Shown in pieces: positions 1 through 64,000 of a stretch of 64,000 bases of DNA. The stretch is taken from contig NZ_CP029482.1 of assembly GCF_003151075.1 (NCBI RefSeq), positions 5,146,001-5,210,000 on the forward strand, in the 5' to 3' direction. Each line of letters begins with the position of its first letter. The stretch's first letter is position 1. The notes beneath the pieces were generated by a model that did not search any database, was not told the DNA's origin, and saw only the letters and a program-made list of their open reading frames with translations. A program made the translations under genes and the position numbers. Source of the stretch: Pseudomonas sp. 31-12 (GTDB lineage Bacteria; Pseudomonadota; Gammaproteobacteria; Pseudomonadales; Pseudomonadaceae).

Positions 1-2
1 TG

Positions 3-1226
3 CCCAAGACCCGCGACGACGCCGAAGACCTGCCCGGCCCACCGCTGCTCGGGCGCCGCGTGGCGGTGCTGGAAAATCATGAACTGGCCCGTCAGGCCTT
101 GCAGCATCAGCTGGAAGATTGCGGTCTGGTCGTGACACCGTTCAATACCCTGGAAAGCCTGGCCAATGGCGTGACCGGCGCGCATCAGACCGATCAGGCA
201 ATCGATCTCGCGGTGCTCGGCATCACCAGCAACGATATGCCGCCGGAGCGCCTCAACCAACACATCTGGGACCTCGAACACCTGGGCTGCAAAGTGTTGG
301 TGCTGTGCCCGACCACCGAGCAGACGCTGTTCCACCTCTCGGTGCCCAACCCGCACAGTCAGTTGCAGGCCAAACCGGCCTGTACCCGCAAGTTGCGCCG
401 GGCGTTGTCCGATCTGGTCAACCCGCGCCAGCAGCGCAGCGAACCCGGCGAGCCGGTATCGAGCCGCGCGCCGAAAATGCTGTGCGTCGACGACAATCCG
501 GCCAACCTGCTGCTGGTGCAAACCCTGCTCGAAGACATGGGCGCCAAAGTGCTCGCGGTCGAAAGCGGTTACGCGGCCGTCAAAGCGGTGCAAAGCGAAA
601 CGTTTGACCTGGTCTTGATGGACGTGCAGATGCCCGGCATGGACGGGCGTCAAAGCACCGAGGCGATTCGCCAGTGGGAAAGCGAGCGGCATTGCACGCC
701 GCTGCCGATCGTCGCCCTCACCGCCCACGCCATGGCCAACGAAAAACGCGCGCTGCTGCAAAGCGGCATGGACGACTACCTGACCAAACCGATCAGCGAA
801 CGGCAACTGGCCCAGGTGGTGTTGAAGTGGACCGGCCTGGCGTTGCGCAATCACGGGCCGGAGCGTTCCAGCGACAGCCATGGCGGCGCCCATGAATTGC
901 AGGTGCTCGACCACGACGAAGGCTTACGCCTGGCCGCTGGCAAAGCCGATCTTGCCGCGGACATGCTGGCGATGTTGCTGGCCTCCCTGGAAGCCGACCG
1001 CGAGGCGATTCGCATGGCCCGGGAAACCAATGACCACAACGCCCTGATCGAACGCGTCCACCGCTTGCACGGCGCGACCCGTTATTGCGGCGTCCCGCAA
1101 CTGCGTGCCGCCTGCCAGCGCAGCGAAACCCTGCTCAAGCAACAGGACCCGAAAGCCCCCGGCGCACTGGAAGAACTCGACCGGGCGATCAATCGCCTGG
1201 CTGCCCACGCCCGGATCAACGCTTGA
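3..1226 (+). CDS. gacS: GacS hybrid sensor kinase, C-terminal part (5' end outside window)
   Basis: The reading frame is open from the first bases, so this is the 3' part of a longer gene. The visible part has a degenerate receiver-like stretch, then a receiver domain with the acidic pair in LCVDDN, phospho-acceptor Asp in VLMDVQMPGMDG and Lys in YLTKP. It ends in an Hpt domain with the phospho-His in RVHRLHGA. This is the tail of the GacS/BarA family (H1-D1-H2 phosphorelay to GacA, which drives the Rsm small RNAs). ldhA immediately downstream matches the gacS-ldhA arrangement of Pseudomonas. Identity is confident; the sensor, HAMP and kinase domains are not in the window. Confidence 0.93.
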   Translation, partial: PKTRDDAEDLPGPPLLGRRVAVLENHELARQALQHQLEDCGLVVTPFNTLESLANGVTGAHQTDQAIDLAVLGITSNDMPPERLNQHIWDLEHLGCKVLVLCPTTEQTLFHLSVPNPHSQLQAKPACTRKLRRALSDLVNPRQQRSEPGEPVSSRAPKMLCVDDNPANLLLVQTLLEDMGAKVLAVESGYAAVKAVQSETFDLVLMDVQMPGMDGRQSTEAIRQWESERHCTPLPIVALTAHAMANEKRALLQSGMDDYLTKPISERQLAQVVLKWTGLALRNHGPERSSDSHGGAHELQVLDHDEGLRLAAGKADLAADMLAMLLASLEADREAIRMARETNDHNALIERVHRLHGATRYCGVPQLRAACQRSETLLKQQDPKAPGALEELDRAINRLAAHARINA

Positions 1227-1270
1227 TGCAGCGCAATGGCACCGAACACCCTCGGCGCTAAGCTCATGGG

Positions 1271-1306
1271 CCCTGTGGCGAGGGGATTTATCCCCTCGCC
1301 ACAGGG
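1271..1306. repeat. REP-like palindrome, possible gacS terminator
   Basis: A near-perfect inverted repeat: CCCTGTGGCGAGGGG and its complement separated by a short ATTTAT loop. It lies 45 bp past the gacS stop and 50 bp before ldhA. The sequence belongs to the CTGTGGCGAGGG... palindrome family that recurs across this window. It could also act as a transcript end, although there is no T-run. Confidence 0.75.
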
Positions 1307-1356
1307 CTTCGCCAGCGGCTACATAAAAGCGTGAATCAGTTATCCAGGAGGACCGC

Positions 1357-2346
1357 ATGCGCACGATTCTTTTCAGCAGCCAGACCTACGACCGCGACAG
1401 TTTCCTCGGCGCCGAGCTGCCCGCCGGTATCGAGTTGCACTTTCAATCGGCGCGGCTGAGTCTCGATACCGTGGCGTTGGCGGAGTATCACGAAGTGGTC
1501 TGCGCTTTCATCAATGATGACTTGAGCGCCCCGGTGCTGGAACGTCTGGCTGCGGGCGGCACACGCTTGATCGCCCTGCGTTCGGCCGGCTACAACCATG
1601 TCGACCTGGCGGTGGCGAAGCTGCTGGGACTTTCGATTGTGCGGGTCCCGGCCTACTCGCCGCACGCGGTGGCCGAGCACGCGGTGGCCTTGATCCTGGC
1701 GCTCAACCGGCGCCTGCACCGCGCCTACAACCGCACCCGCGAAGGGGATTTCAGTCTGCACGGTCTGACCGGTTTCGACCTGGTGGGCAAGACTGTCGGC
1801 GTGGTCGGCACCGGACAGATCGGCGCGACTTTCGCGAAAATCATGAACGGGTTCGGCTGCCGGTTGCTGGCCTTCGACCCCTACCCTAACCCGCAAGTCG
1901 AAGCCCTCGGCGCTCGTTACCTGAGCTTGCCCGAGCTGCTCGCCGAATCACAGATCATCAGCCTGCACTGCCCGCTCAACGAGCAGAGCAAACACTTGAT
2001 CAACCGCGAGTCACTGGCGCACATGCAGCCTGGCGCAATGTTGATCAACACCGGCCGTGGAGGTCTGGTGGACACGCCGGCGCTGATCGACGCGTTGAAG
2101 GACGGTCAATTGGGTTATCTGGGGCTGGATGTCTATGAAGAAGAGGCGCAGCTGTTTTTCGAAGACCGCTCCGACCTGCCGTTGCAGGACGATGTGCTGG
2201 CGCGGCTGCTGACCTTTCCCAACGTGATCATCACCGCGCACCAGGCCTTCCTGACCCGCGAAGCCCTGGACGCGATTGCCACGACGACCCTGCAGAACAT
2301 CGCGGCCTGGGCTGCCGGCACGCCGCAGAATCGGGTCGAGGGCTGA
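1357..2346 (+). CDS. ldhA: D-lactate dehydrogenase (fermentative, LdhA)
   Basis: A 329-residue D-2-hydroxyacid dehydrogenase that interconverts pyruvate and D-lactate with NAD(H) in the cytoplasm. It has the Rossmann motif GVVGTGQIG (about residues 148-156), the catalytic Arg region NTGRGGLVD (about 229-237), a Glu in the GLDVYEEE segment and the catalytic His in ITAHQAFLT (about 295). Length is normal for LdhA. A strong ribosome site, AGGAGG, sits 7 bp before the ATG. The gacS-ldhA order is the usual Pseudomonas one. The family includes several hydroxyacid dehydrogenases, but FFEDRSD and overall layout favour LdhA. Confidence 0.9.
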   Translation: MRTILFSSQTYDRDSFLGAELPAGIELHFQSARLSLDTVALAEYHEVVCAFINDDLSAPVLERLAAGGTRLIALRSAGYNHVDLAVAKLLGLSIVRVPAYSPHAVAEHAVALILALNRRLHRAYNRTREGDFSLHGLTGFDLVGKTVGVVGTGQIGATFAKIMNGFGCRLLAFDPYPNPQVEALGARYLSLPELLAESQIISLHCPLNEQSKHLINRESLAHMQPGAMLINTGRGGLVDTPALIDALKDGQLGYLGLDVYEEEAQLFFEDRSDLPLQDDVLARLLTFPNVIITAHQAFLTREALDAIATTTLQNIAAWAAGTPQNRVEG

Positions 2347-2351
2347 GCCGG

Positions 2352-2753
2352 TCAGGCCTTGGACAAGAGGATCATCAAGCCCAGCCAGCCGAACCCCAGC
2401 AAGCGTTGCCCCACGGAATGCCCGCGACGCAGCAGGAACCAGACAAAAAACGGCGGCAGAAAGAAAATCATCAATTTCAGCCACAGCTCCACCGGACGCA
2501 CGCCGTTGGGGACGGGCATCGGCGCCGCCATTTCAGCTGGGGCTTCAGTTTTGCGTTTACGTCCGAACGCGGCCGGGGTCACCCTGGCGACTTTCTCGTC
2601 GGCCGGCAAACGCCCGAAAGAAAGGGGTGCCTGCACAGGCGCTGCCGTCGAAGTGGCCGCTTGCACCGTTCCCGCCGGTGCACCGCAATGAATGCAAGCA
2701 GGCGCCGTGGAGCTGATGCTTTGCTTGCACTCATAACATTCGATTAACGCCAT
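2352..2753 (-). CDS. Small zinc-ribbon membrane protein, unknown function
   Basis: 133 residues. The N-terminus has a zinc ribbon, CYECKQSI...CIHCG (about residues 6-24), followed by a low-complexity Ala/Pro linker. One or two hydrophobic segments follow near the C-terminus (about residues 90-130, LMIFFLPPFFVWFLL and GFGWLGLMILL). The layout is a cytosolic zinc finger tethered to the inner membrane. It converges with ldhA (5 bp between stops). No specific function can be assigned. Confidence 0.75.
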   Translation of the reverse strand: MALIECYECKQSISSTAPACIHCGAPAGTVQAATSTAAPVQAPLSFGRLPADEKVARVTPAAFGRKRKTEAPAEMAAPMPVPNGVRPVELWLKLMIFFLPPFFVWFLLRRGHSVGQRLLGFGWLGLMILLSKA

Positions 2754-2887
2754 GTCCGTTCCTTAGAAATGCAAAAGCGGCAGTGTGCCATGAGTCGGCA
2801 GGCAATTTGAACCAGATCGAAGGTCATCTGCCCGCGCCATGCTGCGTGCAGGCCCGTGATAGCATACCGCGCATATTTGGAGGACCC

Positions 2888-3322
2888 ATGGTCGAACACG
2901 ATTTCCGCTACAACCTGATGAACCCGCAACACACCCTCACCGAATGCCGCGCCCTTGTGCCGGGGCGTTATCAAGTCACCGGCAACGGCGGCTCGATTCG
3001 TAATAACGACGTGCTGGTCGTGACCCTCAAGGGCGCCAAGGACTTGTCCATGCGCCTGACCGTGGAAACGGTTCGTCACTTGATCAACCCGCCCGGCCAA
3101 TGGGTCGCGGTGGCCAGTGGTCCGGTGTTCGGCGAATTGGCGATCCACACCTGGAAAGTCAACTGCGACAGCTGCGCCAAAGAGTTGAGCTTCGAGTTCG
3201 CAGTCGACGCCAAACTGGGCAACAAGGCTGAAAAACCGGCCGCCACCGCGCGGATTGCCGAGTTGGGCTGGTCCACCGTTGGCGAAAAGCACCTGTGCCC
3301 AAAATGCCAGGAGCCCGCGTAA
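2888..3322 (+). CDS. Conserved hypothetical protein with paired-cysteine motifs
   Basis: 144 residues from the ATG at 2888, which has a GGAGGA ribosome site 6 bp upstream; an in-frame start 105 bp earlier lacks one and is rejected. The protein contains CDSC (about residue 97-100) and a C-terminal CPKC, which together could bind one zinc. No signal peptide or membrane span is seen. Its stop overlaps the start of the next gene (TAATG), so the two are probably translationally coupled. Function unknown. Confidence 0.8.
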   Translation: MVEHDFRYNLMNPQHTLTECRALVPGRYQVTGNGGSIRNNDVLVVTLKGAKDLSMRLTVETVRHLINPPGQWVAVASGPVFGELAIHTWKVNCDSCAKELSFEFAVDAKLGNKAEKPAATARIAELGWSTVGEKHLCPKCQEPA

Positions 3323-3726
3323 TGAAACGCCTCGCCCTGACCGCCCTGGTCGGTGCCAGCCTGCTGGGCTGCGCCGCCGAGCCGGTAAAATTGCAACAAA
3401 ACCGCAGCTACATCCTGGAATGGATCGGCGAACGTCCGTTGATGGATTACAGCCACCTGACCATCACCCTCGGTGAAGACGGCCGGGCTTACGGCAATGG
3501 CGGCTGCAACCACTGGTTTGCGCCGTACACGCTGGAAGGCGACAAGCTGAGCTTCGGCAGAATCGGCAGCACCCGCAAAATGTGCGCGCCGGCGGTGATG
3601 GAGCAGGAAAAACGCTTCATGCAGGCTTTGGAAAACGTGCAGCGCTGGGATGTATCGCCAATCGAGCAGATGCGCTTCTGGCCGGCGCAAGGCAAGCCGT
3701 TGCGTTGGTGGCTTGAAGAGGGTTGA
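3322..3726 (+). CDS. META-domain (HslJ-like) lipoprotein
   Basis: 134 residues from the ATG at 3322, which overlaps the upstream stop. A type II signal peptide ends in the lipobox LLGC (Cys about residue 16). The mature part is a META/HslJ domain: the motif NGGCNHWF (about 57-64) followed by KMCAPAVMEQEKRF is typical. HslJ-type proteins are heat-inducible or linked to outer-membrane stress and novobiocin resistance in E. coli; the role here is inferred from family only. Expected to be anchored to an outer-membrane leaflet. Confidence 0.82.
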   Translation: MKRLALTALVGASLLGCAAEPVKLQQNRSYILEWIGERPLMDYSHLTITLGEDGRAYGNGGCNHWFAPYTLEGDKLSFGRIGSTRKMCAPAVMEQEKRFMQALENVQRWDVSPIEQMRFWPAQGKPLRWWLEEG

Positions 3727-3755
3727 TCACCCCGGCTAGTTGCCAAGCGGATATC

Positions 3756-3785
3756 TGTGGCGAGGGAGCTTGCTCCCTCGCCACA
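3756..3785. repeat. REP-like palindrome
   Basis: TGTGGCGAGGGAGC and its exact complement around a TTGC centre. It sits between two convergent genes and may end both transcripts. Same family as the elements at 1271 and 7592. Confidence 0.75.
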
Positions 3786-3801
3786 AGAGCATCCTGTGCA
3801 G

Positions 3802-5330
<1,529 letters not shown>

Positions 5331-5331
5331 C

Positions 5332-5757
5332 GTGGCGAAAAAGCCGAAGATTCTGCCCTCCATCGAATGGCTCGAACCGCGGGTCCGGGCGATGCGAGTG
5401 ATCAGCCTGCTGTGCTTTTTCGGGCTGGTGGGACTGCTCTGCGCGTATTACCTGGTGTTTGCCGACCTGCATGGCGCCCGGCCGTGGGTGATTTTGCTGA
5501 TCGAATTGGTGCCGCTGCTGTTGCTGGCGCCGGGGATGATCATCGGCAGCGCGCGCGGGCATTCGTGGATGTGTTTTGTGGTGAACCTGTATTTCATCAA
5601 GGGCGCATTGGCCGCGTATGACCCGAACCGGCAGCTGTTTGGCTTGCTGGAGATGGGCGCGAGCCTAGCGGTGTTTTGTTCGGCGCTATTGTATGTGCGG
5701 TGGCGGTTTCAGTTGAATCGCAAACTGGCGGGTGAAGGCGAGATTTCCGTCGCCTGA
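5332..5757 (+). CDS. DUF2069 membrane protein
   Basis: 141 residues from the GTG at 5332, one base after the wrbA stop; an upstream in-frame ATG would run inside wrbA. It is mostly hydrophobic, with about four predicted membrane spans (around residues 20-42, 50-70, 78-95 and 105-125). It resembles the DUF2069 family that commonly follows wrbA in Pseudomonas. Function unknown. Confidence 0.8.
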   Translation: MAKKPKILPSIEWLEPRVRAMRVISLLCFFGLVGLLCAYYLVFADLHGARPWVILLIELVPLLLLAPGMIIGSARGHSWMCFVVNLYFIKGALAAYDPNRQLFGLLEMGASLAVFCSALLYVRWRFQLNRKLAGEGEISVA

Positions 5758-5763
5758 CAGATT

Positions 5764-5845
5764 GCTATCGCTAGCAGGCTAGCTCCCACAGGGGACTTGT
5801 GTACGCCACAGATCCAATGTGGGAGCCAGCCTGCTGGCGATTGCC
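5764..5845. repeat. REP doublet (inverted pair)
   Basis: Two inverted copies of the GTGGGAGCCAGCCTGCTGGCGAT element facing each other across about 26 bp. They fill the gap between two convergent genes, a usual place for BIME-type repeats in Pseudomonas. Confidence 0.8.
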
Positions 5846-5856
5846 GCGACTCGGTC

Positions 5857-6531
5857 TCAATGGTTGACGGTGTAGGCCAACATCATCGAAATCTGACTCA
5901 TCGCCCGCCCGCCACTCTGTTCATGCCACTGGTTGAACACATCCTGCACCAACGCCAGGTCCCGCTGGCTGGTCGGCACCTTGTCGACGATCTTCTGCGC
6001 ATTCAACCCCGCGACCACGTCGTAGCTCGGCACGAACGTGTCCTTGCCGACCATGCGCAGGAAGCGCGGCGCCGACAACCCGCCCAATTGATGGCCGCGT
6101 TTTTTCAGGTAGGTCCACAGCCCGACGATATCGGTTACCGGCCAATCAGCGATCAGTTCGCCAAAGCTGCCCTTCTCATGCGCCACGTCCAGCACGAACT
6201 GCGCATTGCGCGGCACGCTCTTGAGTTTGCCCAGGTGACGGATGATCCGCGCGTCCTGCATCAGGCGCTCAAGGTGTTCGGCGCTCATCAACACGACCTT
6301 TTCCGGATCGAACTTGAAGAACACTTCTTCGAACGACGGCCACTTGGCGTCCACCAGGCTGTGCTTGAGCCCGGCGCGGAACACACGTAGCGCCATGGTC
6401 GAGAGGTAGCGGTCGTCGCTGATCTTGCGCAATTGCGCCGGGGTCTTGGGAACGGGCAGATGGGCTTCCAGTTCAGCTGCCGAGCCGAAGCGGTTCAGAC
6501 AGTATTCGTGCAGCCACTTGTAATCGCGCAT
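5857..6531 (-). CDS. DNA-3-methyladenine glycosylase I-like protein
   Basis: 224 residues. The middle matches the Tag core: FRAGLKHSLV, FDPEKVVLM, MQDARIIRHLGKLKS (about residues 90-105) and LKKRGHQLGG (about 142-151). Tag excises 3-methyladenine from alkylated DNA by a helix-hairpin-helix fold. The N-terminal Cys and C-terminal His/Cys zinc snap of E. coli Tag is absent, so this is a divergent family member. Activity is inferred only. Confidence 0.72.
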   Translation of the reverse strand: MRDYKWLHEYCLNRFGSAAELEAHLPVPKTPAQLRKISDDRYLSTMALRVFRAGLKHSLVDAKWPSFEEVFFKFDPEKVVLMSAEHLERLMQDARIIRHLGKLKSVPRNAQFVLDVAHEKGSFGELIADWPVTDIVGLWTYLKKRGHQLGGLSAPRFLRMVGKDTFVPSYDVVAGLNAQKIVDKVPTSQRDLALVQDVFNQWHEQSGGRAMSQISMMLAYTVNH

Positions 6532-6562
6532 GCCCTCTCCTGATGAATAAGTGAAATAGACC

Positions 6563-6655
6563 CCTGTGGGAGCCAGCCTGCTGGCGATGGCGGAGGGTCA
6601 GTCAACAAATGATGTGTCTGACCCACCGCCATCGCCAGCAGGCTGGCTCCCACAG
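6563..6655. repeat. REP doublet (BIME-like)
   Basis: Two inverted copies of CTGTGGGAGCCAGCCTGC... with extended arms (about 30 bp each) around a 32-bp spacer. Located between the glycosylase-like gene and the end of ttcA. Confidence 0.8.
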
Positions 6656-6665
6656 TGATTGTGTT

Positions 6666-7490
6666 TTAGAGGTTGACCACGTTGACGAAGCGCGAAGCCG
6701 CCGTTTCGTCGATCTTGAGGCTGGTGAAGTCGAACAGGTTGCGGTCCGCCAGTTGCGACGGAATCACGTTCTGCAGGCTGCGGAAAATGCTTTCGGTACG
6801 GCCCGGGGTCTTGCGTTCCCACTCTTGCAGCATGTCCTTGACCACCTGACGCTGCAGGTTTTCCTGGGAGCCGCAGAGGTTGCACGGAATGATCGGGAAT
6901 TGCTTGAAGTCCGAGTAAGCCTGGATGTCTTTCTCGTTGCAGTAGGCCAGCGGGCGGATCACCACGTTGCGGCCATCGTCGGCGCGCAGTTTTGGCGGCA
7001 TGGCCTTGAGTGAACCGTTGAAGAACATGTTGAGGAAGAACGTCTCGACGATGTCGTCGCGGTGGTGACCAAGTGCCATTTTGGTCGCGCCGATTTCGTC
7101 GGCAAAGGTGTAGAGCGTGCCGCGACGCAGGCGCGAGCACAGCGAGCAGGTGGTCTTGCCTTCCGGGATCAACTCCTTGACCACCGAGTAAGTGTCTTTC
7201 TCGACGATGTGATACTCGATGCCCAACTCTTTCAGATAAGCCGGCAGCACGTGCTCAGGGAAGCCCGGCTGCTTCTGGTCCATGTTCACGGCCACGATCT
7301 CGAACTTGATCGGCGCGACCTTCTGCAGGTGCAAGAGCACGTCGAGCAGGGTGTAGCTGTCCTTGCCACCGGACAGGCAGACCATGACCTTGTCGCCGTC
7401 TTCAATCATGTTGAAATCGGCAACAGCCTCACCCGCCTGGCGGCGAAGGCGCTTTTGCAGTTTGTTCTGGTTGACCGTGAGAGTGCCCAT
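6666..7490 (-). CDS. ttcA: tRNA 2-thiocytidine(32) synthetase TtcA
   Basis: 274 residues from the ATG at 7490; an in-frame extension of 80 codons upstream runs through a REP cluster and is not coding. It has the ATP-pyrophosphatase PP-loop SGGKDS (about residues 40-45) and the CSLCSR and CNLCGSQ pairs that hold the iron-sulfur cluster of TtcA. The enzyme thiolates C32 of several tRNAs. Length and motifs are typical. Confidence 0.93.
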
Positions 7491-7591
7491 GACGCGAAAT
7501 CCGTGAGGTGTGACGAAAGGCCGGCATTTTACGCAAAAACCCATCGTCGGCGAAGTACCTGGCGACGGCACTTTATCTGAGCTGAGCATAC

Positions 7592-7730
7592 CCCTGTGGC
7601 GAGGGAGCTTGCTCCCGCTGGGTCGCGCAGCGGCCCCAAAACCATCCTGTCCCATTGTGTCAGGCAACCCCCATCGACCGTTTTTTGCGACTGCTGCGCA
7701 GCCGAACGGGAGCAAGCTCCCTCGCCACAA
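7592..7730. repeat. Composite REP cluster
   Basis: Outer arms CTGTGGCGAGGGAGCTTGCTC and its complement enclose GCTGGGTCGCGCAGCGGCCCC / GACTGCTGCGCAGCCG, giving a larger nested inverted repeat of about 140 bp. The same composite layout recurs at 18069-18203. It fills most of the 440-bp gap upstream of ttcA; no gene is seen there. Confidence 0.75.
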
Positions 7731-7930
7731 TGGTTACGCAAGACCCTGCGGCGATTAACAGCAGTGTTTACAGCGCAATTTGCTCTAACGCCCTGCAACC
7801 TGCGCCGTTAAGACCTTTCTATACTGCGACATAAGGTCGCATACATATTCAGACCTATTACTTACTTGGCCACTTTGGCCTGTAGGCGCTCCACTGGGGG
7901 GCGACGGTAAAAACAAGAGGAGTGACTGGC

Positions 7931-8533
7931 ATGATCCATCACGTAGTGGGGCTCTTCACCCACCCCGACCAGGAATGGAAAGAAATCCGTGGCGACCAAG
8001 AGGAAAGCATCAGCCACATGTACCTGACCCACACGCTGATTCTGGCGGCGATTCCCGCCGTGTCGGCGTTTATCGGCACCACCCAGGTCGGCTGGGTGAT
8101 CGGCAACCGAGCGCCGGTCATGCTGACCCAGGAAAGCGCGCTATGGATGACGATCATGTCGTATCTGGCGATGCTCGGCGGCGTCGCGGTCATGGGCGCA
8201 TTCATCCACTGGATGGCCCGTACCTATGACGCCAATCCAAGTCTGGCCCGCTGCGTTGCATTTGCGACCTACACCGCGACCCCGCTGTTCATCGGCGGTC
8301 TGGCGGCGCTGTACCCACACATGTGGCTGGGGATGATCGTCGGGACGGCGGCCATCTGCTACACGGTGTACTTGCTGTATGTGGGGCTACCCACTTTCAT
8401 GAACATTCCATCAGACGAGGGCTTCCTGTTTTCCAGTTCGGTACTTGCCGTAGGCCTGGTGGTGCTGGTCGCCATCATGGCGTTTACAGTGATTGTCTGG
8501 GGACTCGGCGTGGGGCCGGTCTATACCAATTAG
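7931..8533 (+). CDS. Yip1-family inner-membrane protein
   Basis: 200 residues from the ATG at 7931, with an AGAGGAG ribosome site; a GTG three codons earlier overlaps that site and is rejected. About five membrane spans are visible (around residues 30-55, 68-95, 110-128, 130-150, 165-195). The N-terminal HHVVGLFTHPDQEW pattern is typical of bacterial Yip1 proteins. Function unknown. A hairpin at 8568 probably ends the transcript. Confidence 0.82.
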   Translation: MIHHVVGLFTHPDQEWKEIRGDQEESISHMYLTHTLILAAIPAVSAFIGTTQVGWVIGNRAPVMLTQESALWMTIMSYLAMLGGVAVMGAFIHWMARTYDANPSLARCVAFATYTATPLFIGGLAALYPHMWLGMIVGTAAICYTVYLLYVGLPTFMNIPSDEGFLFSSSVLAVGLVVLVAIMAFTVIVWGLGVGPVYTN

Positions 8534-8567
8534 CAACACATCACCCAAAAACAAGATCTGCCAACAC

Positions 8568-8590
8568 AGGCCGCCGCAAGGCGGCCTTCT
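8568..8590 (+). terminator. Hairpin terminator after the Yip1 gene
   Basis: AGGCCGCC-GCAA-GGCGGCCT, an 8-bp GC-rich stem with a GNRA tetraloop, followed by a short TCT. It lies 35 bp after the stop. The T-run is weak. Confidence 0.6.
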
Positions 8591-8680
8591 AATGTAAGGA
8601 GTAACGACCATTCGGCGCCTCGGCGATTCGCAAGGCCCCGGCGTTGCGGCATACTCGACGTCTCTGGAGATCCATCAAGC

Positions 8681-9175
8681 ATGCCCGAGCAACTCAATAC
8701 CCGCGTCGAAGACTGTTACCAACTAGCCGAATCCTTTTTCAAACGACCTTTCAAACGCCCCGTGGTGAGCCTCAAGCTGCGCGGTCAAAAAGCCGGTGTC
8801 GCGCATCTGCACGAGAACCTGCTGCGCTTCAATCCGCAGCTGTACCGGGAAAACACTGAAGATTTCCTCAAGCAGACAGTGGCCCATGAAGTGGCGCACC
8901 TGATCGCCCATCAACTGTTTGGCGACCGCATTCAGCCGCACGGTGAAGAGTGGCAATTGATCATGCGCGGCGTGTACGAACTGCCGCCCAATCGCTGCCA
9001 CACCTACGACGTCAAACGCCGCAGCGTGACCCGCTACATCTACAAATGCCCGTGCGTCGACAGCGATTTCCCGTTTTCGGCGCAGCGCCATGGCCTGGTG
9101 CGGCAAGGGCGGCGGTATTTGTGCCGGCGGTGCCGGAGTACGTTGGTGTTCAGTGGGGAGATGCGGGTCGAATAG
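8681..9175 (+). CDS. SprT-family zinc metalloprotease-like protein
   Basis: 164 residues. The catalytic zincin motif HEVAHLIAH (about residues 69-77) is followed by a C-terminal zinc ribbon, CPCVD (about 129-133) and CRRC (about 153-156). This is the SprT/SPRTN layout; the eukaryotic relatives degrade DNA-protein crosslinks, while the bacterial role is unsettled. Single gene, flanked by REP repeats. Confidence 0.88.
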   Translation: MPEQLNTRVEDCYQLAESFFKRPFKRPVVSLKLRGQKAGVAHLHENLLRFNPQLYRENTEDFLKQTVAHEVAHLIAHQLFGDRIQPHGEEWQLIMRGVYELPPNRCHTYDVKRRSVTRYIYKCPCVDSDFPFSAQRHGLVRQGRRYLCRRCRSTLVFSGEMRVE

Positions 9176-9205
9176 TTGGATTTGTAGTGTTTGGGCCGAC
9201 CTCTT

Positions 9206-9284
9206 CGCCAGCAGGCTGGCTCTCACAGGGGATCATCGATACGCCACAGATCCATTGTGGGAGCCAGCCTGCTGGCGATGGCGG
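9206..9284. repeat. REP doublet
   Basis: Inverted pair CGCCAGCAGGCTGGCTCTCA and TGTGGGAGCCAGCCTGCTGG, between two convergent genes. Confidence 0.78.
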
Positions 9285-9295
9285 CCTGACAGGCA

Positions 9296-10477
9296 CTAGA
9301 GAACCACTTTGGCACGCCGCAACCCGGCAATCCGCTCAGCGTCAAACCCCAACTCCCCCAACACCTGATCCGTATGCTGCCCCAACACCGCACCAATATG
9401 CCGTGGCTCCGGCAACCCCTCGGAAAACTTCAACGGACAAGCCATCTGCGGCTGCGTAGAACCATCCCCCCGCGGCACCTCGGTCACCAACTCCCGAGCC
9501 CTCAACTGCGGATGCCGCACCGCCTCACCCAGACTCAGCACCGGTTCGACACAGGCATCGAGTTCGGCAAACAGCGCGCACAAGTCCGAATAGTCGTGCT
9601 TTTCAAATTCCGTTTTCAGCGCCTCTTTGAGCTTCTTCTGCTGGGCTGGTTGAGGTGACAAGCCCAGAGCCGCCAATTCCTCCAGCCCCAGCGCCGTACA
9701 CAGTCGCTTCATGAACACCGGTTCCAGGCTGCCTACCGACAGCCAGCGCCCGTCCCGCGAACGGTAATAGTCGTAGAAACTGCCACCATTGAGCATCTGG
9801 TCTTCCCGGCCCGGCTCCACGCCACAGGCCAGGTACCCGGCGCCGGCCATCGCGTTGAGGCTGAAGGCGCAGTCGGTCATGCTCACATCCAGATGCTGCC
9901 CCACCCCGCTGTGCTGCCGCGCGATCACCGCCGCCAGCAACCCGATCACGCCGTGCAGCGAGCCACCGGCGATATCCGCCACCTGCATGCCCAACGGCAG
10001 CGGCCCGCTTTCGGTGCGGCCGGTGTAGCTGGCCAGCCCCGCCAACGCCAGGTAGTTGATGTCGTGGCCGGCGCGGTCCTTGTAGGGGCCGGTCTGGCCG
10101 TAGCCGGTAATCGACACGTAGATCAGCCGTGGATTGATCACCTTCAAGGCTTCATAGCCCAGGCCCAGGCGCTCCATCACTCCGGGGCGAAACTGCTCCA
10201 GCACGATGTCGTGGTCCACCAGCAACTGCTTGATCACCTCCAGTGCCTCAGGCTGCTTGAGGTCCAGCGCCAGGCTGCGCTTGTTGCGATTGAGGTAGGC
10301 GTGACTCGCCGAGACCCCGTGATCGTGCGGCGGCAACACCCGCAGCAGATCCATGCGCGTCGGCGATTCGATGCGCAAGACTTCTGCGCCCATGTCCGCC
10401 AGCAGCAACGAGGCGAACGGCCCCGGCAGCAGTGTCGAGAAATCCAGAACCTTGAGTGATGCCAGTGGACCGGGCAT
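9296..10477 (-). CDS. CaiB/BaiF family (class III) CoA-transferase
   Basis: 393 residues from the ATG at 10477 (GGAG upstream); a longer frame runs past it without support. The start LKVLDFSTLLPGPFASLLLA and the segment RNKRSLALDLK (about residues 67-77) are diagnostic. The catalytic Asp lies in YNYL/DINYLALAG-type sequence (about 140-150). Class III enzymes move CoA between carboxylic acids; many Pseudomonas homologs are annotated as alpha-methylacyl-CoA racemase, so the substrate is open. Confidence 0.87.
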   Translation of the reverse strand: MPGPLASLKVLDFSTLLPGPFASLLLADMGAEVLRIESPTRMDLLRVLPPHDHGVSASHAYLNRNKRSLALDLKQPEALEVIKQLLVDHDIVLEQFRPGVMERLGLGYEALKVINPRLIYVSITGYGQTGPYKDRAGHDINYLALAGLASYTGRTESGPLPLGMQVADIAGGSLHGVIGLLAAVIARQHSGVGQHLDVSMTDCAFSLNAMAGAGYLACGVEPGREDQMLNGGSFYDYYRSRDGRWLSVGSLEPVFMKRLCTALGLEELAALGLSPQPAQQKKLKEALKTEFEKHDYSDLCALFAELDACVEPVLSLGEAVRHPQLRARELVTEVPRGDGSTQPQMACPLKFSEGLPEPRHIGAVLGQHTDQVLGELGFDAERIAGLRRAKVVL

Positions 10478-10582
10478 GAGCGATCTCCGTGAACGATGTC
10501 TCCAGCCTAGGCAGGCAATGGCATTGCAGCAATCACCTGAAGTGTCAGCAGCTGTGACCGTTACGCTCAAATCCCGGGCATG

Positions 10583-10607
10583 AAAAAACCCGCCGAAGCG
10601 GGTTTTT
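10583..10607 (-). terminator. Rho-independent terminator downstream of dctA
   Basis: AAAAAACCCGC-CGAA-GCGGGTTTTT, a symmetrical hairpin with A and T runs on both sides, so it can work in either direction. It lies just beyond the dctA stop and is the clear end of that transcript. Confidence 0.88.
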
Positions 10608-10621
10608 CATGACAGCCAGTC

Positions 10622-11956
10622 TTACTTGACGTTGCTTGGGGTTGGGCCTTCGGCCACGCCCAGGTCGTCTTCTTCACGAGTGTCGGAGATACCGCGACCA
10701 CCGGAAGCCAGCTCGACTTGCAGCTTGTCTTCATCCAGCTCTTTCACCCACTTGGCCACGACCAGGGTCGCAACAGCGTTACCAACAAGGTTGGTCAGCG
10801 CGCGGGCTTCAGACATGAAGCGGTCGATACCCAGGATCAGCGCCAGGCCGGCAACCGGCAGGTGACCCACGGCAGACAGGGTAGCGGCCAGCACGATGAA
10901 ACCACTGCCGGTTACGCCCGCGGCACCTTTGGAGGACAACAACAGCACCAGCAACAGAGTGATCTGGTGGGTGATGTCCATTTGGGTGTCGGTCGCCTGA
11001 GCGATGAACACTGCGGCCATGGTCAGGTAGATCGAAGTACCGTCGAGGTTGAACGAATAACCCGTCGGGATCACCAGACCGACAACGGATTTCTGCGCGC
11101 CCAGGCGTTCCATCTTGATCAGCATGCGCGGCAGCGCGGATTCCGAAGAGGAAGTGCCCAGTACGATCAGCAGTTCTTCACGGATGTAGCGAATCAATTT
11201 GATTACGCTGAAGCCGTGCGCGCGGCAGATGCCGCCCAGTACCACGAGCACGAACAGGATGCAGGTGATGTAGAAGCAGATCATCAACTGACCCAGTTGC
11301 ACCAGCGAGCCTACACCGTAGGCACCAATGGTGAAGGCCATGGCACCAAAGGCACCGACCGGGGCGAGCTTCATGATCATGTTGATGATGTTGAACATCA
11401 CGTGAGCAAAGCGATCGATGAAGTCCAGTACCGGCTTGCCGTAGGCACCGAGGCGATGCAGGGCGAAACCGAAGATCACCGAGAACATCAGCACTTGCAG
11501 GATATCGCCGTTGGCGAACGCACCGACGATGGTGTTCGGGATCACATTGAGGATAAAGGCAACGATGCTCTGGTCTTTACCGGCCGAAATGAAACCAGCG
11601 ATTTTGCTGGTGTCCAGCGTCGTCACGTCGATGTGCATGCCGGCGCCCGGTTGCACAACGTTGACCACGACCAGACCGATCAGCAAGGCAATGGTGGAAA
11701 CAATTTCGAAGTACAGCAGCGCATAACCGCCGGTCTTGCCGACCGACTTCATGTTCTGCATGCCGGCGATACCGCTGACGACCGTACAGAAAATGATCGG
11801 CGCGATGACCATTTTGATCAGTTTGATGAACCCGTCACCCAGTGGCTTGAGGGCCACACCGGTCTGCGGGTAGAAGTGACCAAGCAGGATGCCGATGGCA
11901 ATTGCAACGATCACCTGGAAATACAGGGATTTGTACAGTGGCTGACGAGTCGTCAT
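10622..11956 (-). CDS. dctA: C4-dicarboxylate/H+ symporter DctA
   Basis: 444 residues from the ATG at 11956 (GAGGAACT upstream). A DAACS-family transporter with the signature [11 protein letters not shown] (serine-rich hairpin), [11 protein letters not shown] in span 7 and [12 protein letters not shown] in hairpin 2. It imports succinate, fumarate and malate in Pseudomonas. Length is normal. A textbook sigma-54 promoter lies about 130 bp upstream, which fits control by RpoN with the DctB-DctD two-component system (not in this window). Confidence 0.95.
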
Positions 11957-12087
11957 TGCAAAGTTCCTCAAGAGTGCCCCGTGACAACATCCATCTGTTG
12001 CCCAAGACACTTCAATTGCGAACCCTCCTGCACTGGAGGGATTTGTTTTGTCGAGCTGCACAACGGCAGGCATCTGCTTGCTGTATC

Positions 12088-12102
12088 GCAAGGCCCGTGC
12101 CA
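12088..12102 (-). promoter_or_regulatory. Sigma-54 promoter of dctA
   Basis: On the minus strand: TGGCAC-N5-TTGC, an exact -24/-12 match with correct spacing. Transcription would begin near 12076, giving a leader of about 120 nt. That leader holds a CCCTCC...GGAGGG hairpin (12023-12040) next to an A-rich stretch that could be a Crc/Hfq target (inference). Confidence 0.88.
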
Positions 12103-12180
12103 CGTTTCAAAAAATGCCTGCAAGCCTTATGACATCAAGGGTTACAGGTTCAACCTGCCACTGACCGGTAATAGCAATGT

Positions 12181-12235
12181 GGCGGATTTCCGCCCATCGA
12201 TCAGACCTCGTCCTACAATTTGGCGGATATCCGCC
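12181..12235. promoter_or_regulatory. Pair of palindromic operators upstream of the AraC-type gene
   Basis: Two near-identical 14-bp palindromes, GGCGGATTTCCGCC (12181-12194) and GGCGGATATCCGCC (12222-12235), start 41 bp apart, close to four helical turns. They lie 60-114 bp before the AraC-type start codon, so autoregulation or control by another dimeric regulator is likely. Confidence 0.65.
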
Positions 12236-12294
12236 TGTTCATCATCAGGAGCGACAGCTACCATCCGTCGTTCACTGGGTCGGACCTGCCTGCT

Positions 12295-13293
12295 ATGCGT
12301 GAACGCACCATCGCCAGTCATTTCGCCCGTGCCGTCCTTGGTGGCGCGCGCCGGTTGGGTTATGACTATTCAGAGCTGTTGCAGCAATTGGGGATCAGCC
12401 CCGAATTGCTCGAAGAGCCGCGGGCGCGGATTGCGCCAGAGCAATTCACGCGATTGATCCAGGGGTTGTGGCTGGCCCTCGACGACGAGTACCTGGGCTT
12501 CGGACCGACGCCGAGTAAAACCGGCACCTTCGCGATGATGTGCCACGCCGTGATCCACTGCCGCAACCTCGATAAGGCCCTGCATCGCGGCCTGTTGTTC
12601 TATAGCCTGTTCCCCGACGGTCCGAGCCTGACTCTGACCCGCGAAGACGAAATGATCCGTCTGAGTCTCGATGATTCGAAATTCCACGACCCGGACCATT
12701 TCCTCACCGAAAGCCAGTTGATGGTGTGGCATCGCCTCGGCAGCTGGCTGATCGGCCAGCGCATTCGGCTGGAGCAGGCGACGTTCAGCTACCCAAGGCC
12801 CGAGCACGGTGCCGAGTACGACCTGCTGTTCCCCTGCCCCATGGTGTTTTCCTCGGCGCAGAGCAGCCTGCTGTTTCACAGCCGCTACCTGAACATGCCG
12901 TTGTTGCAGGACGAACGCACCCTCAAGCATTTCCTCCAACACTCCCCCGCCGACCTGCTCTCGCGACCGGATGATGGCGACAGTTTGAGCAGCCAGTTAC
13001 GCCGTTTGCTCAGTCGCGACAGTTCACGCTGGCCGGATCTTGAAGCCGTGGCCGCGCACCTGCACATCAGCCCGCAGACCTTGCGCCGACACTTGCGTGA
13101 AGAAGGGTCGAGTTTCCAGGAGTTGAAGGATCAGTTGCGCCGGGACATTGCGATTTATCACCTGGGGCGGGCGGATCTGTCGTTGCAGCAGATTGCCGAG
13201 CAGCTGGGGTTTTCCGAGCCTTCGGCGTTTCACCGGGCGTTCAAGAAGTGGACGGGGCTGACGCCGGGGGCCTATCGCGCGCAAGAGAATTGA
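12295..13293 (+). CDS. AraC-family transcriptional regulator
   Basis: 332 residues from the ATG at 12295; the 25 codons upstream overlap the operator palindromes and have no ribosome site. It has an N-terminal ligand/dimerisation domain of the Arabinose_bd type (about residues 20-205) and a C-terminal double helix-turn-helix (about 235-330). Signature pieces are VAAHLHISPQTLRRHL and IAEQLGFSEPSAFHRAFKKW. It is divergent from dctA, but nothing ties it to dicarboxylate control. The ligand is unknown. Confidence 0.88.
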   Translation: MRERTIASHFARAVLGGARRLGYDYSELLQQLGISPELLEEPRARIAPEQFTRLIQGLWLALDDEYLGFGPTPSKTGTFAMMCHAVIHCRNLDKALHRGLLFYSLFPDGPSLTLTREDEMIRLSLDDSKFHDPDHFLTESQLMVWHRLGSWLIGQRIRLEQATFSYPRPEHGAEYDLLFPCPMVFSSAQSSLLFHSRYLNMPLLQDERTLKHFLQHSPADLLSRPDDGDSLSSQLRRLLSRDSSRWPDLEAVAAHLHISPQTLRRHLREEGSSFQELKDQLRRDIAIYHLGRADLSLQQIAEQLGFSEPSAFHRAFKKWTGLTPGAYRAQEN

Positions 13294-13316
13294 ATTTTCG
13301 GTTGAACTGACCGACC

Positions 13317-13408
13317 CCTTCGCGAGCAAGCCCCCACCTTTGATCTCGGGTATCCAACAAATTCTGTGGTCACCGAAGCCCCCTGTGGGAGCCGGCTTGC
13401 TCGCGAAG
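13317..13408. repeat. REP doublet
   Basis: CGCGAGCAAGCCCCCAC and its partner GTGGGAGCCGGCTTGCTCGCG in inverted orientation, between two convergent genes. Confidence 0.72.
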
Positions 13409-13438
13409 AACGATGACGCGGTCTACCTGACCAAACGA

Positions 13439-13795
13439 CTAAGGCGGATCAAGCCGATCCAGCATCCGATTCACCGCCAACTCCCCAAGCATCACCACCT
13501 GCTGAATCCCCAACACGGTGTTGCGATGCGGCCCCTCCATCAACCCCGCGAAATTACTCAGCATCACACTTGCCGATGCCAGGGATTCACAGGCGTTGAC
13601 CAGCAGGGTTTCGTCATCGGTATCAGGGGCCACGAAATAAATGGTGCTGGGTTTGCGCGGGGTGTCTTGGGGAATGGCTGGTTTGAGGTAGTAATCGAGG
13701 GCGCGGTCGGCGGCTTCGTTGAGTTTTTTGGGGTCGGTGGAATCGTACGGCGAAACGTCGTCGGTTTCAGGTGGGTTGGGTGTGATCTTGTACAT
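13439..13795 (-). CDS. DUF6124/DUF3077-type small protein
   Basis: 118 residues. The start MYKITPNPPETD and the later ESLASASVMLSNFAGLMEG segment resemble the small DUF6124/DUF3077 proteins found in several copies in fluorescent pseudomonads. No membrane span, signal peptide or catalytic motif. The gene is preceded by an unusual hairpin-rich region (13805-14032). Function unknown. Confidence 0.78.
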   Translation of the reverse strand: MYKITPNPPETDDVSPYDSTDPKKLNEAADRALDYYLKPAIPQDTPRKPSTIYFVAPDTDDETLLVNACESLASASVMLSNFAGLMEGPHRNTVLGIQQVVMLGELAVNRMLDRLDPP

Positions 13796-13804
13796 AGGAA
13801 GCTC

Positions 13805-14032
13805 CTAGAGTCATGGAGCCGCAACACATCGCTGCTAAACGAAAAAGAGGTGGCGGCTGTACGCGGGTTAGCAGACCAGGACTCTAGAACCCGGCGCACC
13901 GAAGTGCCCCACGCAAAGCCGCCATGACATGAACGACGGACATTGTGCGTCTAGAGAGACCCAGGCTGCTAAACCCGATCGCTGATTCATCAGCGACCCG
14001 CAAACGATAAAACCCACGTCCCAGACGCACAA
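13805..14032 (-). ncRNA. Candidate structured RNA or leader upstream of the DUF6124-type gene
   Basis: No convincing gene lies here, but inverted repeats are dense. They are: CTAGAGTC (13805-13812) with GACTCTAG (13880-13887); CTGCTAA (13832-13838) with TTAGCAG (13868-13874), nested inside; GCAC-CGAA-GTGC (13896-13907), which read on the minus strand is a C(UUCG)G tetraloop hairpin; and TTGTGCGTCT (13943-13952) with AGACGCACAA (14023-14032), enclosing CGCTGA-TTCA-TCAGCG (13980-13995). The UUCG loop makes sense on the minus strand, the strand of the gene it precedes. Whether it is a leader, a separate RNA or a small mobile hairpin element is not decided. Confidence 0.5.
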
Positions 14033-14162
14033 GCCGGCGGATTCTGGCGTAGTCGTAGGCAGCGGCGCAAGGATGTGTAGCCTGAGTGAGTGTCTGGAGA
14101 TGTGTTTTAAACAGCGCTGTTTATTGACCTTGCCTGCACGCTTTGTAGTGAATGGGCCGACC

Positions 14163-14259
14163 TCATCGCGGGCAAGCCCGCTCCCACAGGTTTCGAGTCT
14201 GAACACAAAATTTGTGGACGACATATCCCCCTGTGGGAGCGGGCTTGCCCGCGATGAAG
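14163..14259. repeat. REP doublet
   Basis: TCATCGCGGGCAAGCCCGCT and its inverted partner GTGGGAGCGGGCTTGCCCGC flank about 40 bp. Located at the 3' side of phoQ. Confidence 0.8.
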
Positions 14260-14286
14260 CCCGCAAGAACACCATCAAATACCGGA

Positions 14287-15633
14287 TCAAACCACCGGAA
14301 AATGAATCCGGAACGCCGCCCCGCCCATCGGCGAATCCCCTAGCGTCAGCTTCGCGCTGTAGCTCTCGATAATGTCCTTCACCACCGCCAACCCGATCCC
14401 CTGCCCCGGATGCTGGCGATCGAGCCGCTCGCCCCTTTGCAGAATCCGCGCGCGCTGATCGGGCGGCACGCCCGGCCCGTCATCTTCAACGCACAGCTCA
14501 ACGCCGCTCAGGGTTTCGCGCACGCTGATGCGCACTTCGCTCAGGCACAGCCGATAGGCGTTTTCCAGCAGGTTGCCCATCATTTCCAACAGCGCGCCTT
14601 GCTCGATCGGCACGTAGCACTGATCCGGCAGATCGAAAGCGACGCGCACGCGTTTGTCGCGGTAGACCTTGTCCAGCGTGTCGCACAGGCTTTGCAGCAC
14701 CGGTTGCAGGCGCACTTGGTGGCGCACCAAGCCGCTTTTGCGCAGGCTGGCGCGTTGCAGTTGATAGCCGATCTGCTGGCTCATGCGTTCGATCTGGGTT
14801 TGCAGCACCCAGGCCTGATCGCGGTCTTCCGGGCGTTGGGCCATGTCTTCGCTGACGCCTTGCAGCACGGTCAGCGGGGTTTTCAGGCTGTGGGCCAGGT
14901 CGTCGAGGGAGTCGCGGTAGCGGCTGCGCTGTTCGCGTTCGCTGTGCAGCAAGCGGTTGAGGGAGCCGGTCAGGCGCAGCAGCTCGCGCGGGTGTTGTTC
15001 GCTGAGGCTTTCGCGGGCGCCGCTTTCGATTTCATCGAGTTCCTGACTGAGCCGCCGCAAGGCTTGCAGACCCCAGGTCAGGCCGATCCACAACAGCGCC
15101 AGCAGCACCAGCAATGCGGCGCCGAAACCGAGGTAGAGGTTTTCGCGCAGGCCTTCGAGGGTGACTTCGTATTCGTGCACCGGTTGCAGGGCGACGATGC
15201 TGAACGCCGCGCTTTTGCCGCCGAGCAGTTTGACTTCGACGTCGTAGACGAAGAATTCCTGACCGTCGGCCTCGCTAATGCGCGCGAACTCATTGCCGCG
15301 TCCGTCGTAACGCGGTTTGTAGTTGATCTTCTCTTCGCCGGTGGCCTTCGAGCGCCAGACCAAATGACCTTCGCGGTCATAGATGTAGCCGAGCAAGCGG
15401 CTGTCAGTCAGGTTGAAGCGCTCATCGGGCAACTGCGCCGGCATCTGCAGGGCGTTGTTTTCGATCCGCGCGGCGGAAATCAACGTGTTTACGTCCGACG
15501 CCAGGCGTTGCTCGATGGAATCCTGCAACGCCAGGCTGAACGCGCCCTGCATCGCTGGCAGCAACGCCAGCATGAACAGCACCGCCAGGGTGGCGGCGGC
15601 AAGCATCAAGCGGACACGAAGGGAGCGAATCAA
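14287..15633 (-). CDS. phoQ: PhoQ sensor histidine kinase
   Basis: 448 residues. Two membrane spans (about 7-30 and 167-188) flank a periplasmic PAS-like sensor (about 31-166). The dimerisation helix carries the phospho-His in LAHSLKTPLTV. The ATP-binding domain has the N-box NLLENAYRL, VEDDGPGVP and GQGIGLAVV. PhoQ senses low divalent cations and cationic peptides and phosphorylates PhoP. It overlaps phoP by 4 bp and closes the oprH-phoP-phoQ operon. Confidence 0.93.
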   Translation of the reverse strand: MIRSLRVRLMLAAATLAVLFMLALLPAMQGAFSLALQDSIEQRLASDVNTLISAARIENNALQMPAQLPDERFNLTDSRLLGYIYDREGHLVWRSKATGEEKINYKPRYDGRGNEFARISEADGQEFFVYDVEVKLLGGKSAAFSIVALQPVHEYEVTLEGLRENLYLGFGAALLVLLALLWIGLTWGLQALRRLSQELDEIESGARESLSEQHPRELLRLTGSLNRLLHSEREQRSRYRDSLDDLAHSLKTPLTVLQGVSEDMAQRPEDRDQAWVLQTQIERMSQQIGYQLQRASLRKSGLVRHQVRLQPVLQSLCDTLDKVYRDKRVRVAFDLPDQCYVPIEQGALLEMMGNLLENAYRLCLSEVRISVRETLSGVELCVEDDGPGVPPDQRARILQRGERLDRQHPGQGIGLAVVKDIIESYSAKLTLGDSPMGGAAFRIHFPVV

Positions 15634-16307
15634 CTGCAGCGCTCATTGAACAGGTAGCCGAGGCCACGCACGGTGTCGATCGGTTTGAAACCTGCCGGAC
15701 CTTCGAGTTTGCGGCGCAGACGGCCGACCAGCACTTCGATGACGTTCGGATCGCGCTCGTCGTCGTCCGGATAGAGCTGCTCCATCAAGCGGTCCTTGGC
15801 CACCACTTGCTGGTGATGGCGCATCAGGTACTCGAGGATTCGGTACTCGTAGGCGGTCAGCGCCAGCGGTTGTTCATCGAGGGACGCCTGTTTGCGATTG
15901 AGGTCCAGCAGCAGCGGCCCGGCGACGATGGTCGACTGGGTGAAGCCGCTGGAGCGGCGCAGCAAGGCATTCAGGCGTGCGTCGAGTTCTTCGAACTGGA
16001 ACGGCTTGACCACGTAATCGTCGGCGCCGGCGGCAAGGCCTTCGACCTTGTCCTGCCAGTTGCCGCGCGCGGTGAGGATCAGGATCGGGAAGGTCTTGCC
16101 GCGCGAGCGCAGTTGGCGGATCAGGTCGAGCCCGCTCATGCCCGGCAGGCCGAGGTCGATCACCGCCAGGTCGTGGTTGAACTGCTCGGTCTGGTACAGC
16201 GCCTCTTCGGCGTTGGCCACGGACTCGACCACGTGGCCGCTGTCCGTCAGGCGGGTTTGCAGGTGATGGCGCAACAGCGCTTCATCTTCGACGACCAGCA
16301 GTTTCAT
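15630..16307 (-). CDS. phoP: PhoP response regulator
   Basis: 225 residues, OmpR type. The receiver has DE at residues 7-8, phospho-Asp in AVIDLGLPG (about residue 51) and Lys in VVKPF. The winged-helix domain ends GRLRRKLEGPAG...VRGLGYLF. It activates oprH and its own operon; four phased PhoP half-sites lie upstream of oprH. The 190-bp gap to oprH holds a REP doublet that may reduce read-through. Confidence 0.94.
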   Translation of the reverse strand: MKLLVVEDEALLRHHLQTRLTDSGHVVESVANAEEALYQTEQFNHDLAVIDLGLPGMSGLDLIRQLRSRGKTFPILILTARGNWQDKVEGLAAGADDYVVKPFQFEELDARLNALLRRSSGFTQSTIVAGPLLLDLNRKQASLDEQPLALTAYEYRILEYLMRHHQQVVAKDRLMEQLYPDDDERDPNVIEVLVGRLRRKLEGPAGFKPIDTVRGLGYLFNERCS

Positions 16308-16366
16308 AACGCTCTCCTAGGCAAATCGTTTTCTCCAGCAGCACAGCTTTCAGTCATAGCGCAGAA

Positions 16367-16460
16367 CCTGTGGGAGCGGGCTTGCCCGCGATAGCGATCT
16401 GGCTGACACATTAATAGTGAATGTGCCGCCGCTATCGCGGGCAAGCCCGCTCCCACAGGG
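16367..16460. repeat. REP doublet between oprH and phoP
   Basis: Inverted pair of CTGTGGGAGCGGGCTTGCCC elements with arms of about 30 bp (16367-16395 and 16431-16460). Being inside an operon, it could attenuate phoP expression relative to oprH. Confidence 0.8.
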
Positions 16461-16497
16461 ATTGCGCTTAACTGTCTGGCATTCGCGCATCCCTTTA

Positions 16498-17100
16498 TCA
16501 GAAAGCGTAGTTGGCCGACAGGTAGGTCTGGGCGCTGCTGGTCAGGTCCAGCGAACCCTGTTTGCTGCCGCCGCGCTCGCTCATTTCGGTGCTGGCGTTG
16601 CTGCGCAGGTAACGGTAACCCATCTCGACCGAGGTGTTTTGCGACACTTGCTGCAATACGCCGACCTGGCCGCCAATGGCGTAACCGATGTTGCTGTCGC
16701 GGCTGAAACCCGGGGACTCCTGGGTCATTTTGGTCAGACCGGCCGTGGCACCACCGAACAACTTGGTGCTGCCGCCCACCGGGTAGAACAGATCGTAACT
16801 GCCCAACAGGTTTTCCTGACGCAGTTTAATGCCATTGTGCGAGCCCGACACGTTATCGTAAGTGGCGTAGTAGCGGCCCTCGCTGTTTTGCTGGCCCAGA
16901 CGCACACCCCAGGTGGTGTCCTTGCCGATCACGCCGTCGGCGTTCGGGTGGTTGAGGTTGTCGTTCAGGGCGTGGGACTTTTTGACCTTGTCGCTGGTCT
17001 GTCCAAGAGTAAGGCTGGCGAAATTATCGTTGGAGGCGAAAGCTGCAGTGCTCGCGCCCATGACGGTGAAAGCCAGAAGCAGTTTTTTGAAGTGAGTCAT
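16498..17100 (-). CDS. oprH: Outer-membrane protein OprH
   Basis: 200 residues. A signal peptide ends AAFA-SND. The mature chain is a small eight-stranded barrel with the OprH signatures GRYYATYDNVSG, LRQENLLGSYD, KLFGGATAGL and GYRYLRSNASTEMSERGG; it ends with the aromatic YAF typical of barrels. OprH binds LPS and stabilises the outer membrane at low Mg2+. First gene of oprH-phoP-phoQ. Confidence 0.93.
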   Translation of the reverse strand: MTHFKKLLLAFTVMGASTAAFASNDNFASLTLGQTSDKVKKSHALNDNLNHPNADGVIGKDTTWGVRLGQQNSEGRYYATYDNVSGSHNGIKLRQENLLGSYDLFYPVGGSTKLFGGATAGLTKMTQESPGFSRDSNIGYAIGGQVGVLQQVSQNTSVEMGYRYLRSNASTEMSERGGSKQGSLDLTSSAQTYLSANYAF

Positions 17101-17144
17101 TGGGGAATTTCCTCATGCGCTATTTGCTTTTTGGGTACGGGGCA

Positions 17145-17200
17145 AGGTTACTCACCCCGCCCTGAACTCCCCCTGAACGCACTCTGAACCTGAGCTGAAC
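17145..17200 (-). promoter_or_regulatory. Four-repeat PhoP box and -10 element of oprH
   Basis: On the minus strand GTTCAG occurs four times with exactly 5-bp spacers, at 17195-17200, 17184-17189, 17173-17178 and 17162-17167 (11-bp period). Eleven bases after the last repeat is a -10-like TAACCT (17145-17150). This is the direct-repeat architecture of PhoP boxes, with twice the usual two half-sites, and supports autoregulation of the operon. Confidence 0.85.
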
Positions 17201-17248
17201 CAACTCCACCCGGCTGTTTTAATGACTTTTATGCAGGAGCATCCGACC

Positions 17249-18040
17249 ATGCGCGTTTTCCTCGTCCTCGTCTTACTGGCCTTGAGCGGGCTCGGCCAAG
17301 CCGCGATCAAGACTCAGGAAATCCCCTATCAGAGCCCCGACGGCACCCAGCTGATCGGCTATTACGCTTACGACGACGCTATAAAAGGACAACGTCCGGG
17401 CGTGGTCGTGGTGCACGAATGGTGGGGCCTCAACGATTACACCAAGCGCCGCGCCCGCGATCTGGCCGGCCTGGGTTACAGCGCGCTGGCCATCGACATG
17501 TATGGCGATGGCAAGAACACCGAGCATCCCAAGGACGCCATGGCCTTCATGCAAGCGGCGTTGAAGGACAGTGCCGCGTCCAGCGCCCGCTTCCAGGCCG
17601 GGCTCGATTTGCTGAAGAAACAGCCACAGACCAATCCGGATAAAGTCGCCGCCATCGGTTACTGCTTCGGTGGTGCCGTGGTACTGAATGCCGCACGTCA
17701 GGGTGTGCCACTGGCGGGCGTGGTGAGTTTCCACGGGGCGCTGGCGACCAAAACACCTGCAACGCCCGGCAGTGTGAAGGCGAAGATTCTGGTGGAGCAC
17801 GGGGCGCTGGACAGCATGGTGACGGCGGATAACGTCGCGGCGTTCAAGGCCGAGATGGACAAGGCCGGGGCTGACTATCAGTTCGTCAACCTGGAGGGTG
17901 CCAAGCATGGGTTCAGCAATCCGGATGCGGATCGGTTGGGCCATGGCGATCATGGCGGGCCGGATATCGGGTACAGCAAGGCGGCGGATGAAAAGTCCTG
18001 GGCGGATATGCAGGCGTTCTTCAAGAAGATTTTTGGCTGA
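17249..18040 (+). CDS. Exported dienelactone hydrolase family protein
   Basis: 263 residues from the ATG at 17249 (CAGGAG ribosome site); an earlier in-frame ATG lacks one. A signal peptide ends SGLGQAA. The alpha/beta-hydrolase nucleophile is the Cys in GYCFGG (about residues 136-141), with the acid in HGALDSM and the His in GAKHGFSNP. VVVVHEWWGLNDY is the DLH signature. Cys in place of Ser is normal for this family. The substrate is unknown, and the periplasmic location argues against chlorocatechol breakdown. Confidence 0.87.
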   Translation: MRVFLVLVLLALSGLGQAAIKTQEIPYQSPDGTQLIGYYAYDDAIKGQRPGVVVVHEWWGLNDYTKRRARDLAGLGYSALAIDMYGDGKNTEHPKDAMAFMQAALKDSAASSARFQAGLDLLKKQPQTNPDKVAAIGYCFGGAVVLNAARQGVPLAGVVSFHGALATKTPATPGSVKAKILVEHGALDSMVTADNVAAFKAEMDKAGADYQFVNLEGAKHGFSNPDADRLGHGDHGGPDIGYSKAADEKSWADMQAFFKKIFG

Positions 18041-18046
18041 AAAGGT

Positions 18047-18069
18047 AGCCCCTATGGCTAGGGGCTTTT
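18047..18069 (+). terminator. Terminator after the dienelactone hydrolase gene
   Basis: AGCCCCTA-TGGC-TAGGGGCT followed by TTTT, 7 bp after the stop codon. Confidence 0.85.
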
Positions 18070-18203
18070 GTGGTGAGGGGATTTATCCCCGTTGGGTGGC
18101 GAAGCCGCCCCAAAACCTGCAACCGCATTTCAGCAGGGGCACCGCGATTGCCGGGTTTACGACTGCTGCGCAGCCGAGCGGGAGCAAGCTCCCTCGGCAC
18201 AAA
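18069..18203. repeat. Composite REP cluster
   Basis: TGTGGTGAGGGGATTTATCCCC, an inner GTTGGGTGGCGAAGCCGCCCC, then GACTGCTGCGCAGCCGAGCG and GGGAGCAAGCTCCCTCGGCAC. Same nested design as 7592-7730. Confidence 0.72.
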
Positions 18204-18242
18204 CGCGGTTGCCACTACCCAGCCTGAGAGCAACCCGGCAAA

Positions 18243-18977
18243 ATGCCCGCCATGAATCCCGTCCCCGCCCTACCCATCTGCTGCACCCCGCTCGATGCCC
18301 ATTGGCCGCTGCCGTTTGTGCTGCCCGATACGGTGCTGTTGAGCACGCACTTCGACACCTCGCAACTGGCCAGCGATGATTTCCAGCGCAGCGCCATCGA
18401 GCCGCCGGCGAGCATCCAGCGTTCGGTGGCCAAGCGTCAGGCTGAGTTTCTGGCCGGTCGGGTTTGCGCCCGGGCGGCGTTGCAGCAGTTGGAAGGGTTG
18501 AGTTTCAGCCCGGCCATCGGTGAAGACCGCGCGCCGGTGTGGCCCGCGCACATCACTGGCTCGATCACCCACAGCACCGGTCGGGCGGCGGCGATTGTGG
18601 CCAATAAGACCCACTGGCGCGGGTTGGGGATGGACCTGGAAAACCTGCTCAACCCTGAACGGGCCGAGCGCCTGGCCGGGGAAATCCTCACCCCGGCGGA
18701 GTTGCAACGCATGGCCGCAGGCCCCCGTGATCAGTTGGCGATGTGGGTGACGTTGACGTTTTCGGTGAAGGAGAGTTTGTTCAAGGCGCTGTATCCGATT
18801 GTTCGGCAGCGGTTTTATTTTGAGCATGCTGAAGTGCTGGAATGGACCGAGACGGGTGAAGTGCGGCTGCGATTGCTGACCGACCTGTCCAGTGAGTGGC
18901 GCAATGGCACTGAGCTGGATGCGCAGTTTGCGGTAGTGGATGGGCAGTTGTTGAGTCTGGTCAGTATCAAGGCCTGA
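18243..18977 (+). CDS. pcpS: 4'-phosphopantetheinyl transferase PcpS
   Basis: 244 residues. It transfers phosphopantetheine from CoA to carrier proteins; in Pseudomonas one such enzyme (PcpS) serves both fatty-acid and siderophore synthesis. Key pieces are GEDRAPVWP, GSITHS, GMDLEN (Mg-binding acids, about residues 124-129) and FSVKESLFKALYP. Start chosen at 18243 because the resulting MPAMN matches the known N-terminus; a second ATG lies 9 bp on. Length matches the family. Confidence 0.92.
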   Translation: MPAMNPVPALPICCTPLDAHWPLPFVLPDTVLLSTHFDTSQLASDDFQRSAIEPPASIQRSVAKRQAEFLAGRVCARAALQQLEGLSFSPAIGEDRAPVWPAHITGSITHSTGRAAAIVANKTHWRGLGMDLENLLNPERAERLAGEILTPAELQRMAAGPRDQLAMWVTLTFSVKESLFKALYPIVRQRFYFEHAEVLEWTETGEVRLRLLTDLSSEWRNGTELDAQFAVVDGQLLSLVSIKA

Positions 18978-19002
18978 AGATTTTTGGCGTTTGCCAAGGG
19001 CC

Positions 19003-19080
19003 TCTTCGCGAGCAAGCCCGCTCCCACACTGGATCTATGCCACACCGAAAATCCCTGTGGGAGCGGGCTTGCTCGCGAAG
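19003..19080. repeat. REP doublet
   Basis: CTTCGCGAGCAAGCCCGCTC and its inverted partner GAGCGGGCTTGCTCGCGAAG around a 38-bp spacer, between convergent genes. Confidence 0.8.
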
Positions 19081-19104
19081 GGGCCAGCACCGACACCAAT
19101 TATG

Positions 19105-20715
19105 TCACCGCCTCTCCTGATTCCGCGGCCAACTCAGGCTGAAACACGCCCCGCCCAGACTCTTGCTCTTGCTGATCAACGCTCGCCCGTCATGCCAGTG
19201 GATAATCCGCCGCACGATCGACAACCCCAGCCCATGCCCACCCGACGCGCGGGTACGGCTGTCATCCAGACGCAGGAACGGCGTGAAGATTTTCTCCCAC
19301 GCCGACTCCGGCACGCCCGGTCCGTCATCTTCGATGTCCACCCGGCAACGCTGCTGCCCCACCTGATAACTGACGGTCACCCGCGACGAGGCATGGCGCA
19401 TGGCGTTGCTCACCAGGTTCTGGATAGCCCGGTGTAAATAGCGCGGTTCGGCCTCGACCCAGGCGTCGTCGCAATCGGCAGCCGACAAACACAAACCGCG
19501 CTGCACGGTGACGTCGGCGCGCAGCGGTGCCAGCTCTTCGATCACTTGATTGACCAAGGCATCCAGATCGATCCGCTGGAAATTCAGCGCCGGAGAACCC
19601 TGCTCCAGCCGCGCATAGGTCAGCATCTCGTCGACGAGCTTGTCGAGGTCCTCGATGTCGTGATCCATGCCTTCGCGGTATTTCTCCAGCGCCTGCGGTG
19701 TGGTGGCCGAGCCGATCATCTCCAGGCCAAAACGCAGGCGTGCCACCGGGGTGCGCAATTCGTGAGACACAGCGCGCACCAGTTCACGCTGGATCGCCAG
19801 CAACTGTTGCAAGTGCTCGGCCATGCCATTGAACGCTGAAGCCAGTCGTCCCACCGAGTCAGCGCCGCGGGCCGGCACGCGGGTTTCCAGGCTGCCCTTG
19901 GCGATGCGCGTGGCGGCGGCTTCGAGGCCACGCAAGCGGCGCTCAAGTTGTCGCACCAATAGATAGACGATCAAACCGATCAGACTCAAACCGAGGGCCG
20001 CGATCAGCACCAGCCATTCCGGTGGATACGGATTCATCTGATACAGCGGGCCGATTTCCAAAACCCACGGCGTGCCGACCATGCCGGCAAACACGCGGAT
20101 CGAGTCGCCGCCCTTGCCCAGCGCCATCACCGTGTCGCCTTCGGAGATCCGGCGGCTCTGGTCTTCGTCCATGTCCGCCTGGTCGACGGTAACCAGCCGC
20201 AAGTCGAAACCGAAGCCCTTGTCTTGTTTCAGTTGCGCCAGGCGCTTGGGCTGCTCGGCCACCGGCACGCGCACCAATTCGTCGGCCAGCAGGTAGATAG
20301 TCGCTCGCGCCAGTTGCTCACTGATCTGTTGAACCTCGCCCGTGAGAACAAGCTGTTCCTTGTCGCTGACCAGTCGATACACCTTCGCCGCATGCGGGCC
20401 GGTCTGTTCCACCAGCGCCTGACCGCGCAGCACGCGGGTGCGCTGCGTCAGGTCGAGGTCGGTCTGGGCAAAGGTCTTCAGCGCCAAGGGAATCCCGAGC
20501 AAACGTTCCCACACCAGCAAGGCTCGGTGGCGCTCGGTTTCGTTCATCGGATTGAGGTTGTCGGCCATCAGCGAAAAGGTGCCGTGGGCCAGGCGCTCGC
20601 GATATTGCTCGCTGCGCACCTGATTGAGCAGGTGCAAAGCCAGTACGCCGAGCACCGCGACCAGAATCAGCGCCGCGCACATGCCGCCGTAGATGCGCAG
20701 GAAGATCGAGTTCAC
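19105..20715 (-). CDS. Sensor histidine kinase, RstB/BfmS-like
   Basis: 536 residues. Two membrane spans (about 7-29 and 231-254) bracket a large periplasmic domain, followed by HAMP (about 255-305). The phospho-His is in RAVSHELRTPVARLR. The ATPase domain has NLVSNAMRHAS, IEDDGPGVP and GGHGLGLSI. It overlaps its response regulator by 4 bp. Position beside nrdA and the regulator's RstA-like sequence point to the pair next to nrdA in other pseudomonads (RstAB/BfmRS type); the signal is unknown. Confidence 0.88.
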   Translation of the reverse strand: MNSIFLRIYGGMCAALILVAVLGVLALHLLNQVRSEQYRERLAHGTFSLMADNLNPMNETERHRALLVWERLLGIPLALKTFAQTDLDLTQRTRVLRGQALVEQTGPHAAKVYRLVSDKEQLVLTGEVQQISEQLARATIYLLADELVRVPVAEQPKRLAQLKQDKGFGFDLRLVTVDQADMDEDQSRRISEGDTVMALGKGGDSIRVFAGMVGTPWVLEIGPLYQMNPYPPEWLVLIAALGLSLIGLIVYLLVRQLERRLRGLEAAATRIAKGSLETRVPARGADSVGRLASAFNGMAEHLQQLLAIQRELVRAVSHELRTPVARLRFGLEMIGSATTPQALEKYREGMDHDIEDLDKLVDEMLTYARLEQGSPALNFQRIDLDALVNQVIEELAPLRADVTVQRGLCLSAADCDDAWVEAEPRYLHRAIQNLVSNAMRHASSRVTVSYQVGQQRCRVDIEDDGPGVPESAWEKIFTPFLRLDDSRTRASGGHGLGLSIVRRIIHWHDGRALISKSKSLGGACFSLSWPRNQERR

Positions 20716-21425
20716 AGGGTGCAGGCTTCCGGAACGAATAGATAACCCTTGCTGCGGATGGTTTTGATCAGTCGCGGATGCTCCGGATCGTCACCGATTT
20801 TCGGGCGGATGCGCGAGATGCGCACGTCGATGGAGCGGTCCTGGCCGTCATAGCCGATGCCGCGCAGCGCGGTGAAAATCTCTTCCCGGGACAGGATGCG
20901 CCCGGCGTTGGCCACCAGCAGCCACAGCAGATCAAATTCGGCGCTGGTCAGTTCGATGCCGTTGTCATTCAGCCAGGCCTCGCGCAAGGCGTTGTCCACC
21001 ACCAGCGGGCCGAACTGCAGGCGTCGTTGTTTTTCCGGGGCCACTTCAGGGGCTTCGCTGCGGCGCAACAGGGCCTGGATGCGCGCCAGCAGCAGGCGTG
21101 GACGCACGGGTTTGCACACGTAATCGTCGGCGCCCAGGTCGAGGCCGAGGATCTGGTCGGTGTCGTCGGTGCGGGCGGTGAGCATCAGGATCGGGCCGTC
21201 ATATTTGTCGCGGACCTTGCGGCAGATGCTCAGGCCGTCTTCGCCGGGCAGCATCAGGTCGAGGATCACCAGGTCTGGTTTCTCGTTAATGATGCGGGCC
21301 GCGGCCAGGGCGCCATTGCCCTCGATCGATACGCGCAGGCCATTGGCTTCCAGGTAATCGCGGGTCAGTTCGGCCAGACGCTGGTCGTCCTCCACAATCA
21401 ATACCTGCCAGGCTTCTTGCTCCAC
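20712..21425 (-). CDS. OmpR-family response regulator, RstA/BfmR-like
   Basis: 237 residues from the GTG at 21425, chosen for its AGAGG ribosome site; the 88 codons upstream run through non-coding DNA. Receiver: VEDDQ, phospho-Asp in VILDLMLPGEDG, Lys in YVCKP. The DNA-binding part contains FTALRGIGYDGQDRSIDVRI, very close to the RstA pattern. Co-transcribed with the sensor gene. Targets cannot be inferred from the window. Confidence 0.88.
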   Translation of the reverse strand: MEQEAWQVLIVEDDQRLAELTRDYLEANGLRVSIEGNGALAAARIINEKPDLVILDLMLPGEDGLSICRKVRDKYDGPILMLTARTDDTDQILGLDLGADDYVCKPVRPRLLLARIQALLRRSEAPEVAPEKQRRLQFGPLVVDNALREAWLNDNGIELTSAEFDLLWLLVANAGRILSREEIFTALRGIGYDGQDRSIDVRISRIRPKIGDDPEHPRLIKTIRSKGYLFVPEACTL

Positions 21426-21715
21426 GGTGACCTCTGCTTGCCAACAACACTTATAAGGAAGGATCCACCCGTCTTTTTGTAATGATTGGGGAGGATAAGA
21501 ATGCATACACACTGGCCGATTGTATAAACGCCGAACGCCGAGAACACAAGCCGGCAAATGCGTTCGGACAACCCGGTTTTTTGTGATAGGGTTCGCGCCC
21601 TTAAAAATCCGAATGACTGTTTTCGATCGCTGAAAATCAGTGGAAAACAGTCCGCTCCAGCTAGGTCGCGGCCTACACGCCCGTTCCACCTTTCACACAC
21701 AATTTACGCACAGGT

Positions 21716-21724
21716 TTATCCACA
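21716..21724 (+). promoter_or_regulatory. DnaA box upstream of nrdA
   Basis: TTATCCACA, an exact match to the high-affinity DnaA box, about 430 bp before the nrdA start. DnaA is known to regulate nrdAB in E. coli; a single box here is suggestive, not proof. Confidence 0.6.
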
Positions 21725-21750
21725 GGTAGTACGTTGCAACACCCTCCAAA

Positions 21751-21797
21751 ACGCATTATCTTGTAGCACGGCGCCAAAAAAACCCTACATGTAGGGT
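21751..21797 (+). promoter_or_regulatory. Candidate NrdR box pair of nrdA
   Basis: Two 16-bp sites resembling the NrdR consensus ACACWATATATWGTGT: ACGCATTATCTTGTAG (21751-21766) and ACCCTACATGTAGGGT (21782-21797). Their starts are 31 bp apart, three helical turns, as in characterised NrdR pairs. The second is the core of a perfect 22-bp palindrome (21779-21800). A TTGACA hexamer (21799-21804) overlaps its edge, so repressor binding would block a promoter. Confidence 0.62.
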
Positions 21798-21804
21798 TTT
21801 GACA

Positions 21805-22157
21805 TAAAAAGCCCAACCACATTTCAGACCAGAAACTCAAGCGCTTTATTGCTGTTTCCGGTTGAACCAAGCGTGATTTTGAAAGCCCAAACCGCACCTG
21901 CGGATGGCACCGTTTTTTTAGGCCGGAACAGCCGGAACGGTACGGGTGTTGCAGTCATTACTGTCACCCTGAATGGAATCCGGTTTCGGGCCCTGGCTCG
22001 CGACCAAAGACTTCGGCAAGGAAGCGGCATCATTAGCCTTTTCCTACTGTCCCGAAGTTGTTATGCCCGACGCCCGTCGGTTGTAGTGCTTCAGGACAGA
22101 ACGGTGGGCACCATGAAGGTGCTCAAACAAACATAGAGAATGTGGAGACACTCCCCC
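21805..22157 (+). other. Long upstream leader of nrdA with no gene
   Basis: About 350 bp between the candidate promoter and the nrdA ATG. No convincing gene is seen on either strand. If transcription starts near the NrdR boxes this is an unusually long 5' leader; I could not recognise a known riboswitch in it. Confidence 0.4.
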
Positions 22158-25052
<2,895 letters not shown>

Positions 25053-25087
25053 GCTGAGCCGGTGAGCGCCGCAAGGCGCTGACCTGG

Positions 25088-25129
25088 AAACCCCCGATCA
25101 GTCCTCTGGATTGTCGGGGGTTTTCTTTT
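25088..25129 (+). terminator. nrdA terminator
   Basis: AAACCCCCGA and TCGGGGG pair across 16 nt, followed by TTTTCTTTT. It begins 36 bp after the nrdA stop. Confidence 0.88.
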
Positions 25130-25160
25130 GCCTCAGGGAAAGTGGTGGCTGCACTGACGC

Positions 25161-25238
25161 CTTCGCGGGCAAGCCCGCTCCCACACTGGATCGATGTTTC
25201 ACGCAAATCCCCTGTGGGAGCGGGCTTGCTCGCGAAGA
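25161..25238. repeat. REP doublet
   Basis: CTTCGCGGGCAAGCCCGCTC and GAGCGGGCTTGCTCGCGAAG in inverted orientation, between the convergent nrdA and flgE transcripts. Confidence 0.8.
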
Positions 25239-25288
25239 GGCCATCACTGAAAACGCAACATTTGGCACCCAAGACAAATCCCGGCCAT

Positions 25289-25315
25289 AAAAAACCCCTC
25301 TTGCGAGGGGTTCTT
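25289..25315 (-). terminator. flgE operon terminator
   Basis: On the minus strand AACCCCTC-GCAA-GAGGGGTT followed by TTTTATGG, about 20 bp after the flgE stop. Confidence 0.87.
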
Positions 25316-25334
25316 TATGCAGCGCTATCAAGCA

Positions 25335-26648
25335 TCAAGTCATCTGAATGATGGTCTGCATGATGGTGCTCTGGGTGGAGATGGTCTTGGCGTTCGCCTG
25401 GTAGTTGCTCTGCGCCTTGATCAAATCAACCAGTTCGTTGGTCAGGTTGACGTTGGACTCTTCCAGGGAGTTGGACACCACCGCACCCAGCGTACCGGTT
25501 TTCGGAGCATCGACACCCGCCTCGCCCGAGGCGAAGGTTTCTTTCCAACGCGTACCACCGATTGGCTGCAGGCCTTGTTCGTTGGCAAAGCTCGCGACCG
25601 CTACCTGGCCGATGGCCTTGGTTTGCTGGTTGCTGAAATTGGCGGTCATTACACCGGTTTCGTCGATGGTCAGGCTGGAGATCTGGCCAGTCGCGTAACC
25701 GTCCTGAAACTGCTGGGTACGGGCAGTCGGCGAATTGTAAGAGGTGGTCTTGGTCATGTCGAAGGACAGGCCGCCAGTGGCCGCAACCGCACCGTTAGGG
25801 CCCCAGACTTTCGGCGTCACGTTGGCATTGGTCACCACGCCCGGCACCCAACCGGTCAACTGGAAGACTTTACCGGTCACAGCAAAGCCGGGACTGCCGG
25901 TCATGGTGTTGACGGTACCGTCAGAGTTGAAGGTCACGTTGGCCGTCACTGGCACCGGTGGCTCGGTGGCCGGGTTGGAAGGCGAACGACCGTCCACGTA
26001 GCTGTATACGGTCCACGCGTTGGTACCGGTTTTCACGTAGTACTGGTCCAGGTTGTGCTGGTTACCCTGGCTGTCGTAGATATGCGTGGAGATCGGCTTG
26101 GTGTAGCTCAATGGCTCGGCCGGGTTGAACGGTGTAACGGTCGGCAGGGCTTCCGAGGAGTTCAGGTTAATCGTCTGGTCGAGGCGAGTGGTCGCCTTTG
26201 GCGACAGGCTCGAGGTGTCGATTTTCAGATCGGTCAACACGCCATTGATGATCTTGCCGTTGTCATCGACGCCGTAACCTTGCAGGCGGTTGCCGTTGTT
26301 GTCGACCACGTAGTTTTCGGCGTCAGTCTTGAATGCACCGGCACGGGTGTAGCTCAGGGAACCGTTGTCGCTGAGGATGAAGAAACCGCTGCCCTGGATG
26401 CCCATGTCCAGCACGTTGCCGGTGTTGTTCACGTCGCCCTGGCCGAACTGCTGGGAAACGTTGGCCAGACGCACGCCGTTGCCGACGGTCTTGCTGCCGG
26501 TACCCAGGCGCGTGGCCGAGTACACGTCTTCGAACTCTGCACGGGACGATTTGAAACCGGTGGTCGCGACGTTGGCGATGTTGTTGCCGGTCACGTCCAG
26601 TTGTTTGTTGGCTGCATAGAGACCGCTAAGGCCGATATTGAAAGACAT
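25335..26648 (-). CDS. flgE: Flagellar hook protein FlgE
   Basis: 437 residues. The N-terminal rod-family motif is in FNIGLSGLYAANKQLDVTGN...NIANVATTGFKSS. The central region (about 90-350) forms the exposed hook domains. The C-terminal helix ends NYQANAKTISTQSTIMQT, as in hook and rod proteins. FlgE polymerises into the hook outside the outer membrane. Last gene of flgBCDE, 31 bp after flgD. Confidence 0.95.
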   Translation of the reverse strand: MSFNIGLSGLYAANKQLDVTGNNIANVATTGFKSSRAEFEDVYSATRLGTGSKTVGNGVRLANVSQQFGQGDVNNTGNVLDMGIQGSGFFILSDNGSLSYTRAGAFKTDAENYVVDNNGNRLQGYGVDDNGKIINGVLTDLKIDTSSLSPKATTRLDQTINLNSSEALPTVTPFNPAEPLSYTKPISTHIYDSQGNQHNLDQYYVKTGTNAWTVYSYVDGRSPSNPATEPPVPVTANVTFNSDGTVNTMTGSPGFAVTGKVFQLTGWVPGVVTNANVTPKVWGPNGAVAATGGLSFDMTKTTSYNSPTARTQQFQDGYATGQISSLTIDETGVMTANFSNQQTKAIGQVAVASFANEQGLQPIGGTRWKETFASGEAGVDAPKTGTLGAVVSNSLEESNVNLTNELVDLIKAQSNYQANAKTISTQSTIMQTIIQMT

Positions 26649-26679
26649 ATTCCACTCCTTTGTGCCGTGTTAGTCGGCT

Positions 26680-27405
26680 CTATATACCAATGGTCTGTAC
26701 TTTGGACAGGGCGATACTGCCCAGGCCTGCGAGGTTCAGCATCAACTCACCGCCGGTCTGGCTGATGGTCACGCTGTTGACGGTGGCCGGCAGGTAAGTC
26801 ACCAGCGCGGTCGCCTTGCTGTCGTAAGTCGCGGTGGCGGCGAATTTGTAAGTGCCAGCCTTGGCCACTTCGCCCGCATCGTTCTTGCCGTCCCAGATGA
26901 AGCTGGCGTTGCCGGCATTCTGGCTGCCCAGGTCGAGGGTGCGGACCACTTTGCCATCGGCATCGGTGATCTTGACCACGACCGGATCGACCGATGCCGG
27001 TACCACGGCCGTGCCGTTGAAGCTCTTGGAGGTATCGACGACCGCTGTGTCGGTCTGCGCGACCACCGAGCGGCCCACCAGCGAAGACGCTTGCAGCGCC
27101 TGCGAGGAGTTGTAGTTGCCGGCAATGCCGCTGACCGTATCGTTCAGCGTGGTGATGCCTTCCAGGCTACTGAACTGTGCCAGTTGCGCGACAAAGTCAC
27201 CGTTGTCCTGAGGCTCGAGCGGGTTCTGGTTCTTCAGCTGGGTGACCAGCAACTGCAGGAACGCATCCTTGCCCAACGCCTGCTTGCCGGTGGCGCTGTT
27301 CGTCGCCGAGGCCAGGCCGTCGCTGCTGGTGTTATTGGTCTTGACCGAAGAATTGGCCAGGACGTCCTTGATGCTCACGCCGCTGGTGGTATCGGTAACA
27401 CTCAT
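26680..27405 (-). CDS. flgD: Hook cap/assembly protein FlgD
   Basis: 241 residues. The conserved N-terminal segment LGKDAFLQLLVTQLKNQNPL (about 43-62) is diagnostic, followed by DNGDFVAQLAQFS. The C-terminal half carries the FlgD Ig-like/tudor region (KITDADGKVVRTLDLG). FlgD caps the growing hook and controls FlgE assembly. 15 bp after flgC. Confidence 0.94.
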   Translation of the reverse strand: MSVTDTTSGVSIKDVLANSSVKTNNTSSDGLASATNSATGKQALGKDAFLQLLVTQLKNQNPLEPQDNGDFVAQLAQFSSLEGITTLNDTVSGIAGNYNSSQALQASSLVGRSVVAQTDTAVVDTSKSFNGTAVVPASVDPVVVKITDADGKVVRTLDLGSQNAGNASFIWDGKNDAGEVAKAGTYKFAATATYDSKATALVTYLPATVNSVTISQTGGELMLNLAGLGSIALSKVQTIGI

Positions 27406-27420
27406 CTGAGTCGCCCCTTA

Positions 27421-27864
27421 TCACTGACCGAGGGTCAGGACCTTCTGCATCATGGTTTTGGCGGTGTTCATCATTTCGGCGTTGGTCTGGAACGAACGAC
27501 TGGCGGAAATCATGTCGGCCATTTCTTCGACGACGTTGACGTTCGGGTAGTAGACGTAGCCCTTGGCATCGGCGGCCGGATGGTTCGGCTCGTAACGCGC
27601 GTCAAGGTTGCTCTGATCTTCGACCACGCCCAGCACTTGCACGCCTTGACCGGCGGCATCCTGGTTCTGGAACAGCGAATCGCTGCCGCCGCTCTGGCCG
27701 CCCTGGAACATGGTGGCGAACACCGGGTGACGGGCGCGATAGGTCTGGTCGATGCTCGACGAGACGGTTTCGGCGTTGGCGATGTTCGAAGCCACGGTGT
27801 TCAAGCGAGTGGTCTGGGCGCTCATGCCGCTACCGGCAATGTTGAAAACACTGGATAGAGACAT
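27421..27864 (-). CDS. flgC: Flagellar proximal rod protein FlgC
   Basis: 147 residues. The rod signature is SVFNIAGSGMSAQTTRLNTV followed by ASNIANAET, and the C-terminus contains MADMISASRSFQTNAEMMNT. Length is normal. 3 bp after flgB. Confidence 0.95.
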   Translation of the reverse strand: MSLSSVFNIAGSGMSAQTTRLNTVASNIANAETVSSSIDQTYRARHPVFATMFQGGQSGGSDSLFQNQDAAGQGVQVLGVVEDQSNLDARYEPNHPAADAKGYVYYPNVNVVEEMADMISASRSFQTNAEMMNTAKTMMQKVLTLGQ

Positions 27865-27867
27865 GAA

Positions 27868-28275
27868 TTACTCTCCGCGCAGGGCTGACACCAGCCCTTT
27901 GAATTTGCTGTTGAGCAGGGTGAAGCTGGCCTGGAAGCCCACGGCGTTTTCCGCGTAGTTCGACTGTTCCAGTTGGGCGTCCACGGTGTTCTGGTCGATC
28001 GATGGCTGCATCGGCGTGCGATACATCAGCGACTCGTCGCCATTGCCCAGGCCTTCGGCCTCGATATGGCGGTTGTTGGTCATGTTCAAGGCAAACGTAC
28101 CGCCCTTGGATTTCTCGTTCTGTGCGGCGAGCACTTTGGAGAATTCCAGGTCCCGAGCCTTGTAGTTCGGGGTGTCGGCGTTGGCGATGTTGTTGGCCAG
28201 GACTTCGGCACGCTGGGCGCGGAAGCCCAGGGCTTGTTCGTGGATACCGAGCGCTTTATCGAAGCTGATGCTCAT
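27868..28275 (-). CDS. flgB: Flagellar proximal rod protein FlgB
   Basis: 135 residues from the ATG at 28275; the frame stays open upstream, but that part is antisense to other elements and lacks a ribosome site. It has the rod motif LANNIANADTPNYKARDLEF and the C-terminal YAENAVGFQASFTLLN. First gene of flgBCDE, with a sigma-54 promoter 45 bp upstream. Confidence 0.94.
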   Translation of the reverse strand: MSISFDKALGIHEQALGFRAQRAEVLANNIANADTPNYKARDLEFSKVLAAQNEKSKGGTFALNMTNNRHIEAEGLGNGDESLMYRTPMQPSIDQNTVDAQLEQSNYAENAVGFQASFTLLNSKFKGLVSALRGE

Positions 28276-28319
28276 GTCGGGAAACCTTCGGGTGACCTGA
28301 TTTTTCGTAACAGAGACAT

Positions 28320-28335
28320 AGCAAGCCGCGTGCCA
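28320..28335 (-). promoter_or_regulatory. Sigma-54 promoter of flgBCDE
   Basis: On the minus strand TGGCACGCGGCTTGCT, an exact -24/-12 match with the correct 5-bp spacer. The start site would be about 35 bp upstream of the flgB ATG. Consistent with RpoN/FleR control of hook-basal body genes in Pseudomonas. Confidence 0.9.
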
Positions 28336-28340
28336 ATTCA

Positions 28341-28367
28341 AAAAAGCCCGGAAACCGGGGCTTTGCG
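28341..28367 (-). terminator. Terminator hairpin upstream of the flgB promoter
   Basis: Minus strand GCCCCGGTTTCCGGGC followed by TTTTTT. It backs up the stronger hairpin at 28494-28529 and insulates flgB from cheR transcription. Confidence 0.78.
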
Positions 28368-28493
28368 GGCAGTAGCAAGGCGGCAATGCCAGAAAAGCGG
28401 CAACCGATTTCCGCCGTCTGCCGCTTTTCTGCCGCTTATCACTGGCAACGACTATCCAAATGTGGGAGCGGTGTTTGCGGGAAATCATCAGGC

Positions 28494-28529
28494 AAAAAAA
28501 ACGGGAGCCGCTGGGGCTCCCGTTTTTTT
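28494..28529 (-). terminator. cheV-cheR terminator
   Basis: ACGGGAGCC and GGGCTCCCGT stem with A-run and T-run on either side, 16 bp past the cheR stop. Confidence 0.88.
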
Positions 28530-28544
28530 GATGCCGCCAACGAA

Positions 28545-29372
28545 TCACTTCGCCTGGTAAATAATCCCCGGGCTGCACTGGACCATCTGGTAATGATCCG
28601 GCAAACCGTTCAGCGCTTCGGAGGCGCCGAGGAACAGATAACCGCCCGGCTTGAGCGTGCTGTGAATGCGCAACAGGATGTCTTTCTTCACCTCGGCGGA
28701 GAAGTAGATCAGCACGTTGCGGCAGAACACGATGTCGAACTTGCCCAGGGCCGCGTAGCTGTCCAGCAGGTTGAACGAGCGAAACTCCACACGGCTCTTG
28801 ATCGGCGCCTTGATGGCCCAGCGACCAGGCCCCTTGGGGTCGAAGTAACGCTGAAGGCGCTCGGGCGACAGACCACGGCCGATGGCCAGGCTGTCGTACT
28901 CGCCGGTCTTGCAGTTGGTGAGCATGGTGCCGGACAGATCGGTCGCGACAATTTGCGCGCCCATCTTCAACTGGCCCATGTTGACCCGCTCGAACTCGTC
29001 GATGGACATCGACAGCGAATACGGTTCCTGACCCGACGAGCACGCCGCCGACCAGATCCGCAGACGCTGGCCGGGGGCCGCCTTGATCGCTTCGGGCAGC
29101 ACCTTGTTCTTCAAGACTTCAAACGGATAGGTGTCACGAAACCACAGGGTTTCGTTGGTGGTCATGGCATCCACCACCATCTCGCGCAAACCGCTGCGCG
29201 GCTGGGTCTGGATGCGCTGGACCAGCTCACCCAGGGACTTGATGCCTTGCTGCTCCATCAGTTTGTTGAGACGGCTCGAGACCAGGTACTGCTTGTTTTC
29301 ACCGAGCAAAATGCCACAGGCTTTTTCCAGGAATACCCGGAACTGTTCGAAATCCAAATTACCCGTAGACAA
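28545..29372 (-). CDS. cheR: Chemotaxis methyltransferase CheR
   Basis: 275 residues. It has the small N-terminal helical domain and the SAM-binding methyltransferase motifs: ETLWFRDTYPFE, IWSAACSSGQEPYSLSM (motif I), ATDLSGTML and FCRNVLIYFS. It methylates receptor glutamates for adaptation. Lies 46 bp after cheV; the pair forms an operon on the minus strand within the flagellar region. Confidence 0.93.
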   Translation of the reverse strand: MSTGNLDFEQFRVFLEKACGILLGENKQYLVSSRLNKLMEQQGIKSLGELVQRIQTQPRSGLREMVVDAMTTNETLWFRDTYPFEVLKNKVLPEAIKAAPGQRLRIWSAACSSGQEPYSLSMSIDEFERVNMGQLKMGAQIVATDLSGTMLTNCKTGEYDSLAIGRGLSPERLQRYFDPKGPGRWAIKAPIKSRVEFRSFNLLDSYAALGKFDIVFCRNVLIYFSAEVKKDILLRIHSTLKPGGYLFLGASEALNGLPDHYQMVQCSPGIIYQAK

Positions 29373-29418
29373 AGATGCCGCCTCTTAAATCGTGTTAACC
29401 ACCAGGGGCAGAAGGCCC

Positions 29419-30351
29419 CTAGCTGATATCTGCTGCTTTGATCCGGTCGACTACCCGGGATGCCAGGTCATCAGGGCGGAATTTGGCAAGGAAGTCATCT
29501 GCGCCGACTTTCTTGACCATCGCCTGATTGAATACACCCGACAACGAAGTATGCAGGATGATATGAAGCTTTTGCATGCGCGGGTCGCTGCGGATCTCGG
29601 CCGTCAGGGTGTACCCGTCCATTTCCGGCATCTCGATGTCGGAAATCATCATCAGGAACTCTTCTTCCGGCTTCTTGCCCTCATCGACCAGCTTGCGCAA
29701 GTAATCCAGCGCTTGCCTGCCGTCGTTCAACGCCACCACTTCGACGCCAACCGTCTGCAGGCAACGGCTCACCTGCTTGCGCGCCACCGACGAGTCATCG
29801 ACCGTCAATACCCGCAATGACAACGCCTTGTGCTGGGTTTCGACATCCACTACGCCGACCGAAATCGCTTCCGGTGTCGGCGCCACTTCCGCCAGCACTT
29901 TCTCGACGTCGATGATTTCGACTAACTGATTGTCGACCCGAGTCACAGCCGTCAGGTAATGATCGCGGCCCGTGCCCTTGGGTGGCGGATGAATCTCCTC
30001 CCAGTTCATGTTGACGATGCGCTCCACCGATCGCACCAGGAAACCCTGGGTCTTGGTGTTGTACTCCGTGATGATCACGAACGGGTTGCTTTGATCTTTA
30101 AGCGCACCGGAGCCGGTCGCCATCGCCAGATCAAGAATCGGAATGGTCGCCCCCCGGATATTTGCCACACCGCACACGACAGGACTGGACTTGGGCATCA
30201 GGGTCAGCTTGGGGCATTGCAGCACCTCACGGACCTTGAACACGTTGATTCCATACAGCTGCTGGCCGTCGAGACGGAACAACAACAGCTCAAGGCGATT
30301 CTGCCCAACCAGTTGCGTGCGCTGGTTTACCGCATCCATTACACCAGCCAT
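29419..30351 (-). CDS. cheV: CheV (CheW-receiver coupling protein)
   Basis: 310 residues from the ATG at 30351. The N-terminal CheW domain (about residues 15-165) includes LLLFRLDGQQLYGINVFKV and VANIRGATIPILDL. The C-terminal receiver (about 180-305) has VDDSS, phospho-Asp in MISDIEMPEMDG and Lys at FLAKF. CheV couples receptors to CheA and aids adaptation. The frame extends upstream, but those codons overlap the flgA promoter. Confidence 0.93.
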   Translation of the reverse strand: MAGVMDAVNQRTQLVGQNRLELLLFRLDGQQLYGINVFKVREVLQCPKLTLMPKSSPVVCGVANIRGATIPILDLAMATGSGALKDQSNPFVIITEYNTKTQGFLVRSVERIVNMNWEEIHPPPKGTGRDHYLTAVTRVDNQLVEIIDVEKVLAEVAPTPEAISVGVVDVETQHKALSLRVLTVDDSSVARKQVSRCLQTVGVEVVALNDGRQALDYLRKLVDEGKKPEEEFLMMISDIEMPEMDGYTLTAEIRSDPRMQKLHIILHTSLSGVFNQAMVKKVGADDFLAKFRPDDLASRVVDRIKAADIS

Positions 30352-30406
30352 GCACAGACTCCTACACCAACGCTTAAGTGTGTTGCGACGCACATTTATT
30401 GCTAAA

Positions 30407-30422
30407 CGGCACGGCGCTTGCT
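30407..30422 (+). promoter_or_regulatory. Candidate sigma-54 promoter of flgA
   Basis: GGCAC-N5-TTGCT (30408-30422) matches the -24/-12 consensus with correct spacing. The predicted start site falls at about 30432-30433, directly before the assigned flgA ATG (30434), which has no Shine-Dalgarno sequence. Confidence 0.65.
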
Positions 30423-30433
30423 TTTTAACTCTT

Positions 30434-31195
30434 ATGAACACAGAACCGACATTTTTCCGACGCCTGACATCAACTTCCCGCAAATGGCTTTGCGCGATGT
30501 CGGCCGTTTGCCTGTTCAACGCTGGCAGCCCTGCCCTTGCTGACGCGGTTACCTTGCCTGACATACTTATCGGCGTCACTCAGGGCTTTCTTGAATTCAC
30601 CGTAGAGGACTATTTGGCCACCAGTCAAACGGAAGGCCGCTATGAAATCGAGGTCAGCCAGCTCGATCCGCGATTGCGCATGCCCATGTGCGACAAGGAA
30701 TTGACAGCCACGCTGGAGAGCCCTGCGACCCCGATCGGGCGGGTCACGGTCAAGGTCCGCTGCGACAGCACATCCCCCTGGACAGTCTTCGTGCCCGCTC
30801 AAGTCCGCCTGTTTCGGGACGTTGTCACAACCACACGGCCGCTCAAACGCGCCGGAGTCATTGAGCCCGGCGACGTCATGTTGCGCGAGCGGGACATCAG
30901 CCAGATCAACCAGGGTTATTTCACCTCTATGGAACAGGCTGTCGGGCAGAAACTTACCCGACCAACGGTCGCCAATCAGGTGCTGACGCTGGTCCATCTC
31001 GAACAGGCCGAAGTCATCAGCAAGGGCGATCAAGTGGTCATTACCGCCCGCAGTGGTACGCTCAGTGTGCGTATGCCGGGCGAAGCCCTGTCCAACGGCG
31101 GCTTGCGCGAACAGATTCGAGTGAAAAACCTTAACTCCCAGCGGGTCATCAAGGCGCAAGTCATGGCGCCTGGCCAGGTGGAAGTGGCCATGTAG
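30434..31195 (+). CDS. flgA: Flagellar P-ring assembly chaperone FlgA
   Basis: 253 residues. A signal peptide ends AGSPALA-DAV. The mature part has an N-terminal domain with a Cys pair and the C-terminal SAF domain (KRAGVIEPGDVMLRERDI; VTLVHLEQAEVISKGDQVVI). FlgA chaperones FlgI in the periplasm. It diverges from cheV; flgM and flgN follow. The start is uncertain because no ribosome site precedes it; the next in-frame ATG, 63 bp on, would cut the signal peptide. Confidence 0.9.
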   Translation: MNTEPTFFRRLTSTSRKWLCAMSAVCLFNAGSPALADAVTLPDILIGVTQGFLEFTVEDYLATSQTEGRYEIEVSQLDPRLRMPMCDKELTATLESPATPIGRVTVKVRCDSTSPWTVFVPAQVRLFRDVVTTTRPLKRAGVIEPGDVMLRERDISQINQGYFTSMEQAVGQKLTRPTVANQVLTLVHLEQAEVISKGDQVVITARSGTLSVRMPGEALSNGGLREQIRVKNLNSQRVIKAQVMAPGQVEVAM

Positions 31196-31297
31196 AACGA
31201 TCTGTGGGTGAAAGATGGCGCGCCGCCCGGCTGTTCCCTAAACTGTGCAGCAGGCAGGACAAGCGCTGGCGCATGCACGCTCATTGATAAATGGGCC

Positions 31298-31324
31298 TAA
31301 AGTTTTCGCAGGGAGAGCCGAAAA
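31298..31324 (+). promoter_or_regulatory. FliA (sigma-28) promoter of flgM
   Basis: TAAAGTTT-N11-GCCGAAAA: an exact -35 and 7 of 8 in the -10 box (consensus GCCGATAA), with ideal spacing. It lies about 36 bp before the flgM ATG, giving FliA-dependent feedback expression of its own anti-sigma factor. Confidence 0.9.
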
Positions 31325-31359
31325 CATGGCAAGCGTCCAAATACCCAGAGGTTTTTATC

Positions 31360-31686
31360 ATGGTCATCGATTTCAGCCGTTTAAACAGTTCCTCATCACT
31401 TACCGGTAGTACGCGTACCAGCACCGCGAAGGAAACTGCCGAAACCGGCAAATCCGCGCCGCTGAATACCCCGGCCGAACAGGCCAGTACCGCCAAAAGC
31501 GGGGAATCGGTACACCTCAGCAATGAGGCTCAACAGTTGCAGAAGGTCACTGACAAGCTGCGCGATCAGCCTGCCGTCGACAATGCCCGCGTGGCCGAGT
31601 TGAAAGCAGCGATTGCCGATGGCAGCTATAAAGTCGACAGCAACCGTGTAGCCAGCAAACTGCTCAACTTCGAAGCCCAGCGCTAG
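31360..31686 (+). CDS. flgM: Anti-sigma-28 factor FlgM
   Basis: 108 residues from the ATG at 31360; an in-frame ATG 69 bp earlier would overlap the FliA promoter. The N-terminal half is rich in Ser/Thr and disordered. The C-terminal FliA-binding helices include [13 protein letters not shown] and [16 protein letters not shown]. FlgM holds FliA until exported through the finished hook. Confidence 0.93.
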
Positions 31687-31734
31687 GCCACGGCCTGCGC
31701 CAGGCTTTTGGACGCTTAAACCCCAAGGCCAGCC

Positions 31735-32202
31735 ATGCACGACACTAATTTACTGCAACTGATCACCGACGACTTTGCTCCAGCGCAACACTTGCTGGAG
31801 TTACTGCGAACCGAGTCCCTCGCCTTGCACGGTCGTGACATGCCGCTGCTCGAAGATATTCTGGCGCAGAAACAGGCAATGATCATTCTGCTTGAACAGC
31901 ATGGCCGCAAGCGCAGCGAAATCCTCGCCAGCCTGAACCTGCCGATCAATCGTAGTGGCCTGGAGCAACTCGCCAGCCAGTCGAGCATCGGCGATCAGCT
32001 GCTGGAGCAGAGCGACAAACTGACCGATCTCCTGGCTCAATGCCAGGCGGCCAACGTCAACAATGGCCAGTCGATCCTGGTCCAGCAGGCCGCCACGGCC
32101 AACCAGCTGAAAATCCTCACCGGCGGCGAACCACCCGCGCTTTATGATGCCCGCGGATCCACCGCCAAGCTTGCGAAGCCGCGTCCGCTCAGTCAGGCTT
32201 GA
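31735..32202 (+). CDS. flgN: Flagellar chaperone FlgN
   Basis: 155 residues, almost all helical, with the FlgN-type LLELLRTESLALHGRD near the N-terminus. It chaperones the hook-filament junction proteins FlgK and FlgL to the export gate. 48 bp after flgM, so part of the same transcript. Confidence 0.9.
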   Translation: MHDTNLLQLITDDFAPAQHLLELLRTESLALHGRDMPLLEDILAQKQAMIILLEQHGRKRSEILASLNLPINRSGLEQLASQSSIGDQLLEQSDKLTDLLAQCQAANVNNGQSILVQQAATANQLKILTGGEPPALYDARGSTAKLAKPRPLSQA

Positions 32203-32294
32203 GCCTTTGCATAGACACGCCCTATCAAGACACGAAACATGCTGGCAAAATGCTGGCTCGCCGTAGTCATATTTTGCCTGGAGATTGATGAACC

Positions 32295-33041
32295 GTGTTC
32301 AATACCCAAAGCGCGGAAGACGCCCCGCAGCCACCCAAGGTGCTTACCACACCTCTGGAGATCTCCAGCAACCTGCGCCAGCTTCAGGACAGCCATGACC
32401 CGCTGATCATCACCTTCCATGAGCGCACCCAGCGCTTCCAGAGCTATCTGGTGAACGTTGATCGCGACAGCAATACTATCGCCCTGGATGAAATGATCCC
32501 GCGTGACGGTGAACGTTTTTTGCTGGCCGGAGAACCGTTCAAGGTTGAAGGCTTTCACGACGGTGTGCGCATCGCCTGGGAAAGCAATGGCACGCTGACC
32601 ATCGATGAGTCCGACGATACTCGCTGCTATCGTGGCCCCCTGCCCGCTGAAGTGGTCTATCACCAGCGCCGTAATGCGTTCCGTGCGGCGTTGAAACTGG
32701 CGCAACTGGTCAGCGTCGAACTGGGCGGTGACAAACTCAAGTCGACCGTGGGCGGCAAGCTGCTGGATATCTCAGCCACCGGCTGCAAACTGCGTTTTGA
32801 AGGCGACATCACCGCCAGCCTGCAACTGGGCCAGGTCTATGACCGCTTCGTCGCCGCCCTGCCCTTCGGCAACATGACCGCACCGGTCGAACTGCGTTAC
32901 CTGCACTTCGAAGAGAAGATCTCCACCACCTTCGCCGGTGTTCGCTTCCATAACATGAGCGGCCTGGTGCAGCGGCAAGTCGAGCGCTTCGTCTATCAGC
33001 TTCAACGCGAAGCACGACGTTTCGACAAAGACGACATGTAA
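32295..33041 (+). CDS. flgZ: YcgR/FlgZ-type c-di-GMP flagellar brake protein
   Basis: 248 residues from the GTG at 32295. An N-terminal YcgR domain (about 15-115) is followed by a PilZ domain (about 120-235) with the c-di-GMP motif QRRNAFR (RxxxR) and DISATGC. On binding c-di-GMP such proteins act on the motor to slow swimming. Position after flgMN matches FlgZ of P. fluorescens. The terminator at 33061 follows. Confidence 0.9.
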
Positions 33042-33060
33042 TACGGCACTTCAACAAAAA

Positions 33061-33095
33061 ACGGGCAGTCCCTTGCGGTGACTGCCCGTTTTTTT
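33061..33095. terminator. Bidirectional terminator between flgZ and the MFS gene
   Basis: ACGGGCAGTC and GACTGCCCGT stem with an A-run before and a T-run after, between two convergent genes. Confidence 0.9.
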
Positions 33096-33105
33096 ATGCG
33101 CCCGT

Positions 33106-34470
33106 TTAAGGCCTGGCTTCGGTGAAGCTTTGCTCGCGACCCGCGTCCGGGTCTTCGGGTGGTGGATCGGTTTCGGGATCCGGCTCGGGTTCCGGCTCAG
33201 GGTTGATCGGGTTTTGCATCTGGTCCTGTACGACTTGCTCATCGACCCGTGGGTCAAGGCACGCCACCAGCGGCGAACTCGACATGCTGTCCGGCATGGC
33301 CACGTGATGCAGCGGCGCATCTTCGACCTGGTGCAGGTTGGTGACCGCTTTCGGGCGAATCCGCCACACCAGCACCAACGCGAAGAAACTGAAGAAGGCA
33401 TACAACATGTGGCTGCCGAACAGCTTCATCAGGACCCCGGCCACCAACGGCCCGATACTGGCGCCAACGCCGTAGGTCACCAGCAACATCGCGGTCAGGG
33501 ACACGCGGCGATCACCTTCGACGTGGTCATTGGAAAACGCCACGGCCAGCGGATACAGGCAGAACATCACCAGCGAACAGAAGAACCCGGCGACAAACAG
33601 AACCTCCAGCGGCACCTGCTGCATGATGGCCAGCGGCAACGCGGTCAGGGCCAGGACCACCGCAAAGCAGCGGATCAACAACGCCCGGTCATAACGGTCG
33701 GACAGCCAGCCCAACGGCCACTGCACCAGCAGCCCGGCGAAAATGCAGCTACCCATGAACAGACCGACCTGCTCGGTGGATAACCCTTGTTGCGAGGCAT
33801 ACAGCGGCGCCAGACCGTAGAAGGAGCCAATGATCAGCCCCGCCCCCAGCACCGTGCTCAACGACTGCGGCACCCGTTTGATGAAGAACCGCGGTTCCAT
33901 CGGCGCCGGATGCAAGGGCGCCGGGTGAATCCGCCGGGTCAGTGCCACCGGCACCAGGCACAGCGCGAAGCACAACGCGACCAGCATCAGCAGTTCCAGG
34001 CCCAGGGCCGGGTGCATGACCAGAATCAACTGACCAAGTACCAACCCCAGATACGAGGCGATCATGTAGCCGCTGAACACCGCACCGCGCTGCGACGCTT
34101 CGGCCTGCTCATTGAGCCAGCTTTCGATGACCATGTACTGGCACATCATGCCGAGGCCGACGATCACCCGCAGGAAAATCCAGGCCGGCAGCCAGTCGAC
34201 CAGGCCGTGGCCCAACACCGCCGCGCCGACAATCCCGGCGCAGGCCGAATAGGCGCGAATATGCCCGACCCGGGCGATCAGTCGGTGACCGATCTTGCCG
34301 CCCAGCACCAGGCCGAAATAGTTGGCCGCCATCAACGCACCGACCCACAGGCTGTCGACGTTATCCGCCGCCAGGCGCAAGCCCAGATACGTACTCAGCA
34401 AGCCTGAGCCGATCAACATCATCAGCGAGGCAAAATAAAGCGCTCGAAAAGGTTTCCAGATTTGGCGCAT
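33106..34470 (-). CDS. MFS transporter (YcaD-like)
   Basis: 454 residues with about 12 membrane spans. The A-loop motif appears as GGKIGHRLIARVGHIRAY (about residues 57-74), and a second copy is GWLSDRYDRALLIRC. The C-terminal tail (about 395-454) is cytoplasmic and acidic, with a PEPEPEPDPETDPPP repeat. The substrate is unknown; the tail is longer than in the E. coli YcaD relatives. Confidence 0.85.
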   Translation of the reverse strand: MRQIWKPFRALYFASLMMLIGSGLLSTYLGLRLAADNVDSLWVGALMAANYFGLVLGGKIGHRLIARVGHIRAYSACAGIVGAAVLGHGLVDWLPAWIFLRVIVGLGMMCQYMVIESWLNEQAEASQRGAVFSGYMIASYLGLVLGQLILVMHPALGLELLMLVALCFALCLVPVALTRRIHPAPLHPAPMEPRFFIKRVPQSLSTVLGAGLIIGSFYGLAPLYASQQGLSTEQVGLFMGSCIFAGLLVQWPLGWLSDRYDRALLIRCFAVVLALTALPLAIMQQVPLEVLFVAGFFCSLVMFCLYPLAVAFSNDHVEGDRRVSLTAMLLVTYGVGASIGPLVAGVLMKLFGSHMLYAFFSFFALVLVWRIRPKAVTNLHQVEDAPLHHVAMPDSMSSSPLVACLDPRVDEQVVQDQMQNPINPEPEPEPDPETDPPPEDPDAGREQSFTEARP

Positions 34471-34503
34471 CGGCGTTCCGAGCGGCTCCTTGCGGTGAGA
34501 AAC

Positions 34504-34525
34504 GGGCTATCCGAAAAGATAGCCC
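34504..34525 (-). terminator. Hairpin after the glutamine-synthetase-like gene
   Basis: GGGCTATC-CGAAAA-GATAGCCC between the ligase gene and the MFS gene, both minus strand. No T-run follows, so termination is only possible. Confidence 0.45.
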
Positions 34526-34540
34526 GAAGACGACAGGTCG

Positions 34541-35884
34541 TCAGGCCTGGGCCGCCAGGACACGGCGCTCCCAGGGAGTAATTTCATCAAAGAAGCTGGT
34601 CAATTCCATGGTCTTCGAAGCGACGTAGCCTTCGATGAACTCCTTGCCAAACAGTTCCTTCGCCAATTGGCTACGTTTCAGACGCTCAAGAGCGGCATGC
34701 AAGGTACACGGCAACGAAAGATTATCCGGCACCTCGAATTCGCCCTGGATCGCCTCGCTCGGCTCCAGTTGGTTTTCGATGCCATACAAACCGGCGGCCA
34801 GGCTGGCAGCGATCGCCAGGTACGGATTGGCATCGGCCCCCGGCAAGCGGTTCTCGACCCGACGAGCGGCCGGCGAACTGGCGGGAATGCGCAATCCGGC
34901 GGCACGATTGTCATGGGACCAGCAGGCGTTGTTCGGCGAGGCAAACGGATGGCACAAGCGCTGATAGGAGTTCACGTTCGGCGCAAACAGCGCGGTGAAA
35001 TCCGCCATGCCGGACTGCTGGCCACCGATGAAATGACGGAAGGTCGCCGTCGGCTCGCCGGCCTCGTCGCTGAACACGTTACGCCCGCTGCCGATCTCGA
35101 CGATGCTCTGGTGAATGTGCATCGAACTGCCCGGCGTGTGCGCCAGCGGCTTGGCCATGCACACCACGGTCAAACCGTGCTTGAGCGCGACTTCCTTGAG
35201 CAGATGCTTGAACAGGAATGTCTGATCGGCCAGCAACAAAGGATCGCCGTGCAGCAAGTTGATCTCGAACTGACTGACGCCCATCTCGTGCATGAAGGTG
35301 TCACGGGGCAAGCCGAGAGCCGCCATGCAGGCGTAGACCTCACTGAAGAACGGCCGCAAGCCATTATTGGAACTGACACTGAACGCCGAATGACCTTCCT
35401 CGCGTCGACCGTCCAGTCCCAGCGGCGGCTGGAACGGTTGCGTCGGGTCGGGATTGGGCGCGAACACGAAGAATTCCAGCTCGGTCGCCACCACTGGCGC
35501 CAGACCGAGGGCCGCATAGCGGGCGATGACCGCTTTGAGTTGGCCACGGGTCGACAGCTTCGAGCTTTCGCCTGTCAGTTCATCAGCGTCACAAATGGCC
35601 AATGCCCGAGGTTGCTGACTCCAGGGCAAGCGGTGGATGTGCGCCGGGTCCGGCACCAGCGCCAGGTCGCCATCATCACTGCCGTAAAAACGTGCAGGCG
35701 GGTATCCGCCCATGATGCATTGCAGCAGCACACCCCGCGCCATCTGCAAACGACGTCCTTCGACAAACCCCTCGGCGGTCATCACCTTGCCACGGGGCAC
35801 GCCGTTCAAATCCGGCGTAACACATTCAATCTCATCAATGCCCGTCAATCGCTGCGCGATTGAACGCTGGCCATCGGTTGTCAT
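34541..35884 (-). CDS. Glutamine synthetase family ligase (gamma-glutamylpolyamine synthetase-like)
   Basis: 447 residues from the ATG at 35884. Class I GS fold: ATELEFFVF (metal-binding Glu), NLLHGDPLLLADQ, GSSMHIHQS (metal His), NSYQRL and the RVENRLPGADANPYLAIA segment with the conserved Arg and Glu. Size and sequence are nearer to PuuA/SpuI/PauA-type enzymes, which join glutamate to polyamines, than to GlnA. No other polyamine genes are in view, so the amine is unknown. Confidence 0.85.
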   Translation of the reverse strand: MTTDGQRSIAQRLTGIDEIECVTPDLNGVPRGKVMTAEGFVEGRRLQMARGVLLQCIMGGYPPARFYGSDDGDLALVPDPAHIHRLPWSQQPRALAICDADELTGESSKLSTRGQLKAVIARYAALGLAPVVATELEFFVFAPNPDPTQPFQPPLGLDGRREEGHSAFSVSSNNGLRPFFSEVYACMAALGLPRDTFMHEMGVSQFEINLLHGDPLLLADQTFLFKHLLKEVALKHGLTVVCMAKPLAHTPGSSMHIHQSIVEIGSGRNVFSDEAGEPTATFRHFIGGQQSGMADFTALFAPNVNSYQRLCHPFASPNNACWSHDNRAAGLRIPASSPAARRVENRLPGADANPYLAIAASLAAGLYGIENQLEPSEAIQGEFEVPDNLSLPCTLHAALERLKRSQLAKELFGKEFIEGYVASKTMELTSFFDEITPWERRVLAAQA

Positions 35885-35982
35885 GACGCAATCCTTTGTA
35901 ATTGTGCGAGCCGCGAACGGCGACCCGTACAAAATAGGCTCCGCCTGTTCGGAATATCAAGCAGCGCACACAAAAAGAAACG

Positions 35983-36675
35983 TCAGGGCAGATAGAGACT
36001 GAACACACCGCCGCCCAACGGGCCGCCGTTGCTGATTCGGGTGCGCCCGCCCACGCCATTGCGCTGGTGCAGCGCGGCGATTCGTCCGGCGAAGTACAGG
36101 CCCAGGCCGGTGCTGCTACTGCTGTAGTTGATGCCCTGCACATAGTCGGCCTGAAGCTCGATCATCTCGGCCGGGTAACCGTCGCCATCGTCGTTGATGG
36201 TCAGCACCCATTCACCAGCCTCGTCGCCGACGCTGATCAACAGCGCCTGACGCGCGTAACGAAGGGCGTTGGTGATGGTGTTGGCCAGCACCGAGGCCAC
36301 CAGCTCCCGGTCAAAGAAGCCCAGCGGGCTCAGCGGGTCAACTTCATAGGTCGCGACAATGCCGCGACTCGCGAACACTTCCTGATGACAGGCCAGCTGC
36401 GCTTCAAGGAAGTCATCCAGATCATGGTAGGCCGGCTGCAACGGCAGCTGATTGACGCCCAACTTGTACAGCCCCAACAACTGCACCAACATGCCGTTGA
36501 GGTGAGCGAACTCGTACTCGATGACGCCCTGCTCCGGGCTGTGCCGTTCGGGGTCCGGCAGGCGGGCCAGCCATTGGCTGTGGGCCTGCATCAGCATGGC
36601 CAGCGAGTTCTTCATGTCGTGCACGGTGGAGGCAATCACCGTCGAGAAATCCAGTGTCGTGTTGTCTTGGCTCAT
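35983..36675 (-). CDS. Small cytoplasmic sensor histidine kinase
   Basis: 230 residues from the ATG at 36675, overlapping the upstream stop by 4 bp (ATGA). No membrane span or sensor domain. A short dimerisation segment has the candidate phospho-His in STVHDMKNSL (about residue 20). The ATPase domain has ANTITNALRYA, INDDGDGYP and STGLGLYFA. Its obligate partner is the REC-TPR protein encoded just before it. The input must come from a partner protein. Confidence 0.85.
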   Translation of the reverse strand: MSQDNTTLDFSTVIASTVHDMKNSLAMLMQAHSQWLARLPDPERHSPEQGVIEYEFAHLNGMLVQLLGLYKLGVNQLPLQPAYHDLDDFLEAQLACHQEVFASRGIVATYEVDPLSPLGFFDRELVASVLANTITNALRYARQALLISVGDEAGEWVLTINDDGDGYPAEMIELQADYVQGINYSSSSTGLGLYFAGRIAALHQRNGVGGRTRISNGGPLGGGVFSLYLP

Positions 36676-38276
36676 CCGCTGAACGCCTTGATTTTCAGTT
36701 TCTGGTAGCGCGGATAACGCGCGTCGGTGTCGGGCATCATGCCGACCAGTTTCAGGCAGCTCCGACATTCATCCAGCTCGGCCGACGGTACGCTGGTGTC
36801 CGTGCCGTGCAGCAGCGACTGCGCCATGTTCAGCGCAATACTGATGTTCTTCGGTTGCATGTGCAGGGCCTTGCGAAACACCGCCCGGGCTTCCGCCAGG
36901 TTGCCGGTCTTGTACACCTGCACGCCTTGACGGTTGAGTTCGGAGGCCGCGTTGCTCTGGCTGAGGATCGTCGGGTCATCGGTCAGTTTGGCGATGCCTT
37001 GCATCACCACCGGGTCGTCACCGTAGATTTCCGCGCAGTTTTTCAGCATCGACGCGCCGGCGCTCGCCTGACCAAGCATTTGCAGCTGCTTGGCCACCAG
37101 CAACGCCGCTTCGGCGCTCATGAACTGCTCCATGCCATCGAGGCGCATCATCGCCTGCTCGGTGAGCTTCTCGGCGGTTTCGGCGTCGTTGAGCAACAGG
37201 CTGGTGGCTTTCATCAGGCGCGCACGAATCTGCAAGCCAGGGTCGGAAGGATTCTCCTTGGCCACCAGACTGAGGGTCGTGTTGATTTCCAGACGGGTGC
37301 GGGTGTCCAGGCCTTTTTCGCTGCCTTTGCTGATCAAGGCGTGGGCCAGGCCCAGGTTGCTTTCGGCATCCTTGAAACGTGACTGCGCGCCTTGGGACAC
37401 GGCCTGGCGATAAGCCTTGGAGGCCGTGTCGAAATCCTCGTTGGTCATCGCCAGTTTGCCCAGCAACGCTTGCCGGCGCACGGCCAGCGGCGACAGGCGA
37501 ATCGCCTCTTCCAAGACTTTCTGTGCGCCCTTGGTATCGCCTTCGACCACCAGCACGTCGGCCATGCCGTCATACAGCGCTGGCATCATCGGAAACACTT
37601 TCAGGGCTTTTTCGTAGACGCCCTTGGCCTGACTGACCTGGCCGCGCTTGAACAGCAACTTGCCCAGCCCGGCAAACGCCCACGGCAAGGGACGATCGGC
37701 AATGATGCTGTCGTAGAGGCGTTCCAGCGCTTCGTTCTGATTCAGGTCGCGCAAGGCGTCCGCGCGGTAACGCAGGCACAGCGGCGAATAACGGATGTCC
37801 TTCTTGCACAGCTCGATGCAGGCATTGAGCACTTCGAGCGGTTTGCCACGATCGAGCGCTTGCAGGATCGGCTTGAGCAGATTCTTGCGTTGTTCCAGGC
37901 GTTCCAGGCGCTGGGCCAGGCCGGAACGGTTGAACGGCTTGGTCAGGTACGCATCGGGCTCGTGTTCCAGTGCGCTGAGGACCATGGCCTGACTGGTTTC
38001 GGCGGTGACCATGACAAACACACTTTCATGGCTGATCAGCTTCTCGATCATCAAGTCTTCAAGGACTTGCTGGCCGTTCTTCTTGCCGTCGCCCAGGTGG
38101 AAATCCTGCAGGATAAAATCGTAGGCCTTCTGCGAACACATGCGCAGCGCCTGCTCCCCGGTGTCCGCGGTGTCGACGTCCTTGACCCCCAGTTCACGCA
38201 GCATGGACCTGATGGAACTGCGGAAATCCGAGAAATCATCGACGATCAGAAAACTCTTTTGGTGATACGACAGCAT
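36672..38276 (-). CDS. Response regulator with TPR output (REC-TPR)
   Basis: 534 residues. The receiver (about 8-130) has VDDFSD, phospho-acceptor Asp in FILQDFHLGDG (about residue 56) and Lys in YLTKP. The rest is a TPR superhelix (about 150-520), with repeats such as PWAFAGLGKLLFKRGQVSQA and ALYDGMADVLVVEGDTKGAQ. The output is a protein-protein contact, not DNA binding. Forms a two-gene operon with the small kinase downstream. Confidence 0.87.
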   Translation of the reverse strand: MLSYHQKSFLIVDDFSDFRSSIRSMLRELGVKDVDTADTGEQALRMCSQKAYDFILQDFHLGDGKKNGQQVLEDLMIEKLISHESVFVMVTAETSQAMVLSALEHEPDAYLTKPFNRSGLAQRLERLEQRKNLLKPILQALDRGKPLEVLNACIELCKKDIRYSPLCLRYRADALRDLNQNEALERLYDSIIADRPLPWAFAGLGKLLFKRGQVSQAKGVYEKALKVFPMMPALYDGMADVLVVEGDTKGAQKVLEEAIRLSPLAVRRQALLGKLAMTNEDFDTASKAYRQAVSQGAQSRFKDAESNLGLAHALISKGSEKGLDTRTRLEINTTLSLVAKENPSDPGLQIRARLMKATSLLLNDAETAEKLTEQAMMRLDGMEQFMSAEAALLVAKQLQMLGQASAGASMLKNCAEIYGDDPVVMQGIAKLTDDPTILSQSNAASELNRQGVQVYKTGNLAEARAVFRKALHMQPKNISIALNMAQSLLHGTDTSVPSAELDECRSCLKLVGMMPDTDARYPRYQKLKIKAFSG

Positions 38277-38482
38277 CGAAGATTTCCAGGCAATTTGAGA
38301 AGAAGACCATGAGCGTTCGGGTTATCGGCCAGGAGTGCCGTTCCCTTGAGAACTCCAGCCCATCAAGTGTCTCTAAATATTTGAAGGTGTTATTGAAAAA
38401 CGGGATTATCCTGCTTTATTGGAGTGCGTTTATCTCCTCCTGGGCTCAACTCATCCCCCGTTGCCGGTAAAAGGCTGAAGTC

Positions 38483-41400
38483 ATGACCACCACTCCTCCA
38501 ACCTCCACCAATCCAGAGCGAAAGGCCCTGAGCCCCAGCACACTGGACTTCCCGGTGGTCGGCATTGGTGCGTCGGCGGGTGGTCTACAAGCCATCAAGC
38601 TGTTTTTCGAGAACATGCCCCACGACAACGGCATGGCCTTCGTGATCATTCTTCACCTGTCGCCTGACCACCAGAGCATCGCGGACAAAATCATCCAGGA
38701 GTCGACCCGGATGCCGGTGCTGCAGGTCACCGAAACAGTCGCCATCGAGAAAAACCATGTCTACGTCATCTCACCCGCTCAGCGGCTGACCATGAATGAC
38801 GGCATGCTTGAAGTCAGCAGCAACGACCCGCGCGAAGGGCGCCACGCCTCGATCGATCTGTTCTTCCGCGATCTGGCCGAAGTCCATCGCGAGCGCGCAT
38901 TCTGCCTGGTGCTGTCGGGCAGCGGTTCAGATGGCGCAGTCGGTTTGTCACGGATCAAGGAGCACGGCGGCATCACCGTGGCCCAGACGCCGGAAGATGC
39001 CGAGTTTGACGGCATGCCCCGCGCCGCCATCGAGACCGGCAATGTCGACTTGGTGTTGCCGGTGGTGGAAATGCCGCAAAAGCTGCTGGAGCTGTGGCAA
39101 AACTCCCAGGAAATCAGCTTGCCTACCGCCAACGACCCGGAACTGCAAACCTTCGCCTCCGTGTCCGAGCGTGATGCGATACTCGCCGAACAGATGCTCC
39201 ACGACATTCTGATCCAGTTGCGTACCGGCACCGGCCATGACTTCAAGCACTACAAACGCGCGACCGTGTTGCGGCGGATCGAGCGCCGGATGCAGGTCAC
39301 CGCGCAACCCGACCTGGGCGCCTATTTCCGCTACCTGCAAAACAATCCCGAAGAAACCAAGTCCCTGCTGGGCGACATGTTGATTGGCGTGACCAACTTC
39401 TTCCGCGATCGCGAGGCGTTCGAAGCCCTGGAACGTGACGTGCTGCCGCAACTGGTCAGTGCCGCCGTGTCGGCGCAACCCGAAAAAGAAGAAATCCGCG
39501 TCTGGTCCGCCGGCTGCTCCACGGGCGAGGAAGCCTACAGCCTGGCGATGCTGCTCAACGATCAACTGCAACTGGACGCCAGCAAGGCCTCGCTGCAACT
39601 GTTCGCCACCGATATCGACGAGCGTGCGATCAGCATCGGCCGAGCCGGCCTGTACCCGCAAGCGATCGTCACCGATGTGCCGCCGACGCGCCTGCGGCAT
39701 TATTTCGTCAAGGAAGACGACCATTACCGGATTCGCAAGGAGATCCGCGAAAAGGTCTTGTTTGCCAAGCACAGCCTGTTGTCCGACCCGCCCTTCTCGC
39801 AGATCGACCTGATCGTCTGCCGCAATCTGCTGATCTATCTGGATCGCGAAGTACAGCGTGAAATCCTGCAGATGTTCCACTTTGCACTGCGCCCAGGCGG
39901 TTTCCTGTTCCTGGGCTCTTCCGAGAGCGCGGACGCTTGCCACGAACTGTTCGCCCCGGTGGACAAACGCAACCGCATCTTCCGCGCCAAGACCGGCACC
40001 GCCAACAGCCGACGCACCCCGACCATGCCCCGTGGCGGTTACGTGCGTACCAATATTTCCCGTGAGGCACCGCAAAGCGCGGTGCAGCGCAAATTGTCCT
40101 TCGCCGACATTCATCAGCGCGCCCTCGAATGCGCCGCGCCACCTAGCATGATTGTCGACGCCAACGCCGACATCCTGCACATGAGCGAAAGTGCCGGGCG
40201 CTTCCTGCGCCACGTGGGCGGTGAATTGTCGCGCAACCTGCTGACGCTGATCCTTCCCGAGTTGCGTCTGGAGATTCGCACGACGCTGTTTCAGGTCCAG
40301 CAGAGCGGTTTGGTTGTGAAATCCCGCGCGGTGCCGATCAGCCGTGACAACCGGCGCTACAAGGTCGACCTGATGGCGCAACCTTATAAGGACGAAGAGT
40401 CGGACGGCGAGTTTGTCCTGGTGATTTTCGAAGAGGCCGAAGTTGATCCTTCGGAACAGGCCGCCACCACCCTGCTGCAAACTGAAAGCCGGGTGCTGTC
40501 CAACCTTGAACGCGAACTGCAACGCACCAAACTGCATTTGCAGGACACCATTGAACAATCGGAAGTCTCCAGCGAAGAGCTCAAGGCTTCTAACGAAGAA
40601 ATGCAGGCGATCAACGAAGAACTACGCTCGGCCACCGAAGAACTGGAAACCAGCAAGGAAGAACTGCAGGCGATCAACGAAGAGCTGCTGACGGTCAACT
40701 ACGAGCTGAAAACCAAAGTCGAAGAAACCGACAAGATCAACGACTACCTGACCAACCTGATCGCCTCGACCGACATTGCCACGGTGTTCGTCGACCGAAA
40801 CATGCGGATCAAATGGTTCACGCCGCGCGCCACGGACATCTTCAGCATGTTGCCGGTGGATACCGGCCGCTCGCTGCTCGACATCACCCATCGCCTGCAC
40901 TACGACGATCTGGCGGGCGACGCGGCATTGGTCTTTGAATCATTGAACATGATCGAGCGCGAGGTCAGCAGCACCGACAACCGCTGGTACATCGCCCGCC
41001 TGCTGCCCTACCGCTCCAGCGAAGACCATATCGACGGCACGGTGCTGACCTTCATCGACATCACCAAACGCCGCGCCGCCGAAGAAGAACTGCGCCTGGG
41101 CGAAGAACGCATGCGCCTGGTGGCTGAAAGCACCCGTGATTACGCGATCATCACTCTTGATGAGAAAGGGGTGATCACCAGCTGGAACAAAGGCGCCGAG
41201 CTGATCTTCGGCCACAGCAAGACCGAAGCCGAAGGCGCTTACTACGATTTCATTTTCTCGCCGGAAGATCGCGCCGCCGGTGTGCCTGAAAACGAACTGC
41301 TGGCCGTGCGCACCCACGGCCGCAACGATGACGAGCGCTGGCACATGCGCAAGGATGGCAGCCGGTTCTTTTGCAGTGGCGAGGTGACCCTGCTCAGCGG

Positions 41401-42631
41401 CGACAACCTGCAAGGCTACGTGAAGATCGCCCGGGACCTGACCGGACACAAACGTCAGCATGAAGCGCAGAGCCAGGAGCTGGCCGAAACCCGCAACACC
41501 AATTACCTCAAGGATGAGTTCTTCGCGGTCATGTCCCACGAGCTCAAGCATCCGCTGAACCTGATCCAGCTCAACGCGGAATTGCTGCGACGCCTGCCGG
41601 TGACCAAATCCCTGGCGCCCGCCGCCAAGGCCGTGAACACGATCTGCGATGCGGTCAACAGCCAGGCGCGGATCATCGATGACCTGCTGGATGTCGCCCG
41701 GGTCCGTACCGGCAAGCTCAAGCTGCAACCGGTAGCCGTCGACCTGGTCAGCGTGCTGCGGGACATCCACACCGTGGTCCTCAACGAGCAGCACGAAACC
41801 ACGGTCGAGTTGATCGTGCCTTCGCAGCCCTTGATGGTCCGTGCCGACCCGACGCGCCTGGAACAGATCATCTGGAACCTGGTGAACAACGCACTGAAAT
41901 TTACCCCGCCCACCGGGCACGTGCAGTTGATCGCCAGCCAGGCCGGGAACAAGGTGCGCCTTGACGTCAAAGACGACGGCGCCGGCATCTCTGCCGAGAA
42001 TCTTGAGCACGTGTTCGACCTGTTTGGGCAGGCCGAAAAGCAACATGCCACGCACAATCGTGAAGGGCTGGGGATTGGCCTTTCGCTGGTTCGTCAATTG
42101 ACCGAGGCACAACGAGGCACGGTTGAGGTGACCTCACCCGGATTGGGTGCCGGTTGTACGTTCAGCGTCTATTTGCCGCTGGCCAAAACCAATGGTGAAG
42201 CTCAAGCCGCCACCCCTGTTGAAGAAGCGGCCGGAAGGTTGAGCGGTTTGACCATCCTGCTGGTCGACGACTCGGCCGACGTGCTGGAAACCTTGAAAAT
42301 GCTGCTGGAAATGGAAGACGCGCAAGTGATTGCCTTCGACCGCCCGGTAGCCGCTCTGGACGCAGCAAAAAGCACGCACTTCGACCTGATCATTTCGGAC
42401 CTGGGCATGCCGGTCATGAACGGTCACGAGCTGATGAGCGCATTACGCCAGTTGCCGTTGCTCAAGGATGTGCCGGCCATTGCGCTGACGGGCTACGGTG
42501 CCAACAGTGACATTCAGAAATCCCGGCAATCGGGCTTTGACCAGCACATTGGCAAACCGGTGTCTTACGATAACCTGATTGAAACCATCGAGGCGTTGCG
42601 ACGCTCTTCGAGCTTACCGATCGGCAAATGA
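38483..42631 (+). CDS. CheB-CheR-PAS-histidine kinase-REC hybrid
   Basis: 1382 residues. In order: CheB methylesterase (about 20-210; triad Ser in GASAGG, His in LHLSPDH, Asp in GSGSDGA), CheR methyltransferase (about 230-500; WSAGCSTGEEAYS near 341, VCRNLLIYLD), a PAS-like segment, a long coiled coil (about 667-753, ELKASNEEMQAINEELRSA), two PAS domains, HisKA with His in SHELKHPLN (about 1018), ATPase (DDGAGIS, GLGIGLSLV) and a C-terminal receiver with Asp in IISDLGMP (about 1305). All catalytic residues are present. Such hybrids are not part of flagellar chemotaxis proper. Divergent from the REC-TPR gene, so the three may form one pathway (inference). Confidence 0.92.
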   Translation: MTTTPPTSTNPERKALSPSTLDFPVVGIGASAGGLQAIKLFFENMPHDNGMAFVIILHLSPDHQSIADKIIQESTRMPVLQVTETVAIEKNHVYVISPAQRLTMNDGMLEVSSNDPREGRHASIDLFFRDLAEVHRERAFCLVLSGSGSDGAVGLSRIKEHGGITVAQTPEDAEFDGMPRAAIETGNVDLVLPVVEMPQKLLELWQNSQEISLPTANDPELQTFASVSERDAILAEQMLHDILIQLRTGTGHDFKHYKRATVLRRIERRMQVTAQPDLGAYFRYLQNNPEETKSLLGDMLIGVTNFFRDREAFEALERDVLPQLVSAAVSAQPEKEEIRVWSAGCSTGEEAYSLAMLLNDQLQLDASKASLQLFATDIDERAISIGRAGLYPQAIVTDVPPTRLRHYFVKEDDHYRIRKEIREKVLFAKHSLLSDPPFSQIDLIVCRNLLIYLDREVQREILQMFHFALRPGGFLFLGSSESADACHELFAPVDKRNRIFRAKTGTANSRRTPTMPRGGYVRTNISREAPQSAVQRKLSFADIHQRALECAAPPSMIVDANADILHMSESAGRFLRHVGGELSRNLLTLILPELRLEIRTTLFQVQQSGLVVKSRAVPISRDNRRYKVDLMAQPYKDEESDGEFVLVIFEEAEVDPSEQAATTLLQTESRVLSNLERELQRTKLHLQDTIEQSEVSSEELKASNEEMQAINEELRSATEELETSKEELQAINEELLTVNYELKTKVEETDKINDYLTNLIASTDIATVFVDRNMRIKWFTPRATDIFSMLPVDTGRSLLDITHRLHYDDLAGDAALVFESLNMIEREVSSTDNRWYIARLLPYRSSEDHIDGTVLTFIDITKRRAAEEELRLGEERMRLVAESTRDYAIITLDEKGVITSWNKGAELIFGHSKTEAEGAYYDFIFSPEDRAAGVPENELLAVRTHGRNDDERWHMRKDGSRFFCSGEVTLLSGDNLQGYVKIARDLTGHKRQHEAQSQELAETRNTNYLKDEFFAVMSHELKHPLNLIQLNAELLRRLPVTKSLAPAAKAVNTICDAVNSQARIIDDLLDVARVRTGKLKLQPVAVDLVSVLRDIHTVVLNEQHETTVELIVPSQPLMVRADPTRLEQIIWNLVNNALKFTPPTGHVQLIASQAGNKVRLDVKDDGAGISAENLEHVFDLFGQAEKQHATHNREGLGIGLSLVRQLTEAQRGTVEVTSPGLGAGCTFSVYLPLAKTNGEAQAATPVEEAAGRLSGLTILLVDDSADVLETLKMLLEMEDAQVIAFDRPVAALDAAKSTHFDLIISDLGMPVMNGHELMSALRQLPLLKDVPAIALTGYGANSDIQKSRQSGFDQHIGKPVSYDNLIETIEALRRSSSLPIGK

Positions 42632-42632
42632 G

Positions 42633-43172
42633 TCAGCGCAAATAGGCGCGCTGCACGCTGATGCGGCGGTCAATCGCCTGGCGCAGTCGCTCCTTGTGGT
42701 CCGCCCAGACCGTTGGATCGACTTTGGTGGCGCGCATCAGTTCGAGCATCGCGGCTTTGGCAGCCAGGTATTCCGACCAGGCGTCTTCGGAGCGGATTTT
42801 CAAACGCTCACGCTCGGTCATTTCCATGCGCCGCAAGGCCAATGTCGGCTCATCGGTGATCACCGTGCCTAGCGTCAACTGCACCCGGTGCGGCGCGACA
42901 AACGCCTGAGTGTCTGCTACCAGCTCCCTCGCCCGCTGAGCGCCCCACTTCAGCGCGATGCAGTAATATTCCTCCGCGCCCCGGTTGTGAAACTCCTCGC
43001 AAATTGCCCAGCCACTGTCGGCATAGATGCCGATAAAAACCTGAGTCATGCCCTCTTGGCCAACCCGCGCCTGAACCTCGACCTGCACACCATCGCTGAG
43101 GACTTCTTCATGAATGTGGTGAGGTAGCCGGGTGTTGGTCCATAACCAGAAATGTGCGCCTCTGTGTCGCAT
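42633..43172 (-). CDS. Conserved hypothetical protein
   Basis: 179 residues from the ATG at 43172, with GAGGGGG 8 bp upstream. The N-terminal half is beta-rich (GVQVEVQARVGQEGMTQVF, IGIYADSGW); the C-terminal half is helical (MTERERLKIRSEDAWSEYLA). No known motif is recognised. A shorter start at 43049 is possible. It converges with the CheB-CheR hybrid and is the last gene before the integrated element. Confidence 0.75.
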   Translation of the reverse strand: MRHRGAHFWLWTNTRLPHHIHEEVLSDGVQVEVQARVGQEGMTQVFIGIYADSGWAICEEFHNRGAEEYYCIALKWGAQRARELVADTQAFVAPHRVQLTLGTVITDEPTLALRRMEMTERERLKIRSEDAWSEYLAAKAAMLELMRATKVDPTVWADHKERLRQAIDRRISVQRAYLR

Positions 43173-43252
43173 TGCTTCGCCCCCTCAGTGGTAGGAGGAG
43201 TAAGGCACAGCAATGACGGACTTGCCATGTAGATCGTCGGTTGAACGGGCAC

Positions 43253-43288
43253 AAAAAAGCCCCGCGGGAGGATTTCTCCGGCGGGGCT
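43253..43288 (-). terminator. Native terminator of the interrupted tRNA-Arg gene
   Basis: On the minus strand AGCCCCGC and GCGGGGCT form a stem, followed by TTTTTT. It lies 30 bp downstream of the CCA end of the tRNA remnant and shows that the tRNA 3' flank here is original chromosome. Confidence 0.82.
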
Positions 43289-43317
43289 GTTTCTTACAGC
43301 GCGAGGCTGAAATCAGA

Positions 43318-43362
43318 TGGTGTCCCAGGGCAGGTTCGAACTGCCAACCTTCCCCTTAGGAG
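43318..43362 (-). pseudogene. Truncated 3' half of tRNA-Arg(CCU): attachment site of the integrated element
   Basis: Reading the minus strand: anticodon loop CTCCTAA (anticodon CCU), stem GGGGA, variable AGGTT, T-arm GGCAG-TTCGAAC-CTGCC, acceptor strand CTGGGAC, discriminator A and encoded CCA (43318-43320). The 5' half is absent: the acceptor partner GTCCCAG and the D-arm are not found, and the 5' anticodon strand no longer pairs. This is the direct-repeat copy left when an element enters a tRNA 3' end; the rebuilt intact tRNA should lie beyond the right edge. Confidence 0.85.
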
Positions 43363-43516
43363 GCATATGCTTTGGTGAGTCAGCTCGATTCTGAACGCGT
43401 CCTAAATTGTCACAGCACACTGTTTTTAAAGGGGCGACCTATTCTGCTTGTGTCTTGAGGTTTCACCTTGTAGCGTTCTGCATCATGAGAAGTGGGGACC
43501 AAAGTGGGGACTAGAA

Positions 43517-44974
43517 TTGGCCACGAACACTGCCGACAAAAGCGTAAACGATCAGAAACTCAAGGGCATGCTGCCAGATTCCAAGCTGACGGAAAGTTTG
43601 CCTGGCCGTTCCCGAGGTAGCCTTTTGTTCAAGCGCAGCCAAAGTGGCGCGATCAGCGCCTACTTCCGCTATCGACTCAACGCAAAGGACACGATGATCT
43701 CTCTGGGTCAATATCGCTTGAGCGCCAGAGCGCCGGGACTGGCGCTGTCTGAGCTACGCGACAAAGCGGCAGAGATGGCATTGATTGCTTCCGAGCACGG
43801 CGACGTAAAGGTGTACCTGGCGATCAAAGCCGCCGCAGAGAAAACACAACGACAAGCTGTAGTGCTCGCGCAGCAGCTTGCGACCCGACAAGGTAGCTTC
43901 GAAGAACTACTAAATGCATATGTCAAAGATCTGACCGCTCGCGGCAAGGTTAAGGCAAAAGAAGTCGAGCGCCTATTTCAGACACACGTGATTCAGCACC
44001 ACCCAGATCTGATGGCGCATCCAGCAAAGTCCATCAGCGGCGAAGACATTCATTTAGTGATGAGCGCGCTGCTCGCTCGCAAGCCAAAAGGTCGTGGTAT
44101 CGGGAACAAAGCGAAAACGGCAAATACTGACATGCGATCAACAGCTGCCAGCGTCCACCGATATCTAAAGGCTGCATTCAGCTATGGCGGCAAGGCACAC
44201 CTTTCCTTGGATCGAGATGTAAGTGATTCGAAAGTTTTCGACATCGGGGTCAATCCAGCTACCAAGGTCCCTACCCTTGCTAATACACGCGGCGGTCAGA
44301 CTGAATCCCTGACGCCAGAAGAGTTTGGTGAGCTTTTACGTCACTTGGATACCCTGCCTCCCCGAGAGATGGCGATCTGCAAAGGTTTAATCTACCTGGG
44401 CGGCCAACGAATGGAGCAACTGCTCCGTGTGACCTGGGAGGATACGTCCGATGACCTTCTGCACCTTACCGACGGAAAAGGTCAAAAGACTCAAGCATGG
44501 GATCACCTGCTACCCCTGACCGCCAGGATTAAACAAATCCTGACGCCTTTGTTTGAGAGCAAGATTGGGCCTGGCCCGTTTTGTATTGGCCGGCGCTGTA
44601 TTCGTCCGGATACAGCGGGCAAGCGATTCAGTGATGCTGGAAAAGCTTTGAGTGGCTCCGGTAAAACGCGATATTTCAGTTACGCGAACGTCCGGGTAAG
44701 TGCTGAAACGCTGATGGCTGCACTTGGAATTACAAAGGAAATCCGTAGCTGGCTGTTATCTCACGGACGCAACGATGTGCAATCGATTCACTACGATCGA
44801 TACAGCTATCTACCAGAGAAAAAGGCTGCTCTGGAGTTATGGGGTAGATACCTAGACTGTTTGTATGCGGAGAAAGAGTGGGATCAAGGCAAGGTTATTT
44901 TGCTCAGCCGAAAGCGGCCTCAGGAGATCACAAAAGCTGACGCCGTGATTCGACTTGACCAACAGGAGCCGTAG
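43517..44974 (+). CDS. Tyrosine-type site-specific integrase
   Basis: 485 residues from the TTG at 43517 (after GGGGACTAGAA); the frame is open to a TTG at 43448, so the start is uncertain. An N-terminal DNA-binding arm precedes a SAM-like core domain (about 120-230). Catalytic pieces: Arg in LGGQRMEQLLRVTW, a YANVR box where His is replaced by Tyr, LLSHGRND, and the nucleophile region HYDRYSYLPEKKAALELW. It is the likely enzyme for integration at tRNA-Arg(CCU). AT-richer than the core genes. Confidence 0.87.
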   Translation: MATNTADKSVNDQKLKGMLPDSKLTESLPGRSRGSLLFKRSQSGAISAYFRYRLNAKDTMISLGQYRLSARAPGLALSELRDKAAEMALIASEHGDVKVYLAIKAAAEKTQRQAVVLAQQLATRQGSFEELLNAYVKDLTARGKVKAKEVERLFQTHVIQHHPDLMAHPAKSISGEDIHLVMSALLARKPKGRGIGNKAKTANTDMRSTAASVHRYLKAAFSYGGKAHLSLDRDVSDSKVFDIGVNPATKVPTLANTRGGQTESLTPEEFGELLRHLDTLPPREMAICKGLIYLGGQRMEQLLRVTWEDTSDDLLHLTDGKGQKTQAWDHLLPLTARIKQILTPLFESKIGPGPFCIGRRCIRPDTAGKRFSDAGKALSGSGKTRYFSYANVRVSAETLMAALGITKEIRSWLLSHGRNDVQSIHYDRYSYLPEKKAALELWGRYLDCLYAEKEWDQGKVILLSRKRPQEITKADAVIRLDQQEP

Positions 44975-45104
44975 TGACGACAGACAGAGAGCGGACAATT
45001 GCTGCCAACCACGAAGGGCCGCAATCACAACCCAAAGCTGATGGTGGCGACAGACAGAAATCGGCCAAAAGCAGACGCTCAAAAATGGCAGGTATTGCAA
45101 AATT
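44975..45104. other. Non-coding stretch after the integrase
   Basis: Holds two imperfect direct copies of a CGACAGACAGA...CGG motif (about 44978-44996 and 45048-45066). A 62-codon frame here has no family features and is not called. Confidence 0.4.
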
Positions 45105-45136
45105 GGGGTCGGACCAAAAATCCGTCCCCTTTTTTC
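45105..45136 (+). terminator. Terminator after the integrase region
   Basis: GGGGTCGGA and TCCGTCCCC pair with one mismatch across CCAAAAA, followed by a TTTTTT run. Confidence 0.7.
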
Positions 45137-45159
45137 TTGGGGCTGTCCCGTCCTGCGTC

Positions 45160-45218
45160 TAACCGGGGGCCATTTTTCGCAACAACGCGGCTCGCGATGA
45201 GACGGCAACAGACCCTAG
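45160..45218 (+). repeat. 59-bp inverted repeat, copy A (right-facing)
   Basis: Begins TAACCGGGGGCCATTTTTCG and ends GGCAACAGACCCTAG. Its reverse complement recurs at 47293-47351 with only about five or six differences over 59 bp. Copy A contains the stop codon of the chemoreceptor gene. The two copies bracket that gene exactly. Confidence 0.85.
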
Positions 45219-46870
45219 AGCTGAAAGCGCGAGATGTTCTCTCGCAATGTCACGCTGGTGCGTGCCAGTCCTTCGCTTTCCTGCTGAGCGCTGCGGAAGG
45301 CTGCAGCGGATTGCTCGGCGCTTTCGCTGACGGTCACGATGCCCCGGCTGATCTGCTCGGCAACGGTACTCTGCTGCTCGGCGGCAGCGGCGATTTGGTG
45401 GTTCATGCCGTTGATCCGCTCGATCATGGTTACGATCGTGCTTACCGCGTCACCGGCCTCGGAAACGCCGGACACCGACTGCGCACTGGAGTGCTTGCAG
45501 CGTTGCATATGCTGCGAGGTCTCGTCGGCAATTTTCTGCAGACTGGCGATCAGCCCCTCAATCTCTGAGGTGGCCTTCTGGGTACGCTGTGCCAGGCTGC
45601 GCACCTCGTCGGCTACCACCGCGAAGCCGCGTCCGGCCTCGCCAGCACGGGCAGCCTCGATGGCTGCATTGAGGGCCAGCAGGTTGGTCTGGTCGGCCAC
45701 CGACTTGATCACTTCAAGCACGCCGCCGATATTGCCGGTTTCATTCTTCAGCCGGCCCATGGCCATGTTGGACTGTTCGATTGTCTCGGCCAGCTCGCCG
45801 ATCATGTTGACGGCATCTTTGGCCTTCTGCTGGCTGTACAGGGCCGCGCTATCGGCCTCGCTGGCGGCACTGGCGGCGGATTCGGCATTGCGCGCGACAT
45901 CCTGCACGGTGGCGGCCATTTGGTGAACGGCGGTGACGATCTGCTCGACCTCGCACTGTGCCATGGCCACGCTTTCGGCGTTTCTCAGGCTCGATTGGCT
46001 AAGCTCCTGGCTGGATTCGGCCACGGTCTGTGAGGACAGGTTTATGCCCTTGGTCATGTCCCGTAGGTTCTCCTGCATGCTTAGCAGGGCGGCCATTATG
46101 CTGGCTTGTGGTGGCTCAATCGTGCGCTCGATAGCGCGCAAATCGCCCTGGGCAACGCGTTGGGCGAGCTGGTTGAGTTCACTCGGTTCGGCACCCAGCG
46201 CGCGCAGCAGGTTGCGGCTGATGACGTAGCCCAGTACCGCTGCTAGTAAGACGGCCAGCGCAGTAATGGCGAGCAGCAGGTTGCGTTGTGACAGATAGTT
46301 TGCGTCATTTTCGCTGACCTGCAGGTCTGCCTTCTGGTTGGTGTAGCGCAGGTATTCGCCAATTGCCTGGGTCAGCTCGGCCAGTAATGGTGTGCACTGC
46401 TCGCTGACCATGCGCAGGGCCTCGTCGTTTTCACCCTTGAACAGGTGTTCGGCAATGGTTTGCGCTACCGGTTTGTAGCGGCTCTCGACCTGCTCGATGG
46501 TTGAGAACAGTTCACGTGCTTTGGGCGACACATCATCATGGTTATCAATTGCCTGGCGTAGGGCGGCGAGGCTGCTGGCCACCATTTGTTCGTTGACGGC
46601 AATCGCGCCCCGCTGCTGTCCTCTCGCGGTGACATTGCTGTTCAAGGCGATGTTACGCAGGGCAATCGCGCGCTGGGCGGCGGCGTCGTTCAGTGTGTTG
46701 GCCAGGCGGGTGCGTGCATCAACGCCATTAACGTAGAGAAAAAAGTCCTTATTGCTGTTAGCCAGGGCGTACAGCGAGATAGCGGCGATCAGCAACATAA
46801 ACGCTAGCAGGCTGGCATAGCCGGCATAGAGACTGCTCCGTGTAGAGAGCCGGGGAGTGTGCGATGGCAT
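45215..46870 (-). CDS. Transmembrane methyl-accepting chemotaxis protein
   Basis: 551 residues from the ATG at 46870 (an in-frame TTG 27 bp upstream is weaker). Span 1 about residues 13-36; periplasmic four-helix-bundle sensor (about 37-190); span 2 about 195-215; HAMP; then the signalling hairpin with tip [20 protein letters not shown] (about 365-384) and [17 protein letters not shown]. The ligand is unknown and there is no C-terminal CheR-binding pentapeptide. The gene sits between 59-bp inverted repeats, 6 kb from the chemosensory operon. It may feed that pathway or the host's own. Confidence 0.92.
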
Positions 46871-47292
46871 GATGTACCTGCGTAATGGGAGGAGCAATTT
46901 AGGGACACCTGCAAGGGTATGTATTCGCCCTTAGTCCGCATCCTGCGCAGGTATTCTTTTGTTCGACGGCAACGAGTAGCGGCGTTATTTCCTGGCTAGT
47001 TTGAACTTGTACAAATGTTGATACTTGTACAAGTCTTGTACAGCTATATTGGTATGATGTCGTCATGACATCATTCAATCCCGATGAACGGTCAGTAACC
47101 TCCGGTTTCTGGCAGGCGCGAGAAATAGAGGTCTGGCTATCGGGCTGACTACTGTTTGGCGGCGATACAGCCCAAGACCATCTTTGGGCCAATAGAATCC
47201 TGCGAGCGCTGTAAAAATGCGTAGCGCTATTTCTGTACAGGTATTTTGTATGGGGGGGAGCTAGGGCGCGCTAATTGTGAGCATGCGCTGCG
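46871..47292. promoter_or_regulatory. Upstream region of the chemoreceptor with operator-like repeats
   Basis: No gene is seen. TTGTACA occurs three times (47006-47012, 47024-47030, 47035-47041); the middle copy is the 12-bp palindrome ACTTGTACAAGT. Further on, ATGATGTC (47054-47061) and GACATCAT (47067-47074) form an inverted repeat with a 5-bp spacer. These look like binding sites for one or two dimeric regulators; which promoter they serve is unclear. Confidence 0.5.
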
Positions 47293-47351
47293 CTAGGGGC
47301 TGTTGCCGTTTCATCGCGAGCCGCGTTGCTGCGAGAAATGGCTCCCGGTTA
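47293..47351 (-). repeat. 59-bp inverted repeat, copy B (left-facing)
   Basis: Reverse-complement partner of 45160-45218. It lies immediately before the zinc-ribbon-like leader of the IS1182 transposase frame. Outside both copies similarity stops, and no clear target-site duplication is visible. Confidence 0.85.
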
Positions 47352-47473
47352 TGCGGGGCGAGTTCATTCTCGGATCTCCATGCGAGATGGCGGGGCAGGT
47401 TTGCCCAACGTGCGGCGAGGGGGTTATGCAAATGGCGAGCGATGGCGTTGACTGCCCCACTTGCGGGACATTC

Positions 47474-48400
47474 ATGCCGGCGCAAGTGACGTTGCTGCCG
47501 GAGTGTCTGGACGATTACGTAGCCGAAGAAAATCCAGTGCGCGTGGTTGACGTTTTTGTCGATGAACTCGACCTGGAGGCGCTTGGTTCTGAGGGCGTCG
47601 ATCCTGCCGCAACGGGTCGTCCGGCCTACCACCCAGCGGTGTTGCTGAAGATCTATATCTACGGCTACCTCAATCGGATTCAGTCCAGCCGTCGGCTTGA
47701 GCGTGAGGCCGAGCGCAACGTCGAGTTGATGTGGTTAACGGGGCGTTTGGCCCCGGACTTCAAAACCATTGCCGACTTTCGCAAGGACAACGGCAAAGCC
47801 ATTCGCAGCGTATGCCGCCAGTTCGTAGTTCTTTGCCGCAACCTCAATCTCTTCTCCCAATCGATCATCGCCATCGACGGCAGCAAATTCAAAGCCGTCA
47901 ATAATCGCGACCGCAACTTCACTCAGGGCAAGGTGAAGGCACGCACGCAGCAGATCGAGCAGAGCATTGATCGATATCTGGCGGCGATGGATTCGGCGGA
48001 TCGGGCAACGCCCGAAGTGGCCGAGGCCAAAGCAGAGCGGCTTAAAGAAAAGATAGAAACACTGAAAAAGCAGATGCAGAAACTCAAGGACATCGAGGCG
48101 CAGCTCCACGAAAGTCCAGACCAGCAGATCTCCCTCACAGACCCAGATGCACGCTCAATGGCTACGAGCGGCCGAGGCACCGGAACGGTTGGCTACAATG
48201 TACAAACAGCTGTCGACGACAAACACCATCTGATCGTTGCCCATGAGGTGACCAACGTTGGTAATGATCGTGGGCAACTGAGCAATATGGCGAGCCAGGC
48301 GCGTGAAGAAATCGAGGCTGAATCGCTAACGGTGGTGGCCGACCGAGGCTATTACAAAGGTCTGGAAATCCTTGCTTGCGAGCAAGCCGGCATCACTACC
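47474..48400 (+). pseudogene. IS1182-family transposase, 3'-truncated
   Basis: Homology runs from MPAQVTLLPECLDDYV through NPVRVVDVFVDELDL, STGRPAYHP-like and LMWLTGRL...DFKTIADFRKDNG, IDGSKFKAVNNRDRNFT, MATSGRGTGTVGYNVQTAVD and ends at ILACEQAGITT. The C-terminal third (with the last catalytic acid) is missing and is replaced by unrelated sequence and IS110 debris. The frame is open 171 bp upstream of this start, through two CPTCG motifs of uncertain origin. Non-functional. Confidence 0.85.
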
Positions 48401-48489
48401 TGCCTGGTTAGGTCTCGTAACTCGTTAGCATTCCAGCGTTGGAAGGCTAACGTTACTAGGCGTCAGCAAGCGAGAAGACTCGAGTTTGC

Positions 48490-48785
48490 GAACCTTTTGC
48501 GCTGGGACTGACACCGAAGCAACACAGTTCTGGTGGTAAGGATCGATTGCTCGGTATCAGCAAGCGCGGTGATGCATATCTGCGAACATTATTGGTGCAT
48601 GGACACGCTCGGCGCTACGCACAGCCAAATCTAAAGAGGATCGACTCAGCCAGTGGACCGTTCGTTTAGACGAGCGATCGCATCCCAATGTGGCCGGTAT
48701 TGCGCTGGCCAACAAAACTGCATGCATGGCTTGGGCGATGCTGCGTCACGGCAATGATTACCAACCGGATCAGGCAGCGGCCTAA
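48490..48785 (+). mobile_element. IS110-family transposase remnant (C-terminal end)
   Basis: Reads LGLTPKQHSSGGKDRLLGIS, KRGDAYLRTLLVHG, then after a one-base loss near 48604 continues RSALRTAKSKEDRLSQWTVR and ends ANKTACMAWAMLRHGNDY...AAA-stop at 48785. This is the conserved C-terminal domain of IS110/IS116/IS902 transposases. The N-terminal DEDD domain is missing. The downstream 250 bp may be the IS 3' end. Confidence 0.8.
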
Positions 48786-49696
<911 letters not shown>

Positions 49697-49728
49697 CCTT
49701 CGCCCGCCATCGCTTTGTCCTTTAAATA

Positions 49729-50520
49729 ATGAGTAGCGTTGTGGCAAAAAAAACAACCCAGGTTATAGCTGTATCCAACCGCAAAGGCGGTGCTGGTAAA
49801 ACGACAGTCGCGGTCAACCTGGCTGCAGAGCTTGCCGCGCTTGGAAAACACGTGTTGCTGATCGACCTTGACTCACAAGGCCATTGCGCTGTGGGGCTTG
49901 GACTGAGACATGTGGCCGGTGATGCCAGCGTGCATGACTTATTTCGTGGTCAGCCACGCGGGGTGCTCGACAGTATAAAAAACACGCAAGTAGAGCGTCT
50001 TGATATCGCACCGGCTGATCAGATGTTCGATCATGGTGGCGCCTCCCAAGACCATGCCAGTCTGGCAAGGGCGCTAGACGATGAAGACCTTAGGTCGCGT
50101 TACGAATATATTATTATTGATACGCCGCCATCATTAGACAGCTTACTGCTCAATGCATTGACTGCCGCAGACTGGGTATTGATTCCCTACATTCCCCAAG
50201 CGCTTTCGCTAGAAGGGGTTAAGCAGTTGATGCGGGTATTGTTCAAACTGATCTCGGCACAGAGTTCACATCTGCGCATTCTGGGTTTTTTGCCTATACA
50301 AGTTCACGGACAGGTGCGCTCACACCGCAAGGTCACGGGCGAAATCGCCCGTCAATTCGGCAGCCTGCGCCTGCTTGGGGGCATCCGCAGTGATGTGCGT
50401 CTGGCCGAATCGTTCGCAGCTGGCCAGCCCATCCGCCTATTCGGGCCTAAATGCCGTGCCGCCGAAGACTTTGTCGGGCTGGCCCGTCATCTGCTGGACA
50501 TTATGAACAAGGAAGCCTAG
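49729..50520 (+). CDS. ParA/MinD-family ATPase (orphan)
   Basis: 263 residues. Deviant Walker A KGGAGKTT (about 20-27), Walker A' IDLDSQGH, and Walker B IIIDTPPS (about 129-136). No ParB or parS-like repeats follow. ParA proteins near chemotaxis genes (ParC, PpfA) position receptor arrays; here it lies convergent to the chemosensory operon, 90 bp from its end. It could also be a plasmid or island maintenance gene. The first in-frame ATG has a poor ribosome site; GTG at 49741 is an alternative. Confidence 0.85.
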   Translation: MSSVVAKKTTQVIAVSNRKGGAGKTTVAVNLAAELAALGKHVLLIDLDSQGHCAVGLGLRHVAGDASVHDLFRGQPRGVLDSIKNTQVERLDIAPADQMFDHGGASQDHASLARALDDEDLRSRYEYIIIDTPPSLDSLLLNALTAADWVLIPYIPQALSLEGVKQLMRVLFKLISAQSSHLRILGFLPIQVHGQVRSHRKVTGEIARQFGSLRLLGGIRSDVRLAESFAAGQPIRLFGPKCRAAEDFVGLARHLLDIMNKEA

Positions 50521-50610
50521 GTATTGGACAGTATCCGCTGGATGTGGGGTTCATGGAGCGGAGACATTGGACAAGCGTAAGGCTCGATAAGCGCTTCATT
50601 TATTCAGCGT

Positions 50611-52707
50611 CTATCTAGCTTTCAAGAAAACCAGCAATTCAGCGAATGGCATTGGCCTGGCAAAGTAGTAGCCCTGGAAGGTGTCGCAACCAGCTTGCTT
50701 GAGAAAGGCACTCTGCGCTTCTGTTTCTACGCCTTCAGCGATCACCTTCATGCGCAAATGGTGAGCCATCGAAATGATGCCCTGAGTAATAGCTGCATCA
50801 TCTTTATCGGTGATGATGTCGGTTATGAATGCACGGTCGATTTTTACTTTGCTTATCGGTAAGCGTTTCAAGTAGCTGAGACTTGAATAGCCTGTACCAA
50901 AGTCATCAATCGCAATGCCGATGCCAAGCTCTCTGAGTTTGTGCAGGTATCCGATGGCTTGGTCGCAATCGTTGAGGAGCACTGACTCGGTTATCTCCAG
51001 CTCCAACTGATTGGGGTTAAGATCATTTTGTTGCAAAGCAGTCAGGATGCTGTCTAGGAAGTCTTTACGGCGAAAGTGCACAGGCGAGATATTCACGGCC
51101 ATAGTCAGAGTGTTCATGCCCAATTCGGCAAGCTGCCGAGCCTGCCGGCAGGCAGTGTCCAGCACCCACAGACTGATCGGAATAATTTGTCCGGTTTCTT
51201 CGGCTACCGATATAAATGCCATGGGTGAGATGAAACCACGGGTCGCGTGCTTCCAGCGGATCAGTGCTTCCATGCCAATTACCTGGCCGCTGCGGCTATC
51301 GATCTGCGGTTGGTAGTAGAGCTCGAAGCCGTCTTCCTCAATTGCTTTTTGCAACTCACCGCGCAGCCTTACACGTTCGTGCACAACCTTGCTCAGGTCA
51401 TTGGTGAACCACTGGTAGTTATTGCGCCCTTCCTGTTTGGCCTTGTACATGGCCATATCGGCTTGCTGGATGAGCTCCATGGGGGATTCAATGCTGCCGT
51501 CGTTGAGCGTGATACCAATACTCGCGCTGGTATGAAAGGCGCTGCCATCGACATGGTAGGGATGTGACAACGCACAGAGTATCCGCTCGGTGATCGGGAC
51601 AACGTCTTCTTCCTGGGCCAAGTCAGCGAGCAGCACAACGAATTCATCGCCGCCGATTCGCGCTACGGTGTCGCCCGGACGAATCTGTTCACACAGGCGT
51701 CTTGCAACTTCTTTGAGAACTTGGTCACCAAAATGGTGGCCGTTGGAGTCATTGACCTGCTTGAAGCAGTCAAGGTCAATAAACATGACGGCAATGCAAC
51801 GATCAAAACGCAGAGCCACCTGGCAGCTTTGCGTCAGGCGGTCTTCGAGCAGTGTGCGGTTGGGCAGGCCGGTGAGTACATCATGGCTGGCATTAAAACT
51901 GAGCTCGTCCTGGTAACGCCGTTCTTCGCTGATGTCGTTCTGCACGCCGACGAAGTGGGTGACTGTATTGGCATCATCAAGTATGGGGGAGAGATAAAGG
52001 TCATTCAAAAACTGCGAGCCATCTTTGCGGTAGTTACGCAGTACGACGTGAATATCGCTGCAGCTCGCCAGCCCTTGGCGAATAGTGGTGACGCCTTTCT
52101 GGTTAAAGTCAGTGCCCTGAAGAAAGCGGCAGTTCTGGCCGATTACTTCGTCACTACTGTAACCGGTGATTCGCTCGAATGCATAATTCACGTAGATAAT
52201 TGGCTGATCCGCCGCCAGCACGTCGACAATTACCACACCGTTATAACTGGACTCCAGGCAGCGTTTGAACATGCGCAACTGCCGTTCATAATCCTTGCGC
52301 TCAGTAATATCGCGGGCCGAGCAGTAAATTACCTGTTCCTTACTTAAGGCCGCGCTGAGCTGCAGCCAGTGCAGTCCCAGCTGTCGGTCCCAGACACGAA
52401 AGTTCAGCTCACGAATCAAGTGCCCATCCTGCAGCTGCTCGATTGCCCCTCTGACTATGGGTTGATCCTCAGTGTGCACCAGGGTCATGTAAAGTTTGCC
52501 GATCAGTTCATCCTCACGGTACTGCAGGGTGTCGGCAAATGCCCTATTCACCTGAACCAGCTCCCCTGACAAACTGACAGTGCAGAACATCTCCAGTGAC
52601 AGGTCAAAAAACTGGTTGCGCTCGCGCATAACAATGTCGCCCAGGCGCTTTTCCACACGTTTTGCCGAAAGTAGTTGAGCAATGGATGTAGCTGCTTGAT
52701 ATCCCAT
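50611..52707 (-). CDS. PAS-LOV-GGDEF-EAL protein (probable light-responsive c-di-GMP enzyme)
   Basis: 698 residues, no membrane span. PAS (about 31-135), LOV (about 145-262), GGDEF (about 270-435) with intact GGDEF at 352-356, and EAL (about 445-698) with EAL at 480-482 and DDFGTGYSS. The LOV domain has GQNCRFLQG with the adduct-forming Cys193, Asn192 and Gln197, plus Asn225 (RNYRKDG), Asn235 (FLND) and Gln256 (VGVQND). Spacing matches B. subtilis YtvA except for a 2-residue insertion before the last Gln. It should bind flavin and respond to blue light. Last gene of the chemosensory operon, 21 bp after the previous one. Whether it makes or degrades c-di-GMP cannot be told from sequence. Confidence 0.93.
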
Positions 52708-52728
52708 GAGGCCTCCCAGAATTTGATC

Positions 52729-53946
52729 TTAAAAAAGTTCAATTTTAGGCAGCGTCGATTTATCTTTGCCCCCGCTAGGTGCGTGCAAGAACTCCTCCTC
52801 GAGATAGTCCTTCAACAGTTGTTCCATTTCCTCGGCCGCCACACCACTGACTAATACTGGCAACCAGCGAGCTCTAAGTTGTTCACGCCGAGACTGACAG
52901 CCGATAACCCGTTCAATACGCTGGCGGACGATATCCTGCACCTGGAGATTGCCCAGCATCTCGGCGATCTCGCCAGCCAGGGTCGAATTGTGCCGGCGAA
53001 CCACCGTATACAGCGTCTTGTAGTACTGACGCATATCCTCCTGGCTGTGGTGCAGAGATTTGAGCGAGGCGACAATGCGTGCGGCCTCGGTTGAGCGGCC
53101 ATTGGCAGACCCCTGAAAAGCTTGGAGACCATCACGGACTGTCTGCTGCATGGCATCTAGGCCATTCTGGATGGCCAAGGCGGCTTCACGGGTGCGTTCC
53201 GATAATTTACGCACCTCATCCGCCACCACCGTGAAACCACGCCCTGCCTCGCCGGCGCGAGCAGACTCAATACAGGCATTGATAGCCAGCATGTCCGTCT
53301 GTTTGCTTATGGACTGGATCAGCGCACTCAAGGTCTTTAGGCTACCGACTTTGTCATATGCCCCTTCGATGATGCCCATATCACGCTGCATAATCACAGG
53401 TAGCTCTTCGACGAAACGGCATACATCAGCAATGAACAGCAAGCTGCCGTCAATTTCACGCTCCATGCTCGCCGCCTCGCTACCCGATTGCTGAAGGTAT
53501 TCAATCAGGTGTAATGCATCGGTATTCAGGCGCCCCACCTTATCGACCAGAGCCAGCGCGCTCGACTCACTGTCGGCGATCACGCTCGTCAACTGCGTAG
53601 CCATTGCCTCATCCAGGGACTCGGATAGCCCACGGGCACGCTCGCTCTCAAGCCGCAGCCGCTCCAGAAGCAAGTTCTGCTGCGCCGCCGCGTGGTCAAG
53701 AGCCTGCGCGGAAGCACGCTGCACACCCCGGTAAAGGCCAAACAGGGTTAGGAGCATCACTGCACCTACCAGCAGCAACAGGAGCCCTAGACGGGCCGCC
53801 AAAGGCAGTAATGCAAGCGTGCTATCCAACAAGCCCACAGCAAAACCAACCGCTGCTATCGCCGCCAGACCGCCAACCATAAAGGGCCCACAGCGAACAT
53901 CAGACCGTAGGTCTGGCGTTAGCACAGCATCCCAAGCTGTATTCAT
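52729..53946 (-). CDS. Membrane MCP-like protein with CheZ-type DxxxQ motif
   Basis: 405 residues. Two closely spaced spans (about 22-45 and 48-72) with almost no periplasmic loop. A shortened receptor signalling hairpin follows: [20 protein letters not shown] (tip, about 214-233) and [20 protein letters not shown]. The C-terminus contains [17 protein letters not shown] (about 333-349), where Asp338 and Gln342 fit the DxxxQ catalytic pair of the CheY-P phosphatase CheZ. The extreme C-terminus (LPKIELF) recalls the CheZ CheY-binding tail. The operon has no separate cheZ, and this gene starts 2 bp after a cheY. Phosphatase activity is inferred. Confidence 0.85.
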
Positions 53947-53948
53947 AT

Positions 53949-54323
53949 TCAGACCCCCGGTAACACCTGTTTGATCACCTGCAAAAGGTCAGCGCCACCG
54001 ACTGGCTTGACCAGCCACCCTGTTGCACCCAGGCGCTTTGCCTCCTCACGCTTGCCTTGCTGGCTTTCCGTGGTGAGAGCGAGGATCGGCATAAAGCGAA
54101 AACCAGGCAAGCTACGCACCTGCTGGATAAGCTCAATGCCGCCCATATTCGGCATGTTGATATCGGTGATGATCAGGTCCGGCTTATAACCCGTTTTTAG
54201 TTTGGCCAGCGCTTTCACCCCGTCCTCGGCAGTTTCAACGGCAAAGCCACTCATCTCTAGATTTGTTCTCACGCTCATCAACATCGTGACCGAGTCGTCC
54301 ACCAACATAATGCGTTTGCTCAT
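53949..54323 (-). CDS. CheY-like single-domain response regulator (second copy)
   Basis: 124 residues. Acid pair in MLVDDS, phospho-Asp in [13 protein letters not shown] (about residue 54), Thr in LALTTES and Lys in WLVKPVG, with LGATGW as in flagellar CheY. All switch residues are present. Lies between the STAS-like gene (10 bp) and the CheZ-like gene (2 bp). The target may be the motor or another output. Confidence 0.93.
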
Positions 54324-54333
54324 CAGGTATACC

Positions 54334-54573
54334 TCAGTAGGCTGGCAATGCCGCCTGTAACCAGAGTTTCAGGGAAGCATCACCGGGCCAGACACTAAGC
54401 GTCGGGCGCAGGGCCATAAGAACCTGCAAATTTGCGGCGTGCAGATGAGTACAACTAGCAAGGTTGATTTTTGCGTCTGGATGCCTTTGCAGCCAATCAA
54501 GTAAACCTTCTGCTTCCTCGACGCCGACTACGCCCTCCATGCGCGCGCTCTTTTTCTGAAAATGAATAGTCAT
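54334..54573 (-). CDS. Small STAS-like protein
   Basis: 79 residues from the ATG at 54573, whose A is shared with the cheA stop (TGATG). The pattern MTIHFQKKSARMEGVVGVEE, then INLASCTHLHAANLQVLMAL resembles an anti-sigma-antagonist STAS fold, with the usual Asp-Ser phospho-site replaced by CTHLHAAN. Tight coupling to cheA suggests a role in the complex, such as a STAS adaptor. Function unproven. Confidence 0.7.
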   Translation of the reverse strand: MTIHFQKKSARMEGVVGVEEAEGLLDWLQRHPDAKINLASCTHLHAANLQVLMALRPTLSVWPGDASLKLWLQAALPAY

Positions 54574-57293
54574 CAAAACAGCTCCTGTGGATTGAGAACC
54601 ATTAGGATCGAGCCATCACCCAGCAGAGCTGAGCCTGAATAACCGGGTAGTTGGCCGAGAATGCCGGCGAGCGGCTTAAGGATGATGTCCACGGTTTCAC
54701 GGAAGTCATCGACGATGATGCCCACCGGTTCGCCTTGATGACGCACCACCAGGGTTGCGAACTCATCTTCGAGGTTGGGCAGCTGCGCCTGTGATAAGTC
54801 CAGCAGCTGATTCAGATCGAGCAGCGGTATCACTTGCCCGCGCAGAATGGCCGTACGATGCTGCTTGATGTTGCGTATCGCATTGCGCGGAACCCTCACA
54901 GTTTCTACCACGCAATCCATCGGCACCCCGAACACTTGCTGGTAAGACTCGACGACCATCACACTACTCACCGCCATCGACAGTGGCAGCGACAGCACAA
55001 TACGGGTGCCCTTGCCCACCTGGCTTTCCAAACGAACGCTGCCGTTAACTCGCTCGATAGCGCTACGTACCACGTCCATGCCGACACCGCGCCCTGACAG
55101 ATCAGAGACCGCCTCGCAGGTTGAAAAGCCAGCAGCAAATACCAGGTTTACCGCGTCTGCATCGCTCAACCGCTCCAAGGCTGTTTCGTCCAACAAGCCT
55201 TTCTCGTATGCCTTGGCCTTGATCACGGCGGGGTCGATACCTTTGCCGTCGTCGCTGATCTGAATCAGCACACGGTCCGCTTCCTGGCTCGCGCGAATCT
55301 CCAGTCGACCGCCTGCCGGCTTGCCCTGGCGAATACGCTCTGCGGGCAATTCGATACCATGGTCAAGGCTGTTACGCAGAATGTGGATCAGTGGATCAGC
55401 CAAGGACTCAATGATGTTCTTGTCGGCCTCGGTGTCCTCACCGATAAGTTCCAGGCTGACTTCCTTGCCCAGCTTGCGCGAAATATCGCGAATCAGCCGT
55501 GGAAAGCGCTGAAAAACAGATGAAACCGGCAGCATGCGCACCTGCATGATCGAGTCCTGCATTTCTTCGGCGATGCGGTTAATCACCGCGTATTGCGCCT
55601 TGATCTCGCGCGCTAGATCACGCACGCCATGCTGGTGCTCAGCGCGGCTGGCGAGATAGGGCAGCGAGTTTTTAGCCACCACCATTTCGCCAATAAGCGC
55701 CATCAGACGGTCGATTTTGGCCTGGTCGACTTTAAGTGTGGTGCTTAAGCTCACATCCTCTGCACGCCGCCCGAAACGCGACTCAGCCTCTGCGGGCGCA
55801 GCCGCAGCAGCAGTACTTTCACGCAGCACGGGCTCCAGCACCGCAGTCTCGCTTTGGTCATCAGCGGGCTCACCCAGTTGAGACCGGGTGACGGTCAGCC
55901 AGTCGCGCAGCGGCCCCGATGTAGCCTGCTCAAGTGACTGCTCAAGAGCAGCATCCAGCGCGGCGAGTAACTCTGGCGAAGCAACCCCAGCCAGACAGCC
56001 GGCAAGGCTCGCAGCCACCGCCTGCAAGCGCCCCGGCAACCAAGACGCCGCATCGGACAAACTCAGAATGCTGTGTTGAGCTATCAGTATCTGGCGCAGC
56101 GATACATCCATTTCAGGTTCTGCGCTCGCCCTTGCAGCCGCCTGTGCGGTCGCCTCTGTAATTGCCTGTGACGGCGCTTCAACATGCCGCTGTGGCTGCG
56201 TCTTAGCTTGCGCCAGGTAGGCCGCCCAGTCAGGCCCGTCGGCGGATTCAAGCGAGCGAATCAGGTAGCTGGCCACCGCTAAATCATCTGCATGCACGTC
56301 CAGTATCAACATCAGCCAACGTAATGCCGAGCTCAGCCAGAGGTCCGGCGCGGACAACTCCAGCAGGGTGCGGGTAACACGGACCAGCGTCTCGCGGTCC
56401 CCCTGCTGCAACGCCGCTAAGGCATCAGTCATAAAGTCGGCGTACACCGGCCCGCTGTTTGGCTCACCTTGCGCAATGATCAAGCAAACGGCTGGCACGC
56501 TGAATGTATCGAGTTGCTCCGGCGTATAGCGGAACAACTCCATCAGGTGCGCTTGGCTGTCTTGGGTGAGCAACTGAAAGCACAGGTTGCAGTTGTAGGC
56601 ATCTAACTCGAGCAGCGGAGCCCAATGCGCACGCTCAAGCACGCGCTGCCAGATAACCTGGGGGATTTGCCGAACCTGGTGTAAAGGGTCCTCACCATTG
56701 AAGAAACAATCGGCAAGAGGGTTGTACTCGACCCAATGCAGGGCACTGCCCTGGCAGGCGCTGCGGTACACCTCCATGCGCACGGATTCAGGCACGGCAC
56801 TCAAGGCCGTGTGCACCAACGCCAATGCCTGCTGGGAAAATACCTCTGTCTTGGCATCCTCCACTGCTGACTGCGCCGGCTCGGCGGCCTCTGCATGCAG
56901 CGGCTTTTGCACACCTAACAATTCACGCAAGTCAGCGGCGAGCGCCGCCGCAATGTTGGCTTGCTGTGGATCGGTCGAGCCGCTCTGCTCCACCTGATCG
57001 GTTAGTTGACCGACAAAGTCCATGGCATCGAGCAGGCGGTCGGCGAGTTCGCGCGAATAAGTCAGGCGACCATCGCGCACGGCGTCCATGACATCTTCAC
57101 CGGCATGCAGCACCCGGGTCATTTCAGGGAAATCGAATAGCCCACTGTTACCCTTGAGGGTGTGCACCATGCGAAACAGTTCGTTGATCAGGTCACGACT
57201 GTCTGGCTCACTCTCCAGTTGCATCAGCCGTTCAGCGATGCCCTGCAGAAAGTCGCGCGTCTCCTCAAGGAACTGCTGCAGTAATGGGTTCAT
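54573..57293 (-). CDS. cheA: Chemotaxis histidine kinase CheA
   Basis: 906 residues, well above the usual 650-750. Hpt domain (about 1-105) with His in FRMVHTLKGNSG (about residue 44). A long, poorly recognised middle (about 150-510) includes NCNLCFQLL and Ala-rich helices in place of a standard P2. Then dimerisation (about 520-590), ATPase (LIHILRNSLDHGIE, ISDDGKGID, GRGVGMDVV) and a CheW-like end with HQGEPVGIIVDDF. It phosphorylates CheY and CheB. Overlaps cheY by 4 bp. Confidence 0.94.
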   Translation of the reverse strand: MNPLLQQFLEETRDFLQGIAERLMQLESEPDSRDLINELFRMVHTLKGNSGLFDFPEMTRVLHAGEDVMDAVRDGRLTYSRELADRLLDAMDFVGQLTDQVEQSGSTDPQQANIAAALAADLRELLGVQKPLHAEAAEPAQSAVEDAKTEVFSQQALALVHTALSAVPESVRMEVYRSACQGSALHWVEYNPLADCFFNGEDPLHQVRQIPQVIWQRVLERAHWAPLLELDAYNCNLCFQLLTQDSQAHLMELFRYTPEQLDTFSVPAVCLIIAQGEPNSGPVYADFMTDALAALQQGDRETLVRVTRTLLELSAPDLWLSSALRWLMLILDVHADDLAVASYLIRSLESADGPDWAAYLAQAKTQPQRHVEAPSQAITEATAQAAARASAEPEMDVSLRQILIAQHSILSLSDAASWLPGRLQAVAASLAGCLAGVASPELLAALDAALEQSLEQATSGPLRDWLTVTRSQLGEPADDQSETAVLEPVLRESTAAAAAPAEAESRFGRRAEDVSLSTTLKVDQAKIDRLMALIGEMVVAKNSLPYLASRAEHQHGVRDLAREIKAQYAVINRIAEEMQDSIMQVRMLPVSSVFQRFPRLIRDISRKLGKEVSLELIGEDTEADKNIIESLADPLIHILRNSLDHGIELPAERIRQGKPAGGRLEIRASQEADRVLIQISDDGKGIDPAVIKAKAYEKGLLDETALERLSDADAVNLVFAAGFSTCEAVSDLSGRGVGMDVVRSAIERVNGSVRLESQVGKGTRIVLSLPLSMAVSSVMVVESYQQVFGVPMDCVVETVRVPRNAIRNIKQHRTAILRGQVIPLLDLNQLLDLSQAQLPNLEDEFATLVVRHQGEPVGIIVDDFRETVDIILKPLAGILGQLPGYSGSALLGDGSILMVLNPQELF

Positions 57294-57661
57294 GGCGCAC
57301 CCCTGCCGAGCAATAACGATACATAGGCAAGCAAAGCCTCTGGCTTGGCTGGCTTTATCAGGTACAGATTCGCACCGGCGGCATAAGCGGTACTCAGGTC
57401 ATGCGACTCCGACTCCGTTGAGATCATGATCGCTGGCGCCTGCGGCAACGCCTGGGTACGCAACTCGCGCAGGAACGTATAGCCATCCATCTTCGGCATA
57501 TTGACGTCGACCAGGTAGAGATCGAACGGCTCTTCTAGTGCCTTCTCCAGCCCCTCTAAGCCATTCATCGCCTCGTCAACGGAGTAACCCGCAGGCTCCA
57601 GAATGCTCCGGTGGTAAAGGCGCACTGTCGCGGCGTCGTCAACGATGAGAATCCGCTTCAT
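57290..57661 (-). CDS. CheY-like single-domain response regulator (first copy)
   Basis: 123 residues. LIVDDAA, phospho-Asp in YLVDVNMPKMDG (about residue 52), Ser in MISTES and Lys in YLIKPAKP. Overlaps both cheR (upstream) and cheA (downstream) by 4 bp, so it is translated with them. Differs enough from the 53949 copy that the two probably have different partners. Confidence 0.93.
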   Translation of the reverse strand: MKRILIVDDAATVRLYHRSILEPAGYSVDEAMNGLEGLEKALEEPFDLYLVDVNMPKMDGYTFLRELRTQALPQAPAIMISTESESHDLSTAYAAGANLYLIKPAKPEALLAYVSLLLGRGAP

Positions 57662-58500
57662 TGCTCCTCCCAGGATTTCTGATAAACGATGCTTTCCGGG
57701 AACTTGCGTATTTTGAACAGCGAGGAAATACGACTCATGGATTCCGAGTGGCCAAGGCAGACAAAGCCGCCCGGGTTTAAGGCGTCGAAAAACGTTTCCG
57801 CGGCCTGTCGTCGTGACAAATCATCGAAATAGATCAGCAAGTTGCGGCAGAAAATCACGTCAAAATCACGGTATCCGCGCACGGCATTGGCATCCATCAG
57901 GTTGACCTGGGTAAACTCCACGGCATCGCGCAAGTCATCGCATATCTGGAACATATCGCCACGCCGGGTGAAGTACTTTTTTAGTAAGGGTTCCGACACG
58001 TTCATCACTGAGCGGGCTGAATACAGGCCATTACGGGCCTGCTTTAAAATCTGCGTATCGATATCCGAGGAGATGATTTCAATGTCCCACTCGGCGATGG
58101 CCGGCCATTGCTCAAGTAAATAAATTGCAATGGAGTAGGCTTCTTCGCCGGACGATGACGGCACCGACCAGATCCGGATCGGTTTGCGATCGCGCTTATT
58201 GCGCACTATCTCTTCAAGCATCGAGCCCACCAAGCAACGAAACTGGTAGTCCTCGCGAAAGAAGTAGGTTTCGTTGACCGTCATCAGGTTAATTAACGCC
58301 TGAACTTCTTCGCCTTTGGTGTCAAAACGCAGCTGCATGAAATAATTGCGAAAACTGTCCGATTCGGTTGCATTGATACGCTCAAGCAAACGCTTATCGA
58401 CGAAGTACCGCTTGCTGTCTTCAAACTGAATTCCAGTCTTGCGATAGAAGAACTCACGAAACTTGCGGAACTCTTCTTCGCGAATACTGATGGCTGTCAT
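57658..58500 (-). CDS. cheR: Chemotaxis methyltransferase CheR (element copy)
   Basis: 280 residues. Motifs: ETYFFREDYQFRCL, IWSVPSSSGEEAYSIAI (motif I; usual AGCS replaced by VPSS), SSDIDTQIL, FCRNLLIYFDD and CLGHSESM. Distinct from the flagellar cheR at 28545. It should methylate this operon's receptors. 5 bp after the HEAT gene. Confidence 0.93.
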   Translation of the reverse strand: MTAISIREEEFRKFREFFYRKTGIQFEDSKRYFVDKRLLERINATESDSFRNYFMQLRFDTKGEEVQALINLMTVNETYFFREDYQFRCLVGSMLEEIVRNKRDRKPIRIWSVPSSSGEEAYSIAIYLLEQWPAIAEWDIEIISSDIDTQILKQARNGLYSARSVMNVSEPLLKKYFTRRGDMFQICDDLRDAVEFTQVNLMDANAVRGYRDFDVIFCRNLLIYFDDLSRRQAAETFFDALNPGGFVCLGHSESMSRISSLFKIRKFPESIVYQKSWEEQ

Positions 58501-58505
58501 ACTGC

Positions 58506-59129
58506 TTAACCCTCACCGATTCGCTTAAGCGCGAGCTTGCTTGCGAACCAGATGTAAGGCTCGTTGGGGAAGCGCCAAGTCATGCTTTCCAATGCGGGTC
58601 GTGCGGCACTGCTGCCGACCTCAACCAGAACATCGATAGCACCGGCGCAGACATTGATGTGCGGGTCTCGCTCAAGTACCTCAATTAGCCAAGACTCAAC
58701 CTGCGGGTGGCGCAGCGTGGCGAGAATATTGATGGCAAACAGGCGTACGTCCGAGTCGCGGTCGTGCAATAGCTGTTCGATAATGCGTACTACCGGCTCA
58801 GACAATTTAGCCATCGCCTCGATGGCCTCGTTGCGCAGGCCAGCGTCTTCACTGCGTAAGCAATTGACCAACGCGTCGATCGCCACTCCATCACCAATGC
58901 ATGTCAGGCTGGTCAGCAGAACCTCACGCACGCTGGTGTCTGTTTCCACATACAGACGCTCGGCCAAAGCAGTACTAGCCGCCGGAGTAGACGCCAGGTC
59001 CCTTGCCGCCCAGCGTCGCGCACTCGGTTCGGCAGCGGCTAACTCGCAGAGTAACCCCTGAAAATCCCTGGTATGGCGGCGCTCGTAATCCTCATTGGTG
59101 GTGACGCTAGACGGCTTTTTAATGGGCAT
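58506..59129 (-). CDS. HEAT-repeat protein in the chemosensory operon
   Basis: 207 residues, all helical. At least four HEAT-type units, for example SARRWAARDLAS, DTSVREVLLTSLTCIGD, DAGLRNEAIEAMAKLSE, DSDVRLFAINILATL and DPHINVCAGAIDVLVEVG. No enzyme motif. Most likely a scaffold or adaptor; HEAT proteins do occur in some non-flagellar chemosensory clusters. Sits between cheB (19 bp) and cheR (5 bp). Confidence 0.85.
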   Translation of the reverse strand: MPIKKPSSVTTNEDYERRHTRDFQGLLCELAAAEPSARRWAARDLASTPAASTALAERLYVETDTSVREVLLTSLTCIGDGVAIDALVNCLRSEDAGLRNEAIEAMAKLSEPVVRIIEQLLHDRDSDVRLFAINILATLRHPQVESWLIEVLERDPHINVCAGAIDVLVEVGSSAARPALESMTWRFPNEPYIWFASKLALKRIGEG

Positions 59130-59148
59130 ATTGAGTCGATTCCTCAGC

Positions 59149-60210
59149 TCAGCACATGGTCCAGGAGATGAGTTGATCGGCTATACGATCAGCATCCAGG
59201 GTTAACGACGCGCCCTTACGGGCAATTAGCTCCGCTGGCATGCCAAACACCACAGCGGTATTTTGCGACTCGGCGATGGTTCTGCCGCCGCCCCGACGAA
59301 TCTCGCTAAAGCTGTCGGCGCCGTCGTGGCCCATGCCGGTCAACATCACGCCAATCAGCCCTGCCGGCTTAACGTGCTCCATGGCTGAGCGGCCCATCAA
59401 CTCGACCGATGGATGCCAAAGAAATCCGCTGTTTTCCGGCTTGGCGAGTACGGTCAGACGTCCATTTCGACGCCCTACCAGCATGTCCGCACCGCCCTTG
59501 CCTATGTATACGCAGCCCGGTTCCAGTGGCATTGGCCGCGAAGCCTCTACCACTTCAAGCTCGCAGATACCATTGAGCCGGCTGGCAAACGGCAGGGTGA
59601 AACTGGCCGGCATGTGCTGAGCGATCAGAATTGGTAATGGGAAGTCGCCAGGCAGATGCGGCAGGATGTCCTCAAGGGTGCGCGGCCCACCGGTAGAAAC
59701 GCCGATCAACACCAGGCCCTCATCCAGGCTCTGGCGTGACAATGAGCGTCGCTCGACAGCAGCCACGCTTTCACGTTCAGCCTTCAGCCGCGTGCCCAGC
59801 CCGCGCGCTTTATTCAAACGTGCGCGCAACGCTCCACGCACTTTGGCCAAAAGTTCGGCCTCGATCCGGTCCATGGACAGGGAGATGGTGCCGCCAGGCT
59901 TGGCTACATAATCAATCGCACCCAGCGCCAGCGCCTCAAAGGTTGCCAGAGCGCCCTTCTCGGTCAGCGAAGACACCATCACCACCGGCGCCGGGCGCAT
60001 CGCCATGATCTGCGCTAAAGCCGTCAACCCGTCCATCTCTGGCATGTTGATGTCCAGCGTGATGACGTCCGGCTGGAACTCCATGTTTTCAGCCACTGCT
60101 TCAGCGCCGTTACGCGCCATGCGTATCTGAAAATCACCCTGCTGATTAAACATCTGGGCTAACTGGCGGCGCATCAGCGCGGAATCGTCGACTATCAGCA
60201 GTTTGATCAT
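59149..60210 (-). CDS. cheB: Chemotaxis methylesterase CheB
   Basis: 353 residues. N-terminal receiver (about 1-125): VDDSALMR, phospho-Asp in VITLDINMPEMDG, VSSLTEKG and Lys in YVAKPGG. C-terminal esterase (about 165-350): Ser in GVSTGGP, His in IAQHMP and Asp in GMGHDGAD. It removes methyl groups from receptors once phosphorylated by CheA. 5 bp after the CheW fusion. Confidence 0.94.
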   Translation of the reverse strand: MIKLLIVDDSALMRRQLAQMFNQQGDFQIRMARNGAEAVAENMEFQPDVITLDINMPEMDGLTALAQIMAMRPAPVVMVSSLTEKGALATFEALALGAIDYVAKPGGTISLSMDRIEAELLAKVRGALRARLNKARGLGTRLKAERESVAAVERRSLSRQSLDEGLVLIGVSTGGPRTLEDILPHLPGDFPLPILIAQHMPASFTLPFASRLNGICELEVVEASRPMPLEPGCVYIGKGGADMLVGRRNGRLTVLAKPENSGFLWHPSVELMGRSAMEHVKPAGLIGVMLTGMGHDGADSFSEIRRGGGRTIAESQNTAVVFGMPAELIARKGASLTLDADRIADQLISWTMC

Positions 60211-60215
60211 GTGGA

Positions 60216-61772
60216 TTACTCGGAAAATGATTCGAGTTCGCTCAGATCAACGCCCTCAACCATGCAAGCTGCGTCGATCAACTGGATCATTCGATTCTTC
60301 AGGTTGGCCACACGACCAATCAGTCGCGCCTGTTCACCTGACAGGCGTGGCGAGGCCTCGATCAGGTGCAATGGAATTTTCAGCACCTCAGTGACCGAAT
60401 CGACGATAAAACCGGTGCGCACGTCGCGAATGAGAAAGATCATGATCCGCTGACGATCGTTACGCTCAACTGGCGGCAGGCCGAAACGACAACGCTGGTC
60501 GATGACCGGCAGTACCGTGCCGCGCAGGTTGATCACGCCCTCAACAAAGGCCGGTGATTTCGGCACGTGCGTCAACTGCTCAGGAACGCGCACGATCTCC
60601 TGGACACTCTCGATCGCTACGCCAAACTCTTCGCTACCGAGGCGAAAGACAACGACTTGTTCCTCGTCATCAACACCTTCGTTATCCGTTGGCTCGTTAT
60701 CCAGCGCTTCGTCGTTTAGATTTTCCACGCTGTTCAGAGCCTCCTTGATGGTGGCATGACGAAACATGTTTTCGACCGCAATGATCGAGACCAAGCGCTT
60801 ACCGTCTTCCAGCCGACAAATCTCAGTAATGTCGGAGAGATCGCCATTACGGGCTAACAAGCCGGGCATTGCGTCGATCTGTGCTTTAGGTACCCGCAGG
60901 ACCTCATTGACGCGGTCCATCACCACCCCCACGGAGGAGGCGCCCAAGGACACCACCACGATTCGACTCTGCTCGTCAGCACTGCGCGGCGGCAGTCCAA
61001 ACAGGCGGCGCAGCGAGACCAGAGGCAACAACCGGTTACGCAGGGTCATGACCCCCAAGACGTGAGCTTCAGAGTGCGGAACGTGGACAATCTGTTCGGG
61101 TACCTGGACGATTTCCTGAACATCTTTGATGGCAATTGCATACTCCTGCTCGGCCACTTCGAAGCTGACCAAATGCAACTCGTCGTTGACTAACTCCTCA
61201 TCGTCGCCCTCTTTGCGGTCGCCAACAAACACGCTACTGCCTGCCAGGCTGCCACCCAACTTGGCAATGGTTTCGAACTCGCTGGCTATCAGCTTGGCGA
61301 AGTCCAGCACCATGACCATGGGGTAACCCGCCACGTCCTTGAGCAGCCCGCAGAGCAGTTCCGTGTTCACCGTACTGCGAAGAGCTCCTACGTCATGTAT
61401 GCACCCAGCCTCGACACCGACCACGCTGGCCACACGATCCACCACAAAGCCCAAGGGCTGACCCAGGTCGATGACCAAGGCGCGGGTTGCGTCATCATGC
61501 TCACGCTCCGGCAGACCAAATACCCGCTGCAGAGAAATGATCGGTAAAACCTTGCCGCGCAGATTGGCCAGGCCGTCCAGCGTCGCGGGCGCCAATGGCA
61601 CGAGTACCACTTCCGGTACGCGGATAATCTCCTGCACCGGCGCCATATCCACGGCGAACACTTCGTCTCCAGCCATGAAGACGACGTACTGGGTAACGTC
61701 GGCGTCCTGCAACTCGCTGGTGTCATCCTCATTGCGCGTCGATGCACCGCGCTCAAGCATTTCAGTTGTCAT
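60216..61772 (-). CDS. Triple-CheW fusion scaffold
   Basis: 518 residues from the ATG at 61772; an in-frame extension would overlap the upstream receptor gene. Three CheW domains in a row, starting near residues 26 (QYVVFMAGDEVFAVDM), 200 (LVSFEVAEQEYAIAI) and 370 (VVVFRLGSEEFGVAI). Each has its own LPxxSLRRxFGLP-type core and joined by acidic linkers. Ordinary CheW is one domain of about 160 residues. This is the operon's only CheW, so it must link receptors and CheA, perhaps setting a different array geometry. Confidence 0.93.
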   Translation of the reverse strand: MTTEMLERGASTRNEDDTSELQDADVTQYVVFMAGDEVFAVDMAPVQEIIRVPEVVLVPLAPATLDGLANLRGKVLPIISLQRVFGLPEREHDDATRALVIDLGQPLGFVVDRVASVVGVEAGCIHDVGALRSTVNTELLCGLLKDVAGYPMVMVLDFAKLIASEFETIAKLGGSLAGSSVFVGDRKEGDDEELVNDELHLVSFEVAEQEYAIAIKDVQEIVQVPEQIVHVPHSEAHVLGVMTLRNRLLPLVSLRRLFGLPPRSADEQSRIVVVSLGASSVGVVMDRVNEVLRVPKAQIDAMPGLLARNGDLSDITEICRLEDGKRLVSIIAVENMFRHATIKEALNSVENLNDEALDNEPTDNEGVDDEEQVVVFRLGSEEFGVAIESVQEIVRVPEQLTHVPKSPAFVEGVINLRGTVLPVIDQRCRFGLPPVERNDRQRIMIFLIRDVRTGFIVDSVTEVLKIPLHLIEASPRLSGEQARLIGRVANLKNRMIQLIDAACMVEGVDLSELESFSE

Positions 61773-61797
61773 GAGTCTTCCCCTCGAACGATCAAAC

Positions 61798-63708
61798 TCA
61801 GAAGCTCTGCAGTTCATCCGCGAGCGAGGCGATTTCCTCAATGGCAGCAGCCAGTTCTTCTGCCCCCTGCGACTGTTGCTTGGCAGCGGTGGCGGCCTCG
61901 GTGGCGGACTTGTCCGCTTCCTGAGCGGCGGCGGCGATCTGATCGATGCCGGTTTTGATCTGAGCGACTGCTGAGGCCACTTCGATCGCTGCATCGAGGA
62001 TGTCCTGGGTCGCGCGGTCGACATCGCTTATATCGCCCTCGATGACCACCAGAGCACTGGTTGAAACCTTGGCCTTCTCCACCTCTGACAGACCGGAGGC
62101 GGCGATCTCTTCAAGGTCACGGCCAACGATGCCAATTTGATCTTGCACCCCTTTAACCAGGTCTTTGATGCGATCAGCGTTCTCCGCGGAATCGTGTGCC
62201 AGGTTGCGAATGTCGGTGGCCACCACCACAAAGCCTTTACCGAACTCGCCGGCGCGGGCTGCCTCGATGGAGCCGTTCACGGCCAGCATGTTGGTCTGGA
62301 TTGAGACTGTGGTAATGGCGTCGACGATCTTGTCGATCCGACGTGACACCAACTCCAGATCCTTGATTTGCTTGATGCTGTCCTTGGTCGACATCACTGC
62401 CGAGGAAATCCCCTTGATCAGTTCGTCGACGCTGCCTTTGTTGATGGCCAGCAGGTTGCGGATCGCCAGCACCTTGTCTTTGCCTGTCGTCGCGCGAGCG
62501 CGGGCGATCTCTAGACCTTTTTCGATCTGTTCGATCGCAGCAGCCGACTCTTCACTGGCGGCCGCCTGCACTTGGGCGCCTTTACGAATTTGATCAATGG
62601 CCGCCATGATTTGTGAGCTGGAACGATTGATCTCCTGCAACGCGGACGACAACTCTTCTGCGGCGGAGGCAACCTCTTCGGCGCTTTTCGCCACATCGGT
62701 TGAGTTCTTCAGGTCCTCGGCCAGTTCAGACAGGCTTTGCGCAGCGGCTTCGCACTGGGCCAAGGCCTGCGCTTGCTCCGCCACCGTTTTGGCCGATTCC
62801 TCAGCAGCAGCGGACTGTTCCTCGGCTGCTGCGGCGATCGTCTCTGAGCCCTTTATGGCCTGTTGTGAAGCGGTTACCGACTGTTGTGCGCCGATGGCAA
62901 TTTCACGAATGCCTGAGGCGATTTCAAAAGCATCAACACGAATTTGCTCAAGCTGCCCACCAATCGTGCGGCCGCGGTCAAGCTGACCTTCGACCTCCTT
63001 GGCTGAACTGTTTATGCCCTCAGAAATACCTTTGACCTCTTCGCGGATTTGCCCGACCAGCTCCTGGATCTGTTTGGCGCTTTTCTCTGAGGTTTCCGCC
63101 AGTGTGCGTACCTCGTCGGCGACGACGGCAAAGCCTTTACCGTGCTTACCGGCTCGTGCGGCTTCGATTGCCGCGTTGAGTGCCAACAGATTGGTCTGAT
63201 CGGCAATACGCACGACAGCTTTGATGATGTCGCCGATATTCGCCGCTTGACGCTCCAGCTCAGCCACCATCTCGACTGATGCCGACTGGCGCTGCGCAGC
63301 CAACCCAACATTATTAATCAGTGACGAGATGTCAGCACTAGTTTTGACGACTAAGGCCTGCGTGGCATCGACCTTTACCTGGCTGGTTTCCGAGCTGAGC
63401 AACTGACGGCTGATGCCTTGATCAACCTGCTTAAAGGCTACTTGTGACTCTTGCGCGGCGCCGGACGCCTCTTCTGCACCGGTTGCGATCTGGTCGGAAG
63501 AGCGCTTGAGCTCCTCGGAAGCGGATGCGGCCTGGGCGATACCGGCCGACAGTTGACCGGTGGCAGCCGCAACCCGTTCGGCCGCCTGCTGTTGCTTGGC
63601 AAGGGTACGCGCACGCTTGCGCTGGGCATCGGCGTCACGCTTCATATCGCCCGAGGAGCGGACATCAGACGAGGCGGTGAACGTCGAGGATTTCTTGACT
63701 AGAGCCAT
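61798..63708 (-). CDS. Soluble chemoreceptor with two tandem signalling hairpins
   Basis: 636 residues, no membrane span and no recognisable ligand domain; nearly all coiled coil. It has two separate receptor tips: [20 protein letters not shown] (about 167-186), followed by [16 protein letters not shown], and [20 protein letters not shown] near residue 465, followed by [17 protein letters not shown]. Gln/Glu pairs that could be methylated occur along the helices. It looks like an internal duplication that has diverged. First gene of the operon, 25 bp before the triple CheW. Confidence 0.92.
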
Positions 63709-64000
63709 GAACGTCTCCTTCAGGGCAGGGTGATAGGCACTTGAATTAACTGTCGGTCACACAGGCCCTGCTGAGCAGCTAGCGAGCTGTCCCATCGTCA
63801 TGATTAGGGTATGGGCGTTGTGTGCAAGGAAGGATGACCTTGCCAGCGCCGGTGCGCAGTCGGGAGAGGCTGATTCAAGGCTAGGCGCAGAAGACGTATG
63901 CTTGTAGGACAACTCCTAGGCCTTGGGTGTTTAACACGCGCAGCCAAAAACCACGGCCGTAACCCGCAGCACAATCAAGTTGTCGGGCTCAGCGTGCAGC
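63709..64000. other. Upstream region of the chemosensory operon
   Basis: No gene is seen in the 292 bp to the window edge. It must hold the operon promoter for the minus strand. I see no confident sigma-70, sigma-54 or FliA promoter. A small dyad, CTGCTGAGCAG (63768-63778), is followed by AGCTAGCGAGCT. Confidence 0.4.

Follow-up and report, generated by a model that had tools for sequence, protein, structure and literature searches.

A class F9 chemosensory operon carried on an integrative element of Pseudomonas sp. 31-12, with a probable CheZ-type membrane phosphatase and an accessory LOV gene

The window, i.e. the whole stretch of 64,000 nucleotides analyzed here (Pseudomonas sp. 31-12, contig NZ_CP029482.1, positions 5,146,001 to 5,210,000), contains eleven co-directional open reading frames, all on the minus strand between positions 50611 and 63708, as a preliminary description of this DNA had claimed. 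Counted down from the highest coordinate, these encode a DosM-type receptor with two signalling domains (61798..63708; Pfam MCPsignal found twice), the three-domain protein CheW3 (60216..61772; Pfam, start set by comparison with relatives), a CheB methylesterase with receiver (59149..60210), a HEAT-repeat protein (58506..59129), a CheR methyltransferase with CheR_N and CheR domains (57658..58500), a first CheY-like receiver (CheY1, 57290..57661), a CheA histidine kinase of 906 aa with Hpt, H-kinase_dim, HATPase and CheW domains (54573..57293), a conserved F9 protein of 79-80 aa and no known family (54334..54573), a second CheY-like receiver (CheY2, 53949..54323), a membrane protein (52729..53946) and, as an accessory gene, a PAS-LOV-GGDEF-EAL enzyme (50611..52707). 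The genes from CheB to CheA and CheY2 were assigned by Pfam, the LOV enzyme by Pfam (PAS, GGDEF, EAL) and motifs. The membrane protein combines an MCP hairpin, a CheZ-like QDxxxQ and a conserved C-terminal tail, according to Pfam (MCPsignal), alignments, profile comparison and a structure model. For the 79-80 aa protein neither Pfam nor NCBIfam gave a match, and the comparison with solved structures returned nothing convincing (best E 0.034). The Pfam domains thus agree with the gene set named earlier, from two-tipped receptor to PAS-LOV-GGDEF-EAL, the label "STAS-like" aside. Read from its first ATG, the CheW3 frame overlaps DosM by 227 bp; since many relatives are about 520-530 aa long, translation probably begins at the ATG at 61772, leaving a 25-bp gap to DosM and bearing out the earlier figure of gaps of at most 25 bp. 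The gene set is far from a chance assembly, because distant genomes carry these genes in identical order. As to the separate cheV-cheR pair named earlier, the window has at about 28.5-30.6 kb (locus L003) a gene homologous to CheR and an ORF with a CheW domain.

The signature of class F9 is DosM plus CheW3 (PMC9321776, in the portion available), and Vibrio cholerae cluster I belongs to this class (PMC7534058, likewise in part). Both marks are present here: two tandem MCPsignal stretches lie in 61798-63708 and three CheW stretches in one protein, and with CheA, CheY, CheB and CheR all in the cluster the F9 set is full rather than partial. Judged by domain signature, the operon without its LOV gene is an already described class F9 chemosensory system; a wholly new chemosensory class is ruled out by that signature. 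The earlier suggestion of an undescribed system therefore fails, because the che genes form a known class by the DosM and CheW3 signature (accessible text of PMC9321776) and the LOV gene is conserved apart from them. The two-tipped receptor may be called soluble, since class F9 is described as cytoplasmic.

For comparison, 84 F9 loci were found through CheA, with the best 80 of 115 CheA relatives kept, a selection favouring close relatives; 54 of the 84 are wide loci, spanning at least 7 kb before and at least 6 kb after CheA. Counts over loci are tblastn or BLAST matches, as ORF picking loses some genes in GC-rich loci. Among these best 80 of 115 CheA relatives, DosM, CheW3, CheB, HEAT, CheR, CheY1, CheA and CheY2 are present in 54/54 wide loci, the 79-aa protein in 50/54, and the gene order of the window in 42/54. 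The search of genomes for conserved gene order that had been proposed for this operon has thus been run, and the che core recurs, in the window's order in 42/54 wide loci.

V. cholerae cluster I likewise comprises DosM, a triple CheW, CheA, CheY proteins and a terminal membrane receptor-like protein. Ten window genes fit VC1403 down to VC1394, by the gene numbers 1403, 1402, 1397 and 1394 (available sections of PMC7534058) and not by sequence. Cluster I has also been termed a genomic island (PMC2890568). Unlike cluster I, the F9 system of the window sits on an element with mapped ends at tRNA-Arg, is followed after its last conserved gene by a LOV-GGDEF-EAL gene and a convergent ParA, and has a LOV-GGDEF gene and a kinase/regulator upstream.

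The left end of the element, attL (43317..43363), reproduces the 3' end of tRNA-Arg(CCT) perfectly over 47 bp; the complete tRNA gene lies at genome positions 5242782-5242858, with attR at 5242781-5242827. The element inserted at this tRNA is 53.5 kb in size and flanked by the perfect 47-bp repeats. Unoccupied attachment sites were found in two relatives (G005 and G034), and a sibling element with a 98% identical relaxase resides in a genome without an F9 CheA match. Window and sibling element have the attL-adjacent stretch 43317-45053 in common, and the shared backbone stops at 45053. This stretch includes a probable site-specific integrase (43448..44974, plus strand, 508 aa, no Pfam match), so named from its position beside attL and its sequence. 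The same cargo as the operon includes a 4HB-type methyl-accepting receptor (45215..46897, minus strand; Pfam), a possible partner receptor of the array. An insertion-sequence transposase remnant (47303..48511, plus strand) forms the left bound of the cassette; its 42-bp inverted repeat identifies a second IS remnant at the far side, the cassette running on past the right edge of the window. In the part of the element's genes that was scanned, a TrwC relaxase (1.3e-35) and weak coupling-protein domains (best 3.4e-6) were detected; a replicase gene is also on the element. The 47-bp repeats, the empty sites and the F9-free sibling element support the earlier notion of a portable module on an integrated element. 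From its gene content and ends the element is integrative and probably conjugative.

At E<=1e-120, an F9 CheA match was found in 1/398 same-genus genomes, namely its own, and a tree built from 64 loci joins the window to a locus of Methylicorpusculum (L012) with a local support of 0.994. These comparisons show, at the level of sequence, that the F9 system is of horizontal origin and arrived as element cargo. The two-tipped receptor was sought in phages at E<=1e-20 and none was found. Of 72,556 plasmid records compared in a near search, one matched, over 4% of the query; protein searches revealed F9-like loci on plasmids.

Convergent with the operon lies a ParA ATPase of F9-associated type (49729..50520, plus strand), a frequent F9 neighbour that was absent from the preliminary description. 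Against the ParA genes that accompany F9 clusters in 35 loci (best 80 of 115 CheA relatives) its identity is 38-59%; the top-scoring homologue among the other ParA proteins of this genome reaches 33%. The identity to F9-side ParA rules out that the gene serves the element simply for partition. ParA is co-directional with CheA in all 35 of the wide loci that have it and inverted in the window; the 3' end of the operon has therefore been rearranged here. The cytoplasmic cluster of Rhodobacter sphaeroides reportedly has soluble receptors with the ParA-like PpfA nearby, so that both systems unite soluble receptors and a ParA-family ATPase; to our knowledge the R. sphaeroides cluster has no DosM/CheW3. 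Stressosome modules follow close behind the F9 cluster in 13/84 loci (best 80 of 115 CheA relatives); Methylicorpusculum and Undibacterium are among the bearers.

The last conserved gene, 52729-53946, had been called a CheZ-like membrane protein; its C-terminal signature is indeed CheZ-like, whereas its Pfam family is MCPsignal (4.6e-23). The protein could be an ordinary receptor, either 24H or membrane-bound of an unaligned class, providing input to the array or to its flagellar counterpart. The MCPsignal match fits such a role, as does a PDB search in which the protein outside the motif part matches solved receptor structures, and VC1394 has been suggested to join F9 or F6 arrays (section 8.1 of PMC7534058, within the portion available). 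We regard this reading as somewhat doubtful, because the match to solved receptors does not extend as far as the invariant QDxxxQ stretch and because Q.QD...[QK] occurs in 69/70 ORFs (the single miss is cut by a contig end) as against the looser QD...Q after the hairpin in 1/29 other receptors of the genome. The stricter Q.QD...Q is present in 48/48 aligned rows, i.e. the window and 47 of the 70 ORFs, hand-picked against near-duplicates and odd lengths with the motif column in view. A Polynucleobacter form, which keeps motif and tail and lacks the receptor hairpin, and an Azospirillum F9 operon with CheC genes instead of this protein also argue against a receptor. In 7/54 wide loci (best 80 of 115 CheA relatives) the match to the membrane protein is a cross-match to DosM only; a short form exists in L018 and L037, both among those seven, and in L017, outside the 54.

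A plain CheZ, on the other hand, is ruled out as identity of the protein, which lacks Pfam recognition: Pfam CheZ (PF04344) gives no match to the window protein, and it hits 10/48 relatives at E<=1 (best 2.5e-4), alongside further chance hits to coiled-coil families. Profile comparison places QDxxxQ in register with the active-site region of CheZ (E 3.4e-4). The match is weak: its probability is at most 38%, drops to 11% when full-length CheZ alone is used and to 2% when ten close CheZ are. The conserved residues of the window protein are D338 and Q342. In the PDB search the motif part matched dephospho-CoA kinase only (E 0.011), probably by chance. The structure model (mean pLDDT 85.8, pTM 0.52) predicts N-terminal helices at 3-9 and 20-44 and a long helical part from 49, the last helix ending at 388; residues 398-405 are of low confidence. 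Its resemblance to CheZ thus lies in QDxxxQ and in a conserved tail at the C-terminus, preceded by a stretch of low confidence that is probably flexible; the MCP hairpin, the potentially membrane-spanning N-terminal helices and the lack of Pfam recognition set the protein apart from CheZ. It is probably a membrane-anchored CheY-P phosphatase in which a CheZ-type signature is set on a receptor hairpin.

The LOV gene (50611..52707) carries NCRFLQ, with the flavin-binding cysteine, and intact GGDEF and EAL motifs. It shares all three with LOV/PAS GGDEF-EAL photoreceptor enzymes; the listed relatives have open frames of 950-2035 aa, whereas the window enzyme is a stand-alone protein of 698 aa whose gene closes a che operon. 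That the gene belongs to one conserved set with the che genes, as proposed before, is contradicted by the data: 0/16 GGDEF/EAL genes flanking the 84 F9 loci (best 80 of 115 CheA relatives) have the LOV motif, and the protein has close relatives in 13 further genomes of the genus, none with an F9 CheA match. Its absence near other F9 clusters rules it out as a conserved component. The gene is best read as a recruited accessory; the slot that it occupies, behind the last gene of the conserved set, is variable. The same two observations, together with the IS remnants bounding the cassette and the rearranged 3' end marked by the inverted ParA, would also suit mere neighbourhood, with an element that collects unrelated cargo and a LOV enzyme independent of the array. 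We give this nearly even chances. It is opposed by the common strand and the gap of 21 bp before the LOV gene, in which a weak scan found no promoter-like or terminator-like site (over the region, 2 promoter-like and 12 terminator-like sites, where shuffled sequence gives 6.4 and 12.7). A second LOV c-di-GMP enzyme (LOV-GGDEF), not in the preliminary description, also speaks against it; it lies upstream of the operon, past the window edge, and its place on the operon's other side slightly strengthens the link from light and sensing to c-di-GMP. Finally, c-di-GMP genes are enriched at F9 edges, with 11 within 1 kb versus 5 in the next 8 kb (best 80 of 115 CheA relatives); with five related loci counted once the association is weaker (7 versus 5, p = 0.0035). 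A coupling of blue light and cytoplasmic sensing to c-di-GMP via the array is plausible.

Taken as a whole, we consider it quite likely that the locus is a full class F9 system, carried as cargo of the 53.5-kb element, with a CheZ-type phosphatase and a recruited LOV gene. F9 arrays were imaged in V. cholerae as a purely cytoplasmic double layer, and F9 function was termed elusive (both PMC7534058, in the text available). By analogy, DosM would span two CheA/CheW3 baseplates and scaffold a cytoplasmic double-layer array, which, again as in V. cholerae, would need a second receptor for input. Going by their families, CheA would phosphorylate the two CheY-like receivers, CheB and CheR would adapt the array and ParA would position it. 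Rather than a sensor, the last conserved gene would encode a signal-terminating CheZ-type phosphatase anchored in the membrane. The PAS-LOV-GGDEF-EAL enzyme and the upstream LOV-GGDEF probably give blue-light-responsive c-di-GMP turnover, co-expressed with the array; a direct signal from array to LOV enzyme or back would be a guess. The two CheY-like proteins could instead mean that the element's F9 system steers flagellar rotation as a second chemotaxis system. This seems quite improbable to us, as the window CheYs differ by eye from the host F6 CheY at the positions we assume to contact FliM. V. cholerae CheY-1 and CheY-2, moreover, are without the residues for FliM contact (PMC2890568), and the F9 CheA deletion there had no detectable phenotype under standard conditions (PMC7534058, in the sections available).

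The F9 class itself is already known; our comparisons suggest as new leads the phosphatase signature and the stressosome neighbours in 13/84 loci (best 80 of 115 CheA relatives). In a broader and rather unlikely picture, F9 arrays might act as hubs for stress and light whose output slot can be refilled, the terminal "receptor" being a CheZ-type phosphatase built on a receptor hairpin with a stressosome or c-di-GMP enzymes behind it, and the window might hold a mobile form responsive to blue light, with c-di-GMP set jointly by light and the state of the array. Leads on the role of F9 are a possible dephosphorylation of CheY by the membrane protein, a possible exchange of signals between stressosome and array, and a possible effect of the cassette on c-di-GMP in blue light. 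Transferable DNA has supplied this host with a rare internal sensing system plus a light-sensing signalling enzyme, and the cassette illustrates how a large sensory system moves as cargo of an integrative element.

Open reading frames and a domain search confirm that the eleven genes at window 50611-63708 are real, lie on one strand (minus) and are closely spaced. The first encodes a receptor of 636 aa in which the MCP signalling stretch occurs twice (61798-63708), the second a CheW with three domains (likely start 61772), genes three to six CheB, a HEAT protein, CheR and CheY, the seventh CheA (906 aa), the eighth a 79-aa protein without known family, the ninth and tenth a CheY and a 405-aa membrane protein (52729-53946), and the eleventh a PAS-LOV-GGDEF-EAL protein (50611-52707). 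A weak scan of the 21-bp gap between the last two genes found neither promoter-like nor terminator-like sites. The preliminary description knew of no described system with this set; the che core, however, is class F9, since it carries the signature of DosM (double signalling domains) and CheW3 (three CheW domains) that an excerpt of PMC9321776 calls “unique to this class”. According to the same excerpt, 64 of 2781 species have full F9 clusters, and horizontal transfers were numerous. In V. cholerae cluster I, DosM is VC1403, the triple CheW VC1402, CheA VC1397 and the membrane receptor VC1394, and the arrays are two-layer and purely cytoplasmic, their function “still elusive” (PMC7534058, in part); the window's ten genes match VC1403 to VC1394 at these four numbers, by description only. 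Passages of PMC2890568 present the VC1394 orthologues as unaligned membrane-bound receptors of unknown function, CheY-1 and CheY-2 of the V. cholerae F9 system as lacking the residues for FliM contact, and the cluster I region as having been termed a genomic island.

A CheA scan of named genomes confirmed 115 relatives, of which the best 80 were kept; together with four plasmid loci they make 84 loci, a set that contains CheA by design and is biased towards close relatives. Fifty-four are wide, reaching at least 7 kb before and at least 6 kb after CheA. DosM, CheW3, CheB, HEAT, CheR, CheY1 and CheY2 each occur in 54/54 of these wide loci (from the best 80 of 115 plus the four plasmid loci), and the 79-aa protein in 50/54. 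The genes of the che core stand in the window's order in 42/54; in seven of the 12 deviating loci the membrane-protein match is a cross-match to DosM only, and in five the membrane protein and the second CheY have exchanged position. Of the wide loci, 35 have a ParA gene (38-59% identical to the window ParA) no more than 16 kb from CheA, and none was found at this distance in the other 19. This ParA is on the CheA strand in 35/35, unlike the window ParA (49729-50520, plus strand), which is opposite to the operon. The best-scoring other ParA homologue of the window genome is 33% identical to it.

Across 48 aligned sequences of the membrane protein, invariance is confined to nine columns of the MCP hairpin and to Q335, Q337, D338 and Q342. 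The resulting QDxxxQ corresponds in form to the active-site stretch of CheZ (D143/Q147 in E. coli CheZ; the host CheZ reads QDLTGQ). Q.QD...[QK] is present in 69 of 70 suitable-length family ORFs from 81 loci (L010-L090), the sole miss ending at a contig end, and a looser QD...Q follows the hairpin in one of 29 other receptors of the window genome with a readable hairpin (30 examined of 41 matches). In a PDB search the motif lay beyond the portion matching solved receptors, and this end matched dephospho-CoA kinase alone (E 0.011), probably by chance. Profile comparison with 28 CheZ sequences placed the motif in register (E 3.4e-4, probability 38%), against E 0.013 for the protein's own N-terminal part and E 0.09 for DosM; with full-length CheZ only, the values were E 0.0027 and 11%, and with ten close CheZ E 0.022 and 2%. 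Pfam CheZ matched 10/48 family members at E<=1 (best 2.5e-4), alongside other coiled-coil families, and gave no match to the window protein. LF or FF ends 67/70 family ORFs, and a structure model has low confidence at the C-terminal end. CheZ possesses a flexible CheY-binding tail, of which this end is reminiscent.

Three natural variants all agree with a phosphatase reading. A Polynucleobacter-type protein (L018:13379-14161, also in L017 and L037) occupies the position of the membrane protein, keeps QDxxxQ and the tail and has no MCP hairpin. The F9-like operon of Azospirillum brasilense has CheC-type phosphatase genes (L093:11084-11722, L093:23096-23737), the hairpin + QDxxxQ protein being absent from its annotation. 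At L161 (G004:C4:74000-78000) a hairpin + QDxxxQ protein, which may be of the McpA/CttP-like family, stands next to the CheY and CheA that belong to another kind of chemosensory cluster. Taken together, motif, profile, tail and variants lead us to think that the membrane protein ends the CheY signal, a prediction from sequence and not a proof. This reading was not found in the literature searched, including parts of PMC7534058, PMC2890568 and PMC7184735.

Behind the membrane protein, the window's closest relative (L012) carries a stressosome module (L012:14564-18687) in the order RsbR, RsbS, RsbT, second ATPase, SpoIIE phosphatase, RsbU_N kinase, receiver and ParA (Pfam on the L012 set only). 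With L012 proteins as tblastn queries, RsbR + RsbS + RsbT were found in 13/84 loci (L012, L022, L040, L054, L055, L056, L057, L059, L062, L067, L082, L087 and L090); L084, with an RsbT-like match alone, was left out. On the downstream side, the distance from the F9 cluster to the start of the module is 15 bp to 2.1 kb. Downstream sequence of at least 2.5 kb is available for 69 loci, and these include 12 of the 13; L055 has less. For rough comparison, an RsbRD_N domain occurs in 18/274 same-class genomes, the window genome included, where both matches lie away from the F9 operon; several of the loci come from other classes. Among the literature matches listed, none contained the word stressosome.

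In the window the same place is held by the LOV gene, which is an outsider to the F9 cluster and not part of a conserved set. GGDEF/EAL genes number 11 per 142,483 bp of flank within 1 kb of F9 clusters versus 5 per 581,825 bp at 1-9 kb (binomial p = 2.8e-5), or 7 versus 5 (p = 0.0035) when five related marine loci are treated as a single one. A LOV motif was found in 0/16 GGDEF/EAL genes flanking other F9 clusters. Relatives of the LOV protein (E<=1e-220) occur in 14/396 same-genus genomes including its own, and the 13 others have no F9 CheA match. Among the matches listed, the best outside the window's own genome is 72% identical, and the 16 other matches sit in open reading frames that are 950-2035 aa long; of 11 relatives examined, ten yielded a GGDEF frame, and NCRFLQ is kept in 9/10. 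LOV, GGDEF and EAL motifs are all intact in the window protein.

Upstream of the operon and on its strand, the stretch right of the window encodes a LuxR-type regulator (L091:1036-1677), a PAS histidine kinase (L091:1674-3359) and a LOV-GGDEF enzyme (L091:3731-4663); this group (genome 5210036-5213663) lies 327 bp before DosM, outside the window. In Eleftheria terrae the F9 operon is preceded by a BLUF blue-light protein with histidine kinase and regulator (L095:12162-14638); as query, the BLUF protein matched only its own locus among the 84. Blue-light type domains thus occur near F9 in two unlike forms, at one locus besides the window. Homologues of the window cassette's kinase/regulator pair are seen in the upstream flank of F9 at L031, L048 and L095, and both are also present at L051.

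That the F9 module is portable and sits on an integrated element is confirmed by repeats, empty sites and an F9-free sibling. A 47-bp perfect repeat (attL, window 43317-43363) of the 3' end of tRNA-Arg(CCT) encloses 53,511 bp, and in two relatives (G005, G034) both flanks adjoin, with only 46 bp in common at the repeat. Element genes include TrwC relaxase, replicase and coupling-protein domains (weak matches). Relaxase relatives (E<=1e-150) occur in 5/298 same-genus genomes, own included; the sibling in G011, a genome without F9 CheA match, has a 98% identical relaxase. The common backbone stops at 45053 and restarts at genome 5216192, and the F9 cassette, with IS remnants on either side, is therefore cargo. 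F9 CheA (E<=1e-120) is found in 1/398 same-genus genomes, and in a 64-locus tree the window groups with the Methylicorpusculum locus L012 (local support 0.994), distant from Pseudomonas duriflava F9 (L064). The cargo also holds a 4HB-type membrane receptor (45215-46897), and a Cation_ATPase_C remnant (cation-transporting ATPase, 49338-49661) lies between an IS remnant and ParA. Just outside attL is a chromosomal 1382-aa CheB-CheR-PAS-histidine kinase-receiver hybrid (38483-42631). Three tRNA-Arg end copies about 34 kb apart surround a 93% identical relaxase at G032:C1:2127652-2195132, and may represent tandem elements from the same family.

By analogy with V. cholerae, from which array form and signal flow are taken, DosM and CheW3 would build a cytoplasmic array whose input comes from a partner receptor; the 4HB receptor may be that partner. 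CheA would feed two receivers, the membrane protein would remove the phosphate, and ParA would place the array. Behind the predicted phosphatase, the slot would hold an output module, a stressosome in some relatives and a blue-light c-di-GMP enzyme in the window, where the putative link between light and c-di-GMP is drawn wholly from gene content. The window operon is a known class in a new form, mobile and light-associated; the strongest new content is the predicted phosphatase and the stressosome association, neither claimed in the preliminary description.
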